DNA of 64,000 bases, from contig JANYCU010000024.1 of NCBI GenBank assembly GCA_025360125.1, positions 1 to 64,000 of the forward strand, in the 5' to 3' direction. Below are positions 1-64,000 of this stretch, in pieces. The notes beneath the pieces were generated by a model. The model saw only the letters and a list, made by a program, of their open reading frames with translations, was not told where the DNA came from and ran no database searches. A program made the position numbers and the translations under genes. Numbering within the stretch: position 1 is the first letter of the stretch; the number at the start of each line of letters is the position of its first letter. The stretch comes from Armatimonadota bacterium. Its GTDB lineage: Bacteria; Armatimonadota; Fimbriimonadia; Fimbriimonadales; Fimbriimonadaceae.

Positions 1-140
1 TTCGCTGGAAACTTATATCCATGAAATCTACAACCAAGAAAGAATGCACTCGTCACTCGGCTACATCAGCCCACAACAATTCGAGTCGCGTCTAAACGGA
101 GAGACGCGATGAAGGTGTCCGAAATTTTCACCGCATTTCA
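1..140 (+). mobile_element. Right end of an IS3-family insertion sequence
   Basis: The window opens inside an IS3-family element. The 3' end of its transposase gene is at 2-112, and the likely right terminus ends with the CA at 139-140. Read on the opposite strand the last 27 bases begin TGAAATGCGG and include GGACACC, the usual layout of an IS3 or IS2 terminal repeat (5'-TG and an inner GGACAC). The left end lies outside the window, so the target duplication cannot be checked. Confidence 0.75.
2..112 (+). CDS. IS3-family transposase OrfB, C-terminal 36 residues (5' end outside window)
   Basis: The reading frame enters from the left edge and ends at TGA 110-112. The visible residues include YNQERMHSSLGYISPQQFE, which is the conserved C-terminal block of the DDE integrase domain of IS3-family OrfB proteins (YNxxRxHSxLGYxSPxxFE). 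The catalytic DDE residues lie upstream and are not seen. Family assignment is confident; the IS3 subgroup cannot be given from this piece. Confidence 0.85.
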   Translation, partial: SLETYIHEIYNQERMHSSLGYISPQQFESRLNGETR

Positions 141-176
141 CAACCAGTTAACGACCCATGGGTCGGGGAAGGGGTT

Positions 177-2264
177 TTGATTTCGGATGGTGTCAAGATT
201 TTGATGTATTGTCCGGTCAATCCATATTTGCGCGTCAGACCAGTAACTCAATTTAACCCTCCCGCTGGATATGCGAAGGATTGTTCCATAATCGGGAATT
301 TTGGGCGAAATCTCTACGATGCCACCATCGCTCCTACCTTAACCGGAAGCACCAGTGGCGGAGCGTTTGCTTTTGTCGGGGCAACCTCGTCAGCCGCCGC
401 TCAAGTCAATATTGCCGCCACGCAGGCTACAAGCAGTACGTTGACGCTTAATTTTTCTAGTGCCATCAATTCGACGAACGGGCGACAATTTGCGATGCTT
501 TTGGCGACACCAGATGCCGATTGCGACATATTTAGGAACTGCAAAGTTGAACTGTATGTCGGGGCAATCCCTTATGTCATTCACGATCCCCAGGGAACAG
601 ATTACAACGAATGTTCGCTGGAAAACTTTACTGATCCGAACATCACCTACACAACAACTCCCGGATCGGTACCTCAAAAGACACTTCAACTTTACGTGTG
701 GGCCATTCAACACGATAATTACTCTGGCGATGTAACGAAAGCTGTTTTCACTTACAAGGGAGCAACAAATCGGTATAAGGCGACAGCACTTGAAATTTTG
801 AGCGCAGGTATTTCAGGAACGAGTGTGGCGGGAGTACCAAACTATGCGGTGTCGTATGTCGATACTCATACTGGCGCCGAGTCGGGGGCTGTGGTGCTCA
901 ATTCAGAACGAGCAACAGGCGCAATGGTAACCTATCCCACTTCGACCGGGACCAAATACTTTCCATTTCCGTTATCGTACAGCCTGAGGATGAATTGGTC
1001 AGTCAAAGTATCTCCAACCGTGCCCGCTTCAAGCTATGATGGTCTTTTCTTATATCGAAAGGACCCAGGAAGTAGTGGCTATTTTTACGTGAGCGGCTCG
1101 GCAGTTTATACGTCGATTTGGACCGGGTCCAGTTGGCTAAGTTTAGCTCCCTATACGGTAACGGACACCCGGGACGAAACTGGATTGGATCCGGAGCGAC
1201 CGGCACCGACTGCATACAATACGGTGCCAAGCATAAGCGGATCTGCGATCGGATTCACATGCTCAGCATTTGCTAATAATAGATTATTTGTAGGCAGCCT
1301 GGGCCAGTATCAATTTAGCGAATATCGGTTTCCTTTGCGATTTTCGCTAGGAGTTCGGTTAGACGATTCGCCATTGACGGCAGGTGGGTTTAAGTTTGCG
1401 AATGAAAATCCGCAAGCCTTTGCTCCGTTGCTCGGAGATATCAATCTCGACCGAATCGCGTTGTTCACCGACAAAGGAGCCTACGCGCTGGCAGGATTCG
1501 ATGCGTATTCGCTCATGCGCCCAGCGCGACTGTCTCAGTTCGGCACCTTGAGCCCGAAATCAGTTGTAACTCGTCGTGACACGGTTTTTATGTTGGATGA
1601 TGCTCGCCACTTGCGCAGTATTCCCGAAGAAAGTGGACTTGAGACACGATCACATGATGTGAAAGACGTTTTGGACGGAATACCATCTCCGACTTTGCCA
1701 GCCACTTACGGAATTTCTAAGGCTTGGGGGGCGGTATATGATGACCGATACCACCTGTTTTATTGCAAGAGTGGCGACACCTCGAACAAGTATTCATTTG
1801 TTATCGATTTGATTTCTGGAACTTTAGTTCAGGACTCATATGCAACGGGCATCGTCTGCACATTTCAATTCGGAGGAAAGTTGATCGGCGTCAAATCGGA
1901 CGGAACGGGTACTCAGTTAGAATCGGGGACGAGTGACGTAACGGTAAACGTCTTGAGTCGAGAGATCGTGACCGACGGAGATTCGTGGCTGATGGAGCGA
2001 CAAAGGATATACGCCGATTCGAATGCAGGAAAAAGTCTTACTATGTCGTGGACTGGGTTCCCGATTGGGGCTGCGCCAATTACCAGCTCAATTCCGCTTG
2101 ATCCGGTTGCTAGCTCAGTGCGAATTGATGTCAGTACGGCCCTTGGGAAAGGAATTTCGGGACGGTCGATCCAAGCTGGATTCACCGGGGCAATTCCCGG
2201 TGGCAAGAAAATTTATGAGTGGGAATTTGAGACCGAAAATCGTGTTTCGAGAGGCACGGCATGA
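177..2264 (+). CDS. Podovirus-like tail nozzle/stabilisation protein, 5' end cut by the IS
   Basis: Large virion-like protein of 695 residues from a TTG at 177 (ATG at 204 also possible). The frame stays open without a stop back to 141, the first base after the IS end, so the original gene was longer and its start was removed by the insertion. Residues about 395-500 contain a stretch with NRLFVGSL, then DRIALFTDKGAYAL, then a conserved G and VFMLDDARHLRSI. This is the propeller pattern of T7 gp12 and P22 gp10-type tail hub or nozzle proteins. Its stop overlaps the next start (ATGA). Function is inferred from this pattern and the neighbours; expression after IS insertion is doubtful. Confidence 0.55.
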   Translation: MISDGVKILMYCPVNPYLRVRPVTQFNPPAGYAKDCSIIGNFGRNLYDATIAPTLTGSTSGGAFAFVGATSSAAAQVNIAATQATSSTLTLNFSSAINSTNGRQFAMLLATPDADCDIFRNCKVELYVGAIPYVIHDPQGTDYNECSLENFTDPNITYTTTPGSVPQKTLQLYVWAIQHDNYSGDVTKAVFTYKGATNRYKATALEILSAGISGTSVAGVPNYAVSYVDTHTGAESGAVVLNSERATGAMVTYPTSTGTKYFPFPLSYSLRMNWSVKVSPTVPASSYDGLFLYRKDPGSSGYFYVSGSAVYTSIWTGSSWLSLAPYTVTDTRDETGLDPERPAPTAYNTVPSISGSAIGFTCSAFANNRLFVGSLGQYQFSEYRFPLRFSLGVRLDDSPLTAGGFKFANENPQAFAPLLGDINLDRIALFTDKGAYALAGFDAYSLMRPARLSQFGTLSPKSVVTRRDTVFMLDDARHLRSIPEESGLETRSHDVKDVLDGIPSPTLPATYGISKAWGAVYDDRYHLFYCKSGDTSNKYSFVIDLISGTLVQDSYATGIVCTFQFGGKLIGVKSDGTGTQLESGTSDVTVNVLSREIVTDGDSWLMERQRIYADSNAGKSLTMSWTGFPIGAAPITSSIPLDPVASSVRIDVSTALGKGISGRSIQAGFTGAIPGGKKIYEWEFETENRVSRGTA

Positions 2265-2701
2265 ACTCCCATTCCCTTCGACTTTCCGCGGTGGAAGCCC
2301 AGGTTCGAAGGTTACCGAGGGAAGCTTTACCTCATTCCGGACCGAACTTCTTGCAAGCCGCCATCACGATTGTCCCCAAGAACTCGAACACAATTGCGTG
2401 GTCAACTTTTAATGCCGCTGACTATGTTCCGGCGGGGGTTCAAACCGCAATTGTCGAAACAGATTGGGCAATTTCGAGTTCCGACTCGGGTGACAAGGAC
2501 GCCTATATCAAATTTCGGGCTTCCCTTGATACGATCGAAATTGTCGGTTCGCGAGGCCGGGCCTCTGGCAACAGCGACAACATTGCCGGTGCAAACCAAG
2601 TCATGGTGCCAATGACGGCAAATCGATCTTTCGACTATATGATTGAGACCCCCGGCTTCGATCAACTGGCGACGATTCGCCTCATCGGTTACTTCGCATG
2701 A
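2261..2701 (+). CDS. Small virion-associated protein (hypothetical)
   Basis: 146-residue protein whose ATG overlaps the stop of the preceding tail gene and whose own stop overlaps the next start, the compact coupling typical of phage structural operons. No catalytic motif, signal peptide or membrane segment is visible. The second half alternates short hydrophobic strands with Asn, Ser and Gly, consistent with a beta-rich structural protein. A minor tail or adaptor role is inferred from position only. Confidence 0.5.
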   Translation: MNSHSLRLSAVEAQVRRLPREALPHSGPNFLQAAITIVPKNSNTIAWSTFNAADYVPAGVQTAIVETDWAISSSDSGDKDAYIKFRASLDTIEIVGSRGRASGNSDNIAGANQVMVPMTANRSFDYMIETPGFDQLATIRLIGYFA

Positions 2702-3522
2702 GCATCAGTACAACCCCAACTACGTCCCAAACCAAATTGGCTCAGGCTCTTGCCGATTCGGCGACCGCTCTTGCGCTGGCGAGCGCACCCACAACGCTAA
2801 CCGTTTCCGGAGATGTTGTTGGTACTGCATCGGGAACCACGAGTATTACCCCGACTTTGGCTATTGGGGCTAACGTTGTATCGAATGCACAACTGGCGCA
2901 GGTGCCCTCAGCAATATTAAAGGGGAGGGTGAGCGCATCGACTGGAAATGTTGAGAATTTGACTGGTACACAAGCCACGACTCTACTTGATCCATTTACA
3001 ACAGCCCTCAAAGGTTTGGCCCCTCCTCCGGGTTTGGTATCGGGCAAGGTTCTTTCTGATAACGGAACTTGGATCACGCCAAACGCTGGCACCGTGACAT
3101 CAGTTAGCGTGGCTTCGGCAAACGGCTTTAGTGGATCGGTGGCGACGCCCGGAACGACTCCGGCAATCACTTTGTCAACCACCGTTAATGGATTGTTGAA
3201 GGGAAGTGGCTCCTCAATTGTTGCCGCGATTGCCGGCACCGATTATTCGGTGGGGCCATTGGTTACATCGACCATATTGGATTTTGGTACTGGCAAAGAC
3301 ACCTTGTCGGCTACGGTCGCTTTGACGGGGGTTTTGACCACGTCCATGATTATTGGCTCGGTGTGCTGGGACTCATCGTTTACTACCCGATCTGAGGAAG
3401 AGCTCTCTATCGACCCGATCACATTATCGTTTCGAGCTGGCACCAACCAGGTCATCGTCAACGCTGCTGCAGTTCTACGAACCGTGGTTGGCAAATATAA
3501 AATCTCAATAGTGGCTTACTAA
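2698..3522 (+). CDS. Phage tail fibre-like protein
   Basis: 274 residues, coupled to the upstream gene by an ATGA overlap. The N-terminal half is Ala/Thr-rich and repetitive. Residues about 120-185 contain GTVTSVSVASANGFSGSV, then TPAITL, then a GLLKGSG segment ending AGTDY, a block common in tail fibre and host-range proteins of tailed phages and prophages. The last ~70 residues form a different, probably trimer-tip domain. Receptor binding is the expected role; the host target cannot be read from sequence. Confidence 0.7.
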   Translation: MSISTTPTTSQTKLAQALADSATALALASAPTTLTVSGDVVGTASGTTSITPTLAIGANVVSNAQLAQVPSAILKGRVSASTGNVENLTGTQATTLLDPFTTALKGLAPPPGLVSGKVLSDNGTWITPNAGTVTSVSVASANGFSGSVATPGTTPAITLSTTVNGLLKGSGSSIVAAIAGTDYSVGPLVTSTILDFGTGKDTLSATVALTGVLTTSMIIGSVCWDSSFTTRSEEELSIDPITLSFRAGTNQVIVNAAAVLRTVVGKYKISIVAY

Positions 3523-3523
3523 T

Positions 3524-4162
3524 ATGTCCGTAAAAATTGTCGATACTTTAGGAACAAACGAACTCAAAATTGATGCGTCGCACAATGCGGCGCGTACATC
3601 ACTTCGGGCCGACGAGGCCCTGACCTGGATTTCGGTGGGGGCGAATTCCGGCGCGCTGACAGGGGTTGCCGCCGCGGGACCAATTTTTACCTTACGAAAT
3701 ATTGGCAGCAATTTGCTGGTTGTAAGACGCGTTACGATTGGGTATGTCACCACCACTGCTTTTACCGCAGCGCAGGGCCTTGCTTACCAAGCTTTCGTTG
3801 CTCGTGGCTTCACGGCCTCCGATTCGGGGGGCACTGCGATCGTGATCACGGGCAACCAAAACAAGATGCGAACGTCGCTGGCGACCCCAACCAACCTGGA
3901 TATGCGAATCGCTTCGACTGGCGCGTTGACCGCCGGAACCCGAACCTTAGATACGGTGGCGCTCGGAATTGTTGGCGGTGGCTCATCTGCGGTTGGCGCA
4001 TCGTTGAGTCCGCAAAATTTGTTACAGCACGACGCGGGTGACTACCCACTTGTACTGGCCAACAATGAAGGCTTAGTCATTGCTAATACGATTTTAATGG
4101 GTGCAGCAGGAGTCATCCAGCTACACGTAAACGTAGAGTTTGCCGAAATGAGCAGCTACTAG
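3524..4162 (+). CDS. Virion-like protein (hypothetical), 212 aa
   Basis: Starts one base after the tail fibre stop, so it is cotranscribed with the tail genes. The protein is rich in Ala, Thr and Gly with regular short strands and contains an AFTAAQGLAYQAFVARGF segment of a kind I associate with uncharacterised tailed-phage structural proteins. No signal peptide or transmembrane helix. A beta-sandwich decoration or receptor-binding protein is the best guess; the evidence is mostly context. Confidence 0.5.
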   Translation: MSVKIVDTLGTNELKIDASHNAARTSLRADEALTWISVGANSGALTGVAAAGPIFTLRNIGSNLLVVRRVTIGYVTTTAFTAAQGLAYQAFVARGFTASDSGGTAIVITGNQNKMRTSLATPTNLDMRIASTGALTAGTRTLDTVALGIVGGGSSAVGASLSPQNLLQHDAGDYPLVLANNEGLVIANTILMGAAGVIQLHVNVEFAEMSSY

Positions 4163-4172
4163 AGATAACACT

Positions 4173-4757
4173 ATGGGATTCTTTTTAACCGACGCAATCA
4201 ATAGCGCACTGACTCCGCAAGGGACGAATGCGCGCCGCAAACAAGAGGAAGGGCAGCAAAGTATTGGCAATCTCGGAGCCGATATTGCCCGCAGCTCCGG
4301 AGCCGATTACCTTGGTGCCATGAATTTTGGCCGCGGATTCGACCCTCAGATGCGAAGCAACCTTCGATATCTGTCAGATTCGATGAGTACAACTGGCCTT
4401 CGAAACCATGCCATCGCGGCAGCAAACGCCAACAGGTCGCATCTCATGAACCAGCAAATGGCTCCCAGCCTGAATGCCTATGCCACCCAAGGAATGAGAG
4501 CGGCGAGTTGGAACAGTGCGCAAGACGCCGAGAACCAAGCACTCAATAACGCCTTTTCTCCCGAGACTCATGCTCAAGCTTCGCAGGCGTTTCAGCAAGC
4601 ACTCGGAGCCTACAAGCAGGGATATGGAAACGACTTCCAACTCGGAGCCAGCACCTCTTTTGGTCAACCCAAAGTTTCAGTTCAGCCAGGTTTGCTCGAC
4701 TATGCGGGACAAGCTCTTGGCATTGCAAATTCCATAAAGAACTTGAGAAAGCCTTAG
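4173..4757 (+). CDS. Probable internal virion/ejection-type protein, 194 aa
   Basis: Ten bases downstream of the previous gene. It starts GFFLTDAINSALTP and is then largely helical, rich in Ala, Gln and Asn, with a region NAFSPETHAQASQAFQQALG and a hydrophobic C-terminal turn (LLDYAGQALGIANSI). Short helical Ala/Gln-rich proteins beside tail genes in podoviruses are often ejection or internal virion proteins. That role is inferred; no family motif is decisive. Confidence 0.45.
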   Translation: MGFFLTDAINSALTPQGTNARRKQEEGQQSIGNLGADIARSSGADYLGAMNFGRGFDPQMRSNLRYLSDSMSTTGLRNHAIAAANANRSHLMNQQMAPSLNAYATQGMRAASWNSAQDAENQALNNAFSPETHAQASQAFQQALGAYKQGYGNDFQLGASTSFGQPKVSVQPGLLDYAGQALGIANSIKNLRKP

Positions 4758-4765
4758 AAATTCAA

Positions 4766-5812
4766 ATGACTGATTTAACTCACCTTATAAAAGCGGCAAC
4801 GCAATTCGTCAACACTCATCCATCTCACCCTCGCTTTGATCCTTCTCAGCAGCCACAAATGGAGACATCTCAGTCTGATCACTTGATGGACGTCTCGCAT
4901 CAGCATGCCGAGCATGCGGCGAATTTGCCTCCCATTCATGGTGGCAAACGACCAACTGACACCGAGATCGCTCTAGCCCTGCTTCCGGCATTACTTGGGC
5001 AAAATCCGAAGTATCTTGGGGGACTGCTTTCGGGTTATCATCATTCGATGGGCGAAGAGTTGGCTCATCAGCACGCCGATCGGCACGATCAGCAGGTGGC
5101 GCTGATGAATCTTTCTCATCATTATTCCGATTCGGCAAAGTCCGCCCACACCGATGAGATGGCTCGATTCAGCGAAAGTGGCAGGAACTATCGAAGTTCT
5201 ATGTCGAATCAGCGACTTGAGGACACCGCCCACCAGAACGCTCAGCGAATTCAAAGTCATGCAAATGCTGGGCATTTGTCACCCGAGCAGTCGGCCGCTT
5301 TACACCAGTTCAATGTGAACATGCAAGGCATTGCGGACGGCCCGGAAGGCTGGACGACTGAACACCAAAATGCCTACGAACATGCTTTGGACCACCTCCG
5401 CCATCTGGATATCTTCGAGCATGATCCCCACGTCATCGATTCGCTCGTTAAGTCGTTCCCAATTGGGTACAAATCGACGAAGGCGGTTGCGATGTCGCAC
5501 GAAACGTACCACAAGTTTCTGAGCAGCATTTACCATCCCGGAACGGTGACCGAAATGGACGTTCGACGATCGCACATGTGGCTTAACAAGAACGTTCCGG
5601 AAGGCTTCCGGTGGCAGTTTATTATTCCTCAAGAAGGTGAAAGCTGGCAATCGGTATCTCAGCGATTGAACCATGCCCAAGGCGTTCGGGACCAAAGGTC
5701 GGCCGGACAAGTTCAGCCAATGACGCCAAAATTGAACGGAAACGACTGGACAAGCGCCGGACCGATTGGCCCAACAAAGCGAGGAACCTTGCCCCGCGTA
5801 CGGCGATATTAG
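4766..5812 (+). CDS. Histidine-rich virion-like protein, 348 aa
   Basis: Last gene of the first structural block, eight bases after its neighbour. The protein has about 31 histidines in 348 residues, many as AHQHA, QHADRHD and SHHYS patches in the first 240 residues, on a helical, Gln/Ala-rich background. The segment DTEIALALLPALLGQNPKY is the only clearly hydrophobic part. Position after the 194-residue gene suggests a paired ejection or internal virion protein. Metal binding or pH-dependent behaviour is possible but unproven. Its 3' end overlaps the convergent minus gene by four bases. Confidence 0.45.
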   Translation: MTDLTHLIKAATQFVNTHPSHPRFDPSQQPQMETSQSDHLMDVSHQHAEHAANLPPIHGGKRPTDTEIALALLPALLGQNPKYLGGLLSGYHHSMGEELAHQHADRHDQQVALMNLSHHYSDSAKSAHTDEMARFSESGRNYRSSMSNQRLEDTAHQNAQRIQSHANAGHLSPEQSAALHQFNVNMQGIADGPEGWTTEHQNAYEHALDHLRHLDIFEHDPHVIDSLVKSFPIGYKSTKAVAMSHETYHKFLSSIYHPGTVTEMDVRRSHMWLNKNVPEGFRWQFIIPQEGESWQSVSQRLNHAQGVRDQRSAGQVQPMTPKLNGNDWTSAGPIGPTKRGTLPRVRRY

Positions 5813-6153
5813 CGCAGGGAGCCGAGGGAACCCGTAGAGACGATATGGCGCGGCAGTTCTTGAATGAGCTTCTGAACATTTCGTTGGTTCTTACCAAAAT
5901 CGAAACATTGCAGGAAGAACGCCGACTTGCTTCGGATTCGTAAGGTCTTGTTGGGCAAAATGTCTACGATAATTTTCTCGCCAAGAGAGCCCATGCTTAA
6001 CGAGGTGCTGGCCCGGAAGCCATTCGTAATCGGAGTCGGCTTCCACCCAATGCGCGCAAGGGCACTGCCTAAAGATCGAGGGATATCGGTACCCGCCGGA
6101 ATTTCTGACATGATCGTTTCGTATGAGGCAGGAAACCCGAAGGACATATCCAT
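5809..6153 (-). CDS. Conserved hypothetical protein with DFGKNQRN motif
   Basis: Minus-strand protein of 114 residues from ATG 6153; an in-frame TTG at 6186 is an alternative. It reads as an alpha/beta domain: SFGFPASYETIM, then ARIGWKPT, RASTSLSMGSLGE, IRSKSAFFLQCFDFGKNQRN and VQKLIQEL. The pattern of a swapped-strand sheet followed by Ser-rich strand and D-x-GKN-x-x-N helix resembles small uncharacterised bacterial proteins. Function unknown. It lies convergent to the phage block and is likely cargo or host DNA rather than a tail gene. Confidence 0.55.
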   Translation of the reverse strand: MDMSFGFPASYETIMSEIPAGTDIPRSLGSALARIGWKPTPITNGFRASTSLSMGSLGEKIIVDILPNKTLRIRSKSAFFLQCFDFGKNQRNVQKLIQELPRHIVSTGSLGSLR

Positions 6154-6321
6154 ACAGTTTACGCGTTCGCACAGCAAACTCGACAAATCTTAACCAAAAG
6201 TACCCTCTCAATCGAATTTCCTAGGACAAATACGGGTTGACCAACGTGTTGATTCATGACCATTTCAAAGGCCAGGAACAATGATGAACCTTGCGGTGAA
6301 CACATCCCTTAAAAAGAAAGC

Positions 6322-6351
6322 AAAAAAAGGAAAGGGCAAATCGCCCTTTCC
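6322..6351 (-). terminator. Rho-independent terminator
   Basis: On the minus strand, GGAAAGGGC and GCCCTTTCC form a 9-bp stem with a 5-base loop (6329-6351), followed by seven T (6322-6328). It ends the membrane-protein gene at 6377. Confidence 0.85.
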
Positions 6352-6376
6352 ATCCTTAAATTTACAATAACCAAAG

Positions 6377-6895
6377 TTAAGCTTTGCTTCGGCCGCTGTT
6401 GATTCGATAGCAAAGGAACAACACAACCGCAATCGAGAACCCGATAACGATGTTGTGGGACATCATGACCGCATAAAAGCGTCCTGATGTGTCGCTTGGG
6501 TCGGGCTGATATGGCATGACTTTTCCATCGCTCATTCGAATCAAAATGGCAAGTGAAGCGAGCGATACAATGAAGATTGCACACATTCCTTTCAAGAGGC
6601 GCTTCAAGGTTTCGCCTACCGAAACGCGCGGTGCGCTGCCCATCTGGCCAGCCAGCCCGAGCAGGACACCAGCGATCAAGCCCGTCCACCAACTGCCCAT
6701 TGCGCCCCATGCCGGACCGATAATATTCGGATCCTTATAGTAGGTCAAATGAGGAAGGTACATCGTGAAATATGAGACATCGGTGTTCGCCATGATGGTC
6801 TCATTCACGACGCCAAACACGACCGCCATAAACATGGCGCCAATTGCGACTTTGGCAACCGCGGGGATCATTGATTTTTCTGATGCATCAGACAT
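6377..6895 (-). CDS. Four-helix membrane protein, unknown function
   Basis: 172 residues from ATG 6895. The frame is open to ATG 7039, but the extra 48 residues look less protein-like. A TACAAT box lies about 12 bases before ATG 6895, compatible with a short or absent leader. Four hydrophobic segments are visible: IPAVAKVAIGAMFMAVVFGVV, a WWTGLIAGVLLGLAG segment, MCAIFIVSLASLAIL and IVIGFSIAVVLFLCY. A soluble loop after the first helix contains PHLTYYKDPNIIGPAWGAMG. Inner-membrane location is expected. I do not recognise the family. It shares the minus orientation with the 5809 gene, against the phage-like genes around it. Confidence 0.55.
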   Translation of the reverse strand: MSDASEKSMIPAVAKVAIGAMFMAVVFGVVNETIMANTDVSYFTMYLPHLTYYKDPNIIGPAWGAMGSWWTGLIAGVLLGLAGQMGSAPRVSVGETLKRLLKGMCAIFIVSLASLAILIRMSDGKVMPYQPDPSDTSGRFYAVMMSHNIVIGFSIAVVLFLCYRINSGRSKA

Positions 6896-7062
6896 TTCCT
6901 GAATTGTAACACTTTTACCAATTTTGCGTATCCAGCCGCCTTGGCGAAATGAATCTAACCACTTGAGAAGGCAAATAATCGCTAGCAGAGACCACCTTAT
7001 TGAACCTTTCAATAAGGGCAAAATATCCCTCAACTTCATGCTGTTTGAGCTCTGACACTCTT

Positions 7063-7203
7063 GTGGTTCAGCTACGAGTTACCAACGTGGAAACCCAACT
7101 CAATCTCTATTCCCAAACTCCGACGCTGACCGTGTCGGCCGCATCCGGTGGCGCAGGCGGTATTTCGCCTGGCTCGCTGGTGTTGCTAGGAGTGGGGAAG
7201 TAG
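7063..7203 (+). pseudogene. Remnant of a beta-rich (phage-type) protein
   Basis: A 46-residue open stretch from GTG 7063 reading LRVTNVETQLNLYSQ then LTVSAASGGAGG ending LVLLGVGK. It has the composition of the neighbouring tail proteins but no ribosome-binding site or credible start, and it begins abruptly after the minus-strand genes. It is probably the 3' remnant of a larger structural gene; it could also be chance. Confidence 0.3.
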
Positions 7204-7257
7204 GTCAGCCCGAGGTCGCCTCGGTGACAGTTTTTAAAAAAGCAGGAATTAAAATTT

Positions 7258-7656
7258 ATGGCAGGCAAAAGCAACGCATCTAATCTCTCGTTCGTTTCGA
7301 ATGAATGTCCCGACATTCTTCACTATTGGCTACTGGGCGATACCGGATCGGTAACGCTCAAAGGCATCTTCATCAACCGGTACGGCAAGCAGACGGGAGC
7401 GGCGGTTTCGACCACCGTCCCCGTCGGCGACACGGTCAATAATCCGGTCCAGATTTCAGCGTCGATTCCCGCCGACGCGGTGGGCTTCATTGGCAACACC
7501 AGCGGAGGACTGAGGTTTGGGCTCTTTGTTGCGGGTGAGATGACCGTTGCGGGCGGATCGACCACGATCACGTCGGACTTTAAGGCGAACTTCGGTTCGT
7601 ACCCCCTCGTCGCTGCTGGGAACGCGTTGAACTTCGGTTCCGTGGCGGTGGTCTAA
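7258..7656 (+). CDS. Tail-associated hypothetical protein, 132 aa
   Basis: ATG 7258 is preceded by an AGGAA ribosome-binding site at nine bases. The protein is beta-rich (GSVTLKGIFINRYGKQTG, then PVQISASIPADAVGF, then GGLRFGLFVAGEMTVAGG) with no signal or membrane helix. Its stop shares a base with the start of the SGNH tail protein (TAATG), so the two are translationally coupled. It resembles small connector or chaperone-like proteins next to tail fibres only by position. Function unknown. Confidence 0.5.
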   Translation: MAGKSNASNLSFVSNECPDILHYWLLGDTGSVTLKGIFINRYGKQTGAAVSTTVPVGDTVNNPVQISASIPADAVGFIGNTSGGLRFGLFVAGEMTVAGGSTTITSDFKANFGSYPLVAAGNALNFGSVAVV

Positions 7657-8945
7657 TGCCAGCCACCCCCGGACCGAAGAAACTATTGTTTCCCGATTTG
7701 CCAAATGTTCCCATGTATCGGAGCGTCCTTACTGACGATTTCAACCGCGCCGATACCTCAACCGGAGCGACAGGCACCATTACGGGAGCAGGTAACGGTT
7801 GGCTCGACGTGCAAGGCGGCGTTGCTCAAATAGTAAGTAACAAATTAAAGATTACGAGCGATTCGGTGGGTACGGGAATTGACCAGTATAAGCGGGATTT
7901 CACTGTTCGCCCGGTAAGTGAAGCGTGCTTAGATCAATCTATCGAGTTTGATTTTCCCGCTCAAGTTTGGAATACTGCAGCTTCATTTGGTCCGGTTTTG
8001 GCATTTCAAACTGGATCGAATAATTGCTATCTCGCACGGATCACGGGAACGGGCGTCAACTTTCAAATTTTCAAAATCATTGCCGGAACGCCGACGGGCC
8101 TTGTGGGTCCGGTCACGCTTGCGGGATTTTCTCAGTCGACCAATTATCGAGTTCGATTCAGCAAGGAAGGAACAAATCTCAATTTCGAATTGACCAACAA
8201 AGATACCGGGCAGGTCGTTATCAACTTGCAGGTTACGGATTCGTCAATTACCGCAGCAGGTACACCAGGAATATGCGGGCCGTGGGACGTTTCGGCGATG
8301 TCGGTTCTGGTTGACAATGCTTTGGTCTCCACATCGACAACCTTCAAATTGGGAATCATTGGTGATTCGATTTCGATCAATGTTCCGCCAGGAGGACTGA
8401 AGACTTCTGGCTCATCATTGGCTCGCGAGCTTTCGACTCGTTGCCGGCGCCAATTCGTACTGTCGAATCAAGCAATTAGCGGGAAGACGTCGGGCGACTG
8501 GTCTGGCGATATTGGTTCGATCCTGACGACGGCGAAAGCGGCGTTTGCCACCGCGGGGGTTACCGACGTTTCGATCATGCTCGGCACCAACGACGCAAAG
8601 GTCGCGAGTCCGGTTTCAAAGGCGACATATAAAGCGAATATGTCCACGCTTGCAAATAACCTCGTGGCTGCCGGGTATCGGGTTTTCTTGCATGCCCCGC
8701 CGTATGTCACTCCGGGAGCATACACGACGACTTGGGACGTTACGGCACCAGCACTTTTGCAGTCTTACGGAGTCGCACTGACTGAACTTCAAAACGGGTC
8801 GACGATCATTTGCGGAGATTTGAAGTCCTACAAGTTTTTCGAGCGATTCCAGGGCCTATTGACGGATTTAGTTCACCCAACGATTGATGGCGGAGAGGGA
8901 ATCGCAAGCCTTTGGGCCGACGCAATTGCGAAATACTTCGTTTAG
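7656..8945 (+). CDS. Tail fibre/spike-like protein with SGNH (GDSL) hydrolase domain
   Basis: 429 residues in two parts. Residues ~20-225 look like a concanavalin/LamG-type beta-sandwich (opening DDFNRADTSTG, later LAFQTGSNNCYLARI and NYRVRFSKEGTNLNFEL). Residues ~228-429 form an SGNH hydrolase: GDSIS (block I, nucleophile Ser), SNQAISG (block II), MLGTNDA (block III) and DLVHPT (block V, catalytic Asp and His). SGNH domains remove O-acyl groups from carbohydrates. Fusion to a binding domain in a phage-like neighbourhood suggests a depolymerase or deacetylase acting on host surface glycans. No signal peptide is seen, in line with virion assembly rather than secretion. Confidence 0.75.
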   Translation: MPATPGPKKLLFPDLPNVPMYRSVLTDDFNRADTSTGATGTITGAGNGWLDVQGGVAQIVSNKLKITSDSVGTGIDQYKRDFTVRPVSEACLDQSIEFDFPAQVWNTAASFGPVLAFQTGSNNCYLARITGTGVNFQIFKIIAGTPTGLVGPVTLAGFSQSTNYRVRFSKEGTNLNFELTNKDTGQVVINLQVTDSSITAAGTPGICGPWDVSAMSVLVDNALVSTSTTFKLGIIGDSISINVPPGGLKTSGSSLARELSTRCRRQFVLSNQAISGKTSGDWSGDIGSILTTAKAAFATAGVTDVSIMLGTNDAKVASPVSKATYKANMSTLANNLVAAGYRVFLHAPPYVTPGAYTTTWDVTAPALLQSYGVALTELQNGSTIICGDLKSYKFFERFQGLLTDLVHPTIDGGEGIASLWADAIAKYFV

Positions 8946-8984
8946 TCGAACTTATTTCCTAACAGGCTGTTCGACGACTTTCTG

Positions 8985-9119
8985 TTGCCCCAAGTGCCTT
9001 GGCGATCGATCATCGTTTCTGTTGTCCGATTAGCGACTTATGTGGCCATCGCACTATTGATGTTGGCCGAGATCCGTCAGCACTCCATCAACGACAAATT
9101 CGTCGGTGCCGTGGCTTAG
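8985..9119 (+). CDS. Possible holin-like small membrane protein
   Basis: A reading frame open from 8946 to TAG 9117-9119, without an ATG; TTG 8985 or GTG 8994 could start it. The product of about 44 residues has one hydrophobic helix (SIIVSVVRLATYVAIALLML) followed by a polar tail (AEIRQHSINDKF). Its place right after the tail genes and its single helix fit a holin-like lysis protein. The missing standard start and poor ribosome-binding site keep confidence low; it could be a decayed gene. Confidence 0.3.
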   Translation: MPQVPWRSIIVSVVRLATYVAIALLMLAEIRQHSINDKFVGAVA

Positions 9120-9171
9120 GGAATTCCTTATCTTGCACGAAAAATTCAATCTACCTTTTTTTGAAAATTGC

Positions 9172-10362
9172 CTAAGCCGCGCTCAACGATTCAGCCCGGT
9201 CAAGAATGATCGCCAAGACATCGGGATCCACCACCCGCCCCATCAGTTTTTCGGCGTGTTTCACCACGCCCCGCGTCGTCCGCTCGACCATTCCCACCAC
9301 CGCCCGCTCAGAAAGTCCAAACCGAGCACCAAACGACACGAACTCTGAGACGCTGAACCTACCAAATGAATCGGGAAAAAGTGCCAAGGCCATGCGCTCA
9401 GCCCCCGGCAGCACGTCTCGGTAAGGAAGCGTTGACACCAGGTCGTAAGCCGGCGACATTCGCCAAAGACCATCGGTCGGATCGTAGACGAGGCTCACGT
9501 TCTTGGCGTGCAGGTCGCCATTGCCCACAATGTAGCTAAAAACGAAGAGGTGAAGCACGTCGAGCAGAGCCGCCTTCGAAACCCCGAGAATTGCCATCGC
9601 GGCCATGAGGTCGCTATATTCCATGGTGTATTTGCTACTCGGGAAAAGGTCCATCACCTGAAGCATGTCCTCGACATGGATCTTCTCCATTCGCTTTTTA
9701 TCCGGATTGAACACGCGGTCGAACCGCCGAACAATCAGCGCGTTCGGCTCCATCCGAATGTCCGCCGTCTCGATGTGGCACCGCTTCGCCAAGCGCATGG
9801 TTGCGTGTTCGTTCCGTATCAGGTCAGGAAAATCCGGCGATTCGAATTTGGCGATGAACATGTGGGTGCGACTGGCCCGCATGATTTCGCCCAGCGACAT
9901 CTTTGGCTGAACTCCCGAGATGGCCGTAAACCGATTGGGTATGTACGGCTGATTTTTCCGAACCAGCGAGTCGATGACCTCGGACGCTTCGGCGAAGTTG
10001 ATGGTTGGACGCTGCTCGCCTTCTCCCGGAATGCGAACCGTGATGTCTCCGATGGCATCAGACCCGGTCGCGGCAAGAATCGCGAAAAGGTCGTCGGTGG
10101 CCGAGCCGATCATCGTTTTGACCGCGTTAAACATGATCCCTTCGGGTAACAGTCCCGCAAAATAAGTGGGTAGGTTCGCCAATCCTTCGACCAGCAAACC
10201 GTCGGGTGTTTTGGGAAGGTGCAACGCAATCGGCCGTTCGCCGCTGGCCAGAAAGCTGTCGCTGTATCGGAACTCGCACCCTTTTGCCCGGCGACGCAGC
10301 GTCGCAACGCGTTCGTCGTTCCGGTAAACCTCTAGAGTTTCGACGGAACGAAAATCAGTCAT
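9172..10362 (-). CDS. hipA: HipA-type serine/threonine kinase toxin
   Basis: 396 residues, the usual length of type II toxin HipA. Visible motifs: SGVQPKMS (activation/P-loop region), NGDLHAKN (catalytic loop; Asp and Asn) and SPAYDLVST (metal-binding Asp). The N-terminal HipA_N region carries ALHLPKTPDG and FAGLLPEG. HipA kinases phosphorylate translation factors such as glutamyl-tRNA synthetase and cause growth arrest, and are neutralised by HipB. The start overlaps the end of hipB by eight bases, the standard coupled order. All expected kinase motifs are intact, so the toxin is probably functional. Confidence 0.93.
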   Translation of the reverse strand: MTDFRSVETLEVYRNDERVATLRRRAKGCEFRYSDSFLASGERPIALHLPKTPDGLLVEGLANLPTYFAGLLPEGIMFNAVKTMIGSATDDLFAILAATGSDAIGDITVRIPGEGEQRPTINFAEASEVIDSLVRKNQPYIPNRFTAISGVQPKMSLGEIMRASRTHMFIAKFESPDFPDLIRNEHATMRLAKRCHIETADIRMEPNALIVRRFDRVFNPDKKRMEKIHVEDMLQVMDLFPSSKYTMEYSDLMAAMAILGVSKAALLDVLHLFVFSYIVGNGDLHAKNVSLVYDPTDGLWRMSPAYDLVSTLPYRDVLPGAERMALALFPDSFGRFSVSEFVSFGARFGLSERAVVGMVERTTRGVVKHAEKLMGRVVDPDVLAIILDRAESLSAA

Positions 10363-10567
10363 GGTTCGCGCCCTTTGCGATGACGGCGAGGTCGAGGCCG
10401 AGGGCGTCGAGAATCTTCATCAACGTCTCAAGCCGAATCGAGCCGCGACCGCTTTCCAGCAAGTAAATCGGTCGCCGCGAAATGTTGGCCAGCGCCGCCA
10501 GCTCTTCTTGCGACAGCCGCGCCTTCAGTCGGGCATTCTTAATTTGGGAAACTAAGTCTTGATTCAT
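10355..10567 (-). CDS. hipB: HipB-type XRE antitoxin/repressor
   Basis: 70-residue helix-turn-helix protein starting NQDLVSQIKNARLKARLSQ; the XRE fold follows as LSQEELAALANISRRPIYLLESGR, then LMKILDALGLDLAVI. It represses the hipBA promoter and binds HipA. The protein ends almost directly after the HTH, so it lacks a long C-terminal tail. It is first in the operon and overlaps hipA. Two TAGATCACATT copies lie in its upstream region. Confidence 0.9.
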   Translation of the reverse strand: MNQDLVSQIKNARLKARLSQEELAALANISRRPIYLLESGRGSIRLETLMKILDALGLDLAVIAKGANHD

Positions 10568-10570
10568 TGC

Positions 10571-10710
10571 GATCTTTAGATCACATTATGGCGCATTTAA
10601 CCACCAATCGAAGGCAAATAATGCGATTTTGTAATTTATAAATCTCAAAATATGAATATTTATCCAATTTCAGCTTCTTTTGGGCTTCGATCAGATCGAT
10701 AGATCACATT
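10571..10710 (-). promoter_or_regulatory. hipBA control region with repeated TAGATCACATT
   Basis: The palindrome GATCTTTAGATC (10571-10582) ends four bases upstream of the hipB ATG. The 11-mer TAGATCACATT occurs at 10577-10587 and exactly again at 10700-10710, inside a GATC-rich stretch. These are candidate HipB operators. The assignment rests on position and repetition only. The rest of the 310-base gap up to 10877 holds a tandem repeat and a terminator. Confidence 0.4.
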
Positions 10711-10734
10711 TAATTCAGCAAAACTCGTCCTTTT

Positions 10735-10762
10735 GATCCCAGATCCCAGATCCCCGATCCCC
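10735..10762. repeat. Heptamer tandem repeat (GATCCCA/C) x4
   Basis: Four consecutive copies of GATCCCM between hipB and the next gene. The last two units end in C instead of A. It is non-coding and likely a slippage-prone microsatellite. Confidence 0.8.
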
Positions 10763-10786
10763 GAGATTTCAAATAGCAAAACTACT

Positions 10787-10814
10787 TGCCCAACCTCCTC
10801 GGCTGGGCATTTTT
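10787..10814 (+). terminator. Rho-independent terminator
   Basis: TGCCCAACC and GGCTGGGCA pair with one mismatch around a short loop, followed by ATTTTT. It faces the plus direction although no plus-strand gene lies directly upstream, so it may shield the gene at 10878 from read-through. Confidence 0.6.
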
Positions 10815-10877
10815 CTGTTTTGGGCCCCCCACCGTGATGACCGTCGACCGCTCACCGTCGTATAGAAGAGAAACCCG

Positions 10878-11237
10878 ATGAGCCGTACAGAAGATTGGAC
10901 ACCGAATTCCCTCGAAGCAAAATGCCTGCGCCATCTGGATTCGCACGCCGCATGGCTCGACATCCTCAAACTCGAACGTCCTCCAACCGCCGAGCCCCAA
11001 TCGTGGCGTCCCTTTTGGCGCATCTTCGTGATGAACCTCGCCCAATTCATCGTCGTTCTCACCTTCCTTTTTGGATCCCTCGAGATCGGGTTCTCAGGAT
11101 GGGCAGGCCTCCGCGAAGACCTGCCATTCTTCATTGGTATCGTGCTCATAATTGCCTTTGGCTTTGCCGCCTATGTAACCAACCTGTATCGTCGATCTTG
11201 GAACCGCCGCGCGGCAAAAATCATCGCCGAAGGCTAA
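10878..11237 (+). CDS. Two-helix membrane protein, unknown function
   Basis: 119 residues. The N-terminal ~50 residues are soluble (SRTEDWTPNSLEAKCLRHLD). Two transmembrane helices follow: IFVMNLAQFIVVLTFLF and LPFFIGIVLIIAFGFAAY. The tail is basic (YRRSWNRRAAK). The positive tail suggests both termini are cytoplasmic. No family is recognised. The stop overlaps that of the convergent TPR gene by four bases. Confidence 0.55.
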   Translation: MSRTEDWTPNSLEAKCLRHLDSHAAWLDILKLERPPTAEPQSWRPFWRIFVMNLAQFIVVLTFLFGSLEIGFSGWAGLREDLPFFIGIVLIIAFGFAAYVTNLYRRSWNRRAAKIIAEG

Positions 11238-12547
11238 GTACGTTCGAGTAAGCGAGCCAATGTGGCTTTCGACTTTGCGTGGGATGGTTCTAACTCAAGT
11301 GCGCGACGAACCTGTTCGATGGCCGCCTCTACGTCTCCTCGCCTCTCAAAGTAGTTACTTAATCCTAAAAAGCCTTCCGTCATGCGTGGGCAAAGCTCAA
11401 CAGAGCGGCGCAAAGCAGCTTCGGCTTCTGCCAAGTTTCCTGCTTCAAGGTGGCATTCGGCCAATCCAATCCAAGGATTCGCCAATGTGGGCTCCAAATC
11501 GATCGATCGACGAAATTCAGCTTCAGCGCGTTCAAAATCATCGAGGTTAAACCAAGCATTACCGAAATTATTAGCAATTGCGGCCGAGAATTCCGCGGAC
11601 AATTCTTTTCCTTCATACAATCGGTAGCACTCAACCGCTTCTTCAAAACGTTGGAGGCCCGCTAGAGCAACTCCGCGATTGAAGTGATCTGCCTCTTTTT
11701 TGACGGGTTGGGCAAGAATAGCCTCATAAATCAACCCCGCTTCGTCGATCCTTCCCCGGCGGACGAGCATAACTGCATAAAGACTTCCTTCTCCCCGATC
11801 AAGCCCTCTATCGATGTAAATCGATTCGGAAATTGGAAAAGCGTCTTCGACATAGCGGGCTTCGAACAGGCGAAACGCAAGGTAATTCAAGTATTCAGAA
11901 GATTTGGATAACTCGGCCAGGTACGGTTTTGCTGCTTCTGGTTGCTCGGAAAAAAAATGACATAGTGTCAAAACCGTATTTGCACATTCATCTGTTCGCT
12001 TAAACGTAATGGCAGTTTTCGCCGTTGCCATTGCTTGATCATAATCTTTGAGCTCGAAATAGACCAATCCTAAATAGCTGTAGACCAAGCCATTTGACTT
12101 CTTCACGTTTAAGGCTTTGTTCAACGTGATCAAAGCCTCGTCGAATCGCTTCATATGCATGAGAACATAAGCCTTAATGCATAAAACCTTCGTGTAGTTG
12201 GGCTGCCACTTCTCGGCCGATTCTGCCGCCGCCAAGGCTAAATCCATTCGGTCATTTTGGAAATAACATTGGCTGAGCCGCAAGTAGGTTTCGAATTGTT
12301 GCGGATCAATTTCAAGCGAACGTAAAAGGATCGAAATCGCCTCGTCGATCTTGCCCTGACGAAAAAGAGCGTGAGACAAAAAATCCATAATTGGCAATGC
12401 GTCCGGGTCTTTCTCGTTCCACTTTCGAAGTAGAACTTCCGCCGCGGCATACTTTCCAGCGTGAAGAAGGCCAGAAGCGACGCGAAACATCTTGCGCATT
12501 TTGGCATCGCCAAACATCGACTTGCTCAATCTCTCGAACCAACTCAC
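11234..12547 (-). CDS. Tetratricopeptide-repeat protein
   Basis: 437 residues from a GTG start, with about ten TPR units; clear examples are LPIMDFLSHALFRQGKIDEA, the block around VYSYLGLVYFELKDYDQAMA, and AWFNLDDFERAEAEFRRSID. There is no signal peptide or catalytic domain, so it is probably a cytoplasmic scaffold. TPRs mediate protein-protein contacts; the partner is unknown. It faces away from the 12649 gene and converges on the small membrane protein. Confidence 0.85.
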   Translation of the reverse strand: MSWFERLSKSMFGDAKMRKMFRVASGLLHAGKYAAAEVLLRKWNEKDPDALPIMDFLSHALFRQGKIDEAISILLRSLEIDPQQFETYLRLSQCYFQNDRMDLALAAAESAEKWQPNYTKVLCIKAYVLMHMKRFDEALITLNKALNVKKSNGLVYSYLGLVYFELKDYDQAMATAKTAITFKRTDECANTVLTLCHFFSEQPEAAKPYLAELSKSSEYLNYLAFRLFEARYVEDAFPISESIYIDRGLDRGEGSLYAVMLVRRGRIDEAGLIYEAILAQPVKKEADHFNRGVALAGLQRFEEAVECYRLYEGKELSAEFSAAIANNFGNAWFNLDDFERAEAEFRRSIDLEPTLANPWIGLAECHLEAGNLAEAEAALRRSVELCPRMTEGFLGLSNYFERRGDVEAAIEQVRRALELEPSHAKSKATLARLLERT

Positions 12548-12648
12548 CGTGTCAGCTTATCGCTTTTGCCATGTCCAGCAATCAACATATTTGGTTGCAA
12601 ACAGAACAGGATGCATCCAATCGTTAATGAGTTCGCGTCTCTTAGTTT

Positions 12649-13521
12649 ATGCGGCGTTGGACCAAAGTTTTCATCGGGACCGCCACAGTAGCCGCCTTCG
12701 GAACGGCGATCAAAGTAATCAACGATCGCCAACACGCAGGAAACCTTCAGTGGCCAGAGGTCTTTATTCTTCACGGCGGAGATGGCCACTCCTTGCACTT
12801 GCTTCCCACGGGAAAGATGTTGCGAATAGACATTCCGCGACAAATTCTCTATGTCTGCCGAAATGGCACACTGCTTCAACAAGGCTCGAATCGAACCAGC
12901 GACGGATTTCTACTCGTACGCAATGGGCTAACAATCTGGAAAGGGAAGCCTAGCGACTACATTTTGACTGCCACATCAAACAGCACTCAGATCGCAATGA
13001 ATAGCTACACAGCCACGGTGGTTGTCGATACGATTTCTGGAAAAGAAACGCGATACTCGCACTCTTGGGTTGTCCTTTCCACCGATGGCTATGCCGTGGC
13101 CAGGTTGGGGAATACAAAGTCGTTTGAAGTTCATCTTTTTCGGAATGGAAAAGAATACGGCAAAGCTGTGAGCAAAATAGGTCCATATTCGCAATTGAGT
13201 GGACTTGACTACGACGGAGAAAATTTGGTTTATTGCACTCGAAACGGTAGCGTTGCTTACCACGCAAAGGATCACTATTGGCAAGTTAAAAACCCGAGCG
13301 GCACGCTCTATTCGTACTCGTATGCCAAGCTGGCTGGTCCGAATACATGCCTTTTAATTTCGAATCCTCGATTCAAGTTTGGGTTGCTTGGCGGCACCGC
13401 CTTACAATTGATGAGCGAAAACTATTGCCGAAAAATCCAAATTGATTATCCTCGCCCAATATTTTCGGGCGAGGAAGCCAATCGCATGGTGAATGCAACA
13501 GATACGGTCGTGTGGCCATGA
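12649..13521 (+). CDS. Exported or membrane-anchored propeller-like protein
   Basis: 290 residues. The N terminus RRWTKVFIGTATVAAFGTAI is a basic stretch plus hydrophobic helix, a signal anchor. The rest is made of repeated short strands of the kind seen in beta-propellers (LHLLPTGKMLRIDI, WVVLSTDGYAVARLG, LDYDGENLVYCTRNGSV). No enzyme motif is found. No family recognised. It is convergent with the 13529 gene. Confidence 0.5.
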   Translation: MRRWTKVFIGTATVAAFGTAIKVINDRQHAGNLQWPEVFILHGGDGHSLHLLPTGKMLRIDIPRQILYVCRNGTLLQQGSNRTSDGFLLVRNGLTIWKGKPSDYILTATSNSTQIAMNSYTATVVVDTISGKETRYSHSWVVLSTDGYAVARLGNTKSFEVHLFRNGKEYGKAVSKIGPYSQLSGLDYDGENLVYCTRNGSVAYHAKDHYWQVKNPSGTLYSYSYAKLAGPNTCLLISNPRFKFGLLGGTALQLMSENYCRKIQIDYPRPIFSGEEANRMVNATDTVVWP

Positions 13522-13528
13522 TGATTGG

Positions 13529-13948
13529 CTAATTGCCCGCCACAACAAAGTGCTGCTTCAACACGTCGACATCGAGAGGATGAATGTTCCAATGCCGCCG
13601 CGAATTAAAGGACCCAAATGGCAAACTCGTCTCCATCGTACTCAGGTGTTTCCGCAAATACGATTCTTTGATCTGAAGCTCCTTCGCGACCGACGGAACG
13701 TCGCGATAATTGACGGGAGGTCGCGTCCCACCTTCCAGGTCTTCGAGGCTCGACGCATAAAACGGATAATCCCGCAAATATCTTTCGAGGGCAGTCATGA
13801 AATCGGCAACCAAACCAAGCTCGGAAAGTCCGTCCTGACACCATTCGATGAGTTGAGATCGGCCAGCCCGGTAAAGCGGAATACTCTCGACCAGCACCCG
13901 GGCTCGGGCCTTGGTGTCGGCCCAGGTAGAAAGACCTTCGCCCGGCAT
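13529..13948 (-). CDS. Hypothetical protein, likely 3' part of a frameshifted gene
   Basis: 139 residues from ATG 13948. The same frame is open upstream to 14101, and that part also reads like protein (ELKGRKPFTAYQVLHAWLE), but no ATG, GTG or TTG opens it. The C-terminal half contains VPSVAKELQIKESYLRKHLS, a possible helix-turn-helix. The gene lies in the same orientation directly behind the 14044 gene, whose frame it overlaps at -1. It may be the C-terminal part of one protein of about 210-220 residues. Function unknown. Confidence 0.5.
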   Translation of the reverse strand: MPGEGLSTWADTKARARVLVESIPLYRAGRSQLIEWCQDGLSELGLVADFMTALERYLRDYPFYASSLEDLEGGTRPPVNYRDVPSVAKELQIKESYLRKHLSTMETSLPFGSFNSRRHWNIHPLDVDVLKQHFVVAGN

Positions 13949-14043
13949 CTCATATCCTCGCGGCTTGAGAGATTTCGAAGCCCCAATCTGGGTCTCTAAC
14001 CACGCATGCAGGACTTGGTAGGCGGTAAATGGCTTGCGGCCTT

Positions 14044-14289
14044 TCAGCTCAGCCCTCCCACTTGAATCCGAGGCATCAGGAGGTTTCGTAAAAAGCCCGA
14101 GTCAATTGCCGTCGACGTCTCGTGACTATCTGCGTCTACCGGATGGCAATCCCGATAGGTTTCGTACCAACGAATCGTTACGACTCGGTCTGAGATTTGT
14201 TGATTAGACGCAGGGTTGACAAGTACGTCTTCAAGGATTTGAAGGGCACGTTTGAATTCGAGTTCGATTTTTGCTTTCATATGGTTCAT
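14044..14289 (-). CDS. Hypothetical protein, possible 5' part of frameshifted gene
   Basis: 81 residues starting at ATG 14289, whose ATGA overlaps the stop of the exonuclease gene. The N-terminal half is a charged helix (KAKIELEFKRALQILEDVL) and then DRVVTIRWYETYRDCHPVD. After about residue 62 the sequence is less convincing, while the -1 frame becomes protein-like. A run of five T on the coding strand near 14091-14095 is where the frames could join. Either a frameshift mutation or two separate short genes. Confidence 0.5.
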   Translation of the reverse strand: MNHMKAKIELEFKRALQILEDVLVNPASNQQISDRVVTIRWYETYRDCHPVDADSHETSTAIDSGFLRNLLMPRIQVGGLS

Positions 14290-14903
14290 GCGGTCACCTC
14301 CATCAAAGTCATAAAGAGTTCTCCCGCGAGGATGGCGTCTTCGCGGGCAGAATGGACGTCGCTTTGACTTCCAATTTGGAAGTAGTTGGCCAGCGTGGTG
14401 AGCTTCAGGTTTTTGAGGACCTGGGGCACGAGCCCAAGGCTCTGGGCAATTCGACGAGTGCAATACCATGGTCCAGCGAGCAACTCCTTTGCCGGAGTCG
14501 ATTGCTGCGCACGAGAATCATATTTACCGAGGACGAAGAGGAAATTTGACCAAACATCGCCGTCAAACGAAGCATTGTGGCTGACGATAGCTCCCTCCCA
14601 TTTCCCACCAATAAATTCGCGAACCTCCTCATAGATCGTTTGCTCATGGGTGCCGCACTCCTCCATTTCGACCAAACTTTTCCCGTGAATGAGGGCGGCA
14701 TTTTCCGAATAATTCCAGAGCAAACCACCGCGATGGTCCCGCAGAGGACGAAAAAGCCACTCCTTCGATTTAATGAGCTCGCCATCGTCAAATAGGGCAA
14801 GGCCAAGGGTGACGGGTGCCCGATCGCGAAGGTCCCCGGTCTCGAAATCCAAGGCAAGAAACCGAAGAGGGCAACCACAGGCTTGTAGGGTTTGAAGTTC
14901 CAT
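14286..14903 (-). CDS. DEDDh 3'-5' exonuclease (DnaQ/RNase T fold)
   Basis: 205 residues from ATG 14903 (an in-frame ATG at 14939 lies in the operator region and is unlikely). Exo motifs are complete: LALDFETGD (Exo I, DxE), SHNASFDGDVW (Exo II) and HSAREDAILAGELF (Exo III, H-x4-D). Such proteins remove 3' nucleotides and act in proofreading, repair or RNA trimming; stand-alone forms occur on phages. It is divergent from a CI/LexA-like repressor and shares its control region, so it is probably regulated by it and expressed on induction. Confidence 0.8.
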   Translation of the reverse strand: MELQTLQACGCPLRFLALDFETGDLRDRAPVTLGLALFDDGELIKSKEWLFRPLRDHRGGLLWNYSENAALIHGKSLVEMEECGTHEQTIYEEVREFIGGKWEGAIVSHNASFDGDVWSNFLFVLGKYDSRAQQSTPAKELLAGPWYCTRRIAQSLGLVPQVLKNLKLTTLANYFQIGSQSDVHSAREDAILAGELFMTLMEVTA

Positions 14904-14955
14904 ACAAATATAATACAAGAAATATTGTAGAAAATACAATTAAAAATTATGGATC
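14904..14955. promoter_or_regulatory. Divergent control region with TACAA/TTGTA half-sites
   Basis: In 52 A+T-rich bases between the exonuclease and repressor genes, half-sites occur as TACAA (14913-14917), TTGTA (14925-14929) and TACAA (14935-14939), giving overlapping inverted repeats with 7- and 5-base spacers. On the minus strand TTGTAT and TATTAT are separated by 18 bases, a usable promoter for the exonuclease that the half-sites overlap. Likely operators of the S24 repressor. Confidence 0.5.
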
Positions 14956-15597
14956 ATGGTAATTATGGAACTTTCAGTAGCGAAAGAGCTGAGGCAGATT
15001 CGTGAGTCGCTGCGCTATACAATGCGAGAGTTTGCGGGCAAGCTCGGAGTCGCCGAAACGCGCTACCACAACTGGGAATATGGCAAGTCCACCCCAAAGT
15101 CCGACATCTTGGCTCGTGCAAGGGCAATTGCGAACGGAGATGACCTCACCTACCCAACCATTCCGGCCGCCGAGCTAAAGATTCAAGTTCCTTATATCGG
15201 CCAAGTGGCTGCCTCTACTCCGGTCGATTGGACGGATCCGTTTGAAGCCCAAGAATTTGAATACGTCCCGACCGAAATGGGCGACGCCAAAGGGCGATTC
15301 TCGGCCCGAGTCGTCGGCCTTTCCATGGTGCCACTCCTCATTCCGGGCGATCTGGTTGTCTTTCAGTCGACCAATATTCCCAAGCTTGGCGTGGTTGTGC
15401 TCCATCGATCAAACGAAAACCAAGTGACCGTAAAAGAACTGAAGCACGATGGCGAGCGATTCATCCTGAGTAGCGTCAACTCATCCTTTCCCGATGTTCC
15501 CGCCGAAGGGCTGGTGATCGGGCATTTGGTGGGAATCGTGCGCGAACAGGGAAGTCGCGTCACGACCGAATATGATTCGCAGGGCATCCGACCTTAA
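14956..15597 (+). CDS. XRE-S24 peptidase phage-type repressor (CI/LexA-like)
   Basis: 213 residues. N-terminal XRE helix-turn-helix (ELRQIRESLRYTMREFAGKL, then GVAETRYHNWEYG) and a C-terminal peptidase S24 domain. The nucleophile is Ser123 in GLSMVPLL and the general base Lys160 in VTVKEL. The likely self-cleavage site is QVAAS (residues 83-87), where the usual Ala-Gly is Ala-Ala or Ala-Ser. Such repressors cleave themselves when RecA is activated by DNA damage and release prophage genes. The divergent exonuclease and intervening half-sites fit a lysogeny-type switch. ATG 14965 is an alternative start. Confidence 0.88.
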   Translation: MVIMELSVAKELRQIRESLRYTMREFAGKLGVAETRYHNWEYGKSTPKSDILARARAIANGDDLTYPTIPAAELKIQVPYIGQVAASTPVDWTDPFEAQEFEYVPTEMGDAKGRFSARVVGLSMVPLLIPGDLVVFQSTNIPKLGVVVLHRSNENQVTVKELKHDGERFILSSVNSSFPDVPAEGLVIGHLVGIVREQGSRVTTEYDSQGIRP

Positions 15598-15630
15598 AAA
15601 AGATCAAGCGCCCTGCCAAGAATGAAGTGT

Positions 15631-17607
15631 TTAATCCCTGCCGCTGTAACGGCTTGTCAAGTCGATCGCTCGGGGCACAATGGCGGCCGAAATGAACATC
15701 ACTACTTCTTGTTGCCGTCGTTCCGTCCCACTGGGGCCCCGGAATATGTTCCCAATAATTGGAATAGACGAAAGACCCGGGATTTCCCATCGAGGGTCGC
15801 CCTTAGTCGCCGTTTGCATGCTAAACGATGAAACCGGGAACAGATCAAAACTAGAAACCTGCACTTTAGTCGCAAGTGGAGTCATCTTGATCGTGTCAAA
15901 GTTGCTCGCAAGTTTCTTATCGCCCGTATCAGTAGCGTCTGCGGTCAACATGAGCTGAAGTTGAAGAAATGCGGTCGAGCCATCCGCCATGACGGTCGGT
16001 CTTGCACCAAAGCTAATTCCTGGTGCAATCGTGTAGTACTGTTCTTGTCGACTTTCGAGGACGTTGAACAGCAGCTCAAGTTGAGGCGAGACCTTTCCGG
16101 CAAAGCTATTGGTGACCAATGATCCCAGGCCAGATTTTGGCTCGGATTTATCTTTCGTGTCGGTTGCACCACCCGCTGGCGGAGTAGACGCACCCCCAGC
16201 CGGAGGAGTCGTGGCACCGTCAGTTGGTGTTGTTTTGCTATCGGTGGCCTTCTTCGAGCCTGGCAACGAGTAAGTGGTGACTTTTCGCGTGCTAGAGGCA
16301 ATTCCGGCCAGAGTCACTGGCTCGCGGTTCGATGTCGCGACCGAAATATGCCCAGCATAGTTAATTCCGCGGATACTTCCACCCCCTTCAAGCAAGACGC
16401 CGCGGGTCCAACCCATCAATGGATCTTGGAAAAGTTCTTTCATGTCTTCCTGGATTGCATTCGAAATCTGCTGGATCATTAGGTCAATGATAAAGCTCTT
16501 ACTCCGAACGACCGTTCCGCTTTCATTTTCATCAGCCCATGCCTTCAAGAATGAAAGTATCGTATTAACGTCGCCAATTCCTGGAGACCGGAAATACATA
16601 AGCGTGTGCTCAAAAACGTGCTTATTGGAGGTCTTAAGACGGTCACGGATCGATTGATAGAGATCTCTCAACTTCTCGGCGTCAGTATGCTCCTGGCCCG
16701 ACGTCCGCTTCATAATCTCATTTTGATTGTCAATGTCGTTGCATACAAGGTCGACAATTCCGTTATTTCGATTGAGTTGCTTATAAAGTTCTGCAGATGT
16801 CCGCGTGTTGTCAATCATGGAAGAATAGAGCAGAGTCTCGATTAGGCTCTTGGGGCGCGACTTTGCATCAGTCAAGATTTCGAGGTTAGTTCCGTGCTGG
16901 TTTTCATCAATCAGTCTAAATTTCTTAAAGAGATGGACGATCTCACTCGCCTTTGATTCATTAATACCTTCGTCAAAGCGCGCGCGGCCAACAAACTCTG
17001 AAATCTCCGCAACCATATGTTGCTCGTAAAGGCGAACCTTCTCAATTCCTTGTTTAACCAGGTCCATTTTAGGCACTAGGTTCCGAGCAACGTGTAACTG
17101 TTCATTTAACTGAAATGCATAGACATCTAACTTCACTTGCGAAGCTGGTACGTCAATATAGCGAGCCAGCAGGTTTGTCGTCCGATTGACAAACGATTCT
17201 TTCCCAGTAATACTGAGACCATCTTGTAAGCGCGTGATTTTTAGGTCTTCATCAGTCGCTCCAACTGCGGACTTCAAAGCTTCAATTAATGGGTCCGCCG
17301 GAGCTTTTTGCTGGGTTGAACCTGGTCCGTCTTGACCAGCCGTCCCGCCTTGTTTTGTTCCATCGCCAGGTTGCTTTGGCCCCTCGGCTGGCTTCGGGGG
17401 CGGGAACGGAAATGCTGGCGCAACTGCTTCAGGAAGGCCAGTGATAAAGGTCAATTGCCAAAACGTTGAAATCGTTTGTTCTTCTGAATGAGCAGTTGTA
17501 GCTGGTGGCGCTGGTCGTTTAGTTGTCTTTGCTGTACCCTGTGGAAAAACGGCAATTGGGGCGAGTGTACATAGGGCCAAAATTGATATCTTGTTGGTAA
17601 ATCTCAT
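15631..17607 (-). CDS. Secretin-like outer-membrane protein
   Basis: 658 residues with a signal peptide (RFTNKISILALCTLAPIAVF). A Pro/Gly/Gln-rich linker (~60-105) is followed by an N-domain-like segment (ITRLQDGLSITGKESFV, then DVPASQVKLDVYAFQL). A long helical insert spans ~170-380. The C-terminal secretin core has the Pro-Thr-Thr/Pro-rich insert at ~450-490 and ends WEIPGLSSIPIIGNIFRG, then EVVMFISAAIVPR. That end matches the GspD/PilQ secretin signature. Secretins form outer-membrane pores for type II secretion or type IV pili. No ATPase, platform or prepilin gene is adjacent, so its machine is elsewhere. Confidence 0.75.
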   Translation of the reverse strand: MRFTNKISILALCTLAPIAVFPQGTAKTTKRPAPPATTAHSEEQTISTFWQLTFITGLPEAVAPAFPFPPPKPAEGPKQPGDGTKQGGTAGQDGPGSTQQKAPADPLIEALKSAVGATDEDLKITRLQDGLSITGKESFVNRTTNLLARYIDVPASQVKLDVYAFQLNEQLHVARNLVPKMDLVKQGIEKVRLYEQHMVAEISEFVGRARFDEGINESKASEIVHLFKKFRLIDENQHGTNLEILTDAKSRPKSLIETLLYSSMIDNTRTSAELYKQLNRNNGIVDLVCNDIDNQNEIMKRTSGQEHTDAEKLRDLYQSIRDRLKTSNKHVFEHTLMYFRSPGIGDVNTILSFLKAWADENESGTVVRSKSFIIDLMIQQISNAIQEDMKELFQDPLMGWTRGVLLEGGGSIRGINYAGHISVATSNREPVTLAGIASSTRKVTTYSLPGSKKATDSKTTPTDGATTPPAGGASTPPAGGATDTKDKSEPKSGLGSLVTNSFAGKVSPQLELLFNVLESRQEQYYTIAPGISFGARPTVMADGSTAFLQLQLMLTADATDTGDKKLASNFDTIKMTPLATKVQVSSFDLFPVSSFSMQTATKGDPRWEIPGLSSIPIIGNIFRGPSGTERRQQEVVMFISAAIVPRAIDLTSRYSGRD

Positions 17608-17861
17608 GATAGTTAGGCGAATTATATAGTCTTGCTTGAATAATTACCAGGAAAAATTACCAGTTTTCTTTACAGTGCGAAAAAATTAATCGTTTTCTCG
17701 TTTAGCGAACTAAATAGCCAGAACGGTGCTTGGTTCAAGTCTAGCCAAGAAGAGCTAATTTAAGAACAAAACGAAGATCAAAAGCATTTTGACTCCCATT
17801 TGATGCAATTAAGTGGGCCAGGTATTCGCTCAGGAATCAGCCTGTTTAGGTTGATCTCAAC

Positions 17862-18140
17862 CTATTCCAACTTATCGTCGCCAAATACCCGACGGATGTC
17901 CTTGTCGCGGTAGTACCTATTGAGTAGGTAAAAGGTTCCGTAATAGATTGGAATCCCAGACATGGCAATGCAATACATTTTTAGCTTGCGGAGCATATCG
18001 TAGTGGCCCGGGCGATATAGGTAGATGCCCGATCGCCAGAGCATAAATAGAACGATGACTAAAGTAATCGCGAGCGACTGTTCTCGAACCGTGCCATCAA
18101 ACAGCACAGTTCGAACCCAAATCATGAACCGCTTTCCCAC
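17862..18140 (-). CDS. Small two-helix membrane protein
   Basis: 92 residues with hydrophobic segments LAITLVIVLFMLWRSGIYLY and YCIAMSGIPIYYGTFYLL, and a charged tail (RYYRDKDIRRVFGDDKLE). No family recognised. It lies 37 bases downstream of the DprA-like gene and may belong to the same transcript. Confidence 0.5.
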   Translation of the reverse strand: MGKRFMIWVRTVLFDGTVREQSLAITLVIVLFMLWRSGIYLYRPGHYDMLRKLKMYCIAMSGIPIYYGTFYLLNRYYRDKDIRRVFGDDKLE

Positions 18141-18177
18141 TCAACCATTATCTGCTGAAAAGCAAGAAAAAGCGACC

Positions 18178-18996
18178 TCAATGAATCTCAACCGAGCGGC
18201 CCGCTTTCGTCGCCATGGTCGCCAACTTCTCCATATTGCCGCCTGGCGCAACTTTGACAAATTCAATTCTTCGCGACAAACCTGCCACCAAACGATCTCG
18301 AACTTGGTTATTGACGCCATGAAATCCGGCTTCGGGACGGAAAGGTGAAACCACCAAGTCGGTGGATGGGTCGAACTCGTATCGCCAAAGTCTAGCGATC
18401 CTGAAAGCCTCATTCTTAAGGTCCTCTCCCAGAACTTGGAACAATCCACGGTCTAAACACAGAATTCTCGGCGCACCCCACCGTAGCGGAACCACGGCTG
18501 ATCGCTGATACTCAGGCTTGTCGTGCCCAGTCACGAGTACTTCGCCATTCAGCACTCCCTTTTCTGTGAGCATCTCAATCTTGACTAACTGTTGCTCAGA
18601 GGCCTGCCGCGAAGATAGCACCGAAAAGGTCTTGCTCGCCAAAAGGTTGGTATTGCCGTACAGGAAGACCATGGCGGGCGGATTAGGATCAAACTGTTCC
18701 AGCATTTCCGGATAGCCAGCATCGGTAATGACCGACCAGCGAACACCCAATGTCTCAAGCCGTTTCTCCAATGGCTCAATTTCTTTGAGCAGATCGTTTC
18801 GATGGGCCACAAGGTACTCGGCCGCCTTGCGCATCAGTCCATACTCCTCGATATAAGCCTCAAAACTCAGCCGAAAAAATTCTTCCGGTGTGCGGTTCAA
18901 AAGGTCATTCCGAGCAAGAATCTTGACCACGGACCGACCACCAATCCCCGGCGTCATTGCCAAAATAAGGGTGAATGTGCGGCGGTTCATTGACAT
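18178..18996 (-). CDS. DprA-like DNA-processing protein (short, divergent)
   Basis: 272 residues. The N terminus has the helix-hairpin-helix-like opening LAMTPGIGGRSVVKIL. Then comes GYPEMLEQFDPNPPAMVFLYGN, matching the DprA entry motif, followed by a Rossmann-like fold with FSVLSSRQAS (usual G-S-R replaced by S-S-R) and NNQVRDRLVAGLSRRIEFVKV (usual RNRIIAGLS). DprA loads RecA on incoming single strands during transformation. The usual C-terminal winged helix is absent and several core residues differ, so it may be a degenerate or specialised member. It starts two bases after the mtnP stop, forming an operon with it. Confidence 0.7.
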   Translation of the reverse strand: MSMNRRTFTLILAMTPGIGGRSVVKILARNDLLNRTPEEFFRLSFEAYIEEYGLMRKAAEYLVAHRNDLLKEIEPLEKRLETLGVRWSVITDAGYPEMLEQFDPNPPAMVFLYGNTNLLASKTFSVLSSRQASEQQLVKIEMLTEKGVLNGEVLVTGHDKPEYQRSAVVPLRWGAPRILCLDRGLFQVLGEDLKNEAFRIARLWRYEFDPSTDLVVSPFRPEAGFHGVNNQVRDRLVAGLSRRIEFVKVAPGGNMEKLATMATKAGRSVEIH

Positions 18997-18998
18997 GG

Positions 18999-19727
18999 CT
19001 ATTTCAAAATGAGGGCAGTTCCAAGGAGGATTTTGGCCGCTTTTTCACCGGATCGATTCATTTCTTCCTCGACTTCTTGATGGCTGAGCTTTTCGCCAGT
19101 GATTCCCGTAGCCAAATTGGTCACGACGGCCAGGCACCCATATTCAATCCCGGCTTCCCTCATGACGATCGCTTCGCTCGCAGCCGTCATTCCCACCAAC
19201 TCCGCCCCAATCGACTGGTAATACCGAATCTCGTTCGGAGTCTCATAGCGGGGCCCATTGCTGCATAGGTAAATTCCCCCGGGTTCAACGGTCAGACCGT
19301 TTATTTTTCCTGTAACCATCAGCAAGTCTCGAATCTTCACGGAGAAAGGGAAAGTAAAGTCGGTGTGAACTACCGTCGAATCGAACATCGTGCAGAAGCG
19401 TCCAGAAAAGTCGAAGAAGTCGCTGCAAGCAACCAAGGTTCCCGGCCTCCAATCGGTGCGAAGACTCCCAACTGCCGCGCTCGCCAGACAATACTTGACG
19501 CCAACTTGTTGTAAGGCGGCTGCCATCCCCGTGTAGTTCACTTTGTGGGGCGGAACTTTGTGGCCAGCCGAATGGCGACTGAGAATGAGTAAATTGACGC
19601 CTTGATAAACCAGATGCCGACCACGAACCGGGCCATATTGCGTTGGAATATGAACCGGAATTCCGCCCAATGCCGTCAGCCGAGAGCCAACTCCAGTTCC
19701 TCCAATGATCGCAACATCAAAGTGCAT
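18999..19727 (-). CDS. mtnP: S-methyl-5'-thioadenosine phosphorylase
   Basis: 242 residues of the PNP/UDP phosphorylase family. It opens FDVAIIGGTGVGSRL; the phosphate-binding region SRHSAGHKVPPHKVNY is typical of MTAP; the substrate region is NGPRYETPNEIRYY followed by VGMTAASEAIVMREAGI. It splits methylthioadenosine into adenine and 5-methylthioribose-1-phosphate for methionine salvage. Purine nucleoside phosphorylase activity cannot be excluded from sequence alone. It is first of an operon with the DprA-like gene and lies 22 bases from the divergent CBS gene. Confidence 0.85.
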   Translation of the reverse strand: MHFDVAIIGGTGVGSRLTALGGIPVHIPTQYGPVRGRHLVYQGVNLLILSRHSAGHKVPPHKVNYTGMAAALQQVGVKYCLASAAVGSLRTDWRPGTLVACSDFFDFSGRFCTMFDSTVVHTDFTFPFSVKIRDLLMVTGKINGLTVEPGGIYLCSNGPRYETPNEIRYYQSIGAELVGMTAASEAIVMREAGIEYGCLAVVTNLATGITGEKLSHQEVEEEMNRSGEKAAKILLGTALILK

Positions 19728-19749
19728 GATAAGGCGATTATGACGCGAA

Positions 19750-20166
19750 ATGCGCCAAACTACTACTGTGATCCTTCGAGAAGTCTTGCACGCTCATATT
19801 CCGACCCTAACGGAATCAAGCACCGTGCGCGACGCGGTGGACAAAATGGATATCTACCAGTTCCCGGCTTTGGTCGTGGTTAACGGAGACCTCAAGCCGA
19901 TAGGAGTCATTACCGAGGGCGACATTTGCCGCGAGGCAACTCGGCGCGACAGCGTGATTACGATGAGCGGGGAACCCGCCTATATCTTTGCGAGCAAAGA
20001 TCCGACGACCGCCGACGTGAACCAAGAAATTTCGGATGCTCTACACCTGATGCTCGCCAGCGGGACCACAATTTTGCCCGTAACCGACATGGGGAGGCTG
20101 GCTGGAGTCGTGCTTCGGGTCGACTTATTGCAGGCATTGATGATGGATGCTTCGATAAAAGCGTAG
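19750..20166 (+). CDS. CBS-domain pair protein
   Basis: 138 residues forming two CBS domains: first IPTLTESSTVRDAVDKMDIY with VVNGDLKPIGVITEGDI, second ISDALHLMLASGTTILPV with RLAGVVLRVDLL. Stand-alone CBS pairs bind adenine nucleotides such as AMP, ATP or SAM and act as energy sensors. No output domain is attached. It ends eight bases before bcp, so both are probably cotranscribed. Confidence 0.85.
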   Translation: MRQTTTVILREVLHAHIPTLTESSTVRDAVDKMDIYQFPALVVVNGDLKPIGVITEGDICREATRRDSVITMSGEPAYIFASKDPTTADVNQEISDALHLMLASGTTILPVTDMGRLAGVVLRVDLLQALMMDASIKA

Positions 20167-20174
20167 AACCCAAC

Positions 20175-20627
20175 ATGCTCACTGTTGGCGCCCCATTTCC
20201 TGACTTTTCGTTGCCTGATCAAAATGGCAACATCGTTACGCTCAACGATCTGAAAGGTTCTCGGGCAGTCGTCTACTTCTATCCCAAAGACGATACTCCA
20301 GGATGCACCGTCGAGGCATGCGACTTTCAAGCAAAACAATCGGAAACTCCTGACTCAAAAGTAATTGGTGTCTCGCCTGACCCATCAAAGAAGCACAGCA
20401 AGTTTGCCGATAAGCACGGACTGACTTTTTCACTTTTGGCTGACACCGAGAAGGATCTCATCGGAGCCTGCGGCCTGTGGGTCGAGAAGACCTTCATGGG
20501 CAAGAAGTACATGGGCGTTGACCGAACAACTTTCGTCCTCGACCAAGACGGAGTCATCGAAAAGATTTATACGAAAGTCAATCCGATTGGCCACGCGAAA
20601 GACGTCAGTGAATTTCTTAAAGCATAG
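20175..20627 (+). CDS. bcp: Thiol peroxidase, Bcp-type peroxiredoxin
   Basis: 150 residues from ATG 20175. The active site DDTPGCTVEACDF holds the peroxidatic Cys and a resolving Cys five residues later, the classic atypical 2-Cys Bcp (PrxQ) layout. FSLPDQNGNIVTLNDLKG and GVDRTTFVLDQDG complete the fold. It reduces hydrogen peroxide and organic hydroperoxides in the cytoplasm using thioredoxin. A longer in-frame extension upstream is only the shadow of the CBS gene. Confidence 0.95.
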   Translation: MLTVGAPFPDFSLPDQNGNIVTLNDLKGSRAVVYFYPKDDTPGCTVEACDFQAKQSETPDSKVIGVSPDPSKKHSKFADKHGLTFSLLADTEKDLIGACGLWVEKTFMGKKYMGVDRTTFVLDQDGVIEKIYTKVNPIGHAKDVSEFLKA

Positions 20628-20649
20628 GTGTCCTCGCCTGTTTTTGCCG

Positions 20650-20679
20650 TTGCACTTGCCCTTGCCCTTGCACTTGCAC
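20650..20679. repeat. Hexamer tandem repeat (TTGCAC/TTGCCC) x5
   Basis: Five hexamers in the order TTGCAC, TTGCCC, TTGCCC, TTGCAC, TTGCAC in the gap between bcp and the aminotransferase gene. No coding role is seen. Confidence 0.75.
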
Positions 20680-20728
20680 TGACGAATAGGGGTACCAATC
20701 GTTCATCCATCGCCCGTATACTCAACGT

Positions 20729-22000
20729 ATGAGTTCAACGACGACTTTTTGGCTGGACGTTCTTTCAAAGGGATTTCGGCATATCGCCGAAGAGCAATCC
20801 TTGCCTCAGGTTCAAGAACTCTTCAACGAGTATTCAACTCACAATTACAAGCCGCTCCCGGTGAACCTGATGCGGGGCGATGGAATCCGAGTTTGGGACG
20901 AAAAAGGAAACGAATATCTCGATTTCATCGGCACGTATTCGGCGACGGCGCACGGGCACCTGAATCCAAAAATCGTGAACGCCCTCAAGGATCAACTTGA
21001 TGCGATTGCGGTCACATCGCGGGCGTTTTACAGTGCCGAGGTCGGGCTATTCTGCAAGGCGTTGGCCGACTATTGCGAGCTCGACATGGTGTGCCCGATG
21101 AACAGCGGCGCGGAGGCGGTCGAAACGTGCATCAAGCTGGCCCGTAAGTGGGCTTATACCGTCAAAGGCGTTTCCACCGACAAAGCCGAGATCATCGTTT
21201 TCCAAGACAACTTCCACGGTCGAACCACCACAATCGTCGGCTTTTCGACCGAGGAAGGCTACAAAAAGGATTTCGGTCCGTTCACTCCAGGCTTCATCGT
21301 TGTCCCATTTGGCGATATCGAGGCAGTGAAGGCGGCGATCACGCCGAATACGGCGGCCATTTTGGGTGAGCCGATCCAGGCCGAGGGCGGGATCATCATC
21401 CCTCCCGACGGCTTCCTCGCCGACCTGCGAAAGATCTGTACCGATAGCAATGTCTTGCTCATCTGGGACGAAGTCCAGACCGGATTCTGCCGAACAGGCA
21501 AACGATTTGCTTGGCAATATGAAGACGCTAAGCCAGACCTCTTAGCCGTTGGAAAGGCACTTGGAGGTGGGCTGCTACCTGTCTCTGCCGCTGTAGGAAC
21601 CCGCGAGGTCATGGAAGTATTTCACCCTGGCGACCACGGAAGCACTTTCGGAGGAAACCCGCTTGGTGCAGCGGTGGCAATCACTGCGCTGGCTGTCATG
21701 GAAACCGAAGACTATGCGGGCCAAAGTGAACGAATGGGTAGCTACATGATGGCAAAGCTTCGCGAACTTCCATATGAACAAATTATTGAAGTGAGGGGCC
21801 GCGGACTTCTGATTGGATTTGAAGTCGACGACTCGCTCGATACCAAATCCCTCAGCGCGAACCTCACGAAAAATGGAATTCTGACCAAGGAAACTCGCAA
21901 CAAAACGTTCCGCTTGACTCCGCCACTCACAATCACCGAAGATATCGTCAACGATGCAATAGCGCGGATCGACCGAGCCTTTAAAGCTACCCTCGGTTAA
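20729..22000 (+). CDS. rocD: Ornithine--oxo-acid aminotransferase
   Basis: 423 residues of the class III PLP aminotransferases. Diagnostic blocks: HNYKPLPVNLMRGDGIRVWD, TSRAFYSAEVG, MVCPMNSGAEAVETCIKLAR, LLIWDEVQTGFCRTGK and the PLP-lysine motif LLAVGKALGGG. These match ornithine aminotransferase rather than acetylornithine or GABA enzymes. The reaction moves the delta-amino group of ornithine to 2-oxoglutarate, giving glutamate semialdehyde, and connects arginine with proline/glutamate metabolism. It stands alone, with no arginine genes next to it. Confidence 0.88.
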   Translation: MSSTTTFWLDVLSKGFRHIAEEQSLPQVQELFNEYSTHNYKPLPVNLMRGDGIRVWDEKGNEYLDFIGTYSATAHGHLNPKIVNALKDQLDAIAVTSRAFYSAEVGLFCKALADYCELDMVCPMNSGAEAVETCIKLARKWAYTVKGVSTDKAEIIVFQDNFHGRTTTIVGFSTEEGYKKDFGPFTPGFIVVPFGDIEAVKAAITPNTAAILGEPIQAEGGIIIPPDGFLADLRKICTDSNVLLIWDEVQTGFCRTGKRFAWQYEDAKPDLLAVGKALGGGLLPVSAAVGTREVMEVFHPGDHGSTFGGNPLGAAVAITALAVMETEDYAGQSERMGSYMMAKLRELPYEQIIEVRGRGLLIGFEVDDSLDTKSLSANLTKNGILTKETRNKTFRLTPPLTITEDIVNDAIARIDRAFKATLG

Positions 22001-22103
22001 GTTTCTGCGATTCAAGCATGCGCGGTTTCTTGGCTTCTTTTATTCTTAGCTAACAGATGAAGCCTGAAAGCTGACAGCTAAAATGGTACATTCATAGGTG
22101 AAA

Positions 22104-22889
22104 ATGTCCGATAAGATCACTGCTCCCAGCCTCAAGCGAATGCGTGATGCGGGCGAAAAAATTGTCTGCCTTACTGCCTACGATTACCCTTCGGCCCTCA
22201 TCGCAGACGAGGCCAGAGTCGATGTAGTGCTGGTCGGCGACTCAGTCGGCAACGTAGTCCAAGGGTACGAAACTACGATCCCCGTCGAGCTCGAAGATAT
22301 CTGTTACCATGTCAGAAACGTTCGACGCGGACTCAGTCGAGCCTTGCTGGTGGCAGACCTACCGTTTGGATCCTACAATGTTTCGACCGAGCAGGCTATG
22401 GAATCCTCAATCCGCCTTATGAAAGCGGGAGCAGATGCAGTGAAGCTTGAAGGCGACTACGGAGACGCCATTCGCGAAATCGTGAAAGCAGGAATTCCCG
22501 TGATGGGGCACGTCGGCTTTACTCCCCAATCCATCCACAATTTCGGCGGTGCCAAGGTCCAAGGAAGAGGCGATGGCGCCGAAGCCATCATTGCCCACTC
22601 CAAATCAATCGAAGCCGCCGGAGCATTTGGTATCGTGCTTGAACTGATCCCATCAGAACTTTCGGCGCGGATCACAGAAGCGCTTACAATTGCTACAATC
22701 GGAATTGGCGCCGGACCAAACTGCAGCGGCGAAATCCAAGTCTGGCATGATATCATGGGCCTCTCTCGAAAAGCCCACAAACACACTAAGTTTTACACCA
22801 ACGCTCGGGAGGCAATGCTGCAGGCAGCAAAATCGTATACCGGAGACGTCAAGAAAGGCGACTTCCCCGGACCGGAGAACTCGTTTTGA
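22104..22889 (+). CDS. panB: 3-methyl-2-oxobutanoate hydroxymethyltransferase
   Basis: 261 residues from ATG 22104, chosen because AGGTG lies just upstream; GTG 22098 is in frame. Motifs: CLTAYDYPSALIADEA, VLVGDSVGNVVQGYE, KLEGDYGDAIREIVKAGIPV, MGHVGFTPQS and TIGIGAGPNCSGEIQVWHD. It adds a hydroxymethyl group from methylene-THF to 2-oxoisovalerate in pantothenate/CoA biosynthesis. It forms a two-gene operon with panC, whose start overlaps its stop. Confidence 0.96.
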   Translation: MSDKITAPSLKRMRDAGEKIVCLTAYDYPSALIADEARVDVVLVGDSVGNVVQGYETTIPVELEDICYHVRNVRRGLSRALLVADLPFGSYNVSTEQAMESSIRLMKAGADAVKLEGDYGDAIREIVKAGIPVMGHVGFTPQSIHNFGGAKVQGRGDGAEAIIAHSKSIEAAGAFGIVLELIPSELSARITEALTIATIGIGAGPNCSGEIQVWHDIMGLSRKAHKHTKFYTNAREAMLQAAKSYTGDVKKGDFPGPENSF

Positions 22890-23704
22890 GACTGATCAAG
22901 TCGGCAACAGATTTCCCCAGTAACGGCACGATTCGAACTGGCTTTGTCCCCACAATGGGAGCTCTTCACGAAGGGCATCTCTCGCTCATTCGTCGAAGTA
23001 AAGCAGAAAACGATCGGACGATCGTCAGCGTCTTCGTAAATCCCACCCAATTTGCCCCGACTGAAGACTTCAATGCCTACCCTAGGCCAATTGAACGAGA
23101 TTGTGAATTGGCAACCAACGCGGGAGCCGACATTATTTTTAACCCCGAAGTAGACGCAATTTATGGAGAAAACCCCGCGATCATCCACGTTCCTTACGTG
23201 ACGGAATTGTTCGAAGGCGCAGCTCGGCCGGGGCACTTTGACGGGGTCGCCACCGTGGTCGCAAAACTATTCAACATTGTGTCACCTAAAAACGTCTATT
23301 TTGGTGAAAAGGACCTTCAACAGTGCACCGTAATACGCAAAATGGTCGAAGATTTTAATTTTCCAATAAATATTATCATTTGTCCCACAATTCGCGAAGA
23401 TGATGGCTTGGCTAAGTCTAGTCGAAATGTCTACCTTAGTGCCGAAGAAAGAGACAATGCTTCCGCCCTATATCAAACTTTGTTTGAGTCCAAAACAAGG
23501 ATTAATCTGGGTGAATTACCTGAAAAGGTACTTGCCGATGGCATCGACTCTTTAACTAAAAAATCATTCAGAGTTGACTATTTTGAGCTTGTAAACCGTG
23601 ATTCAATGCACCCAATATTAGAGCCTAATGACAAAGCATCTTTGATAGTGGCGGCCAAAATTGGATCAACCCGCCTCATCGACAACCTCAGAATCGTGGG
23701 GTAA
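22886..23704 (+). CDS. panC: Pantothenate synthetase
   Basis: 272 residues from a TTG that overlaps the panB stop. Catalytic motifs: FVPTMGALHEGHLSLI (HxGH), FVNPTQFAPTEDF, VVAKLFNIVSPKNVYFGEKD (ending in the KD pair) and REDDGLAKSSRNVYLS (KMSKS-like). It condenses pantoate and beta-alanine with ATP via pantoyl-adenylate in the last step of pantothenate synthesis. No panD is adjacent. Confidence 0.96.
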   Translation: MRLIKSATDFPSNGTIRTGFVPTMGALHEGHLSLIRRSKAENDRTIVSVFVNPTQFAPTEDFNAYPRPIERDCELATNAGADIIFNPEVDAIYGENPAIIHVPYVTELFEGAARPGHFDGVATVVAKLFNIVSPKNVYFGEKDLQQCTVIRKMVEDFNFPINIIICPTIREDDGLAKSSRNVYLSAEERDNASALYQTLFESKTRINLGELPEKVLADGIDSLTKKSFRVDYFELVNRDSMHPILEPNDKASLIVAAKIGSTRLIDNLRIVG

Positions 23705-23746
23705 AATTCTGCTTGGAGCGTAGGATACGCACTGGTTTAAATTCAG

Positions 23747-24160
23747 ATGAGTAAAACTGTACAGAAAGTAAAGAATAGCCTTAAATTCAAGGCAGACGAG
23801 CGAGAAGGTCTTCTCACGATTCGATATGGCGTTAAGAAGTTTGTCGTTCCCCATAAAGTTCGAATGCTCAGCGATGGCAAATTCATGTTCCTTTCCTTCG
23901 TTGCCTCATCAGAACTTTACAAAGTTGATGGCAAAGTCTTGAAGGCGATGGATAAGGGAGCAGAAGCTTCCGATGCCTATGACCAATTGAATCCGGGCCG
24001 AAAAGGCAAGCGAGGACGAAGAACCCGAGGAAGCGTCGCGGTAAGCCCAGAACTGCAAGCGGCATTGTCGTCAATACCTGCTGGTTTTCGACTCGGCTAT
24101 GGGCCTGACGGATCAATCAAGCTTGTTAAAACGCGAGTTCGCACGAAAAAGGGCGCTTAG
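23747..24160 (+). CDS. Basic hypothetical protein, 137 aa
   Basis: Strongly basic protein 42 bases after panC. The first half has a compact beta-rich domain (LTIRYGVKKFVVPHKVRM, then KFMFLSFVASSELYKV). A linker NPGRKGKRGRRTRGS is nucleic-acid-binding in character, and the last part contains LGYGPDGSIKLVKTRVR. No known DNA-binding fold is recognised. The basic linker suggests contact with DNA or RNA, which is inference. Confidence 0.6.
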   Translation: MSKTVQKVKNSLKFKADEREGLLTIRYGVKKFVVPHKVRMLSDGKFMFLSFVASSELYKVDGKVLKAMDKGAEASDAYDQLNPGRKGKRGRRTRGSVAVSPELQAALSSIPAGFRLGYGPDGSIKLVKTRVRTKKGA

Positions 24161-24180
24161 TAAGTCGCGTCTAATATTGG

Positions 24181-24217
24181 TGGCTGATTAGCTGTTTTGT
24201 AAAAAGTTAATCAGCCA
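24181..24217. repeat. Strong inverted repeat downstream of the pan operon
   Basis: TGGCTGATTA and TAATCAGCCA form a perfect 10-bp stem, and the interior TTTT/AAAA can pair further. There is no T-run directly after it. It may act with the hairpin at 24266 as the 3' end structure of the pan transcript. Confidence 0.65.
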
Positions 24218-24265
24218 AGGGATTGATCCTTACAAAAAAACCCAGTATTCGAATTCATTTTAAGC

Positions 24266-24286
24266 TCCCGAAAGGGAATTTTTTTT
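24266..24286 (+). terminator. Short rho-independent terminator
   Basis: TCCC-GAAA-GGGA with a GAAA tetraloop, followed by eight T after one A (24279-24286). It lies between the pan operon and the convergent carH-like gene. Confidence 0.6.
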
Positions 24287-24294
24287 GCCTACTT

Positions 24295-25194
24295 TTACTT
24301 GATTCCTTCCAACGCAGTTCGAAATTCGTTGAGGTCTTGGCATGCTAGAAAGTCAAGGTGCTGCAACGAGGCGAGATATGCTGGAGCAACTCGGCCGCCA
24401 ACAATAATGGGGAAGTCCTCGCCGAGATTTTGACGCAGAAGAATCAGCTCGGCAGAAATGTCTGGATCGTCAGCAGGGTACACAAGGCTCAAAGCAACTG
24501 CGCTTGCTCCACTTTTTGTAGCAGCATGGGAAATTTCATCTGCGGGTAAGTTCGGCCCAAGATAGGTGACTTGCCAAGATTCAAGCCCAGCAATAACGGA
24601 TACGATGAGGGCACCAAGCTCATGCATTTGCCCTTTTGGAGTTGTCACAAGTAGCCTCCTGGCATTCGGCGAAGTCAAAAATGATGACCGCAGCTGTTCT
24701 AAATTCGTTCTCAAGACTGCGGTGACCATGTGCTCCTGGGCAATCGAAATTGATTTCTCAACCCATCGACTCTCGACGTGTGAAAGCAGAGGGAGAATTA
24801 CATTTTCAATGAATGGACCTGCACCAAGAAATGCTGCGCCTCGAACTAAGGAATCCCGCAGTGCCTCTTCATCCAGCCGAACTACTGATGCGATTGAAGC
24901 ATTGATAAATTGTTCCGGCGAATTTCGGTCATTTGGAAATGCGAGAGCATCTGGTCCCAATGATCCCAAGCGGAATAGTTCATCATTGGTCAGCTTCGAA
25001 GACTGACCAATACTGTGACCTGCATCAACCATTTGTTTCAGGAGCTTCAGCCTAAATACATCTTCTTCGCCGTATAGCCTTCGATTTGTTTCAGTTCGAT
25101 CGGGGCTCAAGATATGGTGCCGACGTTCCCAAGCGCGAATAGTGTACTGAGAAAGACCAGTCATTGATGCGACGGTCCTGATGGTGTACTTCAT
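24295..25194 (-). CDS. CarH/LitR-like B12-dependent light-sensing MerR regulator
   Basis: 299 residues in three domains: MerR helix-turn-helix (YTIRTVASMTGLSQYTIRAW, ERRH), a four-helix cap (~95-170) and a Rossmann-type B12-binding domain. The cap has WVEKSISIAQEH, with Trp and Glu-His ten and eleven residues apart as in CarH, where they pack on adenosylcobalamin. The B12 domain has GQMHELGAL, giving the axial His; the usual Asp/Glu two before it is Gln. CarH tetramers repress in the dark and release DNA on light. The divergent fasciclin gene is the obvious target candidate. Confidence 0.85.
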   Translation of the reverse strand: MKYTIRTVASMTGLSQYTIRAWERRHHILSPDRTETNRRLYGEEDVFRLKLLKQMVDAGHSIGQSSKLTNDELFRLGSLGPDALAFPNDRNSPEQFINASIASVVRLDEEALRDSLVRGAAFLGAGPFIENVILPLLSHVESRWVEKSISIAQEHMVTAVLRTNLEQLRSSFLTSPNARRLLVTTPKGQMHELGALIVSVIAGLESWQVTYLGPNLPADEISHAATKSGASAVALSLVYPADDPDISAELILLRQNLGEDFPIIVGGRVAPAYLASLQHLDFLACQDLNEFRTALEGIK

Positions 25195-25222
25195 TCGATG
25201 AGTGCCTAAATTGTAGATTCAT

Positions 25223-25314
25223 TGTCTAGAGCTTGTCAAGCAGGTTGAACCTGCGACACTCGAATTGCCTGCGAGAATTCATATGTTAGACAATATATGA
25301 ACAAAATATAGACA
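25223..25314. promoter_or_regulatory. Divergent control region carH-like/fasciclin with palindrome and TAGACA sites
   Basis: A perfect 15-base dyad GCAGGTT-G-AACCTGC lies at 25240-25254. TAGACA occurs at 25287-25292 and 25309-25314 (22 bases apart, two helical turns) and inverted as TGTCTA at 25223-25228. These are candidate operators for the CarH-like protein. The remaining ~120 bases to the fasciclin ATG show no further feature. Confidence 0.45.
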
Positions 25315-25433
25315 CGATTTTCGAATTGATGACGTAGTAATTTTCAGAGTCCATTTGAGACGAGAGAGCGGCTAGAGATTTCCCTCATAATTTGGTTGCT
25401 TGTTGACGGTGGCTCCTTTTACACAGAGAAAAA

Positions 25434-25931
25434 ATGAAAATATCAAAGATGATCGCAATGGTAGTACTCGCAGCCTCTTTCGCTAGCCAAGCATTTGCAA
25501 AGGGACAGTCGAATATCGTTGACACAGCAGTAGGAGCCAAAAGCTTCACGACTCTGATTGCAGCCATCAAAGCAGCAGGACTTGTCGAGACCCTCAAGCG
25601 TGTAGGACCGTTCACGGTTTTTGCCCCTACTGATGAAGCATTTAAGAAACTTGAGAAAAAGAAGCCAGGAACGATTGCCATGCTTCTTAAACCAGAAAAC
25701 AAAAAGACTCTCATTGCAATCCTAACCTATCACGTTGTTCCAGGCAAAGTGCTTGCGAAGGATGTTCTTGGTCTCAAGGACGGCACACACGTGAAAACAG
25801 TTAGCGGAAAGTCGGTGAAGATCGGCAACAAACATGGTGTCATGGTTAACAACTCAAAGGTCGTCAAGACTGACATCGAGTGCACGAACGGTGTCATTCA
25901 TGTCATCGATACTGTGCTGTTGCCTAAATAG
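25434..25931 (+). CDS. Secreted fasciclin (FAS1) domain protein
   Basis: 165 residues with a signal peptide ending ASQAFA and a single FAS1 domain. The H1 box is [16 protein letters not shown] and the conserved end is [28 protein letters not shown] lies between. FAS1 proteins act in surface adhesion or bind small ligands. A single-domain secreted form next to a light-dependent regulator suggests light- or stress-controlled surface change, which is inference. Confidence 0.92.
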
Positions 25932-25956
25932 GCACACAAACACCCATACGAGAAGA

Positions 25957-25983
25957 AGCGCCGCCGAATGAGATCGGCGCTTG
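25957..25983 (+). terminator. Hairpin downstream of fasciclin gene
   Basis: AAGCGCCG and CGGCGCTT make an 8-bp stem with an 11-base loop. Only a weak T-rich tail follows, so termination strength is uncertain. Confidence 0.5.
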
Positions 25984-26011
25984 CTTCTAACATAACCAAC
26001 TAAATCGAGAA

Positions 26012-26521
26012 ATGACAAGCATTTTCGTTCTTCAAACTATCTTCCTAAAGAGCTACAGCCTCGCTCCAATCCTGCCAGCTCAGTCAGAATTGTCTACTCA
26101 CATCTTGGTAGAATCTGACAAATACTCCTTCGAGATACCACGAGGATGGATCGTTGGCAAAGAAACGTATTGGGGTGCAAGGGACATCACTCCCTCCGGC
26201 GGGGCTGGCAAACTCGGCGCCATGACGGCGGGACCAACTAAAGCGAGCTGGGAGGAACTGTATCGAACCAGCCTGTACTTTATTCAGCGAGAAGAGAAAG
26301 GTAAGGAAACTCCGTTTCGTGTTGGTAAAACCAAGCAAGGCTACGAATGTATGAGTTTTGAGGTCGCTCAAAGTTCAGGATTTGTGGACCGACGATATAC
26401 CCTCCTCAAAAACTCTGCCGGGAACGCTCTTGCTTTGTCGGTCAAGATTCCTTCGATCGACAAAGAAAAGCAGTACCTGGCTGACTTTAAGAGAATGGTA
26501 GATTCGGCAAAGCTGAAGTAA
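26012..26521 (+). CDS. Probable exported hypothetical protein, 169 aa
   Basis: The N terminus (TSIFVLQTIFLKSYSLAPIL) is hydrophobic enough for a weak signal. The body starts YSFEIPRGWIVGKETYWGA and later has FVDRRYTLLKNSAGNALALS, a pattern like PsbP/DUF1795-type small proteins that measure an amphipathic substrate or bind membranes. No catalytic residues are evident. It lies downstream of the fasciclin gene, separated by a hairpin. Confidence 0.5.
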   Translation: MTSIFVLQTIFLKSYSLAPILPAQSELSTHILVESDKYSFEIPRGWIVGKETYWGARDITPSGGAGKLGAMTAGPTKASWEELYRTSLYFIQREEKGKETPFRVGKTKQGYECMSFEVAQSSGFVDRRYTLLKNSAGNALALSVKIPSIDKEKQYLADFKRMVDSAKLK

Positions 26522-26821
26522 TCGTAAGTCTCCGACCCCACCTTCTCAATCCGCCTAGCACCAGGGTTTGCAAGCCATAAAATCCTTGCGCCACGGTGCT
26601 TTTTAGTTGAAAAAGTGATGTCACCCTCACCGCGGAAACATTAAAACATCCTTGTTCCACCGTTCTTTCATGAGCGGTGAAACTCGAAAGATGTTGGCCA
26701 AAGTTCTCTTCTTGAGCAAATTGCGCCGCTTCTTCGGAAAGTATCTGCCAAAAGAATGTCTTTCGGACGGGCCACGCGCGGTATCGTTGAAACTGAATTC
26801 TCCCAAAACGGTCAAATTATC
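26522..26821. other. Intergenic region before the Tat-exported oxidoreductase
   Basis: 300 bases. An inverted pair AGCACC/GGTGCT flanks a long loop around 26558-26604 and ends in TTTTTAG, a possible terminator of the 26012 gene. The 3' half is open in the frame of the next gene from 26756 but looks non-coding. Nothing else is recognised. Confidence 0.3.
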
Positions 26822-28201
26822 ATGGATTTCGGAAACTCAAAAACCCCCTCACGACGACAGATTCTTCAGGCAACTGGCACCCTTATGGCTGGCTCGATGC
26901 TTCCCAATTTTGGATTCGGATCCGTACACATCTCCGGTAGCGACACGATTCAAGTTGCCTTGGTTGGATGTGGCGGACGAGGTGGGGGGGCCGCAGTCAA
27001 TGCAATGTCCACTAAAGCTGGACAATTGAAACTTGTTGCAATGGCCGACGTGTTTGCCGACAGATTGGATGCCACCCGTGACAACTTGGTCAAGGATTTC
27101 GCGGCCAAAATGGAAGTGCCGAAGGAAAAGCAGTTCCTTGGTTTTGACGCATACAAGCAGGCAATGGATTGTCTCAATCCTGGAGATATCGTCATCCTCA
27201 CAACACCACCCGCCTTTCGATGGGTCCACTTCCAATACGCGATTTCAAAGAAGCTAAACATCTTCATGGAGAAACCTCTGACCACCGACGGTCCAACGAG
27301 CCGAAGAATGCTCAAACTTGCCGATGATGCCGCTGCAGCTGGTCTTAAAGTTGGCGTCGGACTCATGTCCCGCCACGCAGTCAACCTTCAGCAGCTTCAT
27401 GATCGAGTCAATAACGGTGAAATTGGAGAAATTCTGTACATGCGCGGCTACCGAATGCACGGCCCCGCCGCATCGTTTGAATCCCCCGCTAAGCCAGACA
27501 ACATGAGTCACCTCGAGTACCAAATTCGACGGTTCCATAGCTTCATTTGGGCTTCGGGCGGTTGCTTTAGTGACTTCTACATTCACCACATCGATCACCT
27601 TTCATGGATGAAGAACTCTTGGCCAGTAAGTGCCCAAGCATCAGGTGGACGGCACTACCGGAAAAATGTAAAGGGTCAAGACCTGGTCGATCAGAACTTT
27701 GACAACTACTCGGTCGAATACACTTTCGCTGACGGCACCAAATTCTTCTTCGATGGTCGATGTATCGAGGGTGCCCATGGCCAATTCTCAAGTTACATCC
27801 ACGGTACAAAGGGCTCTGCTATTGCAGCTAAATCAGGGGATTGCAACGGACCGTCGGCCATTTACGACAACCAAAAAATGACGGGCTCGCCAAAGTGGGT
27901 TTCAACCGACAAGAGCAATCCGTACCAGAACGAGTGGGAAGTTTTGGTCACTGCGATCAAGAACAACACCGTGCACAACGAAGTCGGTCGCGGCGTTTCC
28001 GCCAGCTTAACATGCTGCATGGGACGAATGGCTGCTCATACCGGTCAGGTCATCACCTATGACCAAATGTTGAACGACACCCATGAACATGCTCCAATGG
28101 TCGCCGAATTGAACTACAAGTCCGATTCACCACTTATGCCGCTGGCGAACGGAAAGTATCCGGTGCCTAAGCCTGGCATCATCATCGATCGCGAGTATTG
28201 A
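26822..28201 (+). CDS. Gfo/Idh/MocA-family oxidoreductase with Tat signal
   Basis: 459 residues from ATG 26822; an in-frame ATG at 26756 would put the Tat signal internally. The N terminus is a twin-arginine signal (PSRRQILQATGTLMAGSM), so the protein folds with its cofactor before export. The Rossmann motif is VALVGCGGRGGGAA; FMEKPLTTDGPTSRRM carries the family EKP motif. The C-terminal alpha/beta domain has GGCFSDFYIHHIDHL, where the H-x3-H region forms the active site. Substrate is probably a sugar or inositol derivative, not determinable here. It ends seven bases before convergent apbE. Confidence 0.88.
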   Translation: MDFGNSKTPSRRQILQATGTLMAGSMLPNFGFGSVHISGSDTIQVALVGCGGRGGGAAVNAMSTKAGQLKLVAMADVFADRLDATRDNLVKDFAAKMEVPKEKQFLGFDAYKQAMDCLNPGDIVILTTPPAFRWVHFQYAISKKLNIFMEKPLTTDGPTSRRMLKLADDAAAAGLKVGVGLMSRHAVNLQQLHDRVNNGEIGEILYMRGYRMHGPAASFESPAKPDNMSHLEYQIRRFHSFIWASGGCFSDFYIHHIDHLSWMKNSWPVSAQASGGRHYRKNVKGQDLVDQNFDNYSVEYTFADGTKFFFDGRCIEGAHGQFSSYIHGTKGSAIAAKSGDCNGPSAIYDNQKMTGSPKWVSTDKSNPYQNEWEVLVTAIKNNTVHNEVGRGVSASLTCCMGRMAAHTGQVITYDQMLNDTHEHAPMVAELNYKSDSPLMPLANGKYPVPKPGIIIDREY

Positions 28202-28208
28202 TCCTCGT

Positions 28209-29219
28209 CTAGTGTGGTCCGTCTTCGGAAGCAATCTTAATGAATGTTTTCGAAGATGGGTACCAGCGCATCAGTCTTGCCCTACCTCGCTTATCCAATA
28301 AGGTGAGCGCCGTGGAAATTGGGTCAGTTGTAAATCCGTCTCTGGCAATGATGCTCGCTTGAACTCTCTTCGTTAAACCTTGTCCCGTTTTCGGATCGAC
28401 GACGTGCGAGTACCGCTTGCCATCAATCACGACAAATTGCTCGGTATCTCCCGATGAAGATATGGCGCAATTGTGAAGGGTCAATTCTTTCGACTTATCG
28501 TTCGGAACACGAACTGTCCAACCTTTTGAATTTGGCGGAGAGTCACCCAAAACTAAGTCGCCTCCCATCTCGATAAGAGCAATCTTAATGCCGTTTTTTC
28601 GAAGGACCTTTAACGCTTCGTCGCTGGCGTATCCCTTTGCAATTCCTCCAAGATCCAATTTCATTCCGTCCATCGCCAACATAGCGGTATGTGTCTTAGC
28701 ATCGAGAGTTAACTTCTGGTCTCCAACCAGCTTTCTGGCCGCCACAATCAAAGCAGGGTCAGGCAGTTTGCCTTCTTTTCTGGCTCTGCGCCAAAGTTGA
28801 ACGACCGGCCCAACCGTGATATCAAAAGCGCCGCCGCTTCGACGAGAAATTGTCTGGCTCCGTTCAAATACTCGAAACAAGTCGTCGGAAATCTTTACTG
28901 CTGTCCCCTTAGGCTGAGCACAAAAACGCATCAGCTCGCTTTTGGGGCGATAATCGCTCATGATGTCGTCGAGCTGGGCGATTCGTTTGAAAGCGGCTTC
29001 GCACGCTTTATCGACCACTTGTTTGTTCGTAGCGTAGACCACCAGTCGCGCGTCAATACCCATGTGATACTCAACTAAGGTAAAACGAGTTAGTTCCGTT
29101 TGCTCCTGTAATGGTTGAGCGTTGGGAATCACAGCACAAGAAATCATGAGAATCACCATGAATCCCCGAAATCTTTCCGCCGCTATTGGCCTCTTGGTTT
29201 TTGTTTCCATTCCTTCCAC
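28209..29219 (-). CDS. apbE: FAD:protein FMN transferase
   Basis: 336 residues. With start 29219 the N terminus is a good signal peptide: basic n-region KTKRPIAAERFRG, then FMVILMISCAVIPNA. Starts at 29159 or 29147 would give a short one. Family motifs: YHMGIDARLVVYA (early strand), SGGAFDITVGPVV, LDLGGIAKGYASDEAL, IEMGGDLVLG, and the metal site near DPKTG and TTDPISTALTLL. ApbE moves FMN from FAD to a threonine of NqrB/RnfG-type proteins in the periplasm. No Nqr or Rnf genes are near. Its 5' end overlaps the divergent gene at 29158. Confidence 0.9.
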   Translation of the reverse strand: MEGMETKTKRPIAAERFRGFMVILMISCAVIPNAQPLQEQTELTRFTLVEYHMGIDARLVVYATNKQVVDKACEAAFKRIAQLDDIMSDYRPKSELMRFCAQPKGTAVKISDDLFRVFERSQTISRRSGGAFDITVGPVVQLWRRARKEGKLPDPALIVAARKLVGDQKLTLDAKTHTAMLAMDGMKLDLGGIAKGYASDEALKVLRKNGIKIALIEMGGDLVLGDSPPNSKGWTVRVPNDKSKELTLHNCAISSSGDTEQFVVIDGKRYSHVVDPKTGQGLTKRVQASIIARDGFTTDPISTALTLLDKRGRARLMRWYPSSKTFIKIASEDGPH

Positions 29220-29988
29220 TGGCTTGACCGTGAGCCCACATCAGACTAGGGCCAAGCCCGCACCGTTTGTCGAGTCCTTGCCAAACTCCGTCGTCAAAAT
29301 TAAGATGATTCCGATACCCGGAGGACCGACAAAATTGGGTGGGACCGTCAAGACAGTAAAGCCATTTTACATCGCTACTACCGAAACAACGTGGGAAGCG
29401 TTCGATCTTTTTCTAACCAGTGGCGACCCGTCCAAACCTTATGATCAGACCGTCTTCAAGGCCGACGCAATCGCTCGACCGAGCCGCAGCTACCATTTAC
29501 CCGACCATGGTTGGGGACATCGAGGTTATCCCGCCATCAGCATCGCCTTCGATTCCGCCGATATGTTCTGTCGCTGGCTGTCGTCAGTGACGGGTAAAAA
29601 ATATCGGCTCCCGACTGAAGCAGAATGGGACATAGCGTGCCGTGGTGGTGCCGCCGAACCATGGAAACTCGACGCTGCCGGAATCGAAAAGCAATCCTGG
29701 AACTTTACGAACTGTCCCGACGAAACCACCATGCCCGTGGCGACCAAAGCTCCAAACAATTTCGGACTATACGACATGCTCGGCAACGTGGGCGAATGGG
29801 CAAGAGACGCCGAAGGGAAGCCCATTCTTTGTGGGCCAACATTTATGGATCCGGTAGCGAAGGTGAATCCAAGTACCCGTCAGCGATGGGCTCCAAGCTG
29901 GCAAGAATCCGATCCCCAGATTCCCAAGAGCCGCTGGTGGCTCTCTGATGGCGCATTCGTAGGTTTTCGGCTGGTCTGCGAAGGGTAA
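29158..29988 (+). CDS. Formylglycine-generating-enzyme/SUMF1-domain protein
   Basis: 276 residues from ATG 29158, which gives a clear signal peptide (NPRNLSAAIGLLVFVSI). The FGE-sulfatase fold is visible: IPIPGGPTKLGG, YIATTETTWEAFDLFL, YPAISIAFDSADMFCRWLS, YRLPTEAEWDIACRGG, GLYDMLGNVGEW and a final FVGFRLVCEG. The paired active-site cysteines of true FGE are not evident, so this is probably a structural or ligand-binding member of the family. It diverges from apbE with overlapping 5' regions. Confidence 0.85.
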   Translation: MNPRNLSAAIGLLVFVSIPSTGLTVSPHQTRAKPAPFVESLPNSVVKIKMIPIPGGPTKLGGTVKTVKPFYIATTETTWEAFDLFLTSGDPSKPYDQTVFKADAIARPSRSYHLPDHGWGHRGYPAISIAFDSADMFCRWLSSVTGKKYRLPTEAEWDIACRGGAAEPWKLDAAGIEKQSWNFTNCPDETTMPVATKAPNNFGLYDMLGNVGEWARDAEGKPILCGPTFMDPVAKVNPSTRQRWAPSWQESDPQIPKSRWWLSDGAFVGFRLVCEG

Positions 29989-30086
29989 GTATTAGTCCAA
30001 TTTCCGATTCTGATTACGAGATTTGAATCGAATTTCTGGAGTCGCAGGAAAGATAGGCGAATAATCTGCCACAATAACTATCGGTT

Positions 30087-30161
30087 GCCTAAGTAGCTCA
30101 GGGGTAGAGCAGCTGTTTTGTAAACAGCGGGTCGCGGGTTCGAATCCTGTCTTAGGCTCCA
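30087..30161 (+). tRNA. tRNA-Thr (anticodon TGT)
   Basis: 75 bases with CCA encoded. Acceptor stem GCCTAAG/CTTAGGC is perfect. The D-loop has AGCTCAGGGGTAGAGC, the anticodon stem is GCTGT/ACAGC with loop TTTGTAA (anticodon TGT, reading ACA), and the T-arm has GGGTTCGAATCC. It is followed by its own terminator. Confidence 0.97.
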
Positions 30162-30180
30162 ATTTTTGAAATTCTTTTAA

Positions 30181-30205
30181 GCCTTGCCTAGTGCAAGGCC
30201 TTTTT
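30181..30205 (+). terminator. Rho-independent terminator of tRNA-Thr
   Basis: GCCTTGC-CTAGT-GCAAGGC stem-loop followed by C and five T, 20 bases behind the tRNA. Confidence 0.88.
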
Positions 30206-30213
30206 ATTCCCGA

Positions 30214-30235
30214 ACACCCTGCCATGGCAGGGTGT
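30214..30235. repeat. 22-base near-palindrome after tRNA-Thr
   Basis: The sequence from 30216 to 30233 reads CCCTGCC-ATGGCAGGG in dyad form around CATG, with flanking GAAC/GTTC that can also pair. It can form a long hairpin or cruciform without a T-run. No gene starts or ends here. Confidence 0.6.
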
Positions 30236-30296
30236 AGTTCGACGGGGCTTGCCAAGGCACTGGGTGCAGTGAAGCATGAAACCCATACTGCGAAGT

Positions 30297-30635
30297 TTAG
30301 AATCGGTTGTCGTGAGGCTGTTCGCGGCTAAATCGACATCCAGATCCGTTGTCGGCACTCGGCACCTCGCCGCTATCAGGGACGTCAACGCCAATAACCC
30401 GAATTCCCGGTTCGCCGTTCGCTTTTGCCAGCGTAATCGTGCCCGAAACATACCCATCGTTATCGCTATCCTTTTCAGTCAACGAAGCTGCTTTGACCGT
30501 GTATCCAGGAAACTGCTCAACCGCAAACTTGAGCAAAAGAACTTTTTGACCAGATATATGAGAAGTAGTCTGCTTGCAGCCCATCAGCGTGGTAGCAGCG
30601 ATGATCGTAACGAGCAAAAGTGAAACCAACTTCAT
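30297..30635 (-). CDS. Small predicted lipoprotein
   Basis: 112 residues from ATG 30635 (ATG 30641 also possible). The signal KLVSLLLVTIIAATTLMGC ends in a lipobox with Cys. The body has VLLLKFAVEQFPGYTV and a DSDNDGYVSGTITL stretch resembling a calcium-binding loop, and ends with a disordered tail. Outer- or inner-membrane anchoring is expected. Function unknown. Confidence 0.65.
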   Translation of the reverse strand: MKLVSLLLVTIIAATTLMGCKQTTSHISGQKVLLLKFAVEQFPGYTVKAASLTEKDSDNDGYVSGTITLAKANGEPGIRVIGVDVPDSGEVPSADNGSGCRFSREQPHDNRF

Positions 30636-30814
30636 AGGCAAAACTCACAGTCCGCCAGCAATTTTCGAATGAGGGGACGAAAATACTGCCAGCGGACAAT
30701 GCTTCTTACGTCAAGACTAATCCGAAGTTCGCTGATTCGGGCAAAATTGGGCCCATTGGGTTCTACAAAGTGTCATAAGGCTGAACATTCATTTCAAGGT
30801 ATCGTTTAGCTGAA

Positions 30815-31828
30815 ATGCCAGTACTTTTGCTGCCCATTGCATTGGGCCTTGTTTCGACATTTGGTACTCCTCCTGCCCCAGATTACAAAGTAATTCAAAC
30901 CGCCAAAGTCGGCGGTGAAGGTGGGTTTGATTACGTCTATGCGGATAATGCGGGCCGAAATGTTTACATTGCTCGGGGTGGTCAAAATGCTCGGGTAGCG
31001 GTCTTTAATATGGACACCATGGTGAGCGCAGGTGAGATCGCCAAAACGAACGCTCGCGGAGCCGCGGTTGATTCCAAATCACATCACGGATTTTCTTCAA
31101 GCAAGCCCGTTGCAATGTGGGATAGCAAAACCCTTGCCCCCATCAAAACGATTGATGTGAAAGGAAGCCCAGATGGCATCTTGAGTGACGACTTTAACCA
31201 CCGCACCTACATTTGGAGCCATAGCGCGCCAAACGGAACGGTCATCGATTCAGCTTCAGGCGATGTCCTCGGTACTATTGACTTGGGCGGAGCGCCTGAA
31301 CAAGCCGTAACCGACGGAAGGGGCCACATTTACGTAGACCTCGAAGACAAAGATTCAGTAGCCGTTGTCGACGCGAAAACCATGAAGGTCACCGCAACTT
31401 ACAGCCTGAATGGCAAAGGCGCAGCGAACGCGGGACTCGCGATAGACGCGAAAAATGGCGTTCTATTCGTTGCCTGCCGCGAGCCATCGGTCATGGTCAT
31501 GATGAGTACCAAAGACGGAAAGATCTTGGATACGTTGCCAATCGGTGCTGGTTGCGACGGCGCAGTTTTCAATCCAAAAACCATGGAATGCTTTAGCTCA
31601 CAAGGCGATGGAACTTTGACCATTATCAAAGAAGAAAGTACAACCAAATTTGTTGTAGCCCAGACGGTCAAGACGATGCCCGGAGCAAAGACTTTGACCC
31701 TCGATACCAAGACTGGTCACATTTTGCTGATCGCTGCCGAATACGGTCCTGCCCCTGCAGGTGCAACCGGCCGGCGACGAGGACCGCTGGTCCCTGGTTC
31801 GTTTTCAATCGTTGTCGTCGGAAAGTAA
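30815..31828 (+). CDS. YncE/YVTN-type beta-propeller protein
   Basis: 337 residues with a short signal (PVLLLPIALGLVSTFG). Repeats of about 40-45 residues are visible, e.g. GGFDYVYADNAGRNVYIARG, DSASGDVLGTIDLGGAPEQA, DAKTMKVTATYSLNG and TKDGKILDTLPIGAGCDG, the YVTN/NHL propeller pattern. Such proteins are periplasmic and bind ligands or partners. No catalytic residues can be named. It is followed by a terminator. Confidence 0.8.
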   Translation: MPVLLLPIALGLVSTFGTPPAPDYKVIQTAKVGGEGGFDYVYADNAGRNVYIARGGQNARVAVFNMDTMVSAGEIAKTNARGAAVDSKSHHGFSSSKPVAMWDSKTLAPIKTIDVKGSPDGILSDDFNHRTYIWSHSAPNGTVIDSASGDVLGTIDLGGAPEQAVTDGRGHIYVDLEDKDSVAVVDAKTMKVTATYSLNGKGAANAGLAIDAKNGVLFVACREPSVMVMMSTKDGKILDTLPIGAGCDGAVFNPKTMECFSSQGDGTLTIIKEESTTKFVVAQTVKTMPGAKTLTLDTKTGHILLIAAEYGPAPAGATGRRRGPLVPGSFSIVVVGK

Positions 31829-31837
31829 ACCAATCTC

Positions 31838-31875
31838 AAAAAAGATCTTTTGCTGAAAAGCAGAGGAGCTTTTTT
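31838..31875 (+). terminator. Terminator after the propeller gene
   Basis: AAAAAAG and CTTTTTT enclose an imperfect stem with the TGCT-GAAA-AGCA tip. It ends in six T. Confidence 0.65.
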
Positions 31876-31902
31876 GTTGCCTAAATTTGGAATAATAATG
31901 GC

Positions 31903-32235
31903 ATGGCTACCCAGCAGTCCACCGTCGATCAGCTGCTCATCTACCTGTCAGCAGCGGGTGATGTTTCGGCAAAGAAAATGTTTGGCGAATACGGCATCTA
32001 TTTCGACGGAAAAATGTTCGGAATGGTATGCGACGACACGTTCTTTGTAAAGCCAACCAAAAACAATGCCGACCTAACCGCCGAGCTTGACATGGCGTCA
32101 CCTTATCATAGAGCAAAGCCTTGTATCATCGTCCCGATGAAGAAATGTTCGGATTCTGAATGGTTATCCGAACTTATTACCGTCACTGTCGACGATCTTC
32201 CTGCGCCAAAGCCAAAAGCTCCAAAAAAGAAATAG
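31903..32235 (+). CDS. TfoX N-terminal domain protein
   Basis: 110 residues. The TfoX_N signature is seen as KKMFGEYGIYFDGKMFGMVC, then FFVKPTKNN and SPYHRAKPCIIVP. The protein ends with a Lys/Pro-rich tail (PAPKPKAPKKK). In enterics full TfoX triggers competence through the CRP regulon; the N-domain alone is widespread and its role is unclear. The DprA-like and secretin genes elsewhere in the window make a competence link possible but unproven. Confidence 0.88.
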   Translation: MATQQSTVDQLLIYLSAAGDVSAKKMFGEYGIYFDGKMFGMVCDDTFFVKPTKNNADLTAELDMASPYHRAKPCIIVPMKKCSDSEWLSELITVTVDDLPAPKPKAPKKK

Positions 32236-32240
32236 GCCGC

Positions 32241-32576
32241 CTATTTGCCCGGCGGTTTCTGTATGGGAACCTTCCAAGTCATGACGGCCAATCCATTCTT
32301 GTACTCATTCGTAATAAAATACTGCCGACGTTTCGAAGTCAAAAGCCCCTTGAGCCTGCCCGTAAATCCTTGTAGCTTGGCGGCATCTTTCGGTAAGTCC
32401 ACCGGAAACGATTGATAGTTCTCGGGGCAAACCCGAATGTCTGCTTTGGCTGGGACAGTCTTGAGAAATCCGACCAAGCTAGGGTGTTCGCCTTTCAACG
32501 GCGCAAATGTGTCTTGGCGGCGATTGAAAAAGTATCGAAATGGCTGCGACGGTAAACATAACTTTGAAATCCCCAC
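32241..32576 (-). CDS. Hypothetical protein, 111 aa
   Basis: Opened by GTG 32576 with a stop close upstream. The protein has basic patches (RYFFNRRQDTF, LLTSKRRQYFITNEYK) and ends AVMTWKVPIQKPPGK. No signal or membrane helix. It converges with the tfoX-like gene at five bases. No family recognised. Confidence 0.45.
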   Translation of the reverse strand: MGISKLCLPSQPFRYFFNRRQDTFAPLKGEHPSLVGFLKTVPAKADIRVCPENYQSFPVDLPKDAAKLQGFTGRLKGLLTSKRRQYFITNEYKNGLAVMTWKVPIQKPPGK

Positions 32577-32615
32577 TAAGTTAACCGAATTCTAAACCCG
32601 ATGTGTTTCATATCT

Positions 32616-32906
32616 TCAGCATCTGAATGGCTCAATCGATCTCTGGAGCCTAATCTGGTTCCTGACAACAGTGAGCACAGCCGTCACAGCCTGCAAGTCA
32701 TTCAGGAACGGAGACGGAGTCGGTTCGTCATCCACAAAGGGATCATCAAGATTGACAATGCCTGCGATCGAAAGCAGATGGGAGTACATCAGCTGTCTCT
32801 GGCGCTGAGTTAATTTGGCCCGCAAGACCTTGAGGCTTCGGTCTCGACGTGTACGCTTAGGCAGCCAACAAGGAAGGGTAGCGATCTCTAAGGCGGGTTG
32901 AATCAT
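32616..32906 (-). CDS. Hypothetical protein, 96 aa
   Basis: ATG 32906 is preceded by an A+T-rich region with a 20-base palindrome. The product is small and helical (RSLKVLRAKLTQRQRQLMYS, then NDLQAVTAVLTVVRNQIRLQ) and starts IQPALEIATLPCWLPKRTRR. No known motif. It may be controlled by the palindrome upstream. Confidence 0.45.
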   Translation of the reverse strand: MIQPALEIATLPCWLPKRTRRDRSLKVLRAKLTQRQRQLMYSHLLSIAGIVNLDDPFVDDEPTPSPFLNDLQAVTAVLTVVRNQIRLQRSIEPFRC

Positions 32907-32939
32907 GGCGTCATATAATTCTAACCGAATTAAATGGTA

Positions 32940-32959
32940 ATTACAATAGAAATTGTAAT
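32940..32959. promoter_or_regulatory. 20-base palindrome, candidate MarR operator
   Basis: ATTACAAT-AGAA-ATTGTAAT is a perfect 8-bp dyad between two minus-strand genes, 34 bases before the ATG at 32906. The element shares AATTGTAAT with the dyad at 33994-34015 next to the MarR gene. Confidence 0.5.
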
Positions 32960-32986
32960 ATTTTGATAATTGGATGCAACCAGCCG

Positions 32987-33286
32987 TCAACGAACCAATT
33001 CTTCGATTGGCGCGGTGCGTTCTTCGTAGGTGTGCTGGGTACACAAAATGTGCATCGCTCCAGGAGCGTTGACCCAAATCGGCTCGCGAGAACCAACGTA
33101 ACACATGTAAACCATCGAGCCTTGTTTTGTCTTTGCCCAGCGGTTAATGCCCGAGCCACTATGCAAAATAACAAATGCTCCTGGGTGAATGGATTCCTCG
33201 TCCGTAAACGCGTAAATCGCCTCAAGGGAGTAATGCGTGAGATAGGCTTCGGACATAATGACGTGCCCACGAAGCTTCATTCTCAT
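32987..33286 (-). CDS. Hypothetical cupin-like protein, 99 aa
   Basis: From ATG 33286 (ATG 33280 possible). The sequence RGHVIMSEAYLTHYSLEAIY, PGAFVILHSGSGINRW and WVNAPGAMHILCTQHTYEER reads as a small beta-rich protein. No family is certain. It lies in the same direction as marR and 120 bases downstream of it, so it could be part of the MarR-controlled unit. Confidence 0.45.
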   Translation of the reverse strand: MRMKLRGHVIMSEAYLTHYSLEAIYAFTDEESIHPGAFVILHSGSGINRWAKTKQGSMVYMCYVGSREPIWVNAPGAMHILCTQHTYEERTAPIEELVR

Positions 33287-33406
33287 TGAAGAATGATTTT
33301 GTAGGAGGACAAATTCCTCCAGTGAATGCTCTGATCTTTGAATGCCTACTATCCGTAGCATGGCAGCCCCTTCACAATTCGAGACGCTGCAGCTTCACGA
33401 AAAGAA

Positions 33407-33877
33407 TCAGGAAATCTCGACTTTTAGTGCGTTCAGAACCTTTCGAAGTGTTTTGGAAGCCGAATCAGTTTCTTTTGCCCCAATTTTGCCCTCAAGCTCA
33501 GCTTCAATTCGCTTCATTTCGCCAAGAACGGATTTCACCTTTCGATGACCAGAAGAGGTCAATTCAAGATTGACCGCGCGCGAATCAATTTCGCTTGGTC
33601 TCCGAATCACATACCCAGCTGTAACCAGGCTTGTGATGGCTTCACTAATCGTTGCACGGGATAAGCCAAGCCGTTTTCCTATTTCAGCCTGAGTCTCTCG
33701 ACCATCAGCCGCCCAAACGGCACTAAGTAAGTCAAATGAGGCAGACGTCAGTCCTTGATCAATGATTGCGGGACGCATTGCCTGAGCAACAAAATCGTTC
33801 ACTTGGCAAGCAAGACCTATGAGGCTTTCGATGGATGACATAATTTCACAATTCGCTTCGTTGCGATTCGAAGCCAT
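33407..33877 (-). CDS. MarR-family transcriptional regulator
   Basis: 156 residues from ATG 33877; ATG 33841 would give 144. Winged helix-turn-helix of the MarR fold: LTSASFDLLSAVWAAD, ETQAEIGKRLGLSRATISEA, VTAGYVIRRPSEIDSRAVNL (wing with D-S-R) and a C-terminal helix. MarR proteins are dimeric repressors released by small ligands, usually regulating themselves and neighbours. The dyad TACAATT/AATTGTA at 33994 lies in the divergent region to the 34066 gene. Confidence 0.9.
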   Translation of the reverse strand: MASNRNEANCEIMSSIESLIGLACQVNDFVAQAMRPAIIDQGLTSASFDLLSAVWAADGRETQAEIGKRLGLSRATISEAITSLVTAGYVIRRPSEIDSRAVNLELTSSGHRKVKSVLGEMKRIEAELEGKIGAKETDSASKTLRKVLNALKVEIS

Positions 33878-33993
33878 CCTTAGCCACGAATGTACATTAT
33901 AGCTTCGGAACCCGAACAAGTTGCAAGGGGGGACCGTTTTTGGATCCCTAACACTCCTCATCGCACTGGGTACTTTGGCCTGTCCATGGTTTA

Positions 33994-34015
33994 TACAATT
34001 CGCAATCAAATTGTA
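33994..34015. promoter_or_regulatory. Inverted repeat in marR upstream region
   Basis: TACAATT-N8-AATTGTA, 22 bases, located between marR and the divergent copper-amine-oxidase-domain gene. A likely MarR operator by its position and dyad. TATAAA/TTGATT on the minus strand overlap it. Confidence 0.5.
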
Positions 34016-34065
34016 ATGACGGGAGTCCATATGGTTAAGGCACACCGCCTTTAGGAAATTCCACC

Positions 34066-35145
34066 ATGAAATTAACAAGCTATCAAGCAGGGAAACTCCT
34101 TGGCATTGCTGCAATTACTGCTTTTGCTGCGATTAGTCAAGCAAGACCAATATATGTCAACGTCGACGGACGGAACGTTCGATTCGACGGAACCAAACCC
34201 CAGATGATGGGCGACCACATAATGGTCCCTCTCCGGGGCATCTTCGAGAGAATGGGCGCCAGCGTCGACTGGAATTCACAAGACCAAATGGTCATGGCCA
34301 ACCGTGGCAACACCAAAGTCGAACTCCGAATTAACAACAACGAGGCCTACATCAATGGCAGAGCCGTTCCTGTCCAATATCCGGCGCAAGTCGTGGACGG
34401 ATCCACGATGGTTCCGATTCGATTCATCTCTGAGTCGTTGGGTGCATACGTTGATTGGGACGAAACTTCGAGTACGGTCAATATTTCGACTAACGGTACG
34501 TCCAGCGGAAATTACCGGAACAATAACGGCAATAACGGCGGAAGTAGCGACAACAATACAGACAATCGAAACAATGTACTTTCGATCCAGCCACGAGGAA
34601 GTGTCTTGCCAGTAAAGCTCGACGCGGATTTAAGTTCCGATAACTCGCAGGTCGGCGACAAATTTACCGCAACGATCGATACTAATGGCAATAATGACTA
34701 CTTCGGTTTGCCACAAGGAACCAAGGTTCAAGGACACGTTAACTTTGCTCAGGCAAAGCGAAACGATACTCCGGGCGTACTTGGTTTGTCATTTGACCGC
34801 TTGCTCCTTGCCAATGGTCGAAATATTCCGATTACGGCATCGCTTATCGGATTAGACAAAGACAGCGTCCGAAACGAAGACGGTCGAATCGTAGTCAACC
34901 CAGATTCTCAGAAGAAACAGGATGACCTGAAGTACGTCGGAACTGGTGCTGGAGCCGGTGCGTTGATCGCGCTCGTGACCAAAGGCAACGTTATTACAAA
35001 CACGGTGATTGGCGGCGCTCTTGGGTATTTATACGAGACACTCATCGATAAGCCAAAGACACGCAATGTGACCTTGGCTCGAGGAACCCCACTCGGAGTC
35101 AGATTCGACCAGGAAGCGAAGGTTCGGATCTTCTCAAACAACTAG
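34066..35145 (+). CDS. Secreted protein with copper-amine-oxidase N-terminal-like domain
   Basis: 359 residues with a signal peptide ending ISQA. Residues ~28-145 form a Cu_amine_oxidN1 domain: IYVNVDGRNVRFDGTKPQMM, HIMVPLRGIFERMGASVDW, then VPIRFISESLGAYVDWD. The name is historical; the domain binds cell-wall or surface components and has no oxidase activity. A Gly/Asn linker (NNNGNNGGSSDNN) leads to a C-terminal beta domain and a glycine-rich hydrophobic stretch (GAGAGALIALVTKG, VIGGALGYLYE). It likely sits at the envelope. It diverges from marR. Confidence 0.8.
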   Translation: MKLTSYQAGKLLGIAAITAFAAISQARPIYVNVDGRNVRFDGTKPQMMGDHIMVPLRGIFERMGASVDWNSQDQMVMANRGNTKVELRINNNEAYINGRAVPVQYPAQVVDGSTMVPIRFISESLGAYVDWDETSSTVNISTNGTSSGNYRNNNGNNGGSSDNNTDNRNNVLSIQPRGSVLPVKLDADLSSDNSQVGDKFTATIDTNGNNDYFGLPQGTKVQGHVNFAQAKRNDTPGVLGLSFDRLLLANGRNIPITASLIGLDKDSVRNEDGRIVVNPDSQKKQDDLKYVGTGAGAGALIALVTKGNVITNTVIGGALGYLYETLIDKPKTRNVTLARGTPLGVRFDQEAKVRIFSNN

Positions 35146-35163
35146 TCGACATCTGAGGATAAC

Positions 35164-35250
35164 AAAAAATCGCGCCTGACTCACCTATGGGGAGAGTCCT
35201 CAATGAAGAATGCCACAAAGGCATCCCCCATTGAGATGGCGCGATTTTTT
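35164..35250. terminator. Large structured hairpin with A/T-tract ends
   Basis: Outer stem AAAAAATCGCGCC/GGCGCGATTTTTT is a perfect 13 bp (35164-35176 with 35238-35250). Inside, CTCAATG/CATTGAG and ATGCC-ACAAA-GGCAT stack as a second arm, plus a free side segment. It can terminate in both directions. It ends the 34066 transcript, but the inner structure is more elaborate than needed for termination. Confidence 0.7.
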
Positions 35251-35562
35251 GGTGTCAGGTAGCCATCGTTCCATGCAAAGAATGACTGGCATTTGAACAT
35301 ATGCCGGGATGCTGGAGCGGGATGAATTAGGGGTTTCGGGTATCCGGCGCAGCTACAACCAAGTTTCCGGATCGGAGGGCGTACAGTCTTGACTTGAAGG
35401 ATGTTCGCACAATGTTCAAGTCGATGGCTCAAGCAACACCATGGACTTGTAAGTGGCCGGGCCGACGGAACTCATAGTTGACCCTCGGAAAGGAACTTGG
35501 TGGCGGTCAACGATGAGCGAGTGGCAGTTGTTGGCGAGGGCGAGAGAAAATTGCGCTCAGTA
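35251..35562. other. Intergenic region without a convincing gene
   Basis: About 310 bases between the hairpin at 35164-35250 and the PRC-barrel terminator. A minus-strand frame (35181-35432) has no ribosome-binding site and atypical composition. Nothing further seen. Confidence 0.4.
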
Positions 35563-35599
35563 AAGAAAAAGGGCTTGATCATTGAATGATCAAGCCCCC
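35563..35599 (-). terminator. Rho-independent terminator of the PRC-barrel operon
   Basis: On the minus strand GGGCTTGATCATT and AATGATCAAGCCC form a perfect 13-bp stem around one base (35571-35597), followed by five T and a T-rich tail. Confidence 0.9.
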
Positions 35600-35615
35600 A
35601 AGGAATGATGCTCGG

Positions 35616-36071
35616 CTACGTCTTGTCGACCGTAATCATGTCCGTTCCAATCGCCCGCACCTTCGAGCCAGGCACCAAGGTCTCATGTGCGCCGAGCCCA
35701 AAAACGCCGTCCGTCCGAACCGAAATCTCCTCAATTGACCCTTGCCGATTCATTGTGAAGTCGTGCATGTGACCAATCATCTTGCCCTCAGCATCGATCA
35801 CTTTCAGCTTCTTAATTTCGTGGGTTGTACGGCTTTCGGGAGCTAATGTATGCCCCGCGTTCCAATCGATCAACGTATACGATTCGATGGTAATGGCATC
35901 CGGCCCGTTTGCTTCAATGCTCTTAAAAGGAAGCAATCCTTCTCCTCTCTCGCCTTTCACGACGAGTGCGCTCAAGTTCAGACCTACATAAATCAGATCT
36001 TCGACTTTTCCTATCTCCGCGCCATCGGCCATGCTGATGACTGGTTTTCCAACAAATTCTTTGGTTCTCAT
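35616..36071 (-). CDS. PRC-barrel domain protein
   Basis: 151 residues from ATG 36071, chosen because the small gene before it ends four bases upstream. Two PRC-barrel halves: VGKPVISMADGAEIGKVEDL with GLLPFKSIEANG, and EIKKLKVIDAEGKMIGHMHD with GVFGLGAHETLVPGSKV. PRC barrels occur in photosynthetic reaction centre H and RimM and serve as protein docking folds. In non-phototrophs stand-alone forms are of unknown role, often in stress or sporulation contexts. It is cotranscribed with the small membrane protein at 36076 and ends at a strong terminator. Confidence 0.82.
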   Translation of the reverse strand: MRTKEFVGKPVISMADGAEIGKVEDLIYVGLNLSALVVKGERGEGLLPFKSIEANGPDAITIESYTLIDWNAGHTLAPESRTTHEIKKLKVIDAEGKMIGHMHDFTMNRQGSIEEISVRTDGVFGLGAHETLVPGSKVRAIGTDMITVDKT

Positions 36072-36075
36072 GAGG

Positions 36076-36243
36076 TTAACGCGAACCACCGTACCAGCCA
36101 GACCGCGAACCGTGGTACCCAATTCCACCAAGGAGCCAGATGATGGCAAGGACCATCAGGATGGTGCCGAGGCAGCCTCCGAGCCCAATGCCGCCGCCGC
36201 CCAGCAACAAGAAAATGACAATGATAATGAGAAGTGTGCTCAT
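36076..36243 (-). CDS. Small glycine-rich membrane protein, 55 aa
   Basis: Short gene from ATG 36243 to TAA 36076-36078. The product starts STLLIIIVIFLLLGGGGIGL, continues GGCLGTILMVLAIIWLLGG and ends with a polar tail GYHGSRSGWYGGSR. Two hydrophobic helices separated by glycine resemble DUF3309-like small membrane proteins. It precedes the PRC-barrel gene by four bases, so both are coexpressed; together they may form a membrane-docked pair (inference). Confidence 0.65.
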   Translation of the reverse strand: MSTLLIIIVIFLLLGGGGIGLGGCLGTILMVLAIIWLLGGIGYHGSRSGWYGGSR

Positions 36244-36442
36244 AGTTACACTCAGTTTGCTGGGAAGATGTCATTCGAACAAGTCAACCCTTTTGGTGTC
36301 AGCCACTTTGTGTCTTACCTGTCACTACAAGAGACTTCAATCAATTTAGAAAATAACGCGAATTCGAAGTCAGAAACCTAAAGGTATGTGATTTGGTGGC
36401 CATATATGCATGACTATGAACCCCATACACACTTGTGATATC

Positions 36443-36514
36443 ATGAGTAACGACGCAATAGTTGAAAAGATCCTCGACGATGCACCTTTCATTTTTGGAA
36501 ATGGAGCCACCTGA
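36443..36514 (+). CDS. Possible 23-aa leader peptide before LuxR-type gene
   Basis: ATG 36443 opens a 23-residue frame (starting SNDAIVEKILDDAPF) whose TGA lies 14 bases inside the next gene, so translation could be coupled. The acidic, helical sequence is plausible as a peptide, but chance cannot be excluded. Confidence 0.25.
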   Translation: MSNDAIVEKILDDAPFIFGNGAT

Positions 36515-37172
36515 TCAATCTCAACCCGAAACAGAAATCATGCCCAAACGTGAATTATCCCCTCGCGAGGAAGAAATTGTACAATTATGCGTCGATGGGC
36601 TGACCAACGATGCCATTGCTCATCGTCTTGACATCAGCGTCGGAACGGTCAATACGTACTGGCTCCGCATTAAGCTCAAAGTGGGCGGCCTAGGGAAGAC
36701 CGACACTGTCGTCCGCGTGGTTAAAGAACGGGCCGAGAAAGCGCTTGCCGACTCGAATTTCGAACGTGCCACCCTCGTCGCGCTTCTGGCCGATAAAGAG
36801 AAAGGACTCCTCGATCTGCGGTCTACTATCGCACTGCTCCATCTAGCAATGGATCAGATCAAGTCGACCGTTTGGGCGACAGATACGGATTTGCTGATCT
36901 ACTCTATGTCCAACGGAGAATTTCCCGCAACACACTTTGGCGTCCTGTGGGATGTTGGGAAAACCGTCTATGAGATTTTCAAGACCACGGATTCGCTTGA
37001 CCTAGCAATAAGCGCCCACCACCAAGCCCTTCAAGGAGAGGAAACCGAGGTCAGTTTAGTGGGGCAATTTGACGGCATGCTCTTGAGGGTTCTACCCCTT
37101 AAGGAGGACACTGGAGAGATTATTGGTACCGTCGGGATCGTCAACACGGTGAGACAAAAAATGTCTGACTAG
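36501..37172 (+). CDS. LuxR-type HTH regulator with C-terminal PAS-like domain
   Basis: 223 residues from ATG 36501; an earlier in-frame ATG at 36462 is possible. The N-terminal GerE/LuxR helix-turn-helix is ELSPREEEIVQLCVDGLTND followed by AIAHRLDISVGTVNTYW. A coiled linker (~60-110, EKGLLDLRSTIALLHLAMDQ) joins a PAS-like sensor: VWATDTDLLIYSMSNG and VGKTVYEIFKTTDS, with DGMLLRVLPLKEDTGEIIG as its final strands. DNA-binding domain first and sensor second is the reverse of the common order. It has no receiver domain, so it may sense a ligand or redox cue directly. It converges on the cluster of paralogues to the right. Confidence 0.82.
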   Translation: MEPPDQSQPETEIMPKRELSPREEEIVQLCVDGLTNDAIAHRLDISVGTVNTYWLRIKLKVGGLGKTDTVVRVVKERAEKALADSNFERATLVALLADKEKGLLDLRSTIALLHLAMDQIKSTVWATDTDLLIYSMSNGEFPATHFGVLWDVGKTVYEIFKTTDSLDLAISAHHQALQGEETEVSLVGQFDGMLLRVLPLKEDTGEIIGTVGIVNTVRQKMSD

Positions 37173-37206
37173 GATTGACTATTCTATGAGTTCTTGGTCG
37201 AGTCAG

Positions 37207-37590
37207 CTAGCGAATTAAAATTCCGAGATGAAAGGCTGAATTGACGGCCTGAAGTCGATTGTTCGACTTGAGTTTGTTAAACAGGCAGATGACGTAACCG
37301 TCGACGATAGCTTTCGGCTCTGAAAGCATTTCACTAATTACTCGATTACTCTGTCCTTCTGCCATCAATTTCAGAATTTCGAGTTCCTTTCCGACGATGA
37401 TGACGGGGCATTGAGGATTCCGATCTACATTCATCTGGTAGTAGTATCGCTGTCTTAGCTGCATGATCTTGATGATGTGGGTTTGGTGCATGGCAATATG
37501 GTTCGCCAAAAGATTTTCTGACGACTTAACCCGGTGAAACTTCGTCGGCCGCTTTGGGGAGTTTTCAACTGACCTATACGAACTTAACAT
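37207..37590 (-). CDS. Single-domain LuxR-type regulator
   Basis: 127 residues. The N-terminal half is basic (SSYRSVENSPKRPTKFHRV). The C-terminal ~62 residues form a GerE helix-turn-helix: VGKELEILKLMAEGQSNRVI, then SEMLSEPKAIVDGYVICL, FNKLKSNNRLQAVNSAFHLG. The recognition helix is less conserved than usual. No receiver or ligand domain. Its start overlaps the end of the 226-residue gene by 17 bases, so they are cotranscribed and probably work together. Confidence 0.78.
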   Translation of the reverse strand: MLSSYRSVENSPKRPTKFHRVKSSENLLANHIAMHQTHIIKIMQLRQRYYYQMNVDRNPQCPVIIVGKELEILKLMAEGQSNRVISEMLSEPKAIVDGYVICLFNKLKSNNRLQAVNSAFHLGILIR

Positions 37591-38254
37591 TTTTCATATC
37601 CTCCGTAGGGTCTTTCGGTGCTGCATCGGCTATCCACGAGTCGATTGGAACATGAAGCTTTGGATAATGGGTCCATGAGCACATGTGACTCGTATTCCAA
37701 ATGCTAAACCCGCCTTCAACGCGGCACATGAGCGCTGGATGGGTAAATAAGTGGTGCATGGTACTTCGCTCATCGATTGAAATTGCGGTGATCTCATTGA
37801 ACTCTAGGAACAAGCGAGCGCCATTACAAAATTCGACCTCGGAGAGGACCAAACTTCGTTGACCTTCTTGAGTTGAAATAAATTTTTCGTGACGTTCTCG
37901 ATACGTTTCGTGCGTCATTTGGGTAATCGACGATCTCATCGACATTTCTTGCTTCAGGAAAGAATCTGGCAGCGGGTTGGTGTAGACGGTTATTCCAATC
38001 AACGAGTGGCCGGAAAATGCATAAACTTCATCTTTGCCTTCAATGATAAGGCTCTGCTCCTTGAAAATTGAAAGGTTAATGTCATCACAAATCTTCTTGG
38101 CAAAACCTAAGTCACTCTGAGTAAAAATGTGCTTTCGACCTGAAGTTAAATGCAAATGGATTTCGATAGGGTGAATAGGGTTCGCCAATGTAGTTTGCAT
38201 TTGAACCAAAATAGATGGTTCGAGGGTGGTGGGCGATGTACTTGTCTGATTCAT
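37574..38254 (-). CDS. Unknown protein, intact member of a local paralogue pair
   Basis: 226 residues, soluble. It opens with a Ser/Thr-rich stretch, then PIEIHLHLTSGRKHIFTQ, and later has VEFCNGARLFLEF, then GGFSIWNTSHMCSWTHYPKL. The first two blocks look alike (hydrophobic strands around an N/S-G turn), hinting at an internal repeat of a beta-rich unit. It aligns over its length with the broken gene at 38654-39319. I do not recognise the family. It is translated together with a LuxR-type regulator and may be the ligand-binding or antagonist partner (inference). Confidence 0.6.
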   Translation of the reverse strand: MNQTSTSPTTLEPSILVQMQTTLANPIHPIEIHLHLTSGRKHIFTQSDLGFAKKICDDINLSIFKEQSLIIEGKDEVYAFSGHSLIGITVYTNPLPDSFLKQEMSMRSSITQMTHETYRERHEKFISTQEGQRSLVLSEVEFCNGARLFLEFNEITAISIDERSTMHHLFTHPALMCRVEGGFSIWNTSHMCSWTHYPKLHVPIDSWIADAAPKDPTEDMKNVKFV

Positions 38255-38653
38255 ATTTTTCCTTGCGGTTCCTTTCTCAAAAAATCATGATGAGGTCCTT
38301 TATGTTTTCATTGTCTTCTATCGCGAGAACTACTGAAAGTCAGCTCTTATTCTGTCGGCCCTGTGGCGTCCGATGAAAGGTGGACACTTAGCTTCGAAGT
38401 GACGACAACGGCTAAGTACCCGTGAGGGGGCAAAATACCCAGTGAGGTGAAAGCAACTTCAAAGGTTTAACCAAGAAAAAATGAGTTGCTCAGACCTGGC
38501 TGCCGAGTAAAGACCTTTGGACATCGGAATTGAGCAAGTTCATCAAAATAGAGGATTTACTGACAGTGCAAAATTGGACTTTGAGCGCTAATTCCGTTGG
38601 AACAAAATTTAAATGCAGGTTCGACGCTCCTAGAGCAGTCATGCTCTGGACGG
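38255..38653. promoter_or_regulatory. Upstream region of the paralogue gene with direct repeats
   Basis: About 400 bases without a gene. TACCC-GTGAGG at 38417-38427 and TACCCA-GTGAGG at 38436-38447 are near-identical direct repeats 19 bases apart. They could be activator sites for one of the LuxR proteins. No promoter box is clear. Confidence 0.35.
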
Positions 38654-39319
38654 TCACATTTTAATGCAGACCTGAAGTCGCGGAGCCTGTACCTTAGATT
38701 TCAAATTGATCCCTGATCGAGCATCGGCAGAATCTGATAGCTCAGGCTGGATTTCAAGCCGAGGATAATTAGTCCATCTTAAGATGTGGCCCGTGTTCCA
38801 AATACTGAGTCCTCCACCAAGTCTGCGACAGCCCAGGGAGGAGTGAGAATATATATGGTTGATGACTGCTAGTTCATCAATCCCAACCTCCGGCACTTGG
38901 CTAAATTTGAGAAAGACCTATAGTCCGCTACAAAACTCGAGTTCGGTAATGATTGTGGCTCGTTTCTTGTCGAGTTCCTTTACTACCCCAGATTGCTCAT
39001 GGCGGGCGGATACGCAATCATAGGGCGTCCGATTGGATGACTCGCATCCGATTTCCGTGACAACGATCCCCAGCGATCTCTCCCGCTCAAAGAAGTATTC
39101 AAATGGCAACTTCGGTCGAAGCATCAGACCGATAACCTCCTTTCCTTCATAATTTGAAATTTCTTTCTTGCTGTCGCGGATAATGCCTTGACGTCGGAAA
39201 ATGTCTGGATCAGAATCATCATAAATGTTCCCAAGAAGCGAAAGACCGTCCCGAAAGTAAGTGTGCTTCTGACCATTGCACAAATGCAATCGAATTTCAT
39301 CAGCGGAGAGTATATTCAT
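38654..39319 (-). pseudogene. Paralogue of the 37574 gene broken by an in-frame amber codon
   Basis: The frame from ATG 39319 runs 133 codons to TAG 38918-38920, then continues open in the same frame to 38654 (reading VFLKFSQVPEVGID and GGLSIWNTGHILRWTNYPRL). The full length of about 221 codons matches the intact paralogue. There, the residue in place of TAG is Arg in NGARLFLEF. The N-terminal part has EIRLHLCNGQKHTYF, matching HLHLTSGRKHIF. It is a recent pseudogene, a two-product gene, or a read-through/sequencing case. Start overlaps the end of the 39316 gene. Confidence 0.7.
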
Positions 39320-39528
39320 CTGTCCGTGAACGCTAAAAGGCGTTGCGAATAAGTGGCCAACGATGATTTGTCCGAATGAAGTGTCGCGAGGGTCTCAAAG
39401 ATCTGGTTCTTTCTATCTACCTTGGTTTTTCTAGACCTCAGTCGCTTTTGGTTGGCAATTACCTTGGCTTGTTGCTTGAGGCTCTGAAAGGCTGATGAAC
39501 TCATCGAAATTGACTGGGGTTGATTCAT
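39316..39528 (-). CDS. Small hypothetical protein, 70 aa
   Basis: ATG 39528; the stop overlaps the start of the broken paralogue (ATGA). The sequence is basic and helical: AFQSLKQQAKVIANQKRLRS, RKTKVDRKNQIFETLATL. It resembles a small DNA- or RNA-binding or anti-factor protein only in composition. The MNQ start is shared with the 226-residue paralogue. Function unknown. Confidence 0.5.
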   Translation of the reverse strand: MNQPQSISMSSSAFQSLKQQAKVIANQKRLRSRKTKVDRKNQIFETLATLHSDKSSLATYSQRLLAFTDR

Positions 39529-39810
39529 GATGATTTTCCTGTTGTGAACTTGGCCGACCGGAAAGGTAGTTAAAATATCTCCTTCCTCGGTCCCCGACTT
39601 CAAAGAGCAATTGCGGTTTCTAGCCAAGGCTCTTCAACGTTCCAATTAGCAAAGCTGGAACTAAATACATTTTTCACCTTCAGGAAAATAATTAAAAGTC
39701 GTTTCTATATCTGTCATCCCGTGTCTGTACGAGTAGTTGTAGACACAGTTTGATAGGACAAACTTTAATTTAGACAAAAAAGTGGACCACGAAACTCGCG
39801 ATCCAAACAA

Positions 39811-39866
39811 GAAAAAGAAAGGGCTCCCCGGGGCTAATATCCTGGGGAGGAATCAAGGAGCCCTAT
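39811..39866 (-). terminator. Rho-independent terminator of the PEP-CTERM gene
   Basis: On the minus strand GGGCTCC and GGAGCCC close a hairpin with a second inner pairing CTCCCC/GGGGAG, followed by TTTCTTTTTC. Confidence 0.8.
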
Positions 39867-39878
39867 GAATGGATGTGA

Positions 39879-40508
39879 CTAGACGTTACGCTTTCGTCGC
39901 ATTCCAAATAGTCCGAGCAATCCGCAACCAATACCCGCTAATGCGGTTGGCTCTGGAACTGCTGTCTGAGACCCGGTCACGTGGGCCGTAATAGAAGATG
40001 AATTTCCCGGGGCTATGGAGAGATCGTTGACGGCCATCGTGAAGGATCCTATTGCTCCTGCATTACTGAAGACGAAGGTTTGGGGGGTGTTGTCAAAGTC
40101 GACGAAGACTCCGCCAAGATTATTTGACACTGAGCCTGTCAATATATCTGTGAAAGTGGCGGTTGTTCCGCCCGTAATAGTAACTGGCGCAGTGAACGTG
40201 ACTTTGAGTTGAAAAGTGTTTCCATTATAAGTCGCGTTGGTCATGTTCAACGTCAGCGAACCAAGATTGTTAAAATTTGATCCTGGCGTTGGGTCTCCGC
40301 CAAAGTCCAGGTTGCCACCAACCGTCGTGTTGTCGAATGTTGAATTGCTGTAGGAAAGTCCGAGCAACGTATTGGTTGCGCCGAAAGCCTGGGCATTAAA
40401 CCGAGCTAGCGTTGAACCGGTCAGGTGAACTTCGGCAGCGTTTGCGACTCCAACGAGAAGTCCGAGGGACGAGGCAATAGTGAGAGCCTTTGCAAAGTAA
40501 GAATTCAT
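39879..40508 (-). CDS. PEP-CTERM sorting-domain protein
   Basis: 209 residues: signal peptide (SYFAKALTIASSLGLLVGVANA), a beta-rich Asn/Thr-rich body (~25-180, many N-x-S/T) and a C-terminal sorting signal VPEPTALAGIGCGLLGLF ending MRRKRNV. The VPEP motif, hydrophobic helix and basic tail are recognised by exosortase, which places the protein in the outer envelope or extracellular polysaccharide. Exosortase itself is not in this window. It ends at a strong terminator. Confidence 0.92.
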   Translation of the reverse strand: MNSYFAKALTIASSLGLLVGVANAAEVHLTGSTLARFNAQAFGATNTLLGLSYSNSTFDNTTVGGNLDFGGDPTPGSNFNNLGSLTLNMTNATYNGNTFQLKVTFTAPVTITGGTTATFTDILTGSVSNNLGGVFVDFDNTPQTFVFSNAGAIGSFTMAVNDLSIAPGNSSSITAHVTGSQTAVPEPTALAGIGCGLLGLFGMRRKRNV

Positions 40509-40765
40509 TTCATTTCTCCATTAAACTGGCCAACTCAAAGATAAGAAGGCACATTAAGACTATGAAAGACTCTGAGAACGATCACCAGTCGGCTTTTTTC
40601 GTGTCACTCTAATCGTGTCTTAAATCTCACGGACGGCAAACAGCGAAGTGTCAACACCTTGCGCCTTGTCCGCCGAAGCACAATTCCCCGCCAACGCCTT
40701 GTTGGCCTGACGCCGGGACGGATGCTTGCTTTCCTCCTCAGATATACTAGAGACCACATTTCAAT

Positions 40766-40778
40766 CCCTTGGTAAGGG
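40766..40778 (+). promoter_or_regulatory. Hairpin over the thrS ribosome-binding site
   Basis: CCCTT-GGT-AAGGG can hide the AAGGGAGG ribosome-binding site, which lies eight bases before ATG 40789. A possible translational control element; stability is modest. Confidence 0.4.
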
Positions 40779-40788
40779 AGGCACAAAC

Positions 40789-42576
40789 ATGAAACTCAAG
40801 TACGAAGATTCTTATCTCTATCGTCTGCGGCATTCGGCCGCCCACCTGATGGCCCAAGCCGTCACCGAGCTCTATCCCGGAGCAAAACTCAGCATTGGAC
40901 CCCCAATCGAGAACGGATTCTACTACGACATCGACTTCCCAAGCCCGCTCAAAGAAGAAGAGCTGGAGTCGATCGAAAAGCGCATGAAGGATCTCGCCAA
41001 ACTCGATCAGCGCATCGAACGAACCGAAGTCTCCCGCGATGAAGCCAAAGCCCTCATTCTTGACGCCACCATCCCTGGTATGGGTGATGCGGTCGCCGAA
41101 TATAAGCTCGAACTCCTCGACGCTATTCCCGAAGGCGAAGCAATCAGCTTCTTCGAGCAAAAGCGCATGGACCGCGACGGAGTCCAACATCGCTTCCTCG
41201 ATCTGTGTCGCGGCCCCCACGTCGAAAGCACCAAGGAGATTAAAGCTTTCAAGCTCACGTCAATCGCCGGAGCATACTGGCGCGGAAACGTCAAAAACAA
41301 AATGCTCACACGCATTTACGGCACCGCCTTCGAATCGAAAGAAGAACTCGAAGCTCACCTTGCCCACATCGAAGAAGCCAAAAAACGCGACCACAGAATC
41401 CTTGGTCGCGAACTCGGCCTCTTCATGTTTAGTGCGCGAGTAGGCACCGGACTCCCTCTTTGGTTGCCCAAAGGCGCTCAGCTGAGAATGACGCTGGCCG
41501 ACTACATGAACCATGAGCAGATGCGGCGCGGCTATCAGCCTGTCGTGACTCCGCACCTCGGAAGCATCAAACTGTTCGAGACGTCCGGTCATATATACAA
41601 CTACCGCGACAAGATGTTCCCATTTATGGAGGACGATGAAAAGGAAACGTTCATTCTCAAACCGATGAATTGCCCGTTCCATATCGAAATCTATCGATCA
41701 CAAATGCGCTCATATCGAGATCTTCCCGTCCGGTATGCCGAAATGGGAACGGTCTATCGATACGAGCAAAGCGGCGAAGTGACCGGAATCTTGCGAGCTC
41801 GTGGCTTTACCCAAGACGACGCTCACCTATTCGTCCGTCCCGATCAACTTCTTGAAGAGTTCACGTCAGTCGTCGATCTGATGCAGGCAGTTCTCAAAAA
41901 GCTTGAACTCACAAACTATCGCGCCAGAGTTGGAACCAAAGACCCTACTTCCGACAAGTACATTGGCGACGACGAGAATTGGACCCTCGCTACCGAGGCA
42001 ATCCTCAAAGCATGTGATGACAAAGGCCTCGAATACGAAGTGTCGCCTGGCGACGCCGCATTTTACGGTCCGAAGCTCGACATGATCATCAAAGACGCCT
42101 TAGGTCGAGATTGGCAAATGGGAACGGTTCAGGTGGACTACAATTTGCCCGAGCGATTCGAACTCGAGTACATTGGCGAAGATAGCAAGCCACACAGGCC
42201 AGTCATGATTCACCGAGCACCATTTGGCTCACTTGAGCGAATGATTGGGCTTTTGACCGAGCAGTTCGCCGGAGCTTTTCCGTTCTGGCTGGCCCCGGTT
42301 CAAGTATCGATACTTGCGATAGCCGATCGCCACAATGACTTGGCATCCGAACTGATGGTCAAGTTACGCGACGCTCATGGCATGCGGGTTGAAATTGACA
42401 CCAGACGAGAGACGCTGGGCAAGAAAATCCGGGAAGCTCAAATGCAAAAGATCCCGTACATGCTCATCATTGGTGACAAAGACATCGAGAACAACACTGT
42501 CGGGGTCCGCTGCCGCGAAGAAGGCGACCTTGGCGCCATGTCACTCGAAGAGTTCGTTAGTAAGACGAAAGAGTAG
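40789..42576 (+). CDS. thrS: Threonyl-tRNA synthetase (no TGS domain)
   Basis: 595 residues from ATG 40789, with AAGGGAGG eight bases upstream. The editing domain has HSAAHLMAQ (HxxxH) and DLCRGPHVE (Cys and His of the editing site). The class II core has MNCPFH (zinc Cys), motif 2 near YRYEQSGEV and TGILRARGFTQDDAHLF (zinc His), and motif 3 HRAPFGSLERMIG (zinc His). The C-terminal anticodon domain starts LAPVQVSILAIADRHND. The TGS domain of usual ~640-residue ThrS is missing: the editing domain starts at about residue 10. The region upstream is not in frame to encode it. Confidence 0.96.
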   Translation: MKLKYEDSYLYRLRHSAAHLMAQAVTELYPGAKLSIGPPIENGFYYDIDFPSPLKEEELESIEKRMKDLAKLDQRIERTEVSRDEAKALILDATIPGMGDAVAEYKLELLDAIPEGEAISFFEQKRMDRDGVQHRFLDLCRGPHVESTKEIKAFKLTSIAGAYWRGNVKNKMLTRIYGTAFESKEELEAHLAHIEEAKKRDHRILGRELGLFMFSARVGTGLPLWLPKGAQLRMTLADYMNHEQMRRGYQPVVTPHLGSIKLFETSGHIYNYRDKMFPFMEDDEKETFILKPMNCPFHIEIYRSQMRSYRDLPVRYAEMGTVYRYEQSGEVTGILRARGFTQDDAHLFVRPDQLLEEFTSVVDLMQAVLKKLELTNYRARVGTKDPTSDKYIGDDENWTLATEAILKACDDKGLEYEVSPGDAAFYGPKLDMIIKDALGRDWQMGTVQVDYNLPERFELEYIGEDSKPHRPVMIHRAPFGSLERMIGLLTEQFAGAFPFWLAPVQVSILAIADRHNDLASELMVKLRDAHGMRVEIDTRRETLGKKIREAQMQKIPYMLIIGDKDIENNTVGVRCREEGDLGAMSLEEFVSKTKE

Positions 42577-42590
42577 GCGAAACAAAAACT

Positions 42591-42612
42591 CAGCTCCCTA
42601 ACAAGGGAGCTG
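42591..42612. terminator. Hairpin between thrS and convergent gene
   Basis: CAGCTCCCT-AACA-AGGGAGCTG, a perfect 9-bp stem. On the minus side it is followed by AGTTTTTGTTT, so it best serves the gene at 42625; the plus side has no T-run but may also stop thrS. Confidence 0.7.
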
Positions 42613-42624
42613 ATCTCAAAATTC

Positions 42625-43110
42625 TTACTTTAATCCTGAAGCCAACAAATCACGAACCGCCGGCGTTGTTCCCGAAACCATCACAAGTAGACGTGTGTTC
42701 GAAACGGTCTTTATGCTCCATTCCTTAAAATATTGCCGATCCCTCAGGATGTGAGCGTCAATTACGGGCTTGATTACATCCTCGGCCTTGAGTTTTCCGC
42801 TCAGGGGAGCCAAATACACCACCGCAATTCCGCTCTTCTTGTATCCGTAGGTGAGCTGCACAATATTGGTGGGTTTGGTCAATTTAGGGCAGTTTGCACT
42901 CGTCGCTGTAAACATAAACCCGGACATTTCGATGAACTGAGCCTTGTCAGCGTGCATGATTTCAAATCCCGCGGCTTTTGACATCATGTGAAAAGGGATC
43001 AGCTTAATCGCAGGCTTTTGCTTGCGCGTCGGCTTTGAAACCTGTTCTTGACCCAAGCATACGGGGACCGCAAAAGACAAGATGAGAAGGGAACTAAGAA
43101 TTGGTTTCAT
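42625..43110 (-). CDS. Secreted hypothetical protein, 161 aa
   Basis: Signal peptide KPILSSLLILSFAVPVCLG, then a basic patch (SKPTRKQKPAIKLIP). The body has FMFTATSANCPKLTKPTNIV and SIKTVSNTRLLVMVSGTTPA and is predicted beta-rich. It carries one cysteine in the mature part. No known domain. It has its own terminator and appears monocistronic. Confidence 0.6.
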   Translation of the reverse strand: MKPILSSLLILSFAVPVCLGQEQVSKPTRKQKPAIKLIPFHMMSKAAGFEIMHADKAQFIEMSGFMFTATSANCPKLTKPTNIVQLTYGYKKSGIAVVYLAPLSGKLKAEDVIKPVIDAHILRDRQYFKEWSIKTVSNTRLLVMVSGTTPAVRDLLASGLK

Positions 43111-43139
43111 GATTTAAGTTATGTTAACATAAACAAAAT

Positions 43140-43171
43140 GGTGGCGGCCCAATTTGGATTGAGCCGCCACC
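43140..43171. terminator. Terminator downstream of the prepilin operon
   Basis: GGTGGCGGC and GCCGCCACC pair over nine bases with a 14-base loop. TTTTT follows on the plus strand and ATTTTG on the minus strand, which serves the lipoprotein gene. Confidence 0.75.
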
Positions 43172-43186
43172 TTTTTACTGGCCGGA

Positions 43187-43435
43187 TTAGCCTTTCGATT
43201 TCATACCGGTTTGAGGAAGTCCAGTCTTTTCACCTGGCTTAGCAGGAACGACGCCATCGTCTCCCAATCCACCACCGCGTGCGATCTTCGAATCGCTGGC
43301 TCCCTTTTGAAGTGGTGCCATCTGTTCTTGTGTTCGAGGTTTTTCGGTTGTTGCAGAACCAGGATCGCCCGAGCTGCACCCAATGAGGGAGCAACCGAGA
43401 ACGATACTTGCCAATACAATCAGTCGGTCTTTCAT
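43187..43435 (-). CDS. Small lipoprotein after prepilin
   Basis: 82 residues with the lipobox LIGC at Cys20 (KDRLIVLASIVLGCSLIGC). The mature part is disordered and rich in Gly, Lys and Ser (ARGGGLGDDGVVPAKPGEKT). It starts two bases after the prepilin stop, so it is cotranscribed with it. Similar short lipoproteins follow DUF1559-type prepilins in these bacteria; the function is unknown. Confidence 0.7.
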   Translation of the reverse strand: MKDRLIVLASIVLGCSLIGCSSGDPGSATTEKPRTQEQMAPLQKGASDSKIARGGGLGDDGVVPAKPGEKTGLPQTGMKSKG

Positions 43436-43437
43436 AG

Positions 43438-44313
43438 TTAGAATGAAAGGTCGTTCAGCGTGCCGTCAAGTGTCCAAAGATACTTAGTGACATCGGTGAT
43501 GACTGCACCTTCGGCTCCATTGGTGTAGGTTGCTGTCTGGTAGTCAGTACCAGCCGCGAGCAAACCGTCGTTCAAGAACTTGGTGTGACCATCGGTGAAA
43601 GTAACAACGGCGCCGTTGTATGGCTTAATTGCTCGGGTGCTTGCCGTGATCTTTCCGACTGCTACCGGGTTGTTGCCCGACCAGTTACCGGAACCTGGGG
43701 TCCCATCGTATCGGATGCATGCAAGAGGAGCTGGCAATGTGATTGGCCATGCTCCAGGAGGATTAGCTTGATAGTAGCCAATCGTTGGATTGATTCGGAA
43801 TTGTTGCGAACTCGTGAACATGACGGTCTCAGCTGGTTTGACTCCGGCAGTTGACGATCGTGCCAAGGCGCTTACGCAGTTGTACCAAGGTGAGAGGAAC
43901 ATGTAGTTGTATCCGTACTGAGAAAGTCTCTCTTGATTGTATTGGGTTGCATTTGGACTTGCAGACGTGTAAACGCCGTCCTTGTCGCCAACGCCTGGAT
44001 CAACCAGCATCTGTACGTTCTTCATGTATGGCTGCTGTAGAACAACCCATGTAACCGCGGTGCCAGCTTGCAACTGTACTCGAAGGCTGGTTCCCAAACT
44101 GTCATCACCGTTTGATTCGAGAACGAAGTAGTCGTCGTTGTCGCCAGCGTACATGATTTCAGCCAGGCCCAATTGTTTGTTGTTGCTGATTGAAGAAGCT
44201 TTCTTTGCGGCAAGCTTGGCTTGAGCAAAGACAGGGAAGAGGATTGCTGCTAGAATTGCAATGATTGCTATGACAACCAGCAACTCAATAAGAGTAAAAG
44301 CACGATTTCGCAT
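43438..44313 (-). CDS. Type II secretion/type IV prepilin-like protein (DUF1559-type)
   Basis: 291 residues from ATG 44313. A short basic leader MRNRA is followed by the methylated pseudopilin helix [15 protein letters not shown] with Glu at +5, then a soluble domain with [19 protein letters not shown] and a C-terminal [13 protein letters not shown], the H-x9-DG-like signature. The cleavage position is Ala rather than the usual Gly. It is cut by prepilin peptidase and assembled into a pseudopilus or pilus. No assembly genes are adjacent. It is the canonical member to compare with the array at 57.9-61.6 kb. Confidence 0.9.
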
Positions 44314-44449
44314 GATATAGAATCTCCCACTCCTCAGTAGTCTGAGAAATGTTAAGACCATTATAAGAAATGTATTAGAGAAAACCCAAGGACTTTTTGA
44401 AAGAAAGTGAAAAAAAACTGACCTTTTGCAAAATCAATGACAAAAATCG

Positions 44450-45547
44450 CTAAGAAAAACTGTTGAATCTTTGTCGAAACGACAAAATTTTTGCGTTTTC
44501 GCTGGTCGGGCAAACCCGGTTTGTTAAGAGAATTGAGAACTTTCCGTCGTCAGGATCACACCAAATTGAAGTCCCGGTGAATCCAGTGTGCCCAAAAGAC
44601 CGTGGTCCAAACAAATTTCCTGCCGATGATCCTTCCGCAGATTTCGTATCCCACCCCAACGCCCGAGTACTTTTGTCACTCTGCCGACGGGTAAATCCAT
44701 CCCAAATGTCAGGCCTTACAATTTCTCCTGCTCGGCCCATCATGTGCGAAATGAATAGGTATAAATCCCTAGCATTCGAGAACAATCCAGCGTGTCCCGC
44801 AACTCCGCCCAGCACCGTTGCAGCTGGATCGTGGACCTCGCCTTCTATATAGGGCGGATTATCGCCATATAGCCGAGCCGCATCCTCGATTCCGTGGCGT
44901 TCATGTCGAAGCTTTGTTCGCCATGGCTCCATCACTTCTGTTGGCGCGCAACGCTCGCGTTGGAGCAACGCCACCGTTGGCACCCCGTGACGAAAGTACC
45001 CGGTGTTTGTCATTCCTAACGGCTCAAAAACCCGACGATTCAAGAACTCGTCAAGCAGTTCACCCGTGACTCTCTCAATTGCTTCGGCAACCAAGATCAT
45101 GCTCAAGTCACTGTAAACCGTCTTAGTGCCCGTCTCGCATTCCAACTCCTCGGCGTAAATTGCATCCATAACTTCGCTCGCCTTGGTATACGACAAGTGG
45201 TAACGACGAAATGCCACCAGTCCGGAATCATGAACCATCAAGTTTCGAAACGTGATCTTGCCTTTTCCATTGACGGCGAACTCAGGAATAACGCTCGCGA
45301 CAGTCTGATTAAGATCAAGGGCACCGTCTTGCACCAAGATCATCACCGCCGTCGTCGTACCGATCACCTTACTGAGACTCGCCAAATCCCAGATTGTCTC
45401 GAGAGTCACGGGTGAAGAACCTTGGTCGTACGTGAAAGTGCCAACCGCTCCGAAGAAAACGTCGTCGCCTCGTCGCACAGCGTAACATGCCCCAGGAAAG
45501 ACCTCGTCACGAACTGCTTCGGTGAGCAGGGCTTTAGCGTGATGCAT
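44450..45547 (-). CDS. Serine hydrolase of the beta-lactamase/PBP4* family
   Basis: 365 residues. The nucleophile motif is SLSK (S-x-x-K) in DLASLSKVIGTT, the second is YSDL (Y-x-N position; Asp for Asn), and the third is GHTGFTGT (HTG). GACYAVRRGDDVFFGAVG opens the fold and AGLFSNARDLYLFISHMM is typical of class C-like esterases. No signal peptide, so cytoplasmic. Such proteins act as esterases, D-amino-acid peptidases or transacylases rather than antibiotic-degrading enzymes. Substrate unknown. Confidence 0.88.
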   Translation of the reverse strand: MHHAKALLTEAVRDEVFPGACYAVRRGDDVFFGAVGTFTYDQGSSPVTLETIWDLASLSKVIGTTTAVMILVQDGALDLNQTVASVIPEFAVNGKGKITFRNLMVHDSGLVAFRRYHLSYTKASEVMDAIYAEELECETGTKTVYSDLSMILVAEAIERVTGELLDEFLNRRVFEPLGMTNTGYFRHGVPTVALLQRERCAPTEVMEPWRTKLRHERHGIEDAARLYGDNPPYIEGEVHDPAATVLGGVAGHAGLFSNARDLYLFISHMMGRAGEIVRPDIWDGFTRRQSDKSTRALGWDTKSAEGSSAGNLFGPRSFGHTGFTGTSIWCDPDDGKFSILLTNRVCPTSENAKILSFRQRFNSFS

Positions 45548-45705
45548 AGCGGTATTTTATTCGACACTTGTGAGGACTATCGAATCTTTCGCCGATCAAT
45601 TAACCGCAGATACGCCCCTGGGCTTGTCGTCCCACACATCATTTCGTGCCTTTTGAATACAAATTGACAGTTTGGCCTTGCATTGATCAACTTGAAGTAT
45701 CCAGT

Positions 45706-45881
45706 ACCGATCCCGGAGGGATCACAGACATTAGCCAGGGGAGTTGCGAAGCAGCCAACGCAAATACATGAGACCTAGCGAAAATGGATTGGAGACCCCT
45801 GGAAAGAGCGAATCCGTCCTTAGTCCTAGGTCGCTCCGTCCAAAATTTGAATCTGACTACAATCGAAGAGCGACCCCGGCT
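45706..45881. repeat. Dispersed intergenic repeat, copy A
   Basis: Non-coding stretch in the 470-base gap between two minus-strand genes. It starts ACCGATCCC-GGA-GGGATCACAG (inverted GATCCC/GGGATC) and has AGACCCCTGGAAAGAGCG, then GTCGCTCC and GAGCGACCCC near its end. All these blocks recur in the same order at 57535-57812 with a few changes. Another stretch near 45965-45990 with GGAACAAAGTTCC matches a further block of copy B. Confidence 0.6.
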
Positions 45882-46015
45882 GTTACATCCGATTCATCAA
45901 ATAACTAGCTAAAGATGTAGGTAACACCACGGCATTCGAGGAATTCCCGATGCAACAAAGGGTCAGAGGAACAAAGTTCCGAGGGGGTGGACATCCTCTG
46001 CATTCCAAGATTGTC

Positions 46016-47356
46016 CTAAAACAATCCTTGCAGCTTGCCGCTCGAATCGCCCAAGGATTCGACATGAACTCCAACTCGATCAAGCATCGTCACAAACAAA
46101 TTGTTCAACGGAGTGTGGTCTTCATAAACCACATGCTGGCCCGACTTATAGCCGCCGCCATGCCCCGCCACCAAGATCGGAAGGTTATTGTGATTGTGGG
46201 CATTGCCATCGCTGATTCCTGCCCCATAAACCAGAAGCGTGTTGTCCAGCAATGTCGAATTGCCTTCTTTCACCGACTTCATCTTCTTCAAAAAGTACGC
46301 AAGCTGCTCGACGTGGTACGTATCGATCGCCTTCTTCTTCGCCAGCTTTTCGGCTTGCATACCGTGGTGGCTTACGTCATGGTGTCCATCAGTGATTCCA
46401 ATCTGGCCGTAGGCCCGGTTTGAACCATCGTTGGCAAACATAAAGGTTGCCACTCGCGTCAAATCGGCCTGGAATGCCAGCACCATCATGTCGCCCATCA
46501 GCCGGATGTGCTCACCAAAGTCGCCCGGAATCCCCTTCGGACGACCGATTCCCGCAGCTGCCTCCAACTTGGCTTGGTTTTCAAACTTCGTCAAGCGATT
46601 TTCTATTTCGCGCACCGCCGTGAAGTACTCCTCCATCTTCATTTGGTCGCGCTTGCCCAATCGTGATTTGAGGTTAGCGGCATCTTCCATCACGAAATCG
46701 AGAATCGACTTGTTAAATAGATCTCGACGAGCCAGACTTTCTTGCTCTTCATCGGCCTTGCCACTACCAAAAAGCCGTTCAAACACCAATCGCGGATTAA
46801 CCTCTTTGGCAATAGGAGTGTTTTCGCTTCGCCAAGAAATGTTGCTCGAATAAGCGCAGGAATATCCGCTGTCGCAGTCACCTGCCAGGCCGCTTCGTTC
46901 GCAACCCAGTTCCAGCGACGAAAACCGAGTCTTCTTTCCAATTGCCTGAGCCGCGACTTGGTCAACGGAGATGCCGTTCTTGATATCCGCGCCCGATGTC
47001 TTGCGAGGGTGAACACCAGTAAGCCACGCCGCTGTCGACCGAGCATGGTCGCCTGGACCGTCGCCAAGTGCAAAGGCGTTCTGTTGGCTCAAGCCCGTCA
47101 AAATAGAAATGTCATTGCGCAGTTCAGCCAACGGCTGAATGATCGGAGAAATCTCTAAAGCACCCGCAGCCTTCGGCGTCCACTCGGCCATGTTGATGCC
47201 GTTTGGAACAAACACAAACGCCATCCTCGTTGGGTTGGCCGCAACTGCGCCGGATCCGCTGGCGTAAACCAACGGGGCCATCCCTTCCAAAACCGGAAGC
47301 GCCATCAGCGTTCCGACTCCTTTCAAAAATGTACGGCGATTAAGGGGCTGGCTCAT
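46016..47356 (-). CDS. DUF1552 protein with Tat signal
   Basis: 446 residues. Twin-arginine leader NRRTFLKGVGTLMALPVLEG. Characteristic blocks: RMAFVFVPNGINMAEWTP, DGPGDHARSTAAWLTGVHPR, LELGCERSGLAGDCDSGYSC, SDGNAHNHNNLPILVAGHGG. The family is common in Planctomycetes, Verrucomicrobia and relatives and nearly always sits behind a DUF1592-type cytochrome, as here with only one base between. It is likely periplasmic and part of an uncharacterised degradation system, but the substrate is unknown. Confidence 0.9.
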   Translation of the reverse strand: MSQPLNRRTFLKGVGTLMALPVLEGMAPLVYASGSGAVAANPTRMAFVFVPNGINMAEWTPKAAGALEISPIIQPLAELRNDISILTGLSQQNAFALGDGPGDHARSTAAWLTGVHPRKTSGADIKNGISVDQVAAQAIGKKTRFSSLELGCERSGLAGDCDSGYSCAYSSNISWRSENTPIAKEVNPRLVFERLFGSGKADEEQESLARRDLFNKSILDFVMEDAANLKSRLGKRDQMKMEEYFTAVREIENRLTKFENQAKLEAAAGIGRPKGIPGDFGEHIRLMGDMMVLAFQADLTRVATFMFANDGSNRAYGQIGITDGHHDVSHHGMQAEKLAKKKAIDTYHVEQLAYFLKKMKSVKEGNSTLLDNTLLVYGAGISDGNAHNHNNLPILVAGHGGGYKSGQHVVYEDHTPLNNLFVTMLDRVGVHVESLGDSSGKLQGLF

Positions 47357-49663
47357 TTATTCTCCTTTGCGCTTTCGAAACGGTTCGCTGGCAACGATTC
47401 CCTGGACGATCGCCGAAAACTTGTAACCGTTCGATTCGGCCCGTTTGACAACGTCATCGACAAAACATTTGTCGTTGGCATTCATTCCTCGACCAAGGGC
47501 AAAAGTCATCAGCTTCTCTACGAAACTTACCGTAAATTCTTTCCGATTTCCCATCAAAACCGCTTTAAGCTGGGCAGGACCCGAAAACTTCTTGCCGTCA
47601 GGCAAGGTCGCGGTGCTGTCAATCGTCAAGGTTCCGTCCTTCGTTCGCCAACGGCCAACCGCGTCAAAATTCTCAAAGCCAAATCCAAGGGCGTCCATTT
47701 TTGTATGGCACGTCGCACACGCCGGGTTCTTGCGGTGAACTTCCATCTTTTGCCGCAAACTCAAACTCGAATCAACTTTACTGCCCTCAGCCAAGTCGCC
47801 TACGCCAGGCGGCGGCGGTGGTGGTGGCGAACCTAAAATCTGCTCCAATATCCACTTACCGCGCTTAGTCGGACTTGTGCGTGAAGGGTTCGAGGTAATC
47901 GCCAAAACAGCCCCCTGCGTCAAAACCCCGCCTCGTGGCGTCCCAACCGTGCTAACCAATCGCATCGCATCACCCGTTACGCCAGGGATTCCGTAGTGCT
48001 TCGCCAGGGCTTCATTCACAAAGGTGTACTTGCTATCAATGAATTCGAGAATGGGGCGATCTTCGGACATCACGTGTGCAAACGTCATTTTCGACTCGTC
48101 TATCATCGCGTTCATCAAGTCTGGGTTATAGTCCGGAAATAGCTTCTTGTCCGGCTGGAAGTTGTAAATCTTGCGCAACTGAAGCCACTGCATCGCAAAG
48201 TTATCAATTATCGCTGCTGAACGAGGATCCTTCATCATCCGCGCAACCTGCTCCTTCATAATCTCCGGCTTCAACAAGTCACCCGATTTCGCCGTCGCAT
48301 AAAGCGTCTCGTCGGGAAGGGAACTCCACAAGAAATAGCTCAGACGCGATGCTAGTTCGTACGAGTTCAAACTCCGAGCGGGTTGATTTGCCGCATCTAG
48401 CTCAACCCGAAAGAGGAAGTTCGGATTGCAAAGTACAGCCTGACAGCTAACCTGCATTGCCCTCTCATAGCCGTCCCCACCTCGCATCCCCATTTGGAAG
48501 ACCTTCATTAACCGGTCTAATTCTTCTGTCATGATCGGTCGTCGGTAAGCCCGAGAAGCAAACCATTCGAGGTTCTTCCGTGCTTCAACTTCTTCGGACC
48601 CTTTGGCCGGAATTTCTGGAATCAATCGGCGCTGAAATTCTGTCCGAATCGGGTTATCTTCAATCGGTCCAATCAATTCCACCGAATACACGTAAGCATT
48701 TCGATCCTCGAATGGCTTTCCATTCTGAGCAGCAACATAGTAATCGTTCACAAACGCGACGCTCAACGTCACATCACCCGCGACCATGTGTACGGGTACG
48801 GCGTAAATTCCAGGCTTTCGGCGGGGACTTGTAACTGTAAATGTCGTAACCAAGTCTCGGCCAACTTTGACTTCAAGCTTTGCATTGTCTGGCCCTGCGT
48901 GGTCTTCGCTAGCCCGAACCTGAATTCGATACCAACCTGGAGTTTTAACCTTAAACTGGGCCGAGGCCATGCCTTGCCCGGAGTATTCCAACGCGTTATC
49001 GACTGCGGTAATGCCACCCGCCGAATATGCCATCGAATCACCAAGCACGGTTTGAGTGGCGACTTTCGGAACCCGAATCGCCTCCTTCATCACCTGCTCA
49101 GAAGCCGTGAGGTACTTCTCCATCAAGAGCGGCGACATCGAAAGTACATCGCCGATGTTGTCAAAACCGTAGCCAACATCATCATTCGGAAAGTCATCGG
49201 CGGGTCGGACCGAAACGCCCAATAGGTCGCGAACGGAGTTGTTGTACTCTTCCCGGTTGAGTCGCCGCAAAGTGACCTTCCCGGGGTCCGCCAAATTGCA
49301 ATTCGCTGAGAACGAGGTATCAATCCAACGAGTCATGGTTTTCCGCTGGGTTTCGGTGGGTTGCGGAGATTGAGGCGGCGGCATCCGTTTTTCGGAGATT
49401 GCCTTGGCAACTCGACTCCAAACGGATGCATTTTTGAGGGCAGCCGTGCCCGTCATACCTTTGGTTAGGCGAACTCCGCCAGGAGCCGCGTCGCCAGCAT
49501 GGCACTTCACGCAGTACTTGTCAACGATTGGAGCGACGTCGGTCGAAAAGCTAGGGCTCGGAGTTGGCGCTGGCTTCTTTTGAGCAGCTGTATCCCGCGG
49601 AATGGCAACTGCTCCAACGAACAGCAACGACCCGACAGAAAAACTCAGCCAGTTCTTAACCAT
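47357..49663 (-). CDS. Large cytochrome-c protein with DUF1587-1592-1588-1585 domains
   Basis: 768 residues with a signal peptide (KNWLSFSVGSLLFVGAVAI). The order is as in the planctomycete cytochrome family: haem motif CVKCHAG (~residue 52), DUF1587 (RRLNREEYNNSVRDLLGV), a carbohydrate-binding-like segment (~220-330), DUF1595 (AYRRPIMTEELDRL), DUF1592 (LASRLSYFLWSSLPDETLY), DUF1588 (TQGAVLAITSNPSRTSPTKR) and DUF1585 at the end. A second CATCH at ~660 may bind a second haem. It is first of the operon with DUF1552. It probably transfers electrons in a periplasmic oxidation reaction. Confidence 0.92.
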   Translation of the reverse strand: MVKNWLSFSVGSLLFVGAVAIPRDTAAQKKPAPTPSPSFSTDVAPIVDKYCVKCHAGDAAPGGVRLTKGMTGTAALKNASVWSRVAKAISEKRMPPPQSPQPTETQRKTMTRWIDTSFSANCNLADPGKVTLRRLNREEYNNSVRDLLGVSVRPADDFPNDDVGYGFDNIGDVLSMSPLLMEKYLTASEQVMKEAIRVPKVATQTVLGDSMAYSAGGITAVDNALEYSGQGMASAQFKVKTPGWYRIQVRASEDHAGPDNAKLEVKVGRDLVTTFTVTSPRRKPGIYAVPVHMVAGDVTLSVAFVNDYYVAAQNGKPFEDRNAYVYSVELIGPIEDNPIRTEFQRRLIPEIPAKGSEEVEARKNLEWFASRAYRRPIMTEELDRLMKVFQMGMRGGDGYERAMQVSCQAVLCNPNFLFRVELDAANQPARSLNSYELASRLSYFLWSSLPDETLYATAKSGDLLKPEIMKEQVARMMKDPRSAAIIDNFAMQWLQLRKIYNFQPDKKLFPDYNPDLMNAMIDESKMTFAHVMSEDRPILEFIDSKYTFVNEALAKHYGIPGVTGDAMRLVSTVGTPRGGVLTQGAVLAITSNPSRTSPTKRGKWILEQILGSPPPPPPPGVGDLAEGSKVDSSLSLRQKMEVHRKNPACATCHTKMDALGFGFENFDAVGRWRTKDGTLTIDSTATLPDGKKFSGPAQLKAVLMGNRKEFTVSFVEKLMTFALGRGMNANDKCFVDDVVKRAESNGYKFSAIVQGIVASEPFRKRKGE

Positions 49664-49765
49664 AGACCTTGGTTCTATTCTACTGATTGAACCTGCCTAT
49701 CTGGTACCAGATTTGTATGTAAATTGGGCTTATTAGCCATCCAGACCAACGCTTGGTCCCATTTC

Positions 49766-49800
49766 TTGAGCCTTGAGCCTTGAGCCTTGAGCCTTGAGCC
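49766..49800. repeat. Heptamer tandem repeat (TTGAGCC) x5
   Basis: Five exact copies of TTGAGCC immediately downstream of the sufD stop, in the gap before the DUF1592 gene. Non-coding and slippage-prone. Confidence 0.9.
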
Positions 49801-49803
49801 TTG

Positions 49804-51135
49804 TTAAGCCAACTTGTCAAACAACCGAGCTTCGAGCGCATCCTTGACGGCCGGGACTTGGATCTTCTCCAAAACCTCGGCGGCAAAGGCGTATACCAAC
49901 AGCGACTCGGCTCGGGATTTCTCGACGCCACGAGCGCGCAGATAGAACAGCGCATCCTCGCTCAACTGACCGATCGTCGCCCCGTGCGTACATTTCACGT
50001 CGTCGGCGAAAATCTCAAGCTGAGGCTTGGTGTTCATCGTCGCAGTCGGCGAAAGCAAAATAGCCTGGTTGGTCTGCTTGGCGTCCGTCTTCTGTGCATC
50101 TTCATAGACGAAGATCTTGCCGTTGAATACTCCTTCGGCTTTGTCCTTCAAGATCGTTTTATAGACTTCAAACGACTGGCAATTTGGCTTCGCATGGTCA
50201 ATCCGGGTGTGGTTGTCGATGACCTGGTTGCCGAGGCCAACATTCGCACTGTTGAGCCACGTCTCGCAATATTCGCCGTCGACAAACGCGTTAATGTCGT
50301 TCCGAGCGACTTCGCCACCAAAGTTGATGTTATTCGACGTGTAGATCGACTTCGTTTCTTGGTAAATGTAAGTATTCGAAACGTGAGTTGAATCCAGCGA
50401 TTCATCCTGGTACCGAGTGTGCTCAAGTCGAGCCGATGCCGCCAAACGAACCTCGGTAACCGGGCAGGTGAAGCCAAATCCTTTGAGGGTAACAAAGGAT
50501 TCGATGACCTTCGCTTCGGCGTTCTCTTCGAGAATAATCAACACTCGCGGAGTAGAATAAGTCCCGTTTGAAACATCTGATGTGATGTATTGCAAGTGAA
50601 TCGGCTGGCCAAAAGTCTTTCCTTTGGGAATGTAAACCACCGCAGCTTCGCCGAGGTACGCCGTGTTCAGCGCAACAAATCGTTCGTCGTTAGTTGAACC
50701 CAGACGACCTTGTAGGGAAGCAATCTTGCCAAACTGAGCCTCGATCGCTCCATGAAGTTCTGTTGGTGCCTCGGATGCCGTGCCGACGTAAGTCCCCTTC
50801 GGAAGGTGATCGTGCGATGACAGTTCCGGCGCGTACTGTCCGTTTACGAATGAAACCGTAAACGCTTCGATCAGACCCAACGTGAAATTGACCAAATCTT
50901 CTCGGTCAACATTGGCACCAAAACCAAATTTGAACTTCTTTTCTTGCAGCGCGCGAAGGGAAGTGTATTTAAACTCCTCGTCGCGCCGGGTCGGAATCCC
51001 AAATTCTTGATACGAACGAATTGCCTGCTCGCGGAGGGAGCTAAAGAAGGGCAGCCCCTCAATATCGAGGAGCGGTTTGATGGCGGCATAGCCGTCCACA
51101 AAAGGGTCAGTCGGAGTGTTTAGCAAACTGTTCAC
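49804..51135 (-). CDS. sufD: Fe-S cluster assembly protein SufD
   Basis: 443 residues of the SufBD fold. N-terminal part ends with FGIPTRRDEEFKYTSLRALQ. The right-handed beta-helix core has TPRVLIILEENAEAKVIESF and FNGKIFVYEDAQKTDAKQTN. The C-terminal motif is KCTHGATIGQLSEDALFYLR ARGV. SufD works with SufB and SufC in the scaffold that builds Fe-S clusters under stress. It overlaps sufC by four bases. sufB is not in this window, which is unusual for a suf operon. Confidence 0.94.
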   Translation of the reverse strand: MNSLLNTPTDPFVDGYAAIKPLLDIEGLPFFSSLREQAIRSYQEFGIPTRRDEEFKYTSLRALQEKKFKFGFGANVDREDLVNFTLGLIEAFTVSFVNGQYAPELSSHDHLPKGTYVGTASEAPTELHGAIEAQFGKIASLQGRLGSTNDERFVALNTAYLGEAAVVYIPKGKTFGQPIHLQYITSDVSNGTYSTPRVLIILEENAEAKVIESFVTLKGFGFTCPVTEVRLAASARLEHTRYQDESLDSTHVSNTYIYQETKSIYTSNNINFGGEVARNDINAFVDGEYCETWLNSANVGLGNQVIDNHTRIDHAKPNCQSFEVYKTILKDKAEGVFNGKIFVYEDAQKTDAKQTNQAILLSPTATMNTKPQLEIFADDVKCTHGATIGQLSEDALFYLRARGVEKSRAESLLVYAFAAEVLEKIQVPAVKDALEARLFDKLA

Positions 51136-51890
51136 GCCTTCGCCGCAAGTTCCTCTTTGATGAAGTCGTAACCCTTGGCTTCGAGCTCAAACGCCAGCTC
51201 TTTTCCGCCAGATTTCACGATTCGGCCATCGACCAAAACGTGGACAAAATCCGGAACGATATAGTCGAGAAGCCGTTGATAGTGGGTGATCACCAAGGTC
51301 GCTCGCTCGGGTGATCGTAAGGCGTTGACGCCATTTGCAACAACCTTCAAAGCGTCAATATCGAGTCCAGAGTCTGTTTCGTCAAGAACACAGAGCTTTG
51401 GCTCAAGCACCGCCATTTGAAAAATCTCGTTTCGTTTCTTTTCTCCGCCCGAAAAGCCTTCATTGACTGAACGGCTCAGCATTGATGGATCAAGCTCCAT
51501 CATTGCCGCTTTCACTTTAACCAAAGCCATAAAGTCTTTGGCGGAAATGTCTACTTGCCCTCGGTATTTTCGAATTGAGTTAACTGCGGACCGAAGGAAG
51601 TAAGTGTTGGTGACTCCCGGAATCTCGACGGGATACTGGAAGGCAAGAAACAGGCCTTCCGCCGCTCGCTCTTCGGGGTCCAACTCGAGCAAGTCTTTGC
51701 CGTCAAAATCGACGCTGCCTTCGGTTACATCGTAGTCAGACTTGCCTGCCAGAACGCTGGCAAGCGTGGATTTTCCGGAGCCATTGGGACCCATGATCGC
51801 ATGGACTTCACCAGCTTTAACCGTAAGGTTAACGCCGCGAAGGATCTCTTTCTCTTCGACGGACGCGTGCAAATTTGAAATGGTAAGCAT
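51132..51890 (-). CDS. sufC: Fe-S cluster assembly ATPase SufC
   Basis: 252 residues from ATG 51890 (GTG 51914 possible). ABC ATPase with Walker A GPNGSGKST, signature SGGEKKRNEI, Walker B LCVLDETDSGLDID and a switch His in VITHYQRL. SufC binds SufB and SufD and drives conformational change by ATP hydrolysis. It is first in the pair, coupled to sufD by an ATGA overlap. Confidence 0.96.
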   Translation of the reverse strand: MLTISNLHASVEEKEILRGVNLTVKAGEVHAIMGPNGSGKSTLASVLAGKSDYDVTEGSVDFDGKDLLELDPEERAAEGLFLAFQYPVEIPGVTNTYFLRSAVNSIRKYRGQVDISAKDFMALVKVKAAMMELDPSMLSRSVNEGFSGGEKKRNEIFQMAVLEPKLCVLDETDSGLDIDALKVVANGVNALRSPERATLVITHYQRLLDYIVPDFVHVLVDGRIVKSGGKELAFELEAKGYDFIKEELAAKA

Positions 51891-52311
51891 AAGGGAACTT
51901 TGTTTTCTACGCACCGAACGGGCGCAAAGTTGACATTTCTGTCTACTTTCATTATGACATCAATCAGAGATCGGAAAACAGAGCTCAGAGACCTGAGACC
52001 AGATTTGTAACATTCAACTGGGTTGCGCCCCAAACTGAGGCACCAAAGTGTCAAGCGAAAGAAAAGCAATTTCCCCCCGAGAAATTCGTGAAATAGCAAA
52101 GTTCAAAAAGGGTGTCGATTTTGTCCAAAACCTGCGTCCGAAACCGATCTAATTGAGTAGCTAAGAATTTGCGATAGATGCTTTTTGCCAAGTTTTGCCT
52201 AACAAATGAAACGTGGAACCCAAAGGGACCGTTGTCACGTTTTCTAACTAAACACCTCCTCCTTCCCAGGAACCAGGCAGAGATATACTGCATTTGAGAC
52301 GGAACGAACCA
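51891..52311. other. Divergent intergenic region sufCD / Lrp-cysteine desulfurase
   Basis: About 420 bases, without a convincing gene. It should hold both promoters. AGGAACC and GAGATATACTGC precede the Lrp gene. No known operator was recognised. Confidence 0.4.
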
Positions 52312-52776
52312 ATGAAAAGCCAACTTGACGAAACCGATATCCAAATCCTCAATCTCCTTCAGCGAGATGGCCGGATCACGAACGCCGATCTCGCCAAGGC
52401 GGTCGGTCTCAGTGCGCCAAGTGTCCTCCAGCGGGTTCGAATTCTAGAAAAGAGTGGCCTGATCAAAGGCTATGTTGCCCTTCTCGACGCAGAACGGCTC
52501 GGTCGAAAACTCATCGCATTCGTTCACGTATCATTGGCCCTGCACGAGAGCCAACCAATCGAGCGATTTCGAAAGTCGGTCCAAGATATTCCTGAAATCA
52601 CCGAGGTCTATAACATTACGGGTGAATATGATTTCATGCTCAAAGTTCAGGCCCGCGACATGCGCCACTATGAAAACATCCTCCGTGACAAGATCACCAA
52701 AATACGTGGAATTGGCAAGCTAAACACATCTTTTGTGTTAGCAACTGGAAAACACACCACCGAAATCCACCTGTAA
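52312..52776 (+). CDS. Lrp/AsnC-family transcriptional regulator
   Basis: 154 residues from ATG 52312. N-terminal helix-turn-helix LDETDIQILNLLQRDGRITN, ADLAKAVGLSAPSVLQRVRI; C-terminal RAM/ACT-like domain with AFVHVSLALHESQPI and DFMLKVQARDMRHYENIL. Such proteins form octamers that sense amino acids. It sits 17 bases before the cysteine desulfurase gene, so cysteine or sulfur supply may be the signal (inference). Confidence 0.92.
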   Translation: MKSQLDETDIQILNLLQRDGRITNADLAKAVGLSAPSVLQRVRILEKSGLIKGYVALLDAERLGRKLIAFVHVSLALHESQPIERFRKSVQDIPEITEVYNITGEYDFMLKVQARDMRHYENILRDKITKIRGIGKLNTSFVLATGKHTTEIHL

Positions 52777-52793
52777 AGTTCTACAATTAAGAC

Positions 52794-53855
52794 ATGCACG
52801 AGCGATATTTCGACAACGCGGCAACGACGCCGGTTGATCCCCGAGTCGTTGCGGAAATGCTCCCGTACTTCACCGAGTTCCCTGGGAATGCAGCAACCAT
52901 CCATCACTACGGGCAAAAAGCCCGGGCAGCTCTTGATCTCGCTCGCGAGCGTGTCGCCGCGCTGATCCAAGCCGAAGACTCGTCTCAAATCACCTTCCTG
53001 AGCGGATCAAGCGAAGGCAACAACTGGGTGCTAGGCAACTACAAAGACGGCAAGGTTGCGATCTCGCCCTACGAGCACAGCAGCATCATCAAACTTGCCA
53101 AACGCGACGGATTCACCGTGCTTCCTCCGTTTGAAGAGTGCCTTCCCGAAGACTTCGACATAGTCGCCCTCATGTCCGTCAACAACGAGGTCGGAACCAT
53201 CTTCGATACCGAACTCATCCGCCGACGAACCAAAAGCCGAAACCTCCTGGTCGACGTAACCCAATCGGCCGGAAAACTCCCAACTATCGCGGGTGAGATT
53301 GACTACATTTCCGCCAGCGGACACAAGTTCTATGCTCCAAAAGGTGTCGGCTTTCTGTACCAAAAGGAAGTCAACCTCAAACCCTACCTCCTCGGTGGCG
53401 GACAAGAAATGGGACGACGAGGTAGCACCGCAAATGTTCCCGGAATCGTCGCCCTGGGTGCCGCTGCCGCAATCGCAATCGACGAAATGGAAGAGCGAAT
53501 GGCCCATGCTGCCAGCCTGAAAGCCATTGTCTTCGAAGCCATTAGCAAGATATCCGATAGCCAAATCAACGGCCCAGGCGAGAAGTCGCCGTACGTCCTG
53601 AATGCAAGTTTCAAAGGAATCCACGGCGAAACCCTGCTCATCGAACTGGACCAGGCTGGATATTGTTGCAGTTCCGGCGCGGCATGCAGCAGCACGAGCA
53701 AAGAACCGTCGTCGGTCTTAGTGGCGCTTGGGCTCACTCCCGAGTGGATGCGCGGCACCATTCGAGTCAGCTTTGGCAAGTTCAACACCCCGCAAGCGGC
53801 TGAAGATCTTGGCCGGGACATTACCAGGATTGTAGAAAAGCTGCGTAGTTTATAA
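52794..53855 (+). CDS. Cysteine desulfurase (IscS/NifS-type)
   Basis: 353 residues, class V PLP aminotransferase fold. It opens YFDNAATTPVDPRVV; the PLP-stacking His is in EHSSII; the PLP lysine in SASGHKFYAPKGVGFLY; the active-site Cys loop is CSSGAACSS. It removes sulfur from cysteine as persulfide for Fe-S and thio-modifications. It probably feeds SufCD across the divergent region and is cotranscribed with the Lrp gene. IscS and NifS subtypes cannot be separated here; the short length (IscS ~400) leans to a compact NifS-like form. Confidence 0.9.
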   Translation: MHERYFDNAATTPVDPRVVAEMLPYFTEFPGNAATIHHYGQKARAALDLARERVAALIQAEDSSQITFLSGSSEGNNWVLGNYKDGKVAISPYEHSSIIKLAKRDGFTVLPPFEECLPEDFDIVALMSVNNEVGTIFDTELIRRRTKSRNLLVDVTQSAGKLPTIAGEIDYISASGHKFYAPKGVGFLYQKEVNLKPYLLGGGQEMGRRGSTANVPGIVALGAAAAIAIDEMEERMAHAASLKAIVFEAISKISDSQINGPGEKSPYVLNASFKGIHGETLLIELDQAGYCCSSGAACSSTSKEPSSVLVALGLTPEWMRGTIRVSFGKFNTPQAAEDLGRDITRIVEKLRSL

Positions 53856-54088
53856 CATTTTCTATGGAATCTGAAACTTTCAGGGTCCAAAGTCACGTCA
53901 TAGTAAATTGCCGCAAAAACTAGTAGGAGTCACATATTCGTGCCTCTTCAGGGTTTTTGGCACCCTTCTCGCTTGACAAACAAGCAGTAACGTGATTGAA
54001 TGCTATTCGGTCACGGATAGGACGATTCGACGCCTTCAACGAAATTTGTTGGTGAAGAACCCTCGAATTTTGGAGTAGATAAAGATAT

Positions 54089-55249
54089 ATGCCAATTGAA
54101 AATGGATTGCCGACGCAGCCGCGAAGAGGACGAGCGATTACCGTTCGTACACCTGGTCGCACCTCAGGGTTTATGGACCCCAATGTTTCTGCGCTCGAAG
54201 ATCCAGCCGCTGAGGTTGATGACTCACTTGAAGCCGATGCTACCGATGAGGAACTTGAGGAGTTAGAAGCCGAGGCCGTACAAGACGATTCTGAAGAACT
54301 TGAAATGTGGATGCGGCAAACCCGCCGCGCCCAACTTCTGACCCCCGAACAAGAAGTTCACCTTGCCGTATTGGTTATGGCGAAAGAACTGGCCGAGAAA
54401 GGGAAGGACAAGGAACTTCTGAAGCTTTTGCAGCGACGGGATATAACACACCCCGTCGGCAAGCCTACCGATTTGAATCCGTTCATCATCACGAGAGTCG
54501 TGAACGAGGGAATTGAGGCGAAACGACACCTGATCGAATCTAATCTTCGATTGGTCGTTTCGATTGCCAAGAAATATAACGCTCGTGGCATCCCTCTCGC
54601 CGACTTGATTCAAGAAGGAAACCTCGGACTGATCCGAGCAGTAGAAAAATTTGACTGGTCGAAGGGCTTCCGCTTCTCGACTTACGCAACTTGGTGGATT
54701 CGCCGAGCAATCGCTCGTGCGATCATCAACCAGGGCCGCACCATTCGAATCCCGGTTTACGTAGCTGAATTGATCAACAAGGTTGTCAAGACAGCGTCGC
54801 GATTGCAGCAAGAGTTGCAGCGAGAAGCGACCGAAGAAGAGATCAGCCGCGAGGTTGGACTCTCGGTAGACCGAGTTCGAGAAATGATGCGAGTGGCAGT
54901 CGAACCAATTTCACTCGAAACACCAGTTGGTGAGAAAGATAACTCATCGATTGGTGACTTCGTACAGAGCCAGAATATGCCAACTCCCGGTGACGTCACC
55001 TGGAGCCTTATTCGACGCGAAGAAATCGACGGAATCCTTGGCCGGTTGACCGGACGAGAGCGAGACGTTGTCCGCCTCAGGTTTGGACTTGACGATGGTC
55101 GAGCCCGAACCCTTGAGGAAGTTGGCGCAGAACTCAACGTGACGCGAGAGAGAGTGCGACAGATCGAACTCCGAGCCATGAAGAAACTCCGCCACATCGG
55201 TCAAGAGCTTTCCTCACAAGGCTTTACGGTTACCGCGAACCCTAACTAA
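54089..55249 (+). CDS. Primary (group 1/2) sigma-70 factor
   Basis: 386 residues. An acidic N-terminal region (~35-70, EELEELEAEAVQDDSEELEM) is followed by region 1.2 (RRAQLLTPEQEVHLAV), region 2 (RHLIESNLRLVVSIAKKYNA, LIQEGNLGLIRAVEKFDW, FSTYATWWIRRAIARAI), region 3 (VYVAELINKVVKTASRLQQE) and region 4 with helix-turn-helix (RTLEEVGAELNVTRERVRQI). These are the housekeeping promoter-recognition residues of RpoD/SigA; length fits SigA. A typical rpoD neighbour (dnaG) is absent, so a group 2 sigma is an alternative. It ends with a strong terminator. Confidence 0.92.
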   Translation: MPIENGLPTQPRRGRAITVRTPGRTSGFMDPNVSALEDPAAEVDDSLEADATDEELEELEAEAVQDDSEELEMWMRQTRRAQLLTPEQEVHLAVLVMAKELAEKGKDKELLKLLQRRDITHPVGKPTDLNPFIITRVVNEGIEAKRHLIESNLRLVVSIAKKYNARGIPLADLIQEGNLGLIRAVEKFDWSKGFRFSTYATWWIRRAIARAIINQGRTIRIPVYVAELINKVVKTASRLQQELQREATEEEISREVGLSVDRVREMMRVAVEPISLETPVGEKDNSSIGDFVQSQNMPTPGDVTWSLIRREEIDGILGRLTGRERDVVRLRFGLDDGRARTLEEVGAELNVTRERVRQIELRAMKKLRHIGQELSSQGFTVTANPN

Positions 55250-55308
55250 CTGGGAGCGCGGGCATCCTGCCCTACACAAACGAATAACCTTCCACGGTTG
55301 ATGGTCAA

Positions 55309-55343
55309 AAACGGGATCAGCGAATAGCTGATCCCGTTTTTTT
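55309..55343 (+). terminator. Rho-independent terminator of the sigma gene
   Basis: CGGGATCAGC-GAATA-GCTGATCCCG stem (10 bp) followed by seven T. Confidence 0.93.
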
Positions 55344-55485
55344 GTCTTAAAGTCCCCTTGCCCTTGCGAAGCTCGCGAAGGGAGATGCTTTTCTGGACAG
55401 AGAAGCCAATAAGCTAAATCCATTGAAGCAAATCGAAACTGCTTGGCGAATTGGATGAGTCGATTGAGCGAAGCGAATAATGCAA

Positions 55486-57414
55486 TTACTCCAAACCTGC
55501 AGCCTCAGTCGCCGCCTCGTCATGCGGAATGAACATCAGCGTCAACAAGCCCGGAATCGCAAAGAGCAGAGCTGCGAAGAACGTTGTCGTATAGTTGTTT
55601 TTCGACACGCTTAGTATCTGGCCACCGACAATCCCCGCTATCGCAATGAATGTCGCGCCCAAGCCAGTCCCGATCGCGAAGTGCGCTGTTCGGTGGTTAC
55701 CTCGCTGCGCAACCCGCATCAAGTACACGCCATAGCCCGCGTAACCCAATCCGTAGCCAAACTGGTCCATAAAGTCGATGAACCCAATTCCATAGAGATT
55801 CGACGGCTGAGCCATTGAGGCATACAAGTACAACAAAATCGGCAGGTGCATCAGCACCGCTATAATCCAAAAACCGCGCTTCAACCCGAGTTTGCCCGCC
55901 ACAATCCCACCAACAATTCCGCCGCAGATCATCCCCGCCACGCCAATCGTCCCCTTCACCAAACCGAATTGGCTGTTGCTGAGCGCAAGGCCACCTTTCG
56001 TCAAGTCATCCTTTAAAAAGAACACTGAAATCTTATTAACCATCGCTTCGCTAAAGCGATAGAACGTCAAAAAGCACAAGATCGGGAAGATTCCCGATTG
56101 GCGGACAAAGGTCGAAAATGCCTCTCCCATCTCGGTGCCTTTCAAAGACTTTCGCAGGAAGACGACGAGCGCAATCGCAATCGGAGCGCAAACCGCTAGC
56201 TGAAGAACCTCACTGACGACACCCGAAAATCCGACCGATTGTCCCAGAATGAGTGCCGTTTCAGGCAATTTCCAGCCCGAAAATCTTCCTGAAACCATAT
56301 TTGCCGCCAACTTCCAAACCGCACTGACCGAAAAATATGCCGCCGCATAAAACGCCAAAATCGCAAAAGTCCGGTTCAAATTGCCCCGAAATTGTCCGCG
56401 TTGGGCTTCGCTGGGTTCGACGTCGAGTGGCGCTTCAGGAACCAGTTTCCGAGCGGGAACCATCAGCATTCCGTACAAAAGGGCAATGCACATCAGCGAG
56501 ACGAACCAGGCAAAAGGAGCCGGAACCCACCGATTACCTTGGCCGCCCGAAAACGTATCGCGGGCGTCGGCCGTCGGAAAGCCAGTGATTCGCGCCGAGT
56601 TTTCCTCTGGCTTTTCCGAAAGCACTTTGCCCATTTGGTACAACGCCAAAGGCACACGGGCCTTCCCAAATTCCAGCGCGCCGTTTTGAATGTTAAACGA
56701 ATTCTCCGTTCCCGGAATCGCGACGGGAGACCCCTTTTGGTCGACCAGTTTTTGACCTTGATCTGTGATCAATTCGCCCTTGTCCAGGTGAAAAGTAGCG
56801 GACTTGATGTACTCCAAGTTCTTTTCTGAAGGGCCTTTCACCGCCAAATACAAGTTGCCACCAGTCTGGACATTTACCGGGTTGAACCGCATAAAGTAGC
56901 CAACCAAAAACGGAACCAGCGCCATGCAAATGAGCTTTCCCGCTCGGTACGAAGCCGATTGGACCCCGGCAAACGTCGCTTGCGTCTCTTTAGATATCGC
57001 CAGCATGTAAAAGCCGTCGGTAGCGATATTCGTCATCGCCGAGACAAACGCACTACCGCCTAAGAAGATCAGCGAAGCCACAAACGCAGTCGATCCTGGT
57101 AGCAAGAAGAACGGAGCAATCGCCAAACAAATGGTCAATATCGCCTGCCCCATCAATACCCATTTGCGCTTCTTCGCGCTCAAATCAACCAATGGTCCGA
57201 GCAAAAACTGAAGCGACCAAGGCAAGGCAATAATCGACGTCCACGTCGCAATCAGCTCATTGGGAATCCCGAGGTCCTTATAGAAAACTGCCGACAAATC
57301 GGAAATGATCGTGACCGGAATCGCCTGAAGCACGTACAGCAACGGCACAAATTTCCAAGGATTCGGAACAGGCGGTCCCGCCTGGGGTTGCAATGCTTCA
57401 GTATCAACGGACAT
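55486..57414 (-). CDS. PAT/AmpG-like major facilitator transporter with large insert
   Basis: 642 residues with about 12-14 transmembrane helices. The first half carries the AmpG/PAT pattern LLYVLQAIPVTII and AVFYKDLGIPNELIATWTSI, then AMTNIATDGFYMLAI followed by FAGVQSASYRAGKLI. A soluble insert (~190-305) lies after helix six, containing DKGELITDQGQKLVDQKG and ending GQGNRWVPAPFAW; it probably faces the periplasm. AmpG imports muropeptides for wall recycling; other PAT members carry acetyl-CoA. Substrate here is uncertain because of the insert. Usual AmpG is ~490 residues, so the insert is notable. Confidence 0.85.
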   Translation of the reverse strand: MSVDTEALQPQAGPPVPNPWKFVPLLYVLQAIPVTIISDLSAVFYKDLGIPNELIATWTSIIALPWSLQFLLGPLVDLSAKKRKWVLMGQAILTICLAIAPFFLLPGSTAFVASLIFLGGSAFVSAMTNIATDGFYMLAISKETQATFAGVQSASYRAGKLICMALVPFLVGYFMRFNPVNVQTGGNLYLAVKGPSEKNLEYIKSATFHLDKGELITDQGQKLVDQKGSPVAIPGTENSFNIQNGALEFGKARVPLALYQMGKVLSEKPEENSARITGFPTADARDTFSGGQGNRWVPAPFAWFVSLMCIALLYGMLMVPARKLVPEAPLDVEPSEAQRGQFRGNLNRTFAILAFYAAAYFSVSAVWKLAANMVSGRFSGWKLPETALILGQSVGFSGVVSEVLQLAVCAPIAIALVVFLRKSLKGTEMGEAFSTFVRQSGIFPILCFLTFYRFSEAMVNKISVFFLKDDLTKGGLALSNSQFGLVKGTIGVAGMICGGIVGGIVAGKLGLKRGFWIIAVLMHLPILLYLYASMAQPSNLYGIGFIDFMDQFGYGLGYAGYGVYLMRVAQRGNHRTAHFAIGTGLGATFIAIAGIVGGQILSVSKNNYTTTFFAALLFAIPGLLTLMFIPHDEAATEAAGLE

Positions 57415-57534
57415 CTGAAGCTGATTGTATCACTTCCCCCTTAGCAGTCGGCTTGGGAGGTAATGCAAGGCAATAACATTTTAAGTCTCGCCAAACAGGT
57501 TGGCTTTGCATTGCCCGAATTCCTGTATCGACAA

Positions 57535-57812
57535 ACCGATCCCGCAGGGATCACAGCCTATAGTCGAGGAACGAAGTTCCCAAAGGTCAGAGATTTATCG
57601 AGCCTCACATGGTGGCTTTGCAATTATCTGACTCCTGTCTCATTTGAACCGACCACGGAGTGGTCACACCCATGTAGCCGGGTGGTCGGAGATTTGTCGA
57701 GCCTCAAGCGAAGACAAAATCGCAGACCCCCGGTAAAGAACAGATCCATCCAAAGTCCACGGTCGCTCCAAACGACTTCCGACTGAATTCAGAACCTAGC
57801 GAGCGACCCCCT
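57535..57812. repeat. Dispersed intergenic repeat, copy B
   Basis: Second copy of the element at 45706 in the 480-base gap upstream of the transporter gene. It shares ACCGATCCC-GCA-GGGATCACAG, AGACCCCCGGTAAAGA, GGTCGCTCC and GAGCGACCCC. Internally GAGATTT(A/G)TCGAGCCTCA is repeated (57585-57607 and 57684-57706, two differences in 23 bases) and GGAACGAAGTTCC is an inverted repeat. Fast-evolving, non-coding. Confidence 0.65.
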
Positions 57813-57893
57813 CTTGACAATATTGGCGTGGCAAATGACACGTGCCCCCCCATCGTCAATAATAATCCTTCCAAACAACCGGAGTCCGATACT

Positions 57894-58481
57894 TCACGTG
57901 CCCAACAAATAGCCAATCATGATCCCTTTCCCATGAAAACTGTATGGTCCGTCTGCACCCAATAATAGGGGATCCCTCATGTAAGGTACAGATTCCGGAG
58001 ACTCAATCTGCGAAACGTTAAGAACTCGCTTTCCCGCCGAATATCCCGGAATGACGCGTTGCAAAGAATAACTATGAACGTGCGACATCGCACCCGGCAA
58101 TGCTTTTCTCGGTGAATTTAGATCGGAAATCGGTGGCCAAACTGAAGGGTCTGAAGGGTCTGAAGGGCAAAGATAAACATACTCGCTGGCATTTTTCATG
58201 ATCGGTTTAAGAGCATTACGAAACTTGGTCGCCGACTGCGTGCCTTCAAAGGTGTAATAAGGCGAAAACGCATCGTTATTGTCTGATGCATATATTTGAC
58301 AACCGATAATGACCTGCTTCACGCCGCTCATACAAGAGCTTCGCTTAGCATCGTCCTTACCGCTATATCCTAATGGCCAAATGAATGTGCTCAAGCAGCA
58401 AAGCGGAAACAAAACCCCAATCCCAAGAAAGGACTTCGCTAGGCATCCAAGCTTCTTCTTCTCAACTGGTTGCATGTTCAC
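57894..58481 (-). CDS. Pseudopilin-derived membrane protein 6 of 6
   Basis: 195 residues from GTG 58481 (ATG 58475 also possible), overlapping the previous stop. The N-terminal helix is GCLAKSFLGIGVLFPLCCLS without a prepilin cleavage site. The soluble domain has the array signature MSGVKQVIIGCQIYASDNND, then FSPYYTFEG, and ends YMRDPLLLGADGPYSFHGKG. A tandem 9-base repeat in the coding sequence (58143-58169) gives PSDPSDPS. It lacks the final YLDGH block. It is the most divergent of the array. Confidence 0.8.
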   Translation of the reverse strand: MNMQPVEKKKLGCLAKSFLGIGVLFPLCCLSTFIWPLGYSGKDDAKRSSCMSGVKQVIIGCQIYASDNNDAFSPYYTFEGTQSATKFRNALKPIMKNASEYVYLCPSDPSDPSVWPPISDLNSPRKALPGAMSHVHSYSLQRVIPGYSAGKRVLNVSQIESPESVPYMRDPLLLGADGPYSFHGKGIMIGYLLGT

Positions 58482-59155
58482 AGGTCCCGATTAACCTCAA
58501 GTTTTACTGATTTGACGTGAGAGTCTATGAACCCCTCGGCAAAGGAAGGCCCGTGCGACGACAAAAACCGTTGAGTCTCTTTGGCATCGTAGCCCCGAAT
58601 TACATCCCGTAAGTAAGGAGTCTTGGATGGGTCAAGGACTTCTGCTTCTTTAAAAACCCGCTTCCCCGCCGAAAACTCAGGGATCTCTCCCATCAACGAA
58701 AGACAATGAGCGTAATCCATCTTCCCCGGCAGACCTTCATTCGATGGTGCTGATGGCCTTTGCGCTTGGATATTTTCCTTTTCTAGTGGGCAATTGTACA
58801 TTTCATCATTCTTAATGTATGGATGGTTGGCAGCCATAAACGCCTTTGTCTTGTCTGTACCATCGAACGAAAAATAAGGCGGAAGGCAATCATCAGAATC
58901 GGCTTCATAAATCGATATCGACGTCATGACCTGCTTTAGATTCGATAAACAGATTGTCCCTGGTGAGCCAGTGTAACGTGCCTGCAAGAAAGGCCAAAGA
59001 ACAAGCACGAGGACCCCGAGAACGATCAGCCCCAAAAGCCATAACCACGCTACTGGCTTGATTGGCTTCATCGGCCTGGCATACTCCTTGGGAAATTCGC
59101 TCACTTTGAACTCATTGTGTGTTCCTTGAAGTGGCTCATAGCTCCGAAAACTCAT
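58478..59155 (-). CDS. Pseudopilin-derived membrane protein 5 of 6
   Basis: 225 residues from ATG 59155 (20 bases inside the upstream gene). A 28-residue soluble N terminus precedes the helix VAWLWLLGLIVLGVLVLVLW. The soluble domain has CLSNLKQVMTSISIYEADSD, YFSFDGTDKTKAFMAANH, DYAHCLSLMGEIPEFSAGKR and YLRDVIRGYDAKETQRF. The end is SHGPSFAEGFIDSHVKSV, the H-G-x3-G-x-ID-x-H block. No prepilin signal, unlike the gene at 43438. Coupled to the next gene. Confidence 0.82.
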   Translation of the reverse strand: MSFRSYEPLQGTHNEFKVSEFPKEYARPMKPIKPVAWLWLLGLIVLGVLVLVLWPFLQARYTGSPGTICLSNLKQVMTSISIYEADSDDCLPPYFSFDGTDKTKAFMAANHPYIKNDEMYNCPLEKENIQAQRPSAPSNEGLPGKMDYAHCLSLMGEIPEFSAGKRVFKEAEVLDPSKTPYLRDVIRGYDAKETQRFLSSHGPSFAEGFIDSHVKSVKLEVNRDL

Positions 59156-59771
59156 TAATCGGCGCACTAAACTTCGCGTGGCCATCAAGGTATCCCACAT
59201 TGAATCCGTTCGGATGGGGCGACAGAAAGCCTTGTTGCTTCATTTTTTGCGTTCCAACCGTGATCGTTCCGTAGCCACGGATCGGGTCGCGAAGGTATGT
59301 CACCTTTGCCGGATCCTCAACCCCCTTCGTTTCCAGCAAGCGGCTGCCGTTCGCGAAATCAGGAATGACTCCGCGCAGCGACAAGCAGTGAACGTAGTCC
59401 ATGACCCCTGGAAGTCCCTCTTGACCCGGCGTCGAGCCATCCTTTTTGACATTGGACTGCTCCTGATGACAAAGCAACTCCTGCTTGTTCATGATGTAAT
59501 TCGACATCACTTCGATGAACTTCCCTTGGCTTTCCGCTCCGTCAAACGAATAATAGTGCGGGAGGGCTCCGTTGTTATCGGATTCATAAATTGCTGTAGC
59601 CGTAGAAAGCTGCTTGACGTTCGACAGACACGCAGAACGCAATGATCCTCGATTGCCAGTCGTCACCGGCAACAAAATCGCCGCAAGTACCCCGAGAATG
59701 AGCAGTGCGAAGATTGACTCCGTTATTCGGACTCGAATCGGAACATCCCCTCGCGGATAAAACAGTCTCAT
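59136..59771 (-). CDS. Pseudopilin-derived membrane protein 4 of 6
   Basis: 211 residues from ATG 59771. Helix ITESIFALLILGVLAAILLP keeps the pattern of a prepilin helix (E at start, ending AAILLPV) but has no G/A-FTLIE cleavage motif. The domain is CLSNVKQLSTATAIYESDNN, HYYSFDGAESQGKFIEVMSN, DYVHCLSLRGVIPDFANGSR, YLRDPIRGYGTITVG and SPHPNGFNVGYLDGHAKFSA. The final H-P-x-G-x3-GYLDGH block is complete. Confidence 0.85.
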   Translation of the reverse strand: MRLFYPRGDVPIRVRITESIFALLILGVLAAILLPVTTGNRGSLRSACLSNVKQLSTATAIYESDNNGALPHYYSFDGAESQGKFIEVMSNYIMNKQELLCHQEQSNVKKDGSTPGQEGLPGVMDYVHCLSLRGVIPDFANGSRLLETKGVEDPAKVTYLRDPIRGYGTITVGTQKMKQQGFLSPHPNGFNVGYLDGHAKFSAPINEFSEL

Positions 59772-59795
59772 AGCTATAAGCTCATTATAGGGGAA

Positions 59796-60434
59796 TTACA
59801 AATCCGCCGCGTACTTCTCTTTCTTTTGCCCAGCGTGGCCATCCAGAAAGCCGAACGTGAAATCAGACGATGTGCCGTGTGCTGAGTGCGGAACACCATT
59901 TTCAGTTGAGCGAATGGGATCCCGAAGGTAGGCAGTTGTCTCCGGGTTCGCCACCGCTGTGACATTAAGAATTCGCTTACCGATGTCATAGTCAGGAATG
60001 ATCCGTTTCAGCGAATTGCAATGAACGTACGACATCTTCCCCGGAATCGCCAGTTCGCCCGCAACCGGGTTGCCTTCTCGGAAACTATGCCGATCGTAAG
60101 GACAAACAAACAAGTAATCCGATCCGCTTTGCCCATTTTTGTGAAGGCTAGGCCCTGTTGAAGCGACAAACCAACTAGCCTCGGATTGTCCGTCAAATGT
60201 GAAATGAGGCGGCAAGCAGTCATCATTGTCGTTGGCATACAAAATAGCTGCTGTCGTTATTTGTTTGACATTCGAGAGACATTCGGACTTTCTCATCGCA
60301 CGATTTTCATTGATACCTGGAACGATGACGATAAGAAAGAAGCCACCGAGAACTCCCAGAATGAGGATGAGCAAGATGATTTCAAAAACCATCTGAAACC
60401 GATTCTTCTTCGCCTGATCGCTAAAAATTCTCAT
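59796..60434 (-). CDS. Pseudopilin-derived membrane protein 3 of 6
   Basis: 212 residues from ATG 60434; longer frames upstream are not supported. Helix MVFEIILLILILGVLGGFFL. The domain has CLSNVKQITTAAILYANDND, HFTFDGQSEASWFVASTG, a C-x2-Y-D-R insert (YLFVCPYDRHSFREG), SYVHCNSLKRIIPDYDIGKR, YLRDPIRSTENGVPHSAHG and FTFGFLDGHAG. The cleavage signal is missing. Confidence 0.85.
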   Translation of the reverse strand: MRIFSDQAKKNRFQMVFEIILLILILGVLGGFFLIVIVPGINENRAMRKSECLSNVKQITTAAILYANDNDDCLPPHFTFDGQSEASWFVASTGPSLHKNGQSGSDYLFVCPYDRHSFREGNPVAGELAIPGKMSYVHCNSLKRIIPDYDIGKRILNVTAVANPETTAYLRDPIRSTENGVPHSAHGTSSDFTFGFLDGHAGQKKEKYAADL

Positions 60435-60438
60435 TTGT

Positions 60439-61029
60439 TCACAACTCCTTGTTGAAGTCAAGATGTTTGATAACCTTGGCGTGGGTGTCCAAGTACTCGA
60501 CTCTAAACCCATCCTCATGCGGCGAGTGGAGCCCGTCGTCTCGCCGCTCAACCGACGTCCTGATCGGGTCTCGCAGGAACGGAACAACTCCCAAATCTAC
60601 AACGTCTTTCTCAGAATTGAGAAGCCGCTTGCCGTCGCTAAAATTAGGAATCACACCCTTCAATGACAAACAGTGAACGTACGACATCTTTACCCCAACA
60701 CCTTCTTGGTCGGACGGCAAATGAGATTGATCCTGAGGACATTTGAACATTTGTTCATTCTTGCTGTATAGATTCAACGCATCAAAGAATTTCCCAGTAC
60801 TCTCCGGTCCATCAAACGTGTAATAGGGTGGCAAAACGTCGTCAAAATCTGATTGATAGATAGCCAGGGCTGTTCCCAGTTGCTTAACGTTAGAAAGGCA
60901 TTGGTAAGGATGGGAATATGGCTTCTCGGGAGCAAAGACCGGAAAAAGTATTGCAGCTACCACGAAAATAAAGACCATCCAAAGGATGAGTTTCAACCAT
61001 TGGCTCATTTTTGGTTCGGCTCGGTTCAT
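60439..61029 (-). CDS. Pseudopilin-derived membrane protein 2 of 6
   Basis: 196 residues from ATG 61029. Helix LKLILWMVFIFVVAAILFPV; the end [13 protein letters not shown] closely matches the prepilin at 43438 ([12 protein letters not shown]). The domain is CLSNVKQLGTALAIYQSDFD, YYTFDGPESTGKFFDALN, SYVHCLSLKGVIPNFSDGKR, FLRDPIRTSVERRDD, SPHEDGFRVEYLDTHAKV. YLDTH replaces YLDGH. Six bases separate it from the upstream gene. Confidence 0.85.
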   Translation of the reverse strand: MNRAEPKMSQWLKLILWMVFIFVVAAILFPVFAPEKPYSHPYQCLSNVKQLGTALAIYQSDFDDVLPPYYTFDGPESTGKFFDALNLYSKNEQMFKCPQDQSHLPSDQEGVGVKMSYVHCLSLKGVIPNFSDGKRLLNSEKDVVDLGVVPFLRDPIRTSVERRDDGLHSPHEDGFRVEYLDTHAKVIKHLDFNKEL

Positions 61030-61034
61030 GGTTG

Positions 61035-61643
61035 CTAAAGCTCCGTGTTGATATCGATTTGAAATCGAGCCCGAACATGACAATCAAGATAGGCAACGTT
61101 AACGCCTGCATGTGGACCAATAAAGCCGACTGTGTTCGTTTCCCTATTAGGTCCGTAACCCCGAATCGGATCCCGCATGTACGGGATTTTCGAATTGGCT
61201 GGATCGTCGTCCCTAACCTTCAAGACTCGTTCACCTTTACTGAAATTGGGAATGAGGCCCTTCAGAGCAAGGCAATGAACATAGGACATCTTCTTATCTA
61301 GCCCTTCTGACCAATCCTGAGTCGAACCTTGGTCTTTCGAGCACCGATAGATTGTTGGGTCTTTCGCGTAATTGGCCGTCACAGCCATAAACTGCGTCGC
61401 CTTTTCATGGCCATCAAACGTGAAATACGGAGGAACCTTCTCTTCATTGTCCGCTTCATAAATCGCCACCGAAGTCGAAAGCTGCTTCAAGTGACTAAGG
61501 CAAGAATTATGGTTGCCAGTGTGGCCCCCAGCCAAGATTGGAAACAAAATTGCCGCTACAACGGCGACAACCAGCAAACCCGCCATCAGCTCTGCAGCCA
61601 AGCGTTTTGGATTTCCCCTTGCCTTCTCGCTAAACAACCTCAT
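61035..61643 (-). CDS. Pseudopilin-derived membrane protein 1 of 6
   Basis: 202 residues from ATG 61643, first gene of the array. A basic leader (EKARGNPKR) precedes LAAELMAGLLVVAVVAAILF, which keeps Glu and the AAILFP ending of a prepilin but not the FTLIE cleavage motif. The domain is CLSHLKQLSTSVAIYEADNE, YFTFDGHEKATQFMAVTA, SYVHCLALKGLIPNFSKGER, YMRDPIRGYGPNRETN, GPHAGVNVAYLDCHVRARF. It is transcribed away from the divergent epimerase gene. Confidence 0.85.
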   Translation of the reverse strand: MRLFSEKARGNPKRLAAELMAGLLVVAVVAAILFPILAGGHTGNHNSCLSHLKQLSTSVAIYEADNEEKVPPYFTFDGHEKATQFMAVTANYAKDPTIYRCSKDQGSTQDWSEGLDKKMSYVHCLALKGLIPNFSKGERVLKVRDDDPANSKIPYMRDPIRGYGPNRETNTVGFIGPHAGVNVAYLDCHVRARFQIDINTEL

Positions 61644-61683
61644 GCGCTAATCCCATTATACGAAACCCTTCCATAATGAACAT

Positions 61684-62658
61684 ATGAATGTTTTAGTTCT
61701 CGGTGGAACCCAATTTATCGGACGCGCGATCGTGCAAGAGCTCCTGAACCGCAAGCACACCGTTACCATTTTCCACCGCGGCAAAACCAACGCCGACCTC
61801 TTCCCCGAGTGCGCCCATATCCTAGGCGACCGAAACACCGACCTTGCCCTCGCCGACACCCAGGAATGGGATGAAATCGTCGACGTCTCCTGCTACTATC
61901 CCGACCAAGCTCGTGCCGCCGCAAAGCTCCGCACCCGGCACTTCACCTTCATTTCCACCATCAGCGTCTATGACATCAAAGACGCCGAGGTCCCGCTCAC
62001 TGAGCAAACCAAGATTTCCGACGGCGAAGAGGGAACCGAAATGACCGCCGCATCTTACGGACCCCTCAAAGTCCGATGTGAAGAAATTCTCCGGGAAGCC
62101 TTTCCCGATGCCCTTGGCATCGTAAGGCCCGGCATCGTATTCGGACCCCACGACCACACGGGCAGATTCCCCTACTGGGTCTCCCGCCTCGATCAGTTCG
62201 ACGAAATTCTCGTCCCCGATGTCCTCAACCAGCCCATGCAATGGGTCCACGTTGCCGATCTCGCCGAGTTCACCGTCCACGTTGGCGAGCGCCGACTCGT
62301 TGGCACCTGGAACACGATCCGACCCACTATCAGCTTCGGAGCACTCCTCGACGAAATCCGGGCCCAAGTCGGCCGCAAACACGAGCTCGTCCTCGCCTCC
62401 CTCGAAGAGTTGGCTACCCAAGAAGTTAAGCCTTGGTCCGATCTCCCCCTCGTCTTCCCCGACGGCGAACGGCATCCAATGTTCAAATTCGATCCGAAAC
62501 ACGCAGAATCTGCCGGCCTCCAGCACCGTAGCGTCGCCAAAACCGTCGAATCCACCCTCAAATGGTGCCGAACTGAAGATTTCGCCGCGAACTTCAAGGG
62601 CGGAATGCCCCGAGAAACCGAGACCGCCGTCCTGACCAAACTAAAAGCAAAAGCATGA
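61684..62658 (+). CDS. NAD(P)-dependent epimerase/reductase (extended SDR-like)
   Basis: 324 residues. The Rossmann start is VLVLGGTQFIGRAIVQELL, which is the GGTxFIGR pattern of atypical extended SDRs (CSP41/isoflavone-reductase-like epimerases). HFTFISTISVY marks the catalytic Ser region, and SYGPLKVRCEEIL carries the YxxxK pair. PGIVFGPHDHTGRFPYWVSR and the C-terminal substrate domain follow. It probably epimerises or reduces a nucleotide sugar, but the substrate is not evident. It overlaps ubiX by four bases. Confidence 0.85.
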   Translation: MNVLVLGGTQFIGRAIVQELLNRKHTVTIFHRGKTNADLFPECAHILGDRNTDLALADTQEWDEIVDVSCYYPDQARAAAKLRTRHFTFISTISVYDIKDAEVPLTEQTKISDGEEGTEMTAASYGPLKVRCEEILREAFPDALGIVRPGIVFGPHDHTGRFPYWVSRLDQFDEILVPDVLNQPMQWVHVADLAEFTVHVGERRLVGTWNTIRPTISFGALLDEIRAQVGRKHELVLASLEELATQEVKPWSDLPLVFPDGERHPMFKFDPKHAESAGLQHRSVAKTVESTLKWCRTEDFAANFKGGMPRETETAVLTKLKAKA

Positions 62659-63254
62659 GCACCCGAAAGTTAGTCGTCGCCATAACCGGAGCCAGCGGAG
62701 CAATCTACGCTCAACGCCTCCTTGTGCACGCCGCAAACCACTTCGACGACATCTATCTTTGCCTTAGCACTCAGGCCCTCCAAGTCGCCACAACCGAGCT
62801 GAATATCACCCTCGACCGCGAAAACTTCGACACCAAAACCTGGCTCGGCAAAGACTATCCCCAAATCAAATTGCTCAACGAAAAGGACTACTTCACGCCC
62901 CCCGCCAGCGGCTCGTTCCGCCACGACGGAATGGTCATCGTCCCCTGCTCGATGGGCACCGCCGGACGAATCGCCAACGGCATCAGCAATGATCTCGTGA
63001 CTCGCGCCGCCGATGTCTGCCTCAAAGAGGGCCGGAAGCTAATCCTCGTCCCCCGCGAGATGCCCTGGAACCTCATCCACCTGCGCAACATGGTTCAGCT
63101 GACCGAGGCCGGTGCAACGATCTTGCCCGCCTGCCCCTCGTGGTACACCAACCCAACCACCCTCGAAGAACTTGCCGACACCGTTGTCGCAAGAATCCTC
63201 CAGAATCTCGGCGTGGAACAAACCATTCAATCCCAGTGGATGCTCGACGAATAA
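62655..63254 (+). CDS. ubiX: Flavin prenyltransferase UbiX
   Basis: 199 residues. Motifs: GASGAIYAQRLLVHAA (FMN phosphate binding), PCSMGTAGRIANGISNDLV, RKLILVPREMPWNLIHLRNM and a final PACPSWYTNPTTLEELAD. UbiX attaches a dimethylallyl group to FMN, forming prenyl-FMN used by UbiD-type decarboxylases. The partner ubiD is not in the window. It overlaps the epimerase gene (ATGA), so they are coexpressed. Confidence 0.95.
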   Translation: MSTRKLVVAITGASGAIYAQRLLVHAANHFDDIYLCLSTQALQVATTELNITLDRENFDTKTWLGKDYPQIKLLNEKDYFTPPASGSFRHDGMVIVPCSMGTAGRIANGISNDLVTRAADVCLKEGRKLILVPREMPWNLIHLRNMVQLTEAGATILPACPSWYTNPTTLEELADTVVARILQNLGVEQTIQSQWMLDE

Positions 63255-63328
63255 TTCGGCTTCAAATCGAGTGAAATTAACCCTAATCTGGCCATTTTAA
63301 TGAGCCGACAATAGTGGTAGGCCATCCT

Positions 63329-64000
63329 ATGCTGCCGCACGACCATGCCGAGGAAGTAATTGCTGGAAACGAAGCTGAACGCTTGTTTCATGCAAATCCC
63401 AAGGAAGCTCCCGAGCTTCTTGAGTCGGTTATTGCCCAATACATCACCGACGGCAAGCTAGCGTGCGCGTTTGAAGCCCGACGTTGGCAGTGCTTTGCCC
63501 TCATCGCGAATCTAGAATACGAAAAGGCCGCTGACAAAATCGCCCAATTCATTGCTGAAGCTACCGCTGCGAAAATGCCCATTTATGTCGGATACGCCGA
63601 CATGTCAAACGGCCTCATGTACGCCGCAATAGGAGATTTCGACGGAGCTATCGAATCGCTCGAACGAGCCATCGAAGTTGCATCCGAAGAGCAAAATCTT
63701 GACTTAATCTTGCGAGTTCAGGTTAATATCGCCTACGTCCAAGTTCGACAAGAACGATACGAAGACGCGATTCAAACCCTCAAACAAACCTTGCGGCAAT
63801 TTGAAAATGAGCCCGGCTACTCCCTCAATGCGACCATCTTCTACGGTATCGCAGCAGCCCGACTCCAGGTTGCATTCCGAAATCAAATCGAAGGAAACAC
63901 TACCGAAGAATGTCTCGAATTGGCCCAAGCGGCCCTGATAACTGCCGATCAAAACTGCCTCGAAAATAGTCATCTAACGCTCATGACTGAGCTAATGGCT
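63329..64000 (+). CDS. TPR-repeat protein, N-terminal 224 residues (3' end outside window)
   Basis: ATG 63329 follows GGTAGG at about nine bases. The frame stays open to the right edge. Helix pairs typical of TPR are seen: LEYEKAADKIAQFIAEATA, GDFDGAIESLERAIEVASEE and RYEDAIQTLKQTLRQFEN. No catalytic domain is reached; such N-terminal TPR arrays often precede GGDEF or kinase domains, which cannot be tested here. Confidence 0.75.
   Translation, partial: MLPHDHAEEVIAGNEAERLFHANPKEAPELLESVIAQYITDGKLACAFEARRWQCFALIANLEYEKAADKIAQFIAEATAAKMPIYVGYADMSNGLMYAAIGDFDGAIESLERAIEVASEEQNLDLILRVQVNIAYVQVRQERYEDAIQTLKQTLRQFENEPGYSLNATIFYGIAAARLQVAFRNQIEGNTTEECLELAQAALITADQNCLENSHLTLMTELMA

Follow-up and report, generated by a model that had tools for sequence, protein, structure and literature searches.

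We identified a family of bacterial proteins that, by sequence comparison, is undescribed in every library tried; its members appear to be soluble, about 200 residues long and built of two homologous small domains, and are most likely binding or adaptor proteins. A soil-type bacterium of the Fimbriimonas family, from which we analyzed a 64,000-nucleotide stretch of contig JANYCU010000024.1 (hereafter the window), has this two-repeat protein in two copies, one working and the other broken, beside two LuxR-type regulators. The most economical account, which we hold with roughly even confidence, is that of a binding-protein family with a local LuxR tie in one bacterial family: the tie would be a habit of the Fimbriimonas family and not a defining property of the two-repeat family, the nearby LuxR-PAS-like protein would be a separate one-component regulator with the layout of FG214, and the broken copy would be an older, fast-evolving one cut by a stop. 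A first-pass annotation had proposed a new signalling cassette in which the two-repeat protein senses a ligand for a LuxR protein. Its observations are partly confirmed and its interpretation as a whole is partly supported, but a fixed signalling cassette is unlikely because relatives of the two-repeat protein usually occur without those regulators.

The genes of the locus are themselves present. Along the minus strand, in the direction of transcription, the order is a small basic ORF (39316-39528), paralogue B (38654-39319), a gap, paralogue A (37574-38254) and LuxR127 (37207-37590); the LuxR-PAS-like gene (36540-37172) lies on the plus strand, convergent toward LuxR127, A and B. As annotated in the first pass, the two paralogues are an intact and a broken copy of one family: A is open over its 226 residues, B is a single frame broken by one in-frame TAG (38918-38920, minus strand, read in the sequence), and both contain the motifs GG-x-SIWNT-x-H and W-T-x-Y-P. 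The single-domain LuxR gene said to overlap A does so by exactly 17 bases; it encodes 127 residues, and its GerE domain scores 29.0 bits against a Pfam cut-off of 23.5. The ATG of LuxR127 is preceded, at a distance of 9 bases, by a GGAGG Shine-Dalgarno sequence (37600-37604, minus strand) that lies within the 3' end of gene A. Given this overlap and the Shine-Dalgarno sequence of LuxR127's own, the two genes are probably translated together from one message. In a codon-usage scoring for which 16 window genes served as the training set, the annotated frame scored best for A (0.083), LuxR127 (0.110), the LuxR-PAS-like gene (0.130) and the part of B before its stop (0.092). Promoter and terminator scans of positions 36000-40000 gave nothing beyond shuffled sequences, and the sole Rfam match in 30000-46000 was a tRNA at 30087.

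Paralogues A and B share 34% identity over residues 27-205 (E 1.1e-32 in a search of their own genome), a stretch that includes the TAG of B. After this TAG the codon score of B falls to -0.121, a non-coding-like value, and in the family tree the end branch of B has a length of 1.38, compared with 0.53 for A and 0.24 for the G091 member, as expected if B is under relaxed selection. No clear Shine-Dalgarno sequence precedes B. A recent origin of B as a copy of A is not supported, since the two do not group together, in a placement that the long branch makes unsure. The small basic protein of the first-pass annotation did not hold up: the ORF (70 residues from ATG 39528, or 103 from TTG 39627) is probably no conserved gene, having no homologue among the other genomes of the 85 searched (best E 0.017) and a codon score of about 0 that does not exceed those of the other frames, 70-100 codons being few for such scoring. 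In its favour are just the ATGA that it shares with B and, ahead of its own ATG, an AGGA. Two of the five parts of the proposed cassette, B and the small basic ORF, hence look degenerate or unreal, and LuxR127 looks diverged.

Searches of Pfam, NCBIfam, PHROGs, PADLOC and the PDB sequences returned nothing significant for the family; a known enzyme or domain was rejected on this basis. Nor was the two-repeat family found in open-licence PMC papers, among which the one relevant article overall concerned FG214 (PMC13060918). Outside the phylum, tblastn against 72,556 plasmids and against 50,697 phage records was negative and no match was found in IMG/VR contigs, which led us to reject an origin in mobile elements or phages. 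Within the phylum the distribution is patchy: querying with the single protein gave relatives in 4 of 61 genomes, and profiles of five and 16 rows gave members in 6 of the 85 Fimbriimonas-family genomes and in 15 of 291 Armatimonadota genomes (20 places), respectively. When 84,980 species genomes were scanned with a pattern tuned to the SIWN subfamily, only two loci came up, one in a Fimbriimonas MAG and the other in an uncultured Armatimonadetes bin. The tree (which includes G124, B and L031, the second G130 copy, and leaves out G123) has two deep groups, and since rows from the Fimbriimonas family fall in both, they form no single group on this tree. The set A5 includes G162, which is cut by a contig end, and leaves out G124, G123, B and L031. 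With 20 places and no library entry, the family offers enough members for modelling, structure solution or knock-out, in a phylum about whose regulation little is known.

The N- and C-terminal halves of the protein are homologous, aligning in register over 62 columns (hhalign E 1e-4, probability 58%). AlphaFold2, supplied with 4 sequences, predicted a pair of beta-beta-alpha-beta-beta-beta units with helices connecting them (mean pLDDT 67.6, pTM 0.64), and the C-terminal half modelled alone was poor (pLDDT 50). Because the model derives from only 4 sequences and is of middling quality, and the C-terminal half models poorly, the predicted fold is not secure. Conserved in 13 or more of 16 members are G39, F44, F64, P96, E139, G145, G182, N187, P198, P203 and W207, among which there is no active-site-like set of acids, histidines or cysteines. 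This makes a binding or adaptor role likelier than catalysis, and A is probably, from its sequence, a non-enzymatic binding protein. The SIWNT subfamily alone may still be enzymatic, despite the lack of a family-wide catalytic set.

Structural comparisons of the model gave weak matches (best Foldseek E 0.3 in the PDB; best viral E 0.003 at TM 0.20). One repeat unit superposes weakly on small phage proteins of 60-75 residues whose function is undescribed (probability up to 0.97, TM by target up to 0.66, E 0.13 or worse) and on the small barrels of the Hfq/Sm type; no sequence relation was found to either, and the family differs from both in having two repeats per chain. An RNA-binding protein with two fused Sm/Hfq-like barrels could be proposed from the Foldseek matches to Hfq (probability up to 0.41, E 0.65 or worse) and from VIA-align, which superposed Hfq 7ogm_D over 58 residues at 2.4 Å (Z 2.5) and YaeO 6jie_A over 58 at 3.6 Å (Z 2.6). 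We consider this improbable. The Hfq/Sm comparisons, with Z of 2.0-2.5, were made on a model of pLDDT 67.6, all matches lie below safe cut-offs (Z below 5, E above 0.1), and no Hfq or LSM family matched at E up to 1. Moreover, the Sm fold has a helix before strand 1, whereas the helix of the model sits between strands 2 and 3.

LuxR127 is a diverged, HTH-only LuxR protein whose recognition helix reads E-P-K-A-I-V-D-G-Y where relatives have S-K-R-T-V-D-F-H. It has no orthologue among the 85 genomes of the Fimbriimonas family; 79 of them contain a match, over the HTH only (residues ~36-125), and this is mostly another LuxR gene of about 100 residues, of which the genome of the window has its own (C55). 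LuxR127 resembles these single-domain proteins, which almost all genomes of the family encode, in its HTH-only architecture and at 27-39% identity over the HTH, but it is an extra copy with a changed recognition helix and a unique N-terminus. Neither LuxR127 nor the LuxR-PAS-like protein matched the autoinducer-binding domain of AHL quorum-sensing LuxR proteins in Pfam (E up to 1).

The frame of the LuxR-PAS-like gene is open from TTG 36462 (236 residues, with GerE at residues 32-80, 42.5 bits); this start was set aside for ATG 36540, the likely one by comparison with homologues, which mostly begin there, and which leaves 210 residues. Of the reverse-order LuxR-PAS protein described in the first pass, the N-terminal LuxR HTH stands, whereas the PAS half falls below every Pfam cut-off: the window protein matched PAS_4 at E 0.14, and 4 of 11 close members did so at E up to 0.1 (best 0.0035), with all PAS models sub-threshold. 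Homologues with 52-66% identity occur in five other genomes, together with a second copy in the same genome, and the sensor half is present in 24 of 291 Armatimonadota genomes, 20 of these being among the 85 of the Fimbriimonas family.

A preprint describes FG214 of Fimbriimonas ginsengisoli as a heme-binding HTH-PAS one-component switch with heme ligands His156 and His175, and states that most LuxR-PAS proteins have the opposite domain order (PMC13060918). We recognized FG214 as a 214-residue frame in G007, with H156, H159, M172 and H175. The window protein shares with it an N-terminal LuxR HTH, a helical linker and a putative C-terminal sensor; identity is 40% over 81 residues of HTH and linker, beyond which BLAST found no match. 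Among window-type proteins (the G004 gene, L056, being excluded from the histidine alignments), H160 is conserved in 11 of 11 and H132 in 10 of 11, and their equivalence to the FG214 ligands is ambiguous in the sensor-half alignment. As the likeness is limited to HTH and linker and the PAS matches are sub-threshold, the window protein is at most a candidate heme binder. The analogy concerns the gene at 36540-37172 alone and does not extend to A or B.

The HTH-first layout of FG214 is thus carried by 20 of the 85 genomes of the Fimbriimonas family and is in some of them encoded with a separate receiver-domain protein. In G003 and G012, which also have a divergent HTH-only LuxR gene, an upstream receiver-domain gene overlaps the LuxR-PAS-like gene by 14 bases, and in G017 the receiver gene comes after it. 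Neither kind of neighbour adjoins the window copy. The intervals L051:1044-2160, L052:948-2013 and L053:1393-2794, each with a LuxR-PAS-like gene and a single receiver-domain gene (with a 14-base overlap in two of the three), may encode a split response regulator.

We counted GerE places in the 14 genomes that hold 18 examined loci of the two-repeat family, a set that leaves out G123 and does not count B as a separate locus. GerE lay within 6 kb of the family gene at 4 of 6 loci in the Fimbriimonas family (two places in the window, four in G091, one in G012 at 5.4 kb and two in G017) versus 1 of 12 elsewhere, the latter being a response regulator 4.4 kb away in G116; at 7 of these 12 outside loci the contig extends less than 6 kb on at least one side. 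Altogether, 13 of the 18 loci had no LuxR HTH within 6 kb, 7 of the 13 having such a short flank. The chance expectation was 0.01 to 0.04 per locus. For the five Fimbriimonas-family loci other than that of the window the combined Fisher P was 5e-4, a value that is too good because the loci share descent and are not independent, and for the four long-contig loci elsewhere it was 0.17; G011, with no LuxR gene on its contig, entered the test with its longer flank as the distance. The first-pass annotation would have been abandoned had homologues never occurred next to LuxR genes, and that is not the case: proximity exceeds chance in the Fimbriimonas family. The overlap with a LuxR gene, for which it proposed a neighbourhood survey, is confined to the window.

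The nearby LuxR genes also vary by locus, with HTH-PAS and HTH-only types in the window, G091 and G012 and two MalT-type proteins in G017, where the gene next to the family gene encodes a divergent MalT-type LuxR protein. G091 repeats the convergent order of LuxR-PAS and family genes seen in the window; in its region L035:2231-4826 two HTH-PAS LuxR genes flank an HTH-only LuxR ORF, and farther along there is a fourth LuxR gene. A copper amine oxidase N-terminal domain protein is encoded near the locus both in the window (34066-35145) and in G091 (L035:2-667). In G004 and G012, an oleate hydratase gene (MCRA, Pfam-tested) is directly downstream of the family gene on the same strand (L008:7631-9925 and L009:7690-9942). 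Other contexts, read by eye, comprise M16-type peptidase and PrmC-like genes (G011) and xanthine-dehydrogenase-like genes (G129 and G130).

Could the locus nevertheless be a signalling cassette? In such a cassette A, at one time perhaps together with B, would sense a ligand or act as an anti-activator, binding either LuxR127 or the LuxR-PAS-like protein and controlling how that regulator binds DNA. The LuxR anti-activators and partners TraM, QslA and QteE are small proteins encoded beside LuxR-type regulators, and A is likewise a small protein adjoining one; however, none of the 16 members matched them in Pfam or NCBIfam, and for most relatives of A no LuxR gene lies nearby. The overlap of A and LuxR127, the LuxR genes near 4 of 6 Fimbriimonas-family loci, the four GerE places and convergent order in G091 and the adjoining MalT-type gene in G017 all favour a cassette, as does the presence of the LuxR-PAS-like gene in 5 of the 6 Fimbriimonas-family genomes that encode the two-repeat protein (P 0.0024). 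Against this, inside the genus 4 of 5 such genomes have both (P 0.15), and the genomes with the two-repeat protein are the larger ones (median 5.3 vs 3.3 Mb). The LuxR-PAS-like gene is absent from all 9 positive genomes outside the Fimbriimonas family, where LuxR proximity is also rare (1 of 12 loci), and 15 of its 20 carriers within that family lack the two-repeat protein. The same gene set recurs at no other examined locus, the type of LuxR gene changes between loci, and LuxR127, like the basic ORF, has no orthologue. We therefore judge a TraM/QslA-like cassette unlikely, and the gene set is not conserved as one.

The locus could also be a decaying neighbourhood, in which B, LuxR127 and the basic ORF are duplication remnants and only A and the LuxR-PAS-like gene work, unrelated to each other. 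The TAG, the long branch and the non-coding-like end of B (-0.12) point this way, as do the altered helix and missing orthologues of LuxR127 and the unsupported basic ORF. But LuxR127 is open, with coding-like codon use (0.11), a GGAGG and the 17-base overlap, and the convergent order is seen again in G091; this explanation, too, seems doubtful to us.

Under the preferred account of a binding-protein family with a local LuxR tie, A would bind something, be it a small molecule, a nucleic acid or a protein, and its co-translation with LuxR127 would adjust the amount or state of the latter. That A acts directly on LuxR127 is unlikely; were A to control a LuxR protein after all, a new kind of LuxR partner would be added. 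A far more speculative version, to which we give very little credence, casts the family as a new class of proteins that bind a signal and partner HTH-only LuxR proteins: a metabolite-binding A would pair with the co-translated LuxR127, with its degenerate recognition helix, and titrate or retarget the nearby HTH-PAS regulator, as a split sensor, decoy and effector circuit in the Fimbriimonas family.

Elsewhere in the window, at 57894-61643, six adjacent minus-strand ORFs of 195-263 residues have, by eye, similar N-terminal hydrophobic stretches and CLSNVKQ-type motifs; we take them to be a tandem family of pilin-like (DUF1559-like) proteins.

Follow-up and report, generated by a model that had tools for sequence, protein, structure and literature searches.

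Six tandem genes in the window (the whole stretch of 64,000 nucleotides that was analysed) encode proteins that we read as uncleaved DUF1559 domains tethered to the membrane with their N termini in and their C termini out, and as descendants of prepilins of the DUF1559/H-X9-DG type (probability about 0.68). The homology of domain and helix to prepilins, the absence of a cut site, the conservation of the locus in three species and purifying selection on related genes were all read directly from sequence.

Organization of the array

Six related open reading frames were present at the place stated in the preliminary description, positions 57894-61643. They lie on the minus strand, their products have 193 to 212 amino acids, and their order of transcription is g1, g2, g3, g4, g5, g6. 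The array, its flanks and the gene used for comparison are as follows.

61035..61643, minus strand: g1, 202 aa; pilin-like anchor (AAILFP, Glu5 in register, Lys at −1) and DUF1559-type domain
60439..61029, minus strand: g2, 196 aa; anchor with AAILFPVF, Lys at position 5 and Met at −1; DUF1559-type domain
59796..60434, minus strand: g3, 212 aa; anchor with Glu5 in register and Phe at −1; DUF1559-type domain
59136..59771, minus strand: g4, 211 aa; anchor with Glu5 in register and Arg at −1; H-X9-DG end above the TIGR04294 cut-off
58478..59104, minus strand: g5, 208 aa; plain anchor with Lys at −1 and without Glu5; DUF1559-type domain; start taken as GTG (alternatives, ATG at 59155 or 59071)
57894..58475, minus strand: g6, 193 aa; the most diverged copy, its C-terminal DGH tail lost by a frameshift
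59772..59795, minus strand: gap upstream of g4 that may contain an internal promoter (TATAAT, 12 nt ahead of the start)
61644..61683, between divergent genes: intergenic region of 40 bp with minus-strand TTTCGTATAATG; presumed array promoter
55486-57414, minus strand: MFS-transporter-like gene flanking the array (named from reading of the sequence)
From 61684, divergent to the array: nucleotide-sugar-epimerase-like gene (named in the same way)
From 62655, divergent to the array: UbiX-like gene (named in the same way)
43438..44316, minus strand: canonical DUF1559-type prepilin (RAFTLIE) of the same window, the comparison gene; start set at the M adjoining the signal

Pairwise identity among the six array proteins was 31 to 47%, and 22 alignment columns were invariant, including Cys48, Lys53, Gln54, Tyr62, Asp65, Cys101, Arg157-Asp158 and His178 (g1 numbering). 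The shared motifs were largely those described earlier, with exceptions in g1, g3, g5 and g6. CLSN-x-KQ was changed to CLSHLKQ in g1 and CMSGVKQ in g6, the D-x-VHCLSL core to YAHCLSL in g5, VHCNSL in g3 and VHSYSL in g6, and YLRDPIRG to YLRDVIRG in g5 and YMRDPLLL in g6. The SPH...GYLDGH end of the array proteins is the H-X9-DG motif. It is missing from g6 because the reading frame shifts near the C terminus (window positions 57850-57945), where the other frame continues GHVKYRTPVVWKDYY, resembling the HARYRTPID tail of a homologue. This frameshift, which went unmentioned in the preliminary description, may be real decay or an assembly error; reading frames were intact in the other five genes.

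With the starts chosen, the intergenic gaps from g1 to g6 were 5, 4, 24, 31 and 2 nt. Judged from the gap sizes and from TATAAT before g4, g1-g2-g3 and g5-g6 are probably coupled, and g4 may have its own promoter. TTTCGTATAATG was also found at the head of the array in two relatives, G002 and G009; the call of an array promoter at 61644..61683 is one of consensus resemblance and conservation only. At both g1 and g4, TATAAT ends just 11 to 12 nt ahead of the start codon, a proximity that suggests leaderless transcripts. One or two short operons would yield several diverged versions of the DUF1559 domain at the same time.

Homology of the globular domain

The proposed descent from DUF1559-type prepilins was supported by a profile that was limited to the globular part, because circularity was to be avoided. 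Its source was prepilins with a signal from distantly related members of the phylum, belonging to other orders. All six array proteins were found by this profile, at E values of 2e-13 to 5e-24. When more prepilins were included in the profile, the six were found at E values of 2e-16 to 1e-24, and reversed sequences reached only 0.24. Matches to the Pfam family DUF1559 (PF07596) were sub-threshold for g2, g3 and g4 (E, 0.0004-0.001; 19.5-20.8 bits), and none of the six reached the curated cut-off of 23.3 bits (13.2 bits for g6); the canonical prepilin of the window was also under this cut-off (14.7 bits). Of the six, g4 alone passed the TIGR04294 cut-off of 19 bits, scoring 24.9 bits. At E values up to 0.01, PF07596 matched 9 and TIGR04294 matched 3 of 13 array proteins. 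No convincing match was obtained in a PHROGs search, and no confirmed relatives were found in the genome_contigs scan. An AlphaFold2 model of g1 made from the six-sequence alignment only was of low confidence (mean pLDDT, 42).

The N-terminal helix and the lost cleavage site

A helix-only profile, built from 46 canonical prepilins and confined to residues −1 to +34, ranked two copies from the relatives (G002_1, 4.8e-6; G009_2, 2.9e-5) and g2 (2.2e-4), g1 (0.0017) and g4 (0.0086) above all open reading frames outside the superfamily, in a set of about 1300. A chance hydrophobic helix is ruled out by this profile for the family as a whole. Of the remaining copies, g3, g5 and g6 were not found by it; their helices are too diverged to be recognised by this test on its own, and it is the rest of the protein that supports their descent. 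The AAILFP ending of the helix was kept in several array copies, as had been noted. The best PDB match of the family profile was the pseudopilin PulG (5wda; E, 0.00088), with profile positions 16-67 aligned on residues 3-55, so that Glu18 of g4 falls on Glu5; the other top PDB matches were mostly type IV pilins.

Loss of the cleavage site, also claimed previously, was evident from residue −1, which is K, M, F, R and K in g1 to g5, respectively; g6 cannot be placed safely in the pilin register. Position −1 was A or G in all prepilins examined in the same genome. Neither N_methyl (PF07963) nor TIGR02532 matched any of the six array proteins, and the genome as a whole gave 41 N_methyl matches over the cut-off. 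Glu5 was kept in g1, g3 and g4; g2, g5 and several relatives lack it. In three relatives, sister genes read KFTLMQ, RFTLFH and RFTLTQ, in contrast to A/G-FTLIE in prepilins, and would be the clearest sign of a former site eroding. Since Glu5 is in register in g1, g3 and g4 and these K/R-FTL sisters exist, the site appears to have eroded and the helix not to have been replaced. In another genus of the family, genes of G154 (L088 4760-5476) and G155 (L089 3735-5522) carry a degenerate A-ATVKE motif, which keeps Ala at −1 and Glu5 and has no Phe1; it may represent an intermediate that is still cleaved.

Once the prepilin-peptidase site had eroded, the former signal helix would serve as a permanent anchor. 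Preceded by K/R-rich residues, it would insert with the N terminus in and the C terminus out and would stay in the membrane, and the DUF1559 domain would be displayed outside the cytoplasmic membrane, tethered and non-polymerising. A hydrophobic stretch of at least 20 residues followed a K/R-rich start in nearly all signal-less proteins examined. The earlier suggestion that the array encodes fixed membrane proteins is likely, supported by the absent cut-site motif and the retained helix, from which sequence features we infer non-cleavage of the array proteins; their topology, their absence from filaments and their molecular task are likewise deduced. Selection would maintain the domain for its part in an extracytoplasmic task, either binding or structural. 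Because the domain persists on anchors that are not expected to polymerise, it probably binds something outside the membrane.

The main rival to membrane tethering is release: the former pilin helix would act as an ordinary Sec signal peptide, and signal peptidase I would cut it and free the domain into the envelope or the medium. The genome does contain DUF1559-type proteins with Sec-type signal peptides, and permissible sites follow the helix in some copies (ILA|GG in g1, LQA|RY in g5 and VFA|QD in G002_1). However, no signal-peptidase-I site is common to the copies, none was found in g2, G002_2, G002_4 or G009_2, and the uncharged stretch is mostly 20 to 25 residues, which is long for a cleaved signal. 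We regard release as unlikely.

A somewhat smaller chance is given to a role in the pilus, in which the six proteins would still be processed by prepilin peptidase, or would enter the pilus uncleaved, as minor subunits, stoppers or assembly regulators. Glu5 in register in g1, g3 and g4, the AAILFP ending and the position of signal-less genes directly downstream of a canonical prepilin in three relatives (see below) would fit such a role, but g2, g5 and several relatives have lost Glu5, and the residues at −1 differ from the A or G of the genome's own prepilins. Prepilin peptidases of the A24 class are known to need Gly or Ala at −1. The genome yielded a single A24 peptidase, clustered with prepilins and with PilC-, PilT- and PilB-like genes, so that a pilus or pseudopilus apparatus is present, which is in keeping with the main reading; this enzyme may be unusually tolerant of K, M, F or R at −1.

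Evolutionary history of the array

The array recurred at the same locus, with the same neighbour genes, in two relatives of the genus, G002 (four copies) and G009 (three copies), which argues against a chance arrangement. Another species of the genus, G007, has its own tandem array (L169 1232-4949), which consists of four short signal-less DUF1559-type membrane proteins. Three more relatives of the genus, G001, G015 and G018, carry signal-less genes at other loci; in each of them a canonical prepilin has a signal-less gene as its immediate downstream neighbour, and in G015 and G001 a second one comes next.

A tree built from 75 proteins united 24 signal-less ones in a single group (support, 93/80; recovered in 92% of bootstrap trees). 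Copies of the window array were interleaved with copies from G002 and G009. The trees lack a root and include some long branches. When more distant signal-less genes were added, the best tree did not contain a single group, and a single group was not rejected (p-AU, 0.352), a result compatible with loss of the prepilin signal either once or several times. Elsewhere in the phylum, almost every full-length relative examined had the canonical motif, which, together with the eroded intermediates, argues for a change from signal-bearing to signal-less proteins. The preliminary description had the pilins converted and then amplified. Recent simple amplification is rejected, because the copies, at 31 to 47% identity, are about as diverged from one another as from those of two other species and interleave with the latter in the tree.

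For orthologous signal-less genes of G001, G015 and G018, dN/dS was 0.06 to 0.33 where computable, and these related genes are under purifying selection. Within the array dN/dS is uninformative because synonymous sites are saturated. That the array is a decaying remnant without present function, as the frameshift in g6 and a copy number varying from 3 to 6 across species might indicate, is very improbable given five intact frames of six, core residues that are invariant despite the low pairwise identity, a locus and promoter-like box conserved in three species and the selection on related signal-less genes.

Signal-less DUF1559 genes across the genome

A domain-only profile identified 40 DUF1559-type genes in the genome (distinct open reading frames counted; weakest E, 0.001-0.006). 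On inspection of the N termini, a prepilin signal was present in 23 and absent from 17. The signal-less genes, classified by eye, comprised 11 with plain membrane anchors (the array six and five others), 5 with Sec-type signal peptides and 1 with a lipobox. Eleven of the 17 thus lie outside the array, and the preliminary description had not mentioned them. The array in the window is the largest example of a repeated uncoupling of the DUF1559 domain from the pilus.

Several of the other signal-less genes also lie side by side. Contig C23 (L075 1825-3987) carries a second tandem set, whose three signal-less membrane proteins are distantly related and show TLK/TLT remnants where the helix starts; it holds two of the five plain anchors outside the array. 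Two tandem DUF1559-type cores follow Sec-type signal peptides on contig C19 (L072 2742-4347), and contig C22 (L070 3082-6985) carries three tandem Sec-type genes whose cores come after a long unrelated N-terminal part. A core behind a lipobox (VGC) on contig C33 (L071 2451-3462) adjoins one with a plain anchor.

Among the families of unknown function in Planctomycetes, DUF1559 ranks as one of the largest, and Planctopirus limnophila has 68 paralogues, two of them essential (PMC10632474). The family is also very numerous in the present genus, with 118 matched stretches in the relative G007. Re-use of the same outer domain on several other anchors in one genome suggests that the domain has a job of its own, and natural versions presumably unfit for pilus entry suggest that it is kept without polymerisation. 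We tentatively suggest, as a possibility that we rate below even odds, that DUF1559 acts in this lineage as a free-standing module outside the cytoplasm, which has been transferred again and again from prepilin signals to uncleaved anchors, Sec signal peptides and a lipobox. If so, the large expansions of DUF1559 "pilins" would serve a common binding task, and filament formation would be one mode of it. With the signal-less versions, the question of what DUF1559 binds can be put to a direct test, and they form a graded series that runs from the canonical motif through K/R-FTL to full loss.

Comparison with known systems

The signal-less sets in G002, G009, G001, G015, G018 and G007 resemble the window array in combining a plain anchor with a DUF1559 core, often in tandem, and differ from it in copy number and neighbourhood; that of G007 is shorter and falls mostly outside the window-array group in the tree. 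No precedent for uncleaved pilins was found in the open-access literature, of which coverage was incomplete and which yielded general DUF1559 papers only. The array proteins share with the major pseudopilin of type II secretion, PulG/GspG, an alignable helix and domain start with Glu5 in register. Unlike PulG/GspG, they are not cleavable by motif, no C-terminal half of the GspG type was found in them, and no secretion-system genes adjoin the array. Compared with DUF1559 prepilins, they are shorter (193 to 212 aa), lack the G/A-FTLIE cut site and have an LRDPIRG motif that is specific to the array group. They share with the DUF1559/SBP_bac_10 (PF07596) prepilins the CLSN-x-KQ...Y-x-x-D-x-D-D start of the domain, PY-x-KN, F-x-C and the H-X9-DG end, and, as in PF07596/TIGR04294 prepilins, the domain is preceded by a pilin-like helix. 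The array would represent descent from a known family in which the way of anchoring has changed.
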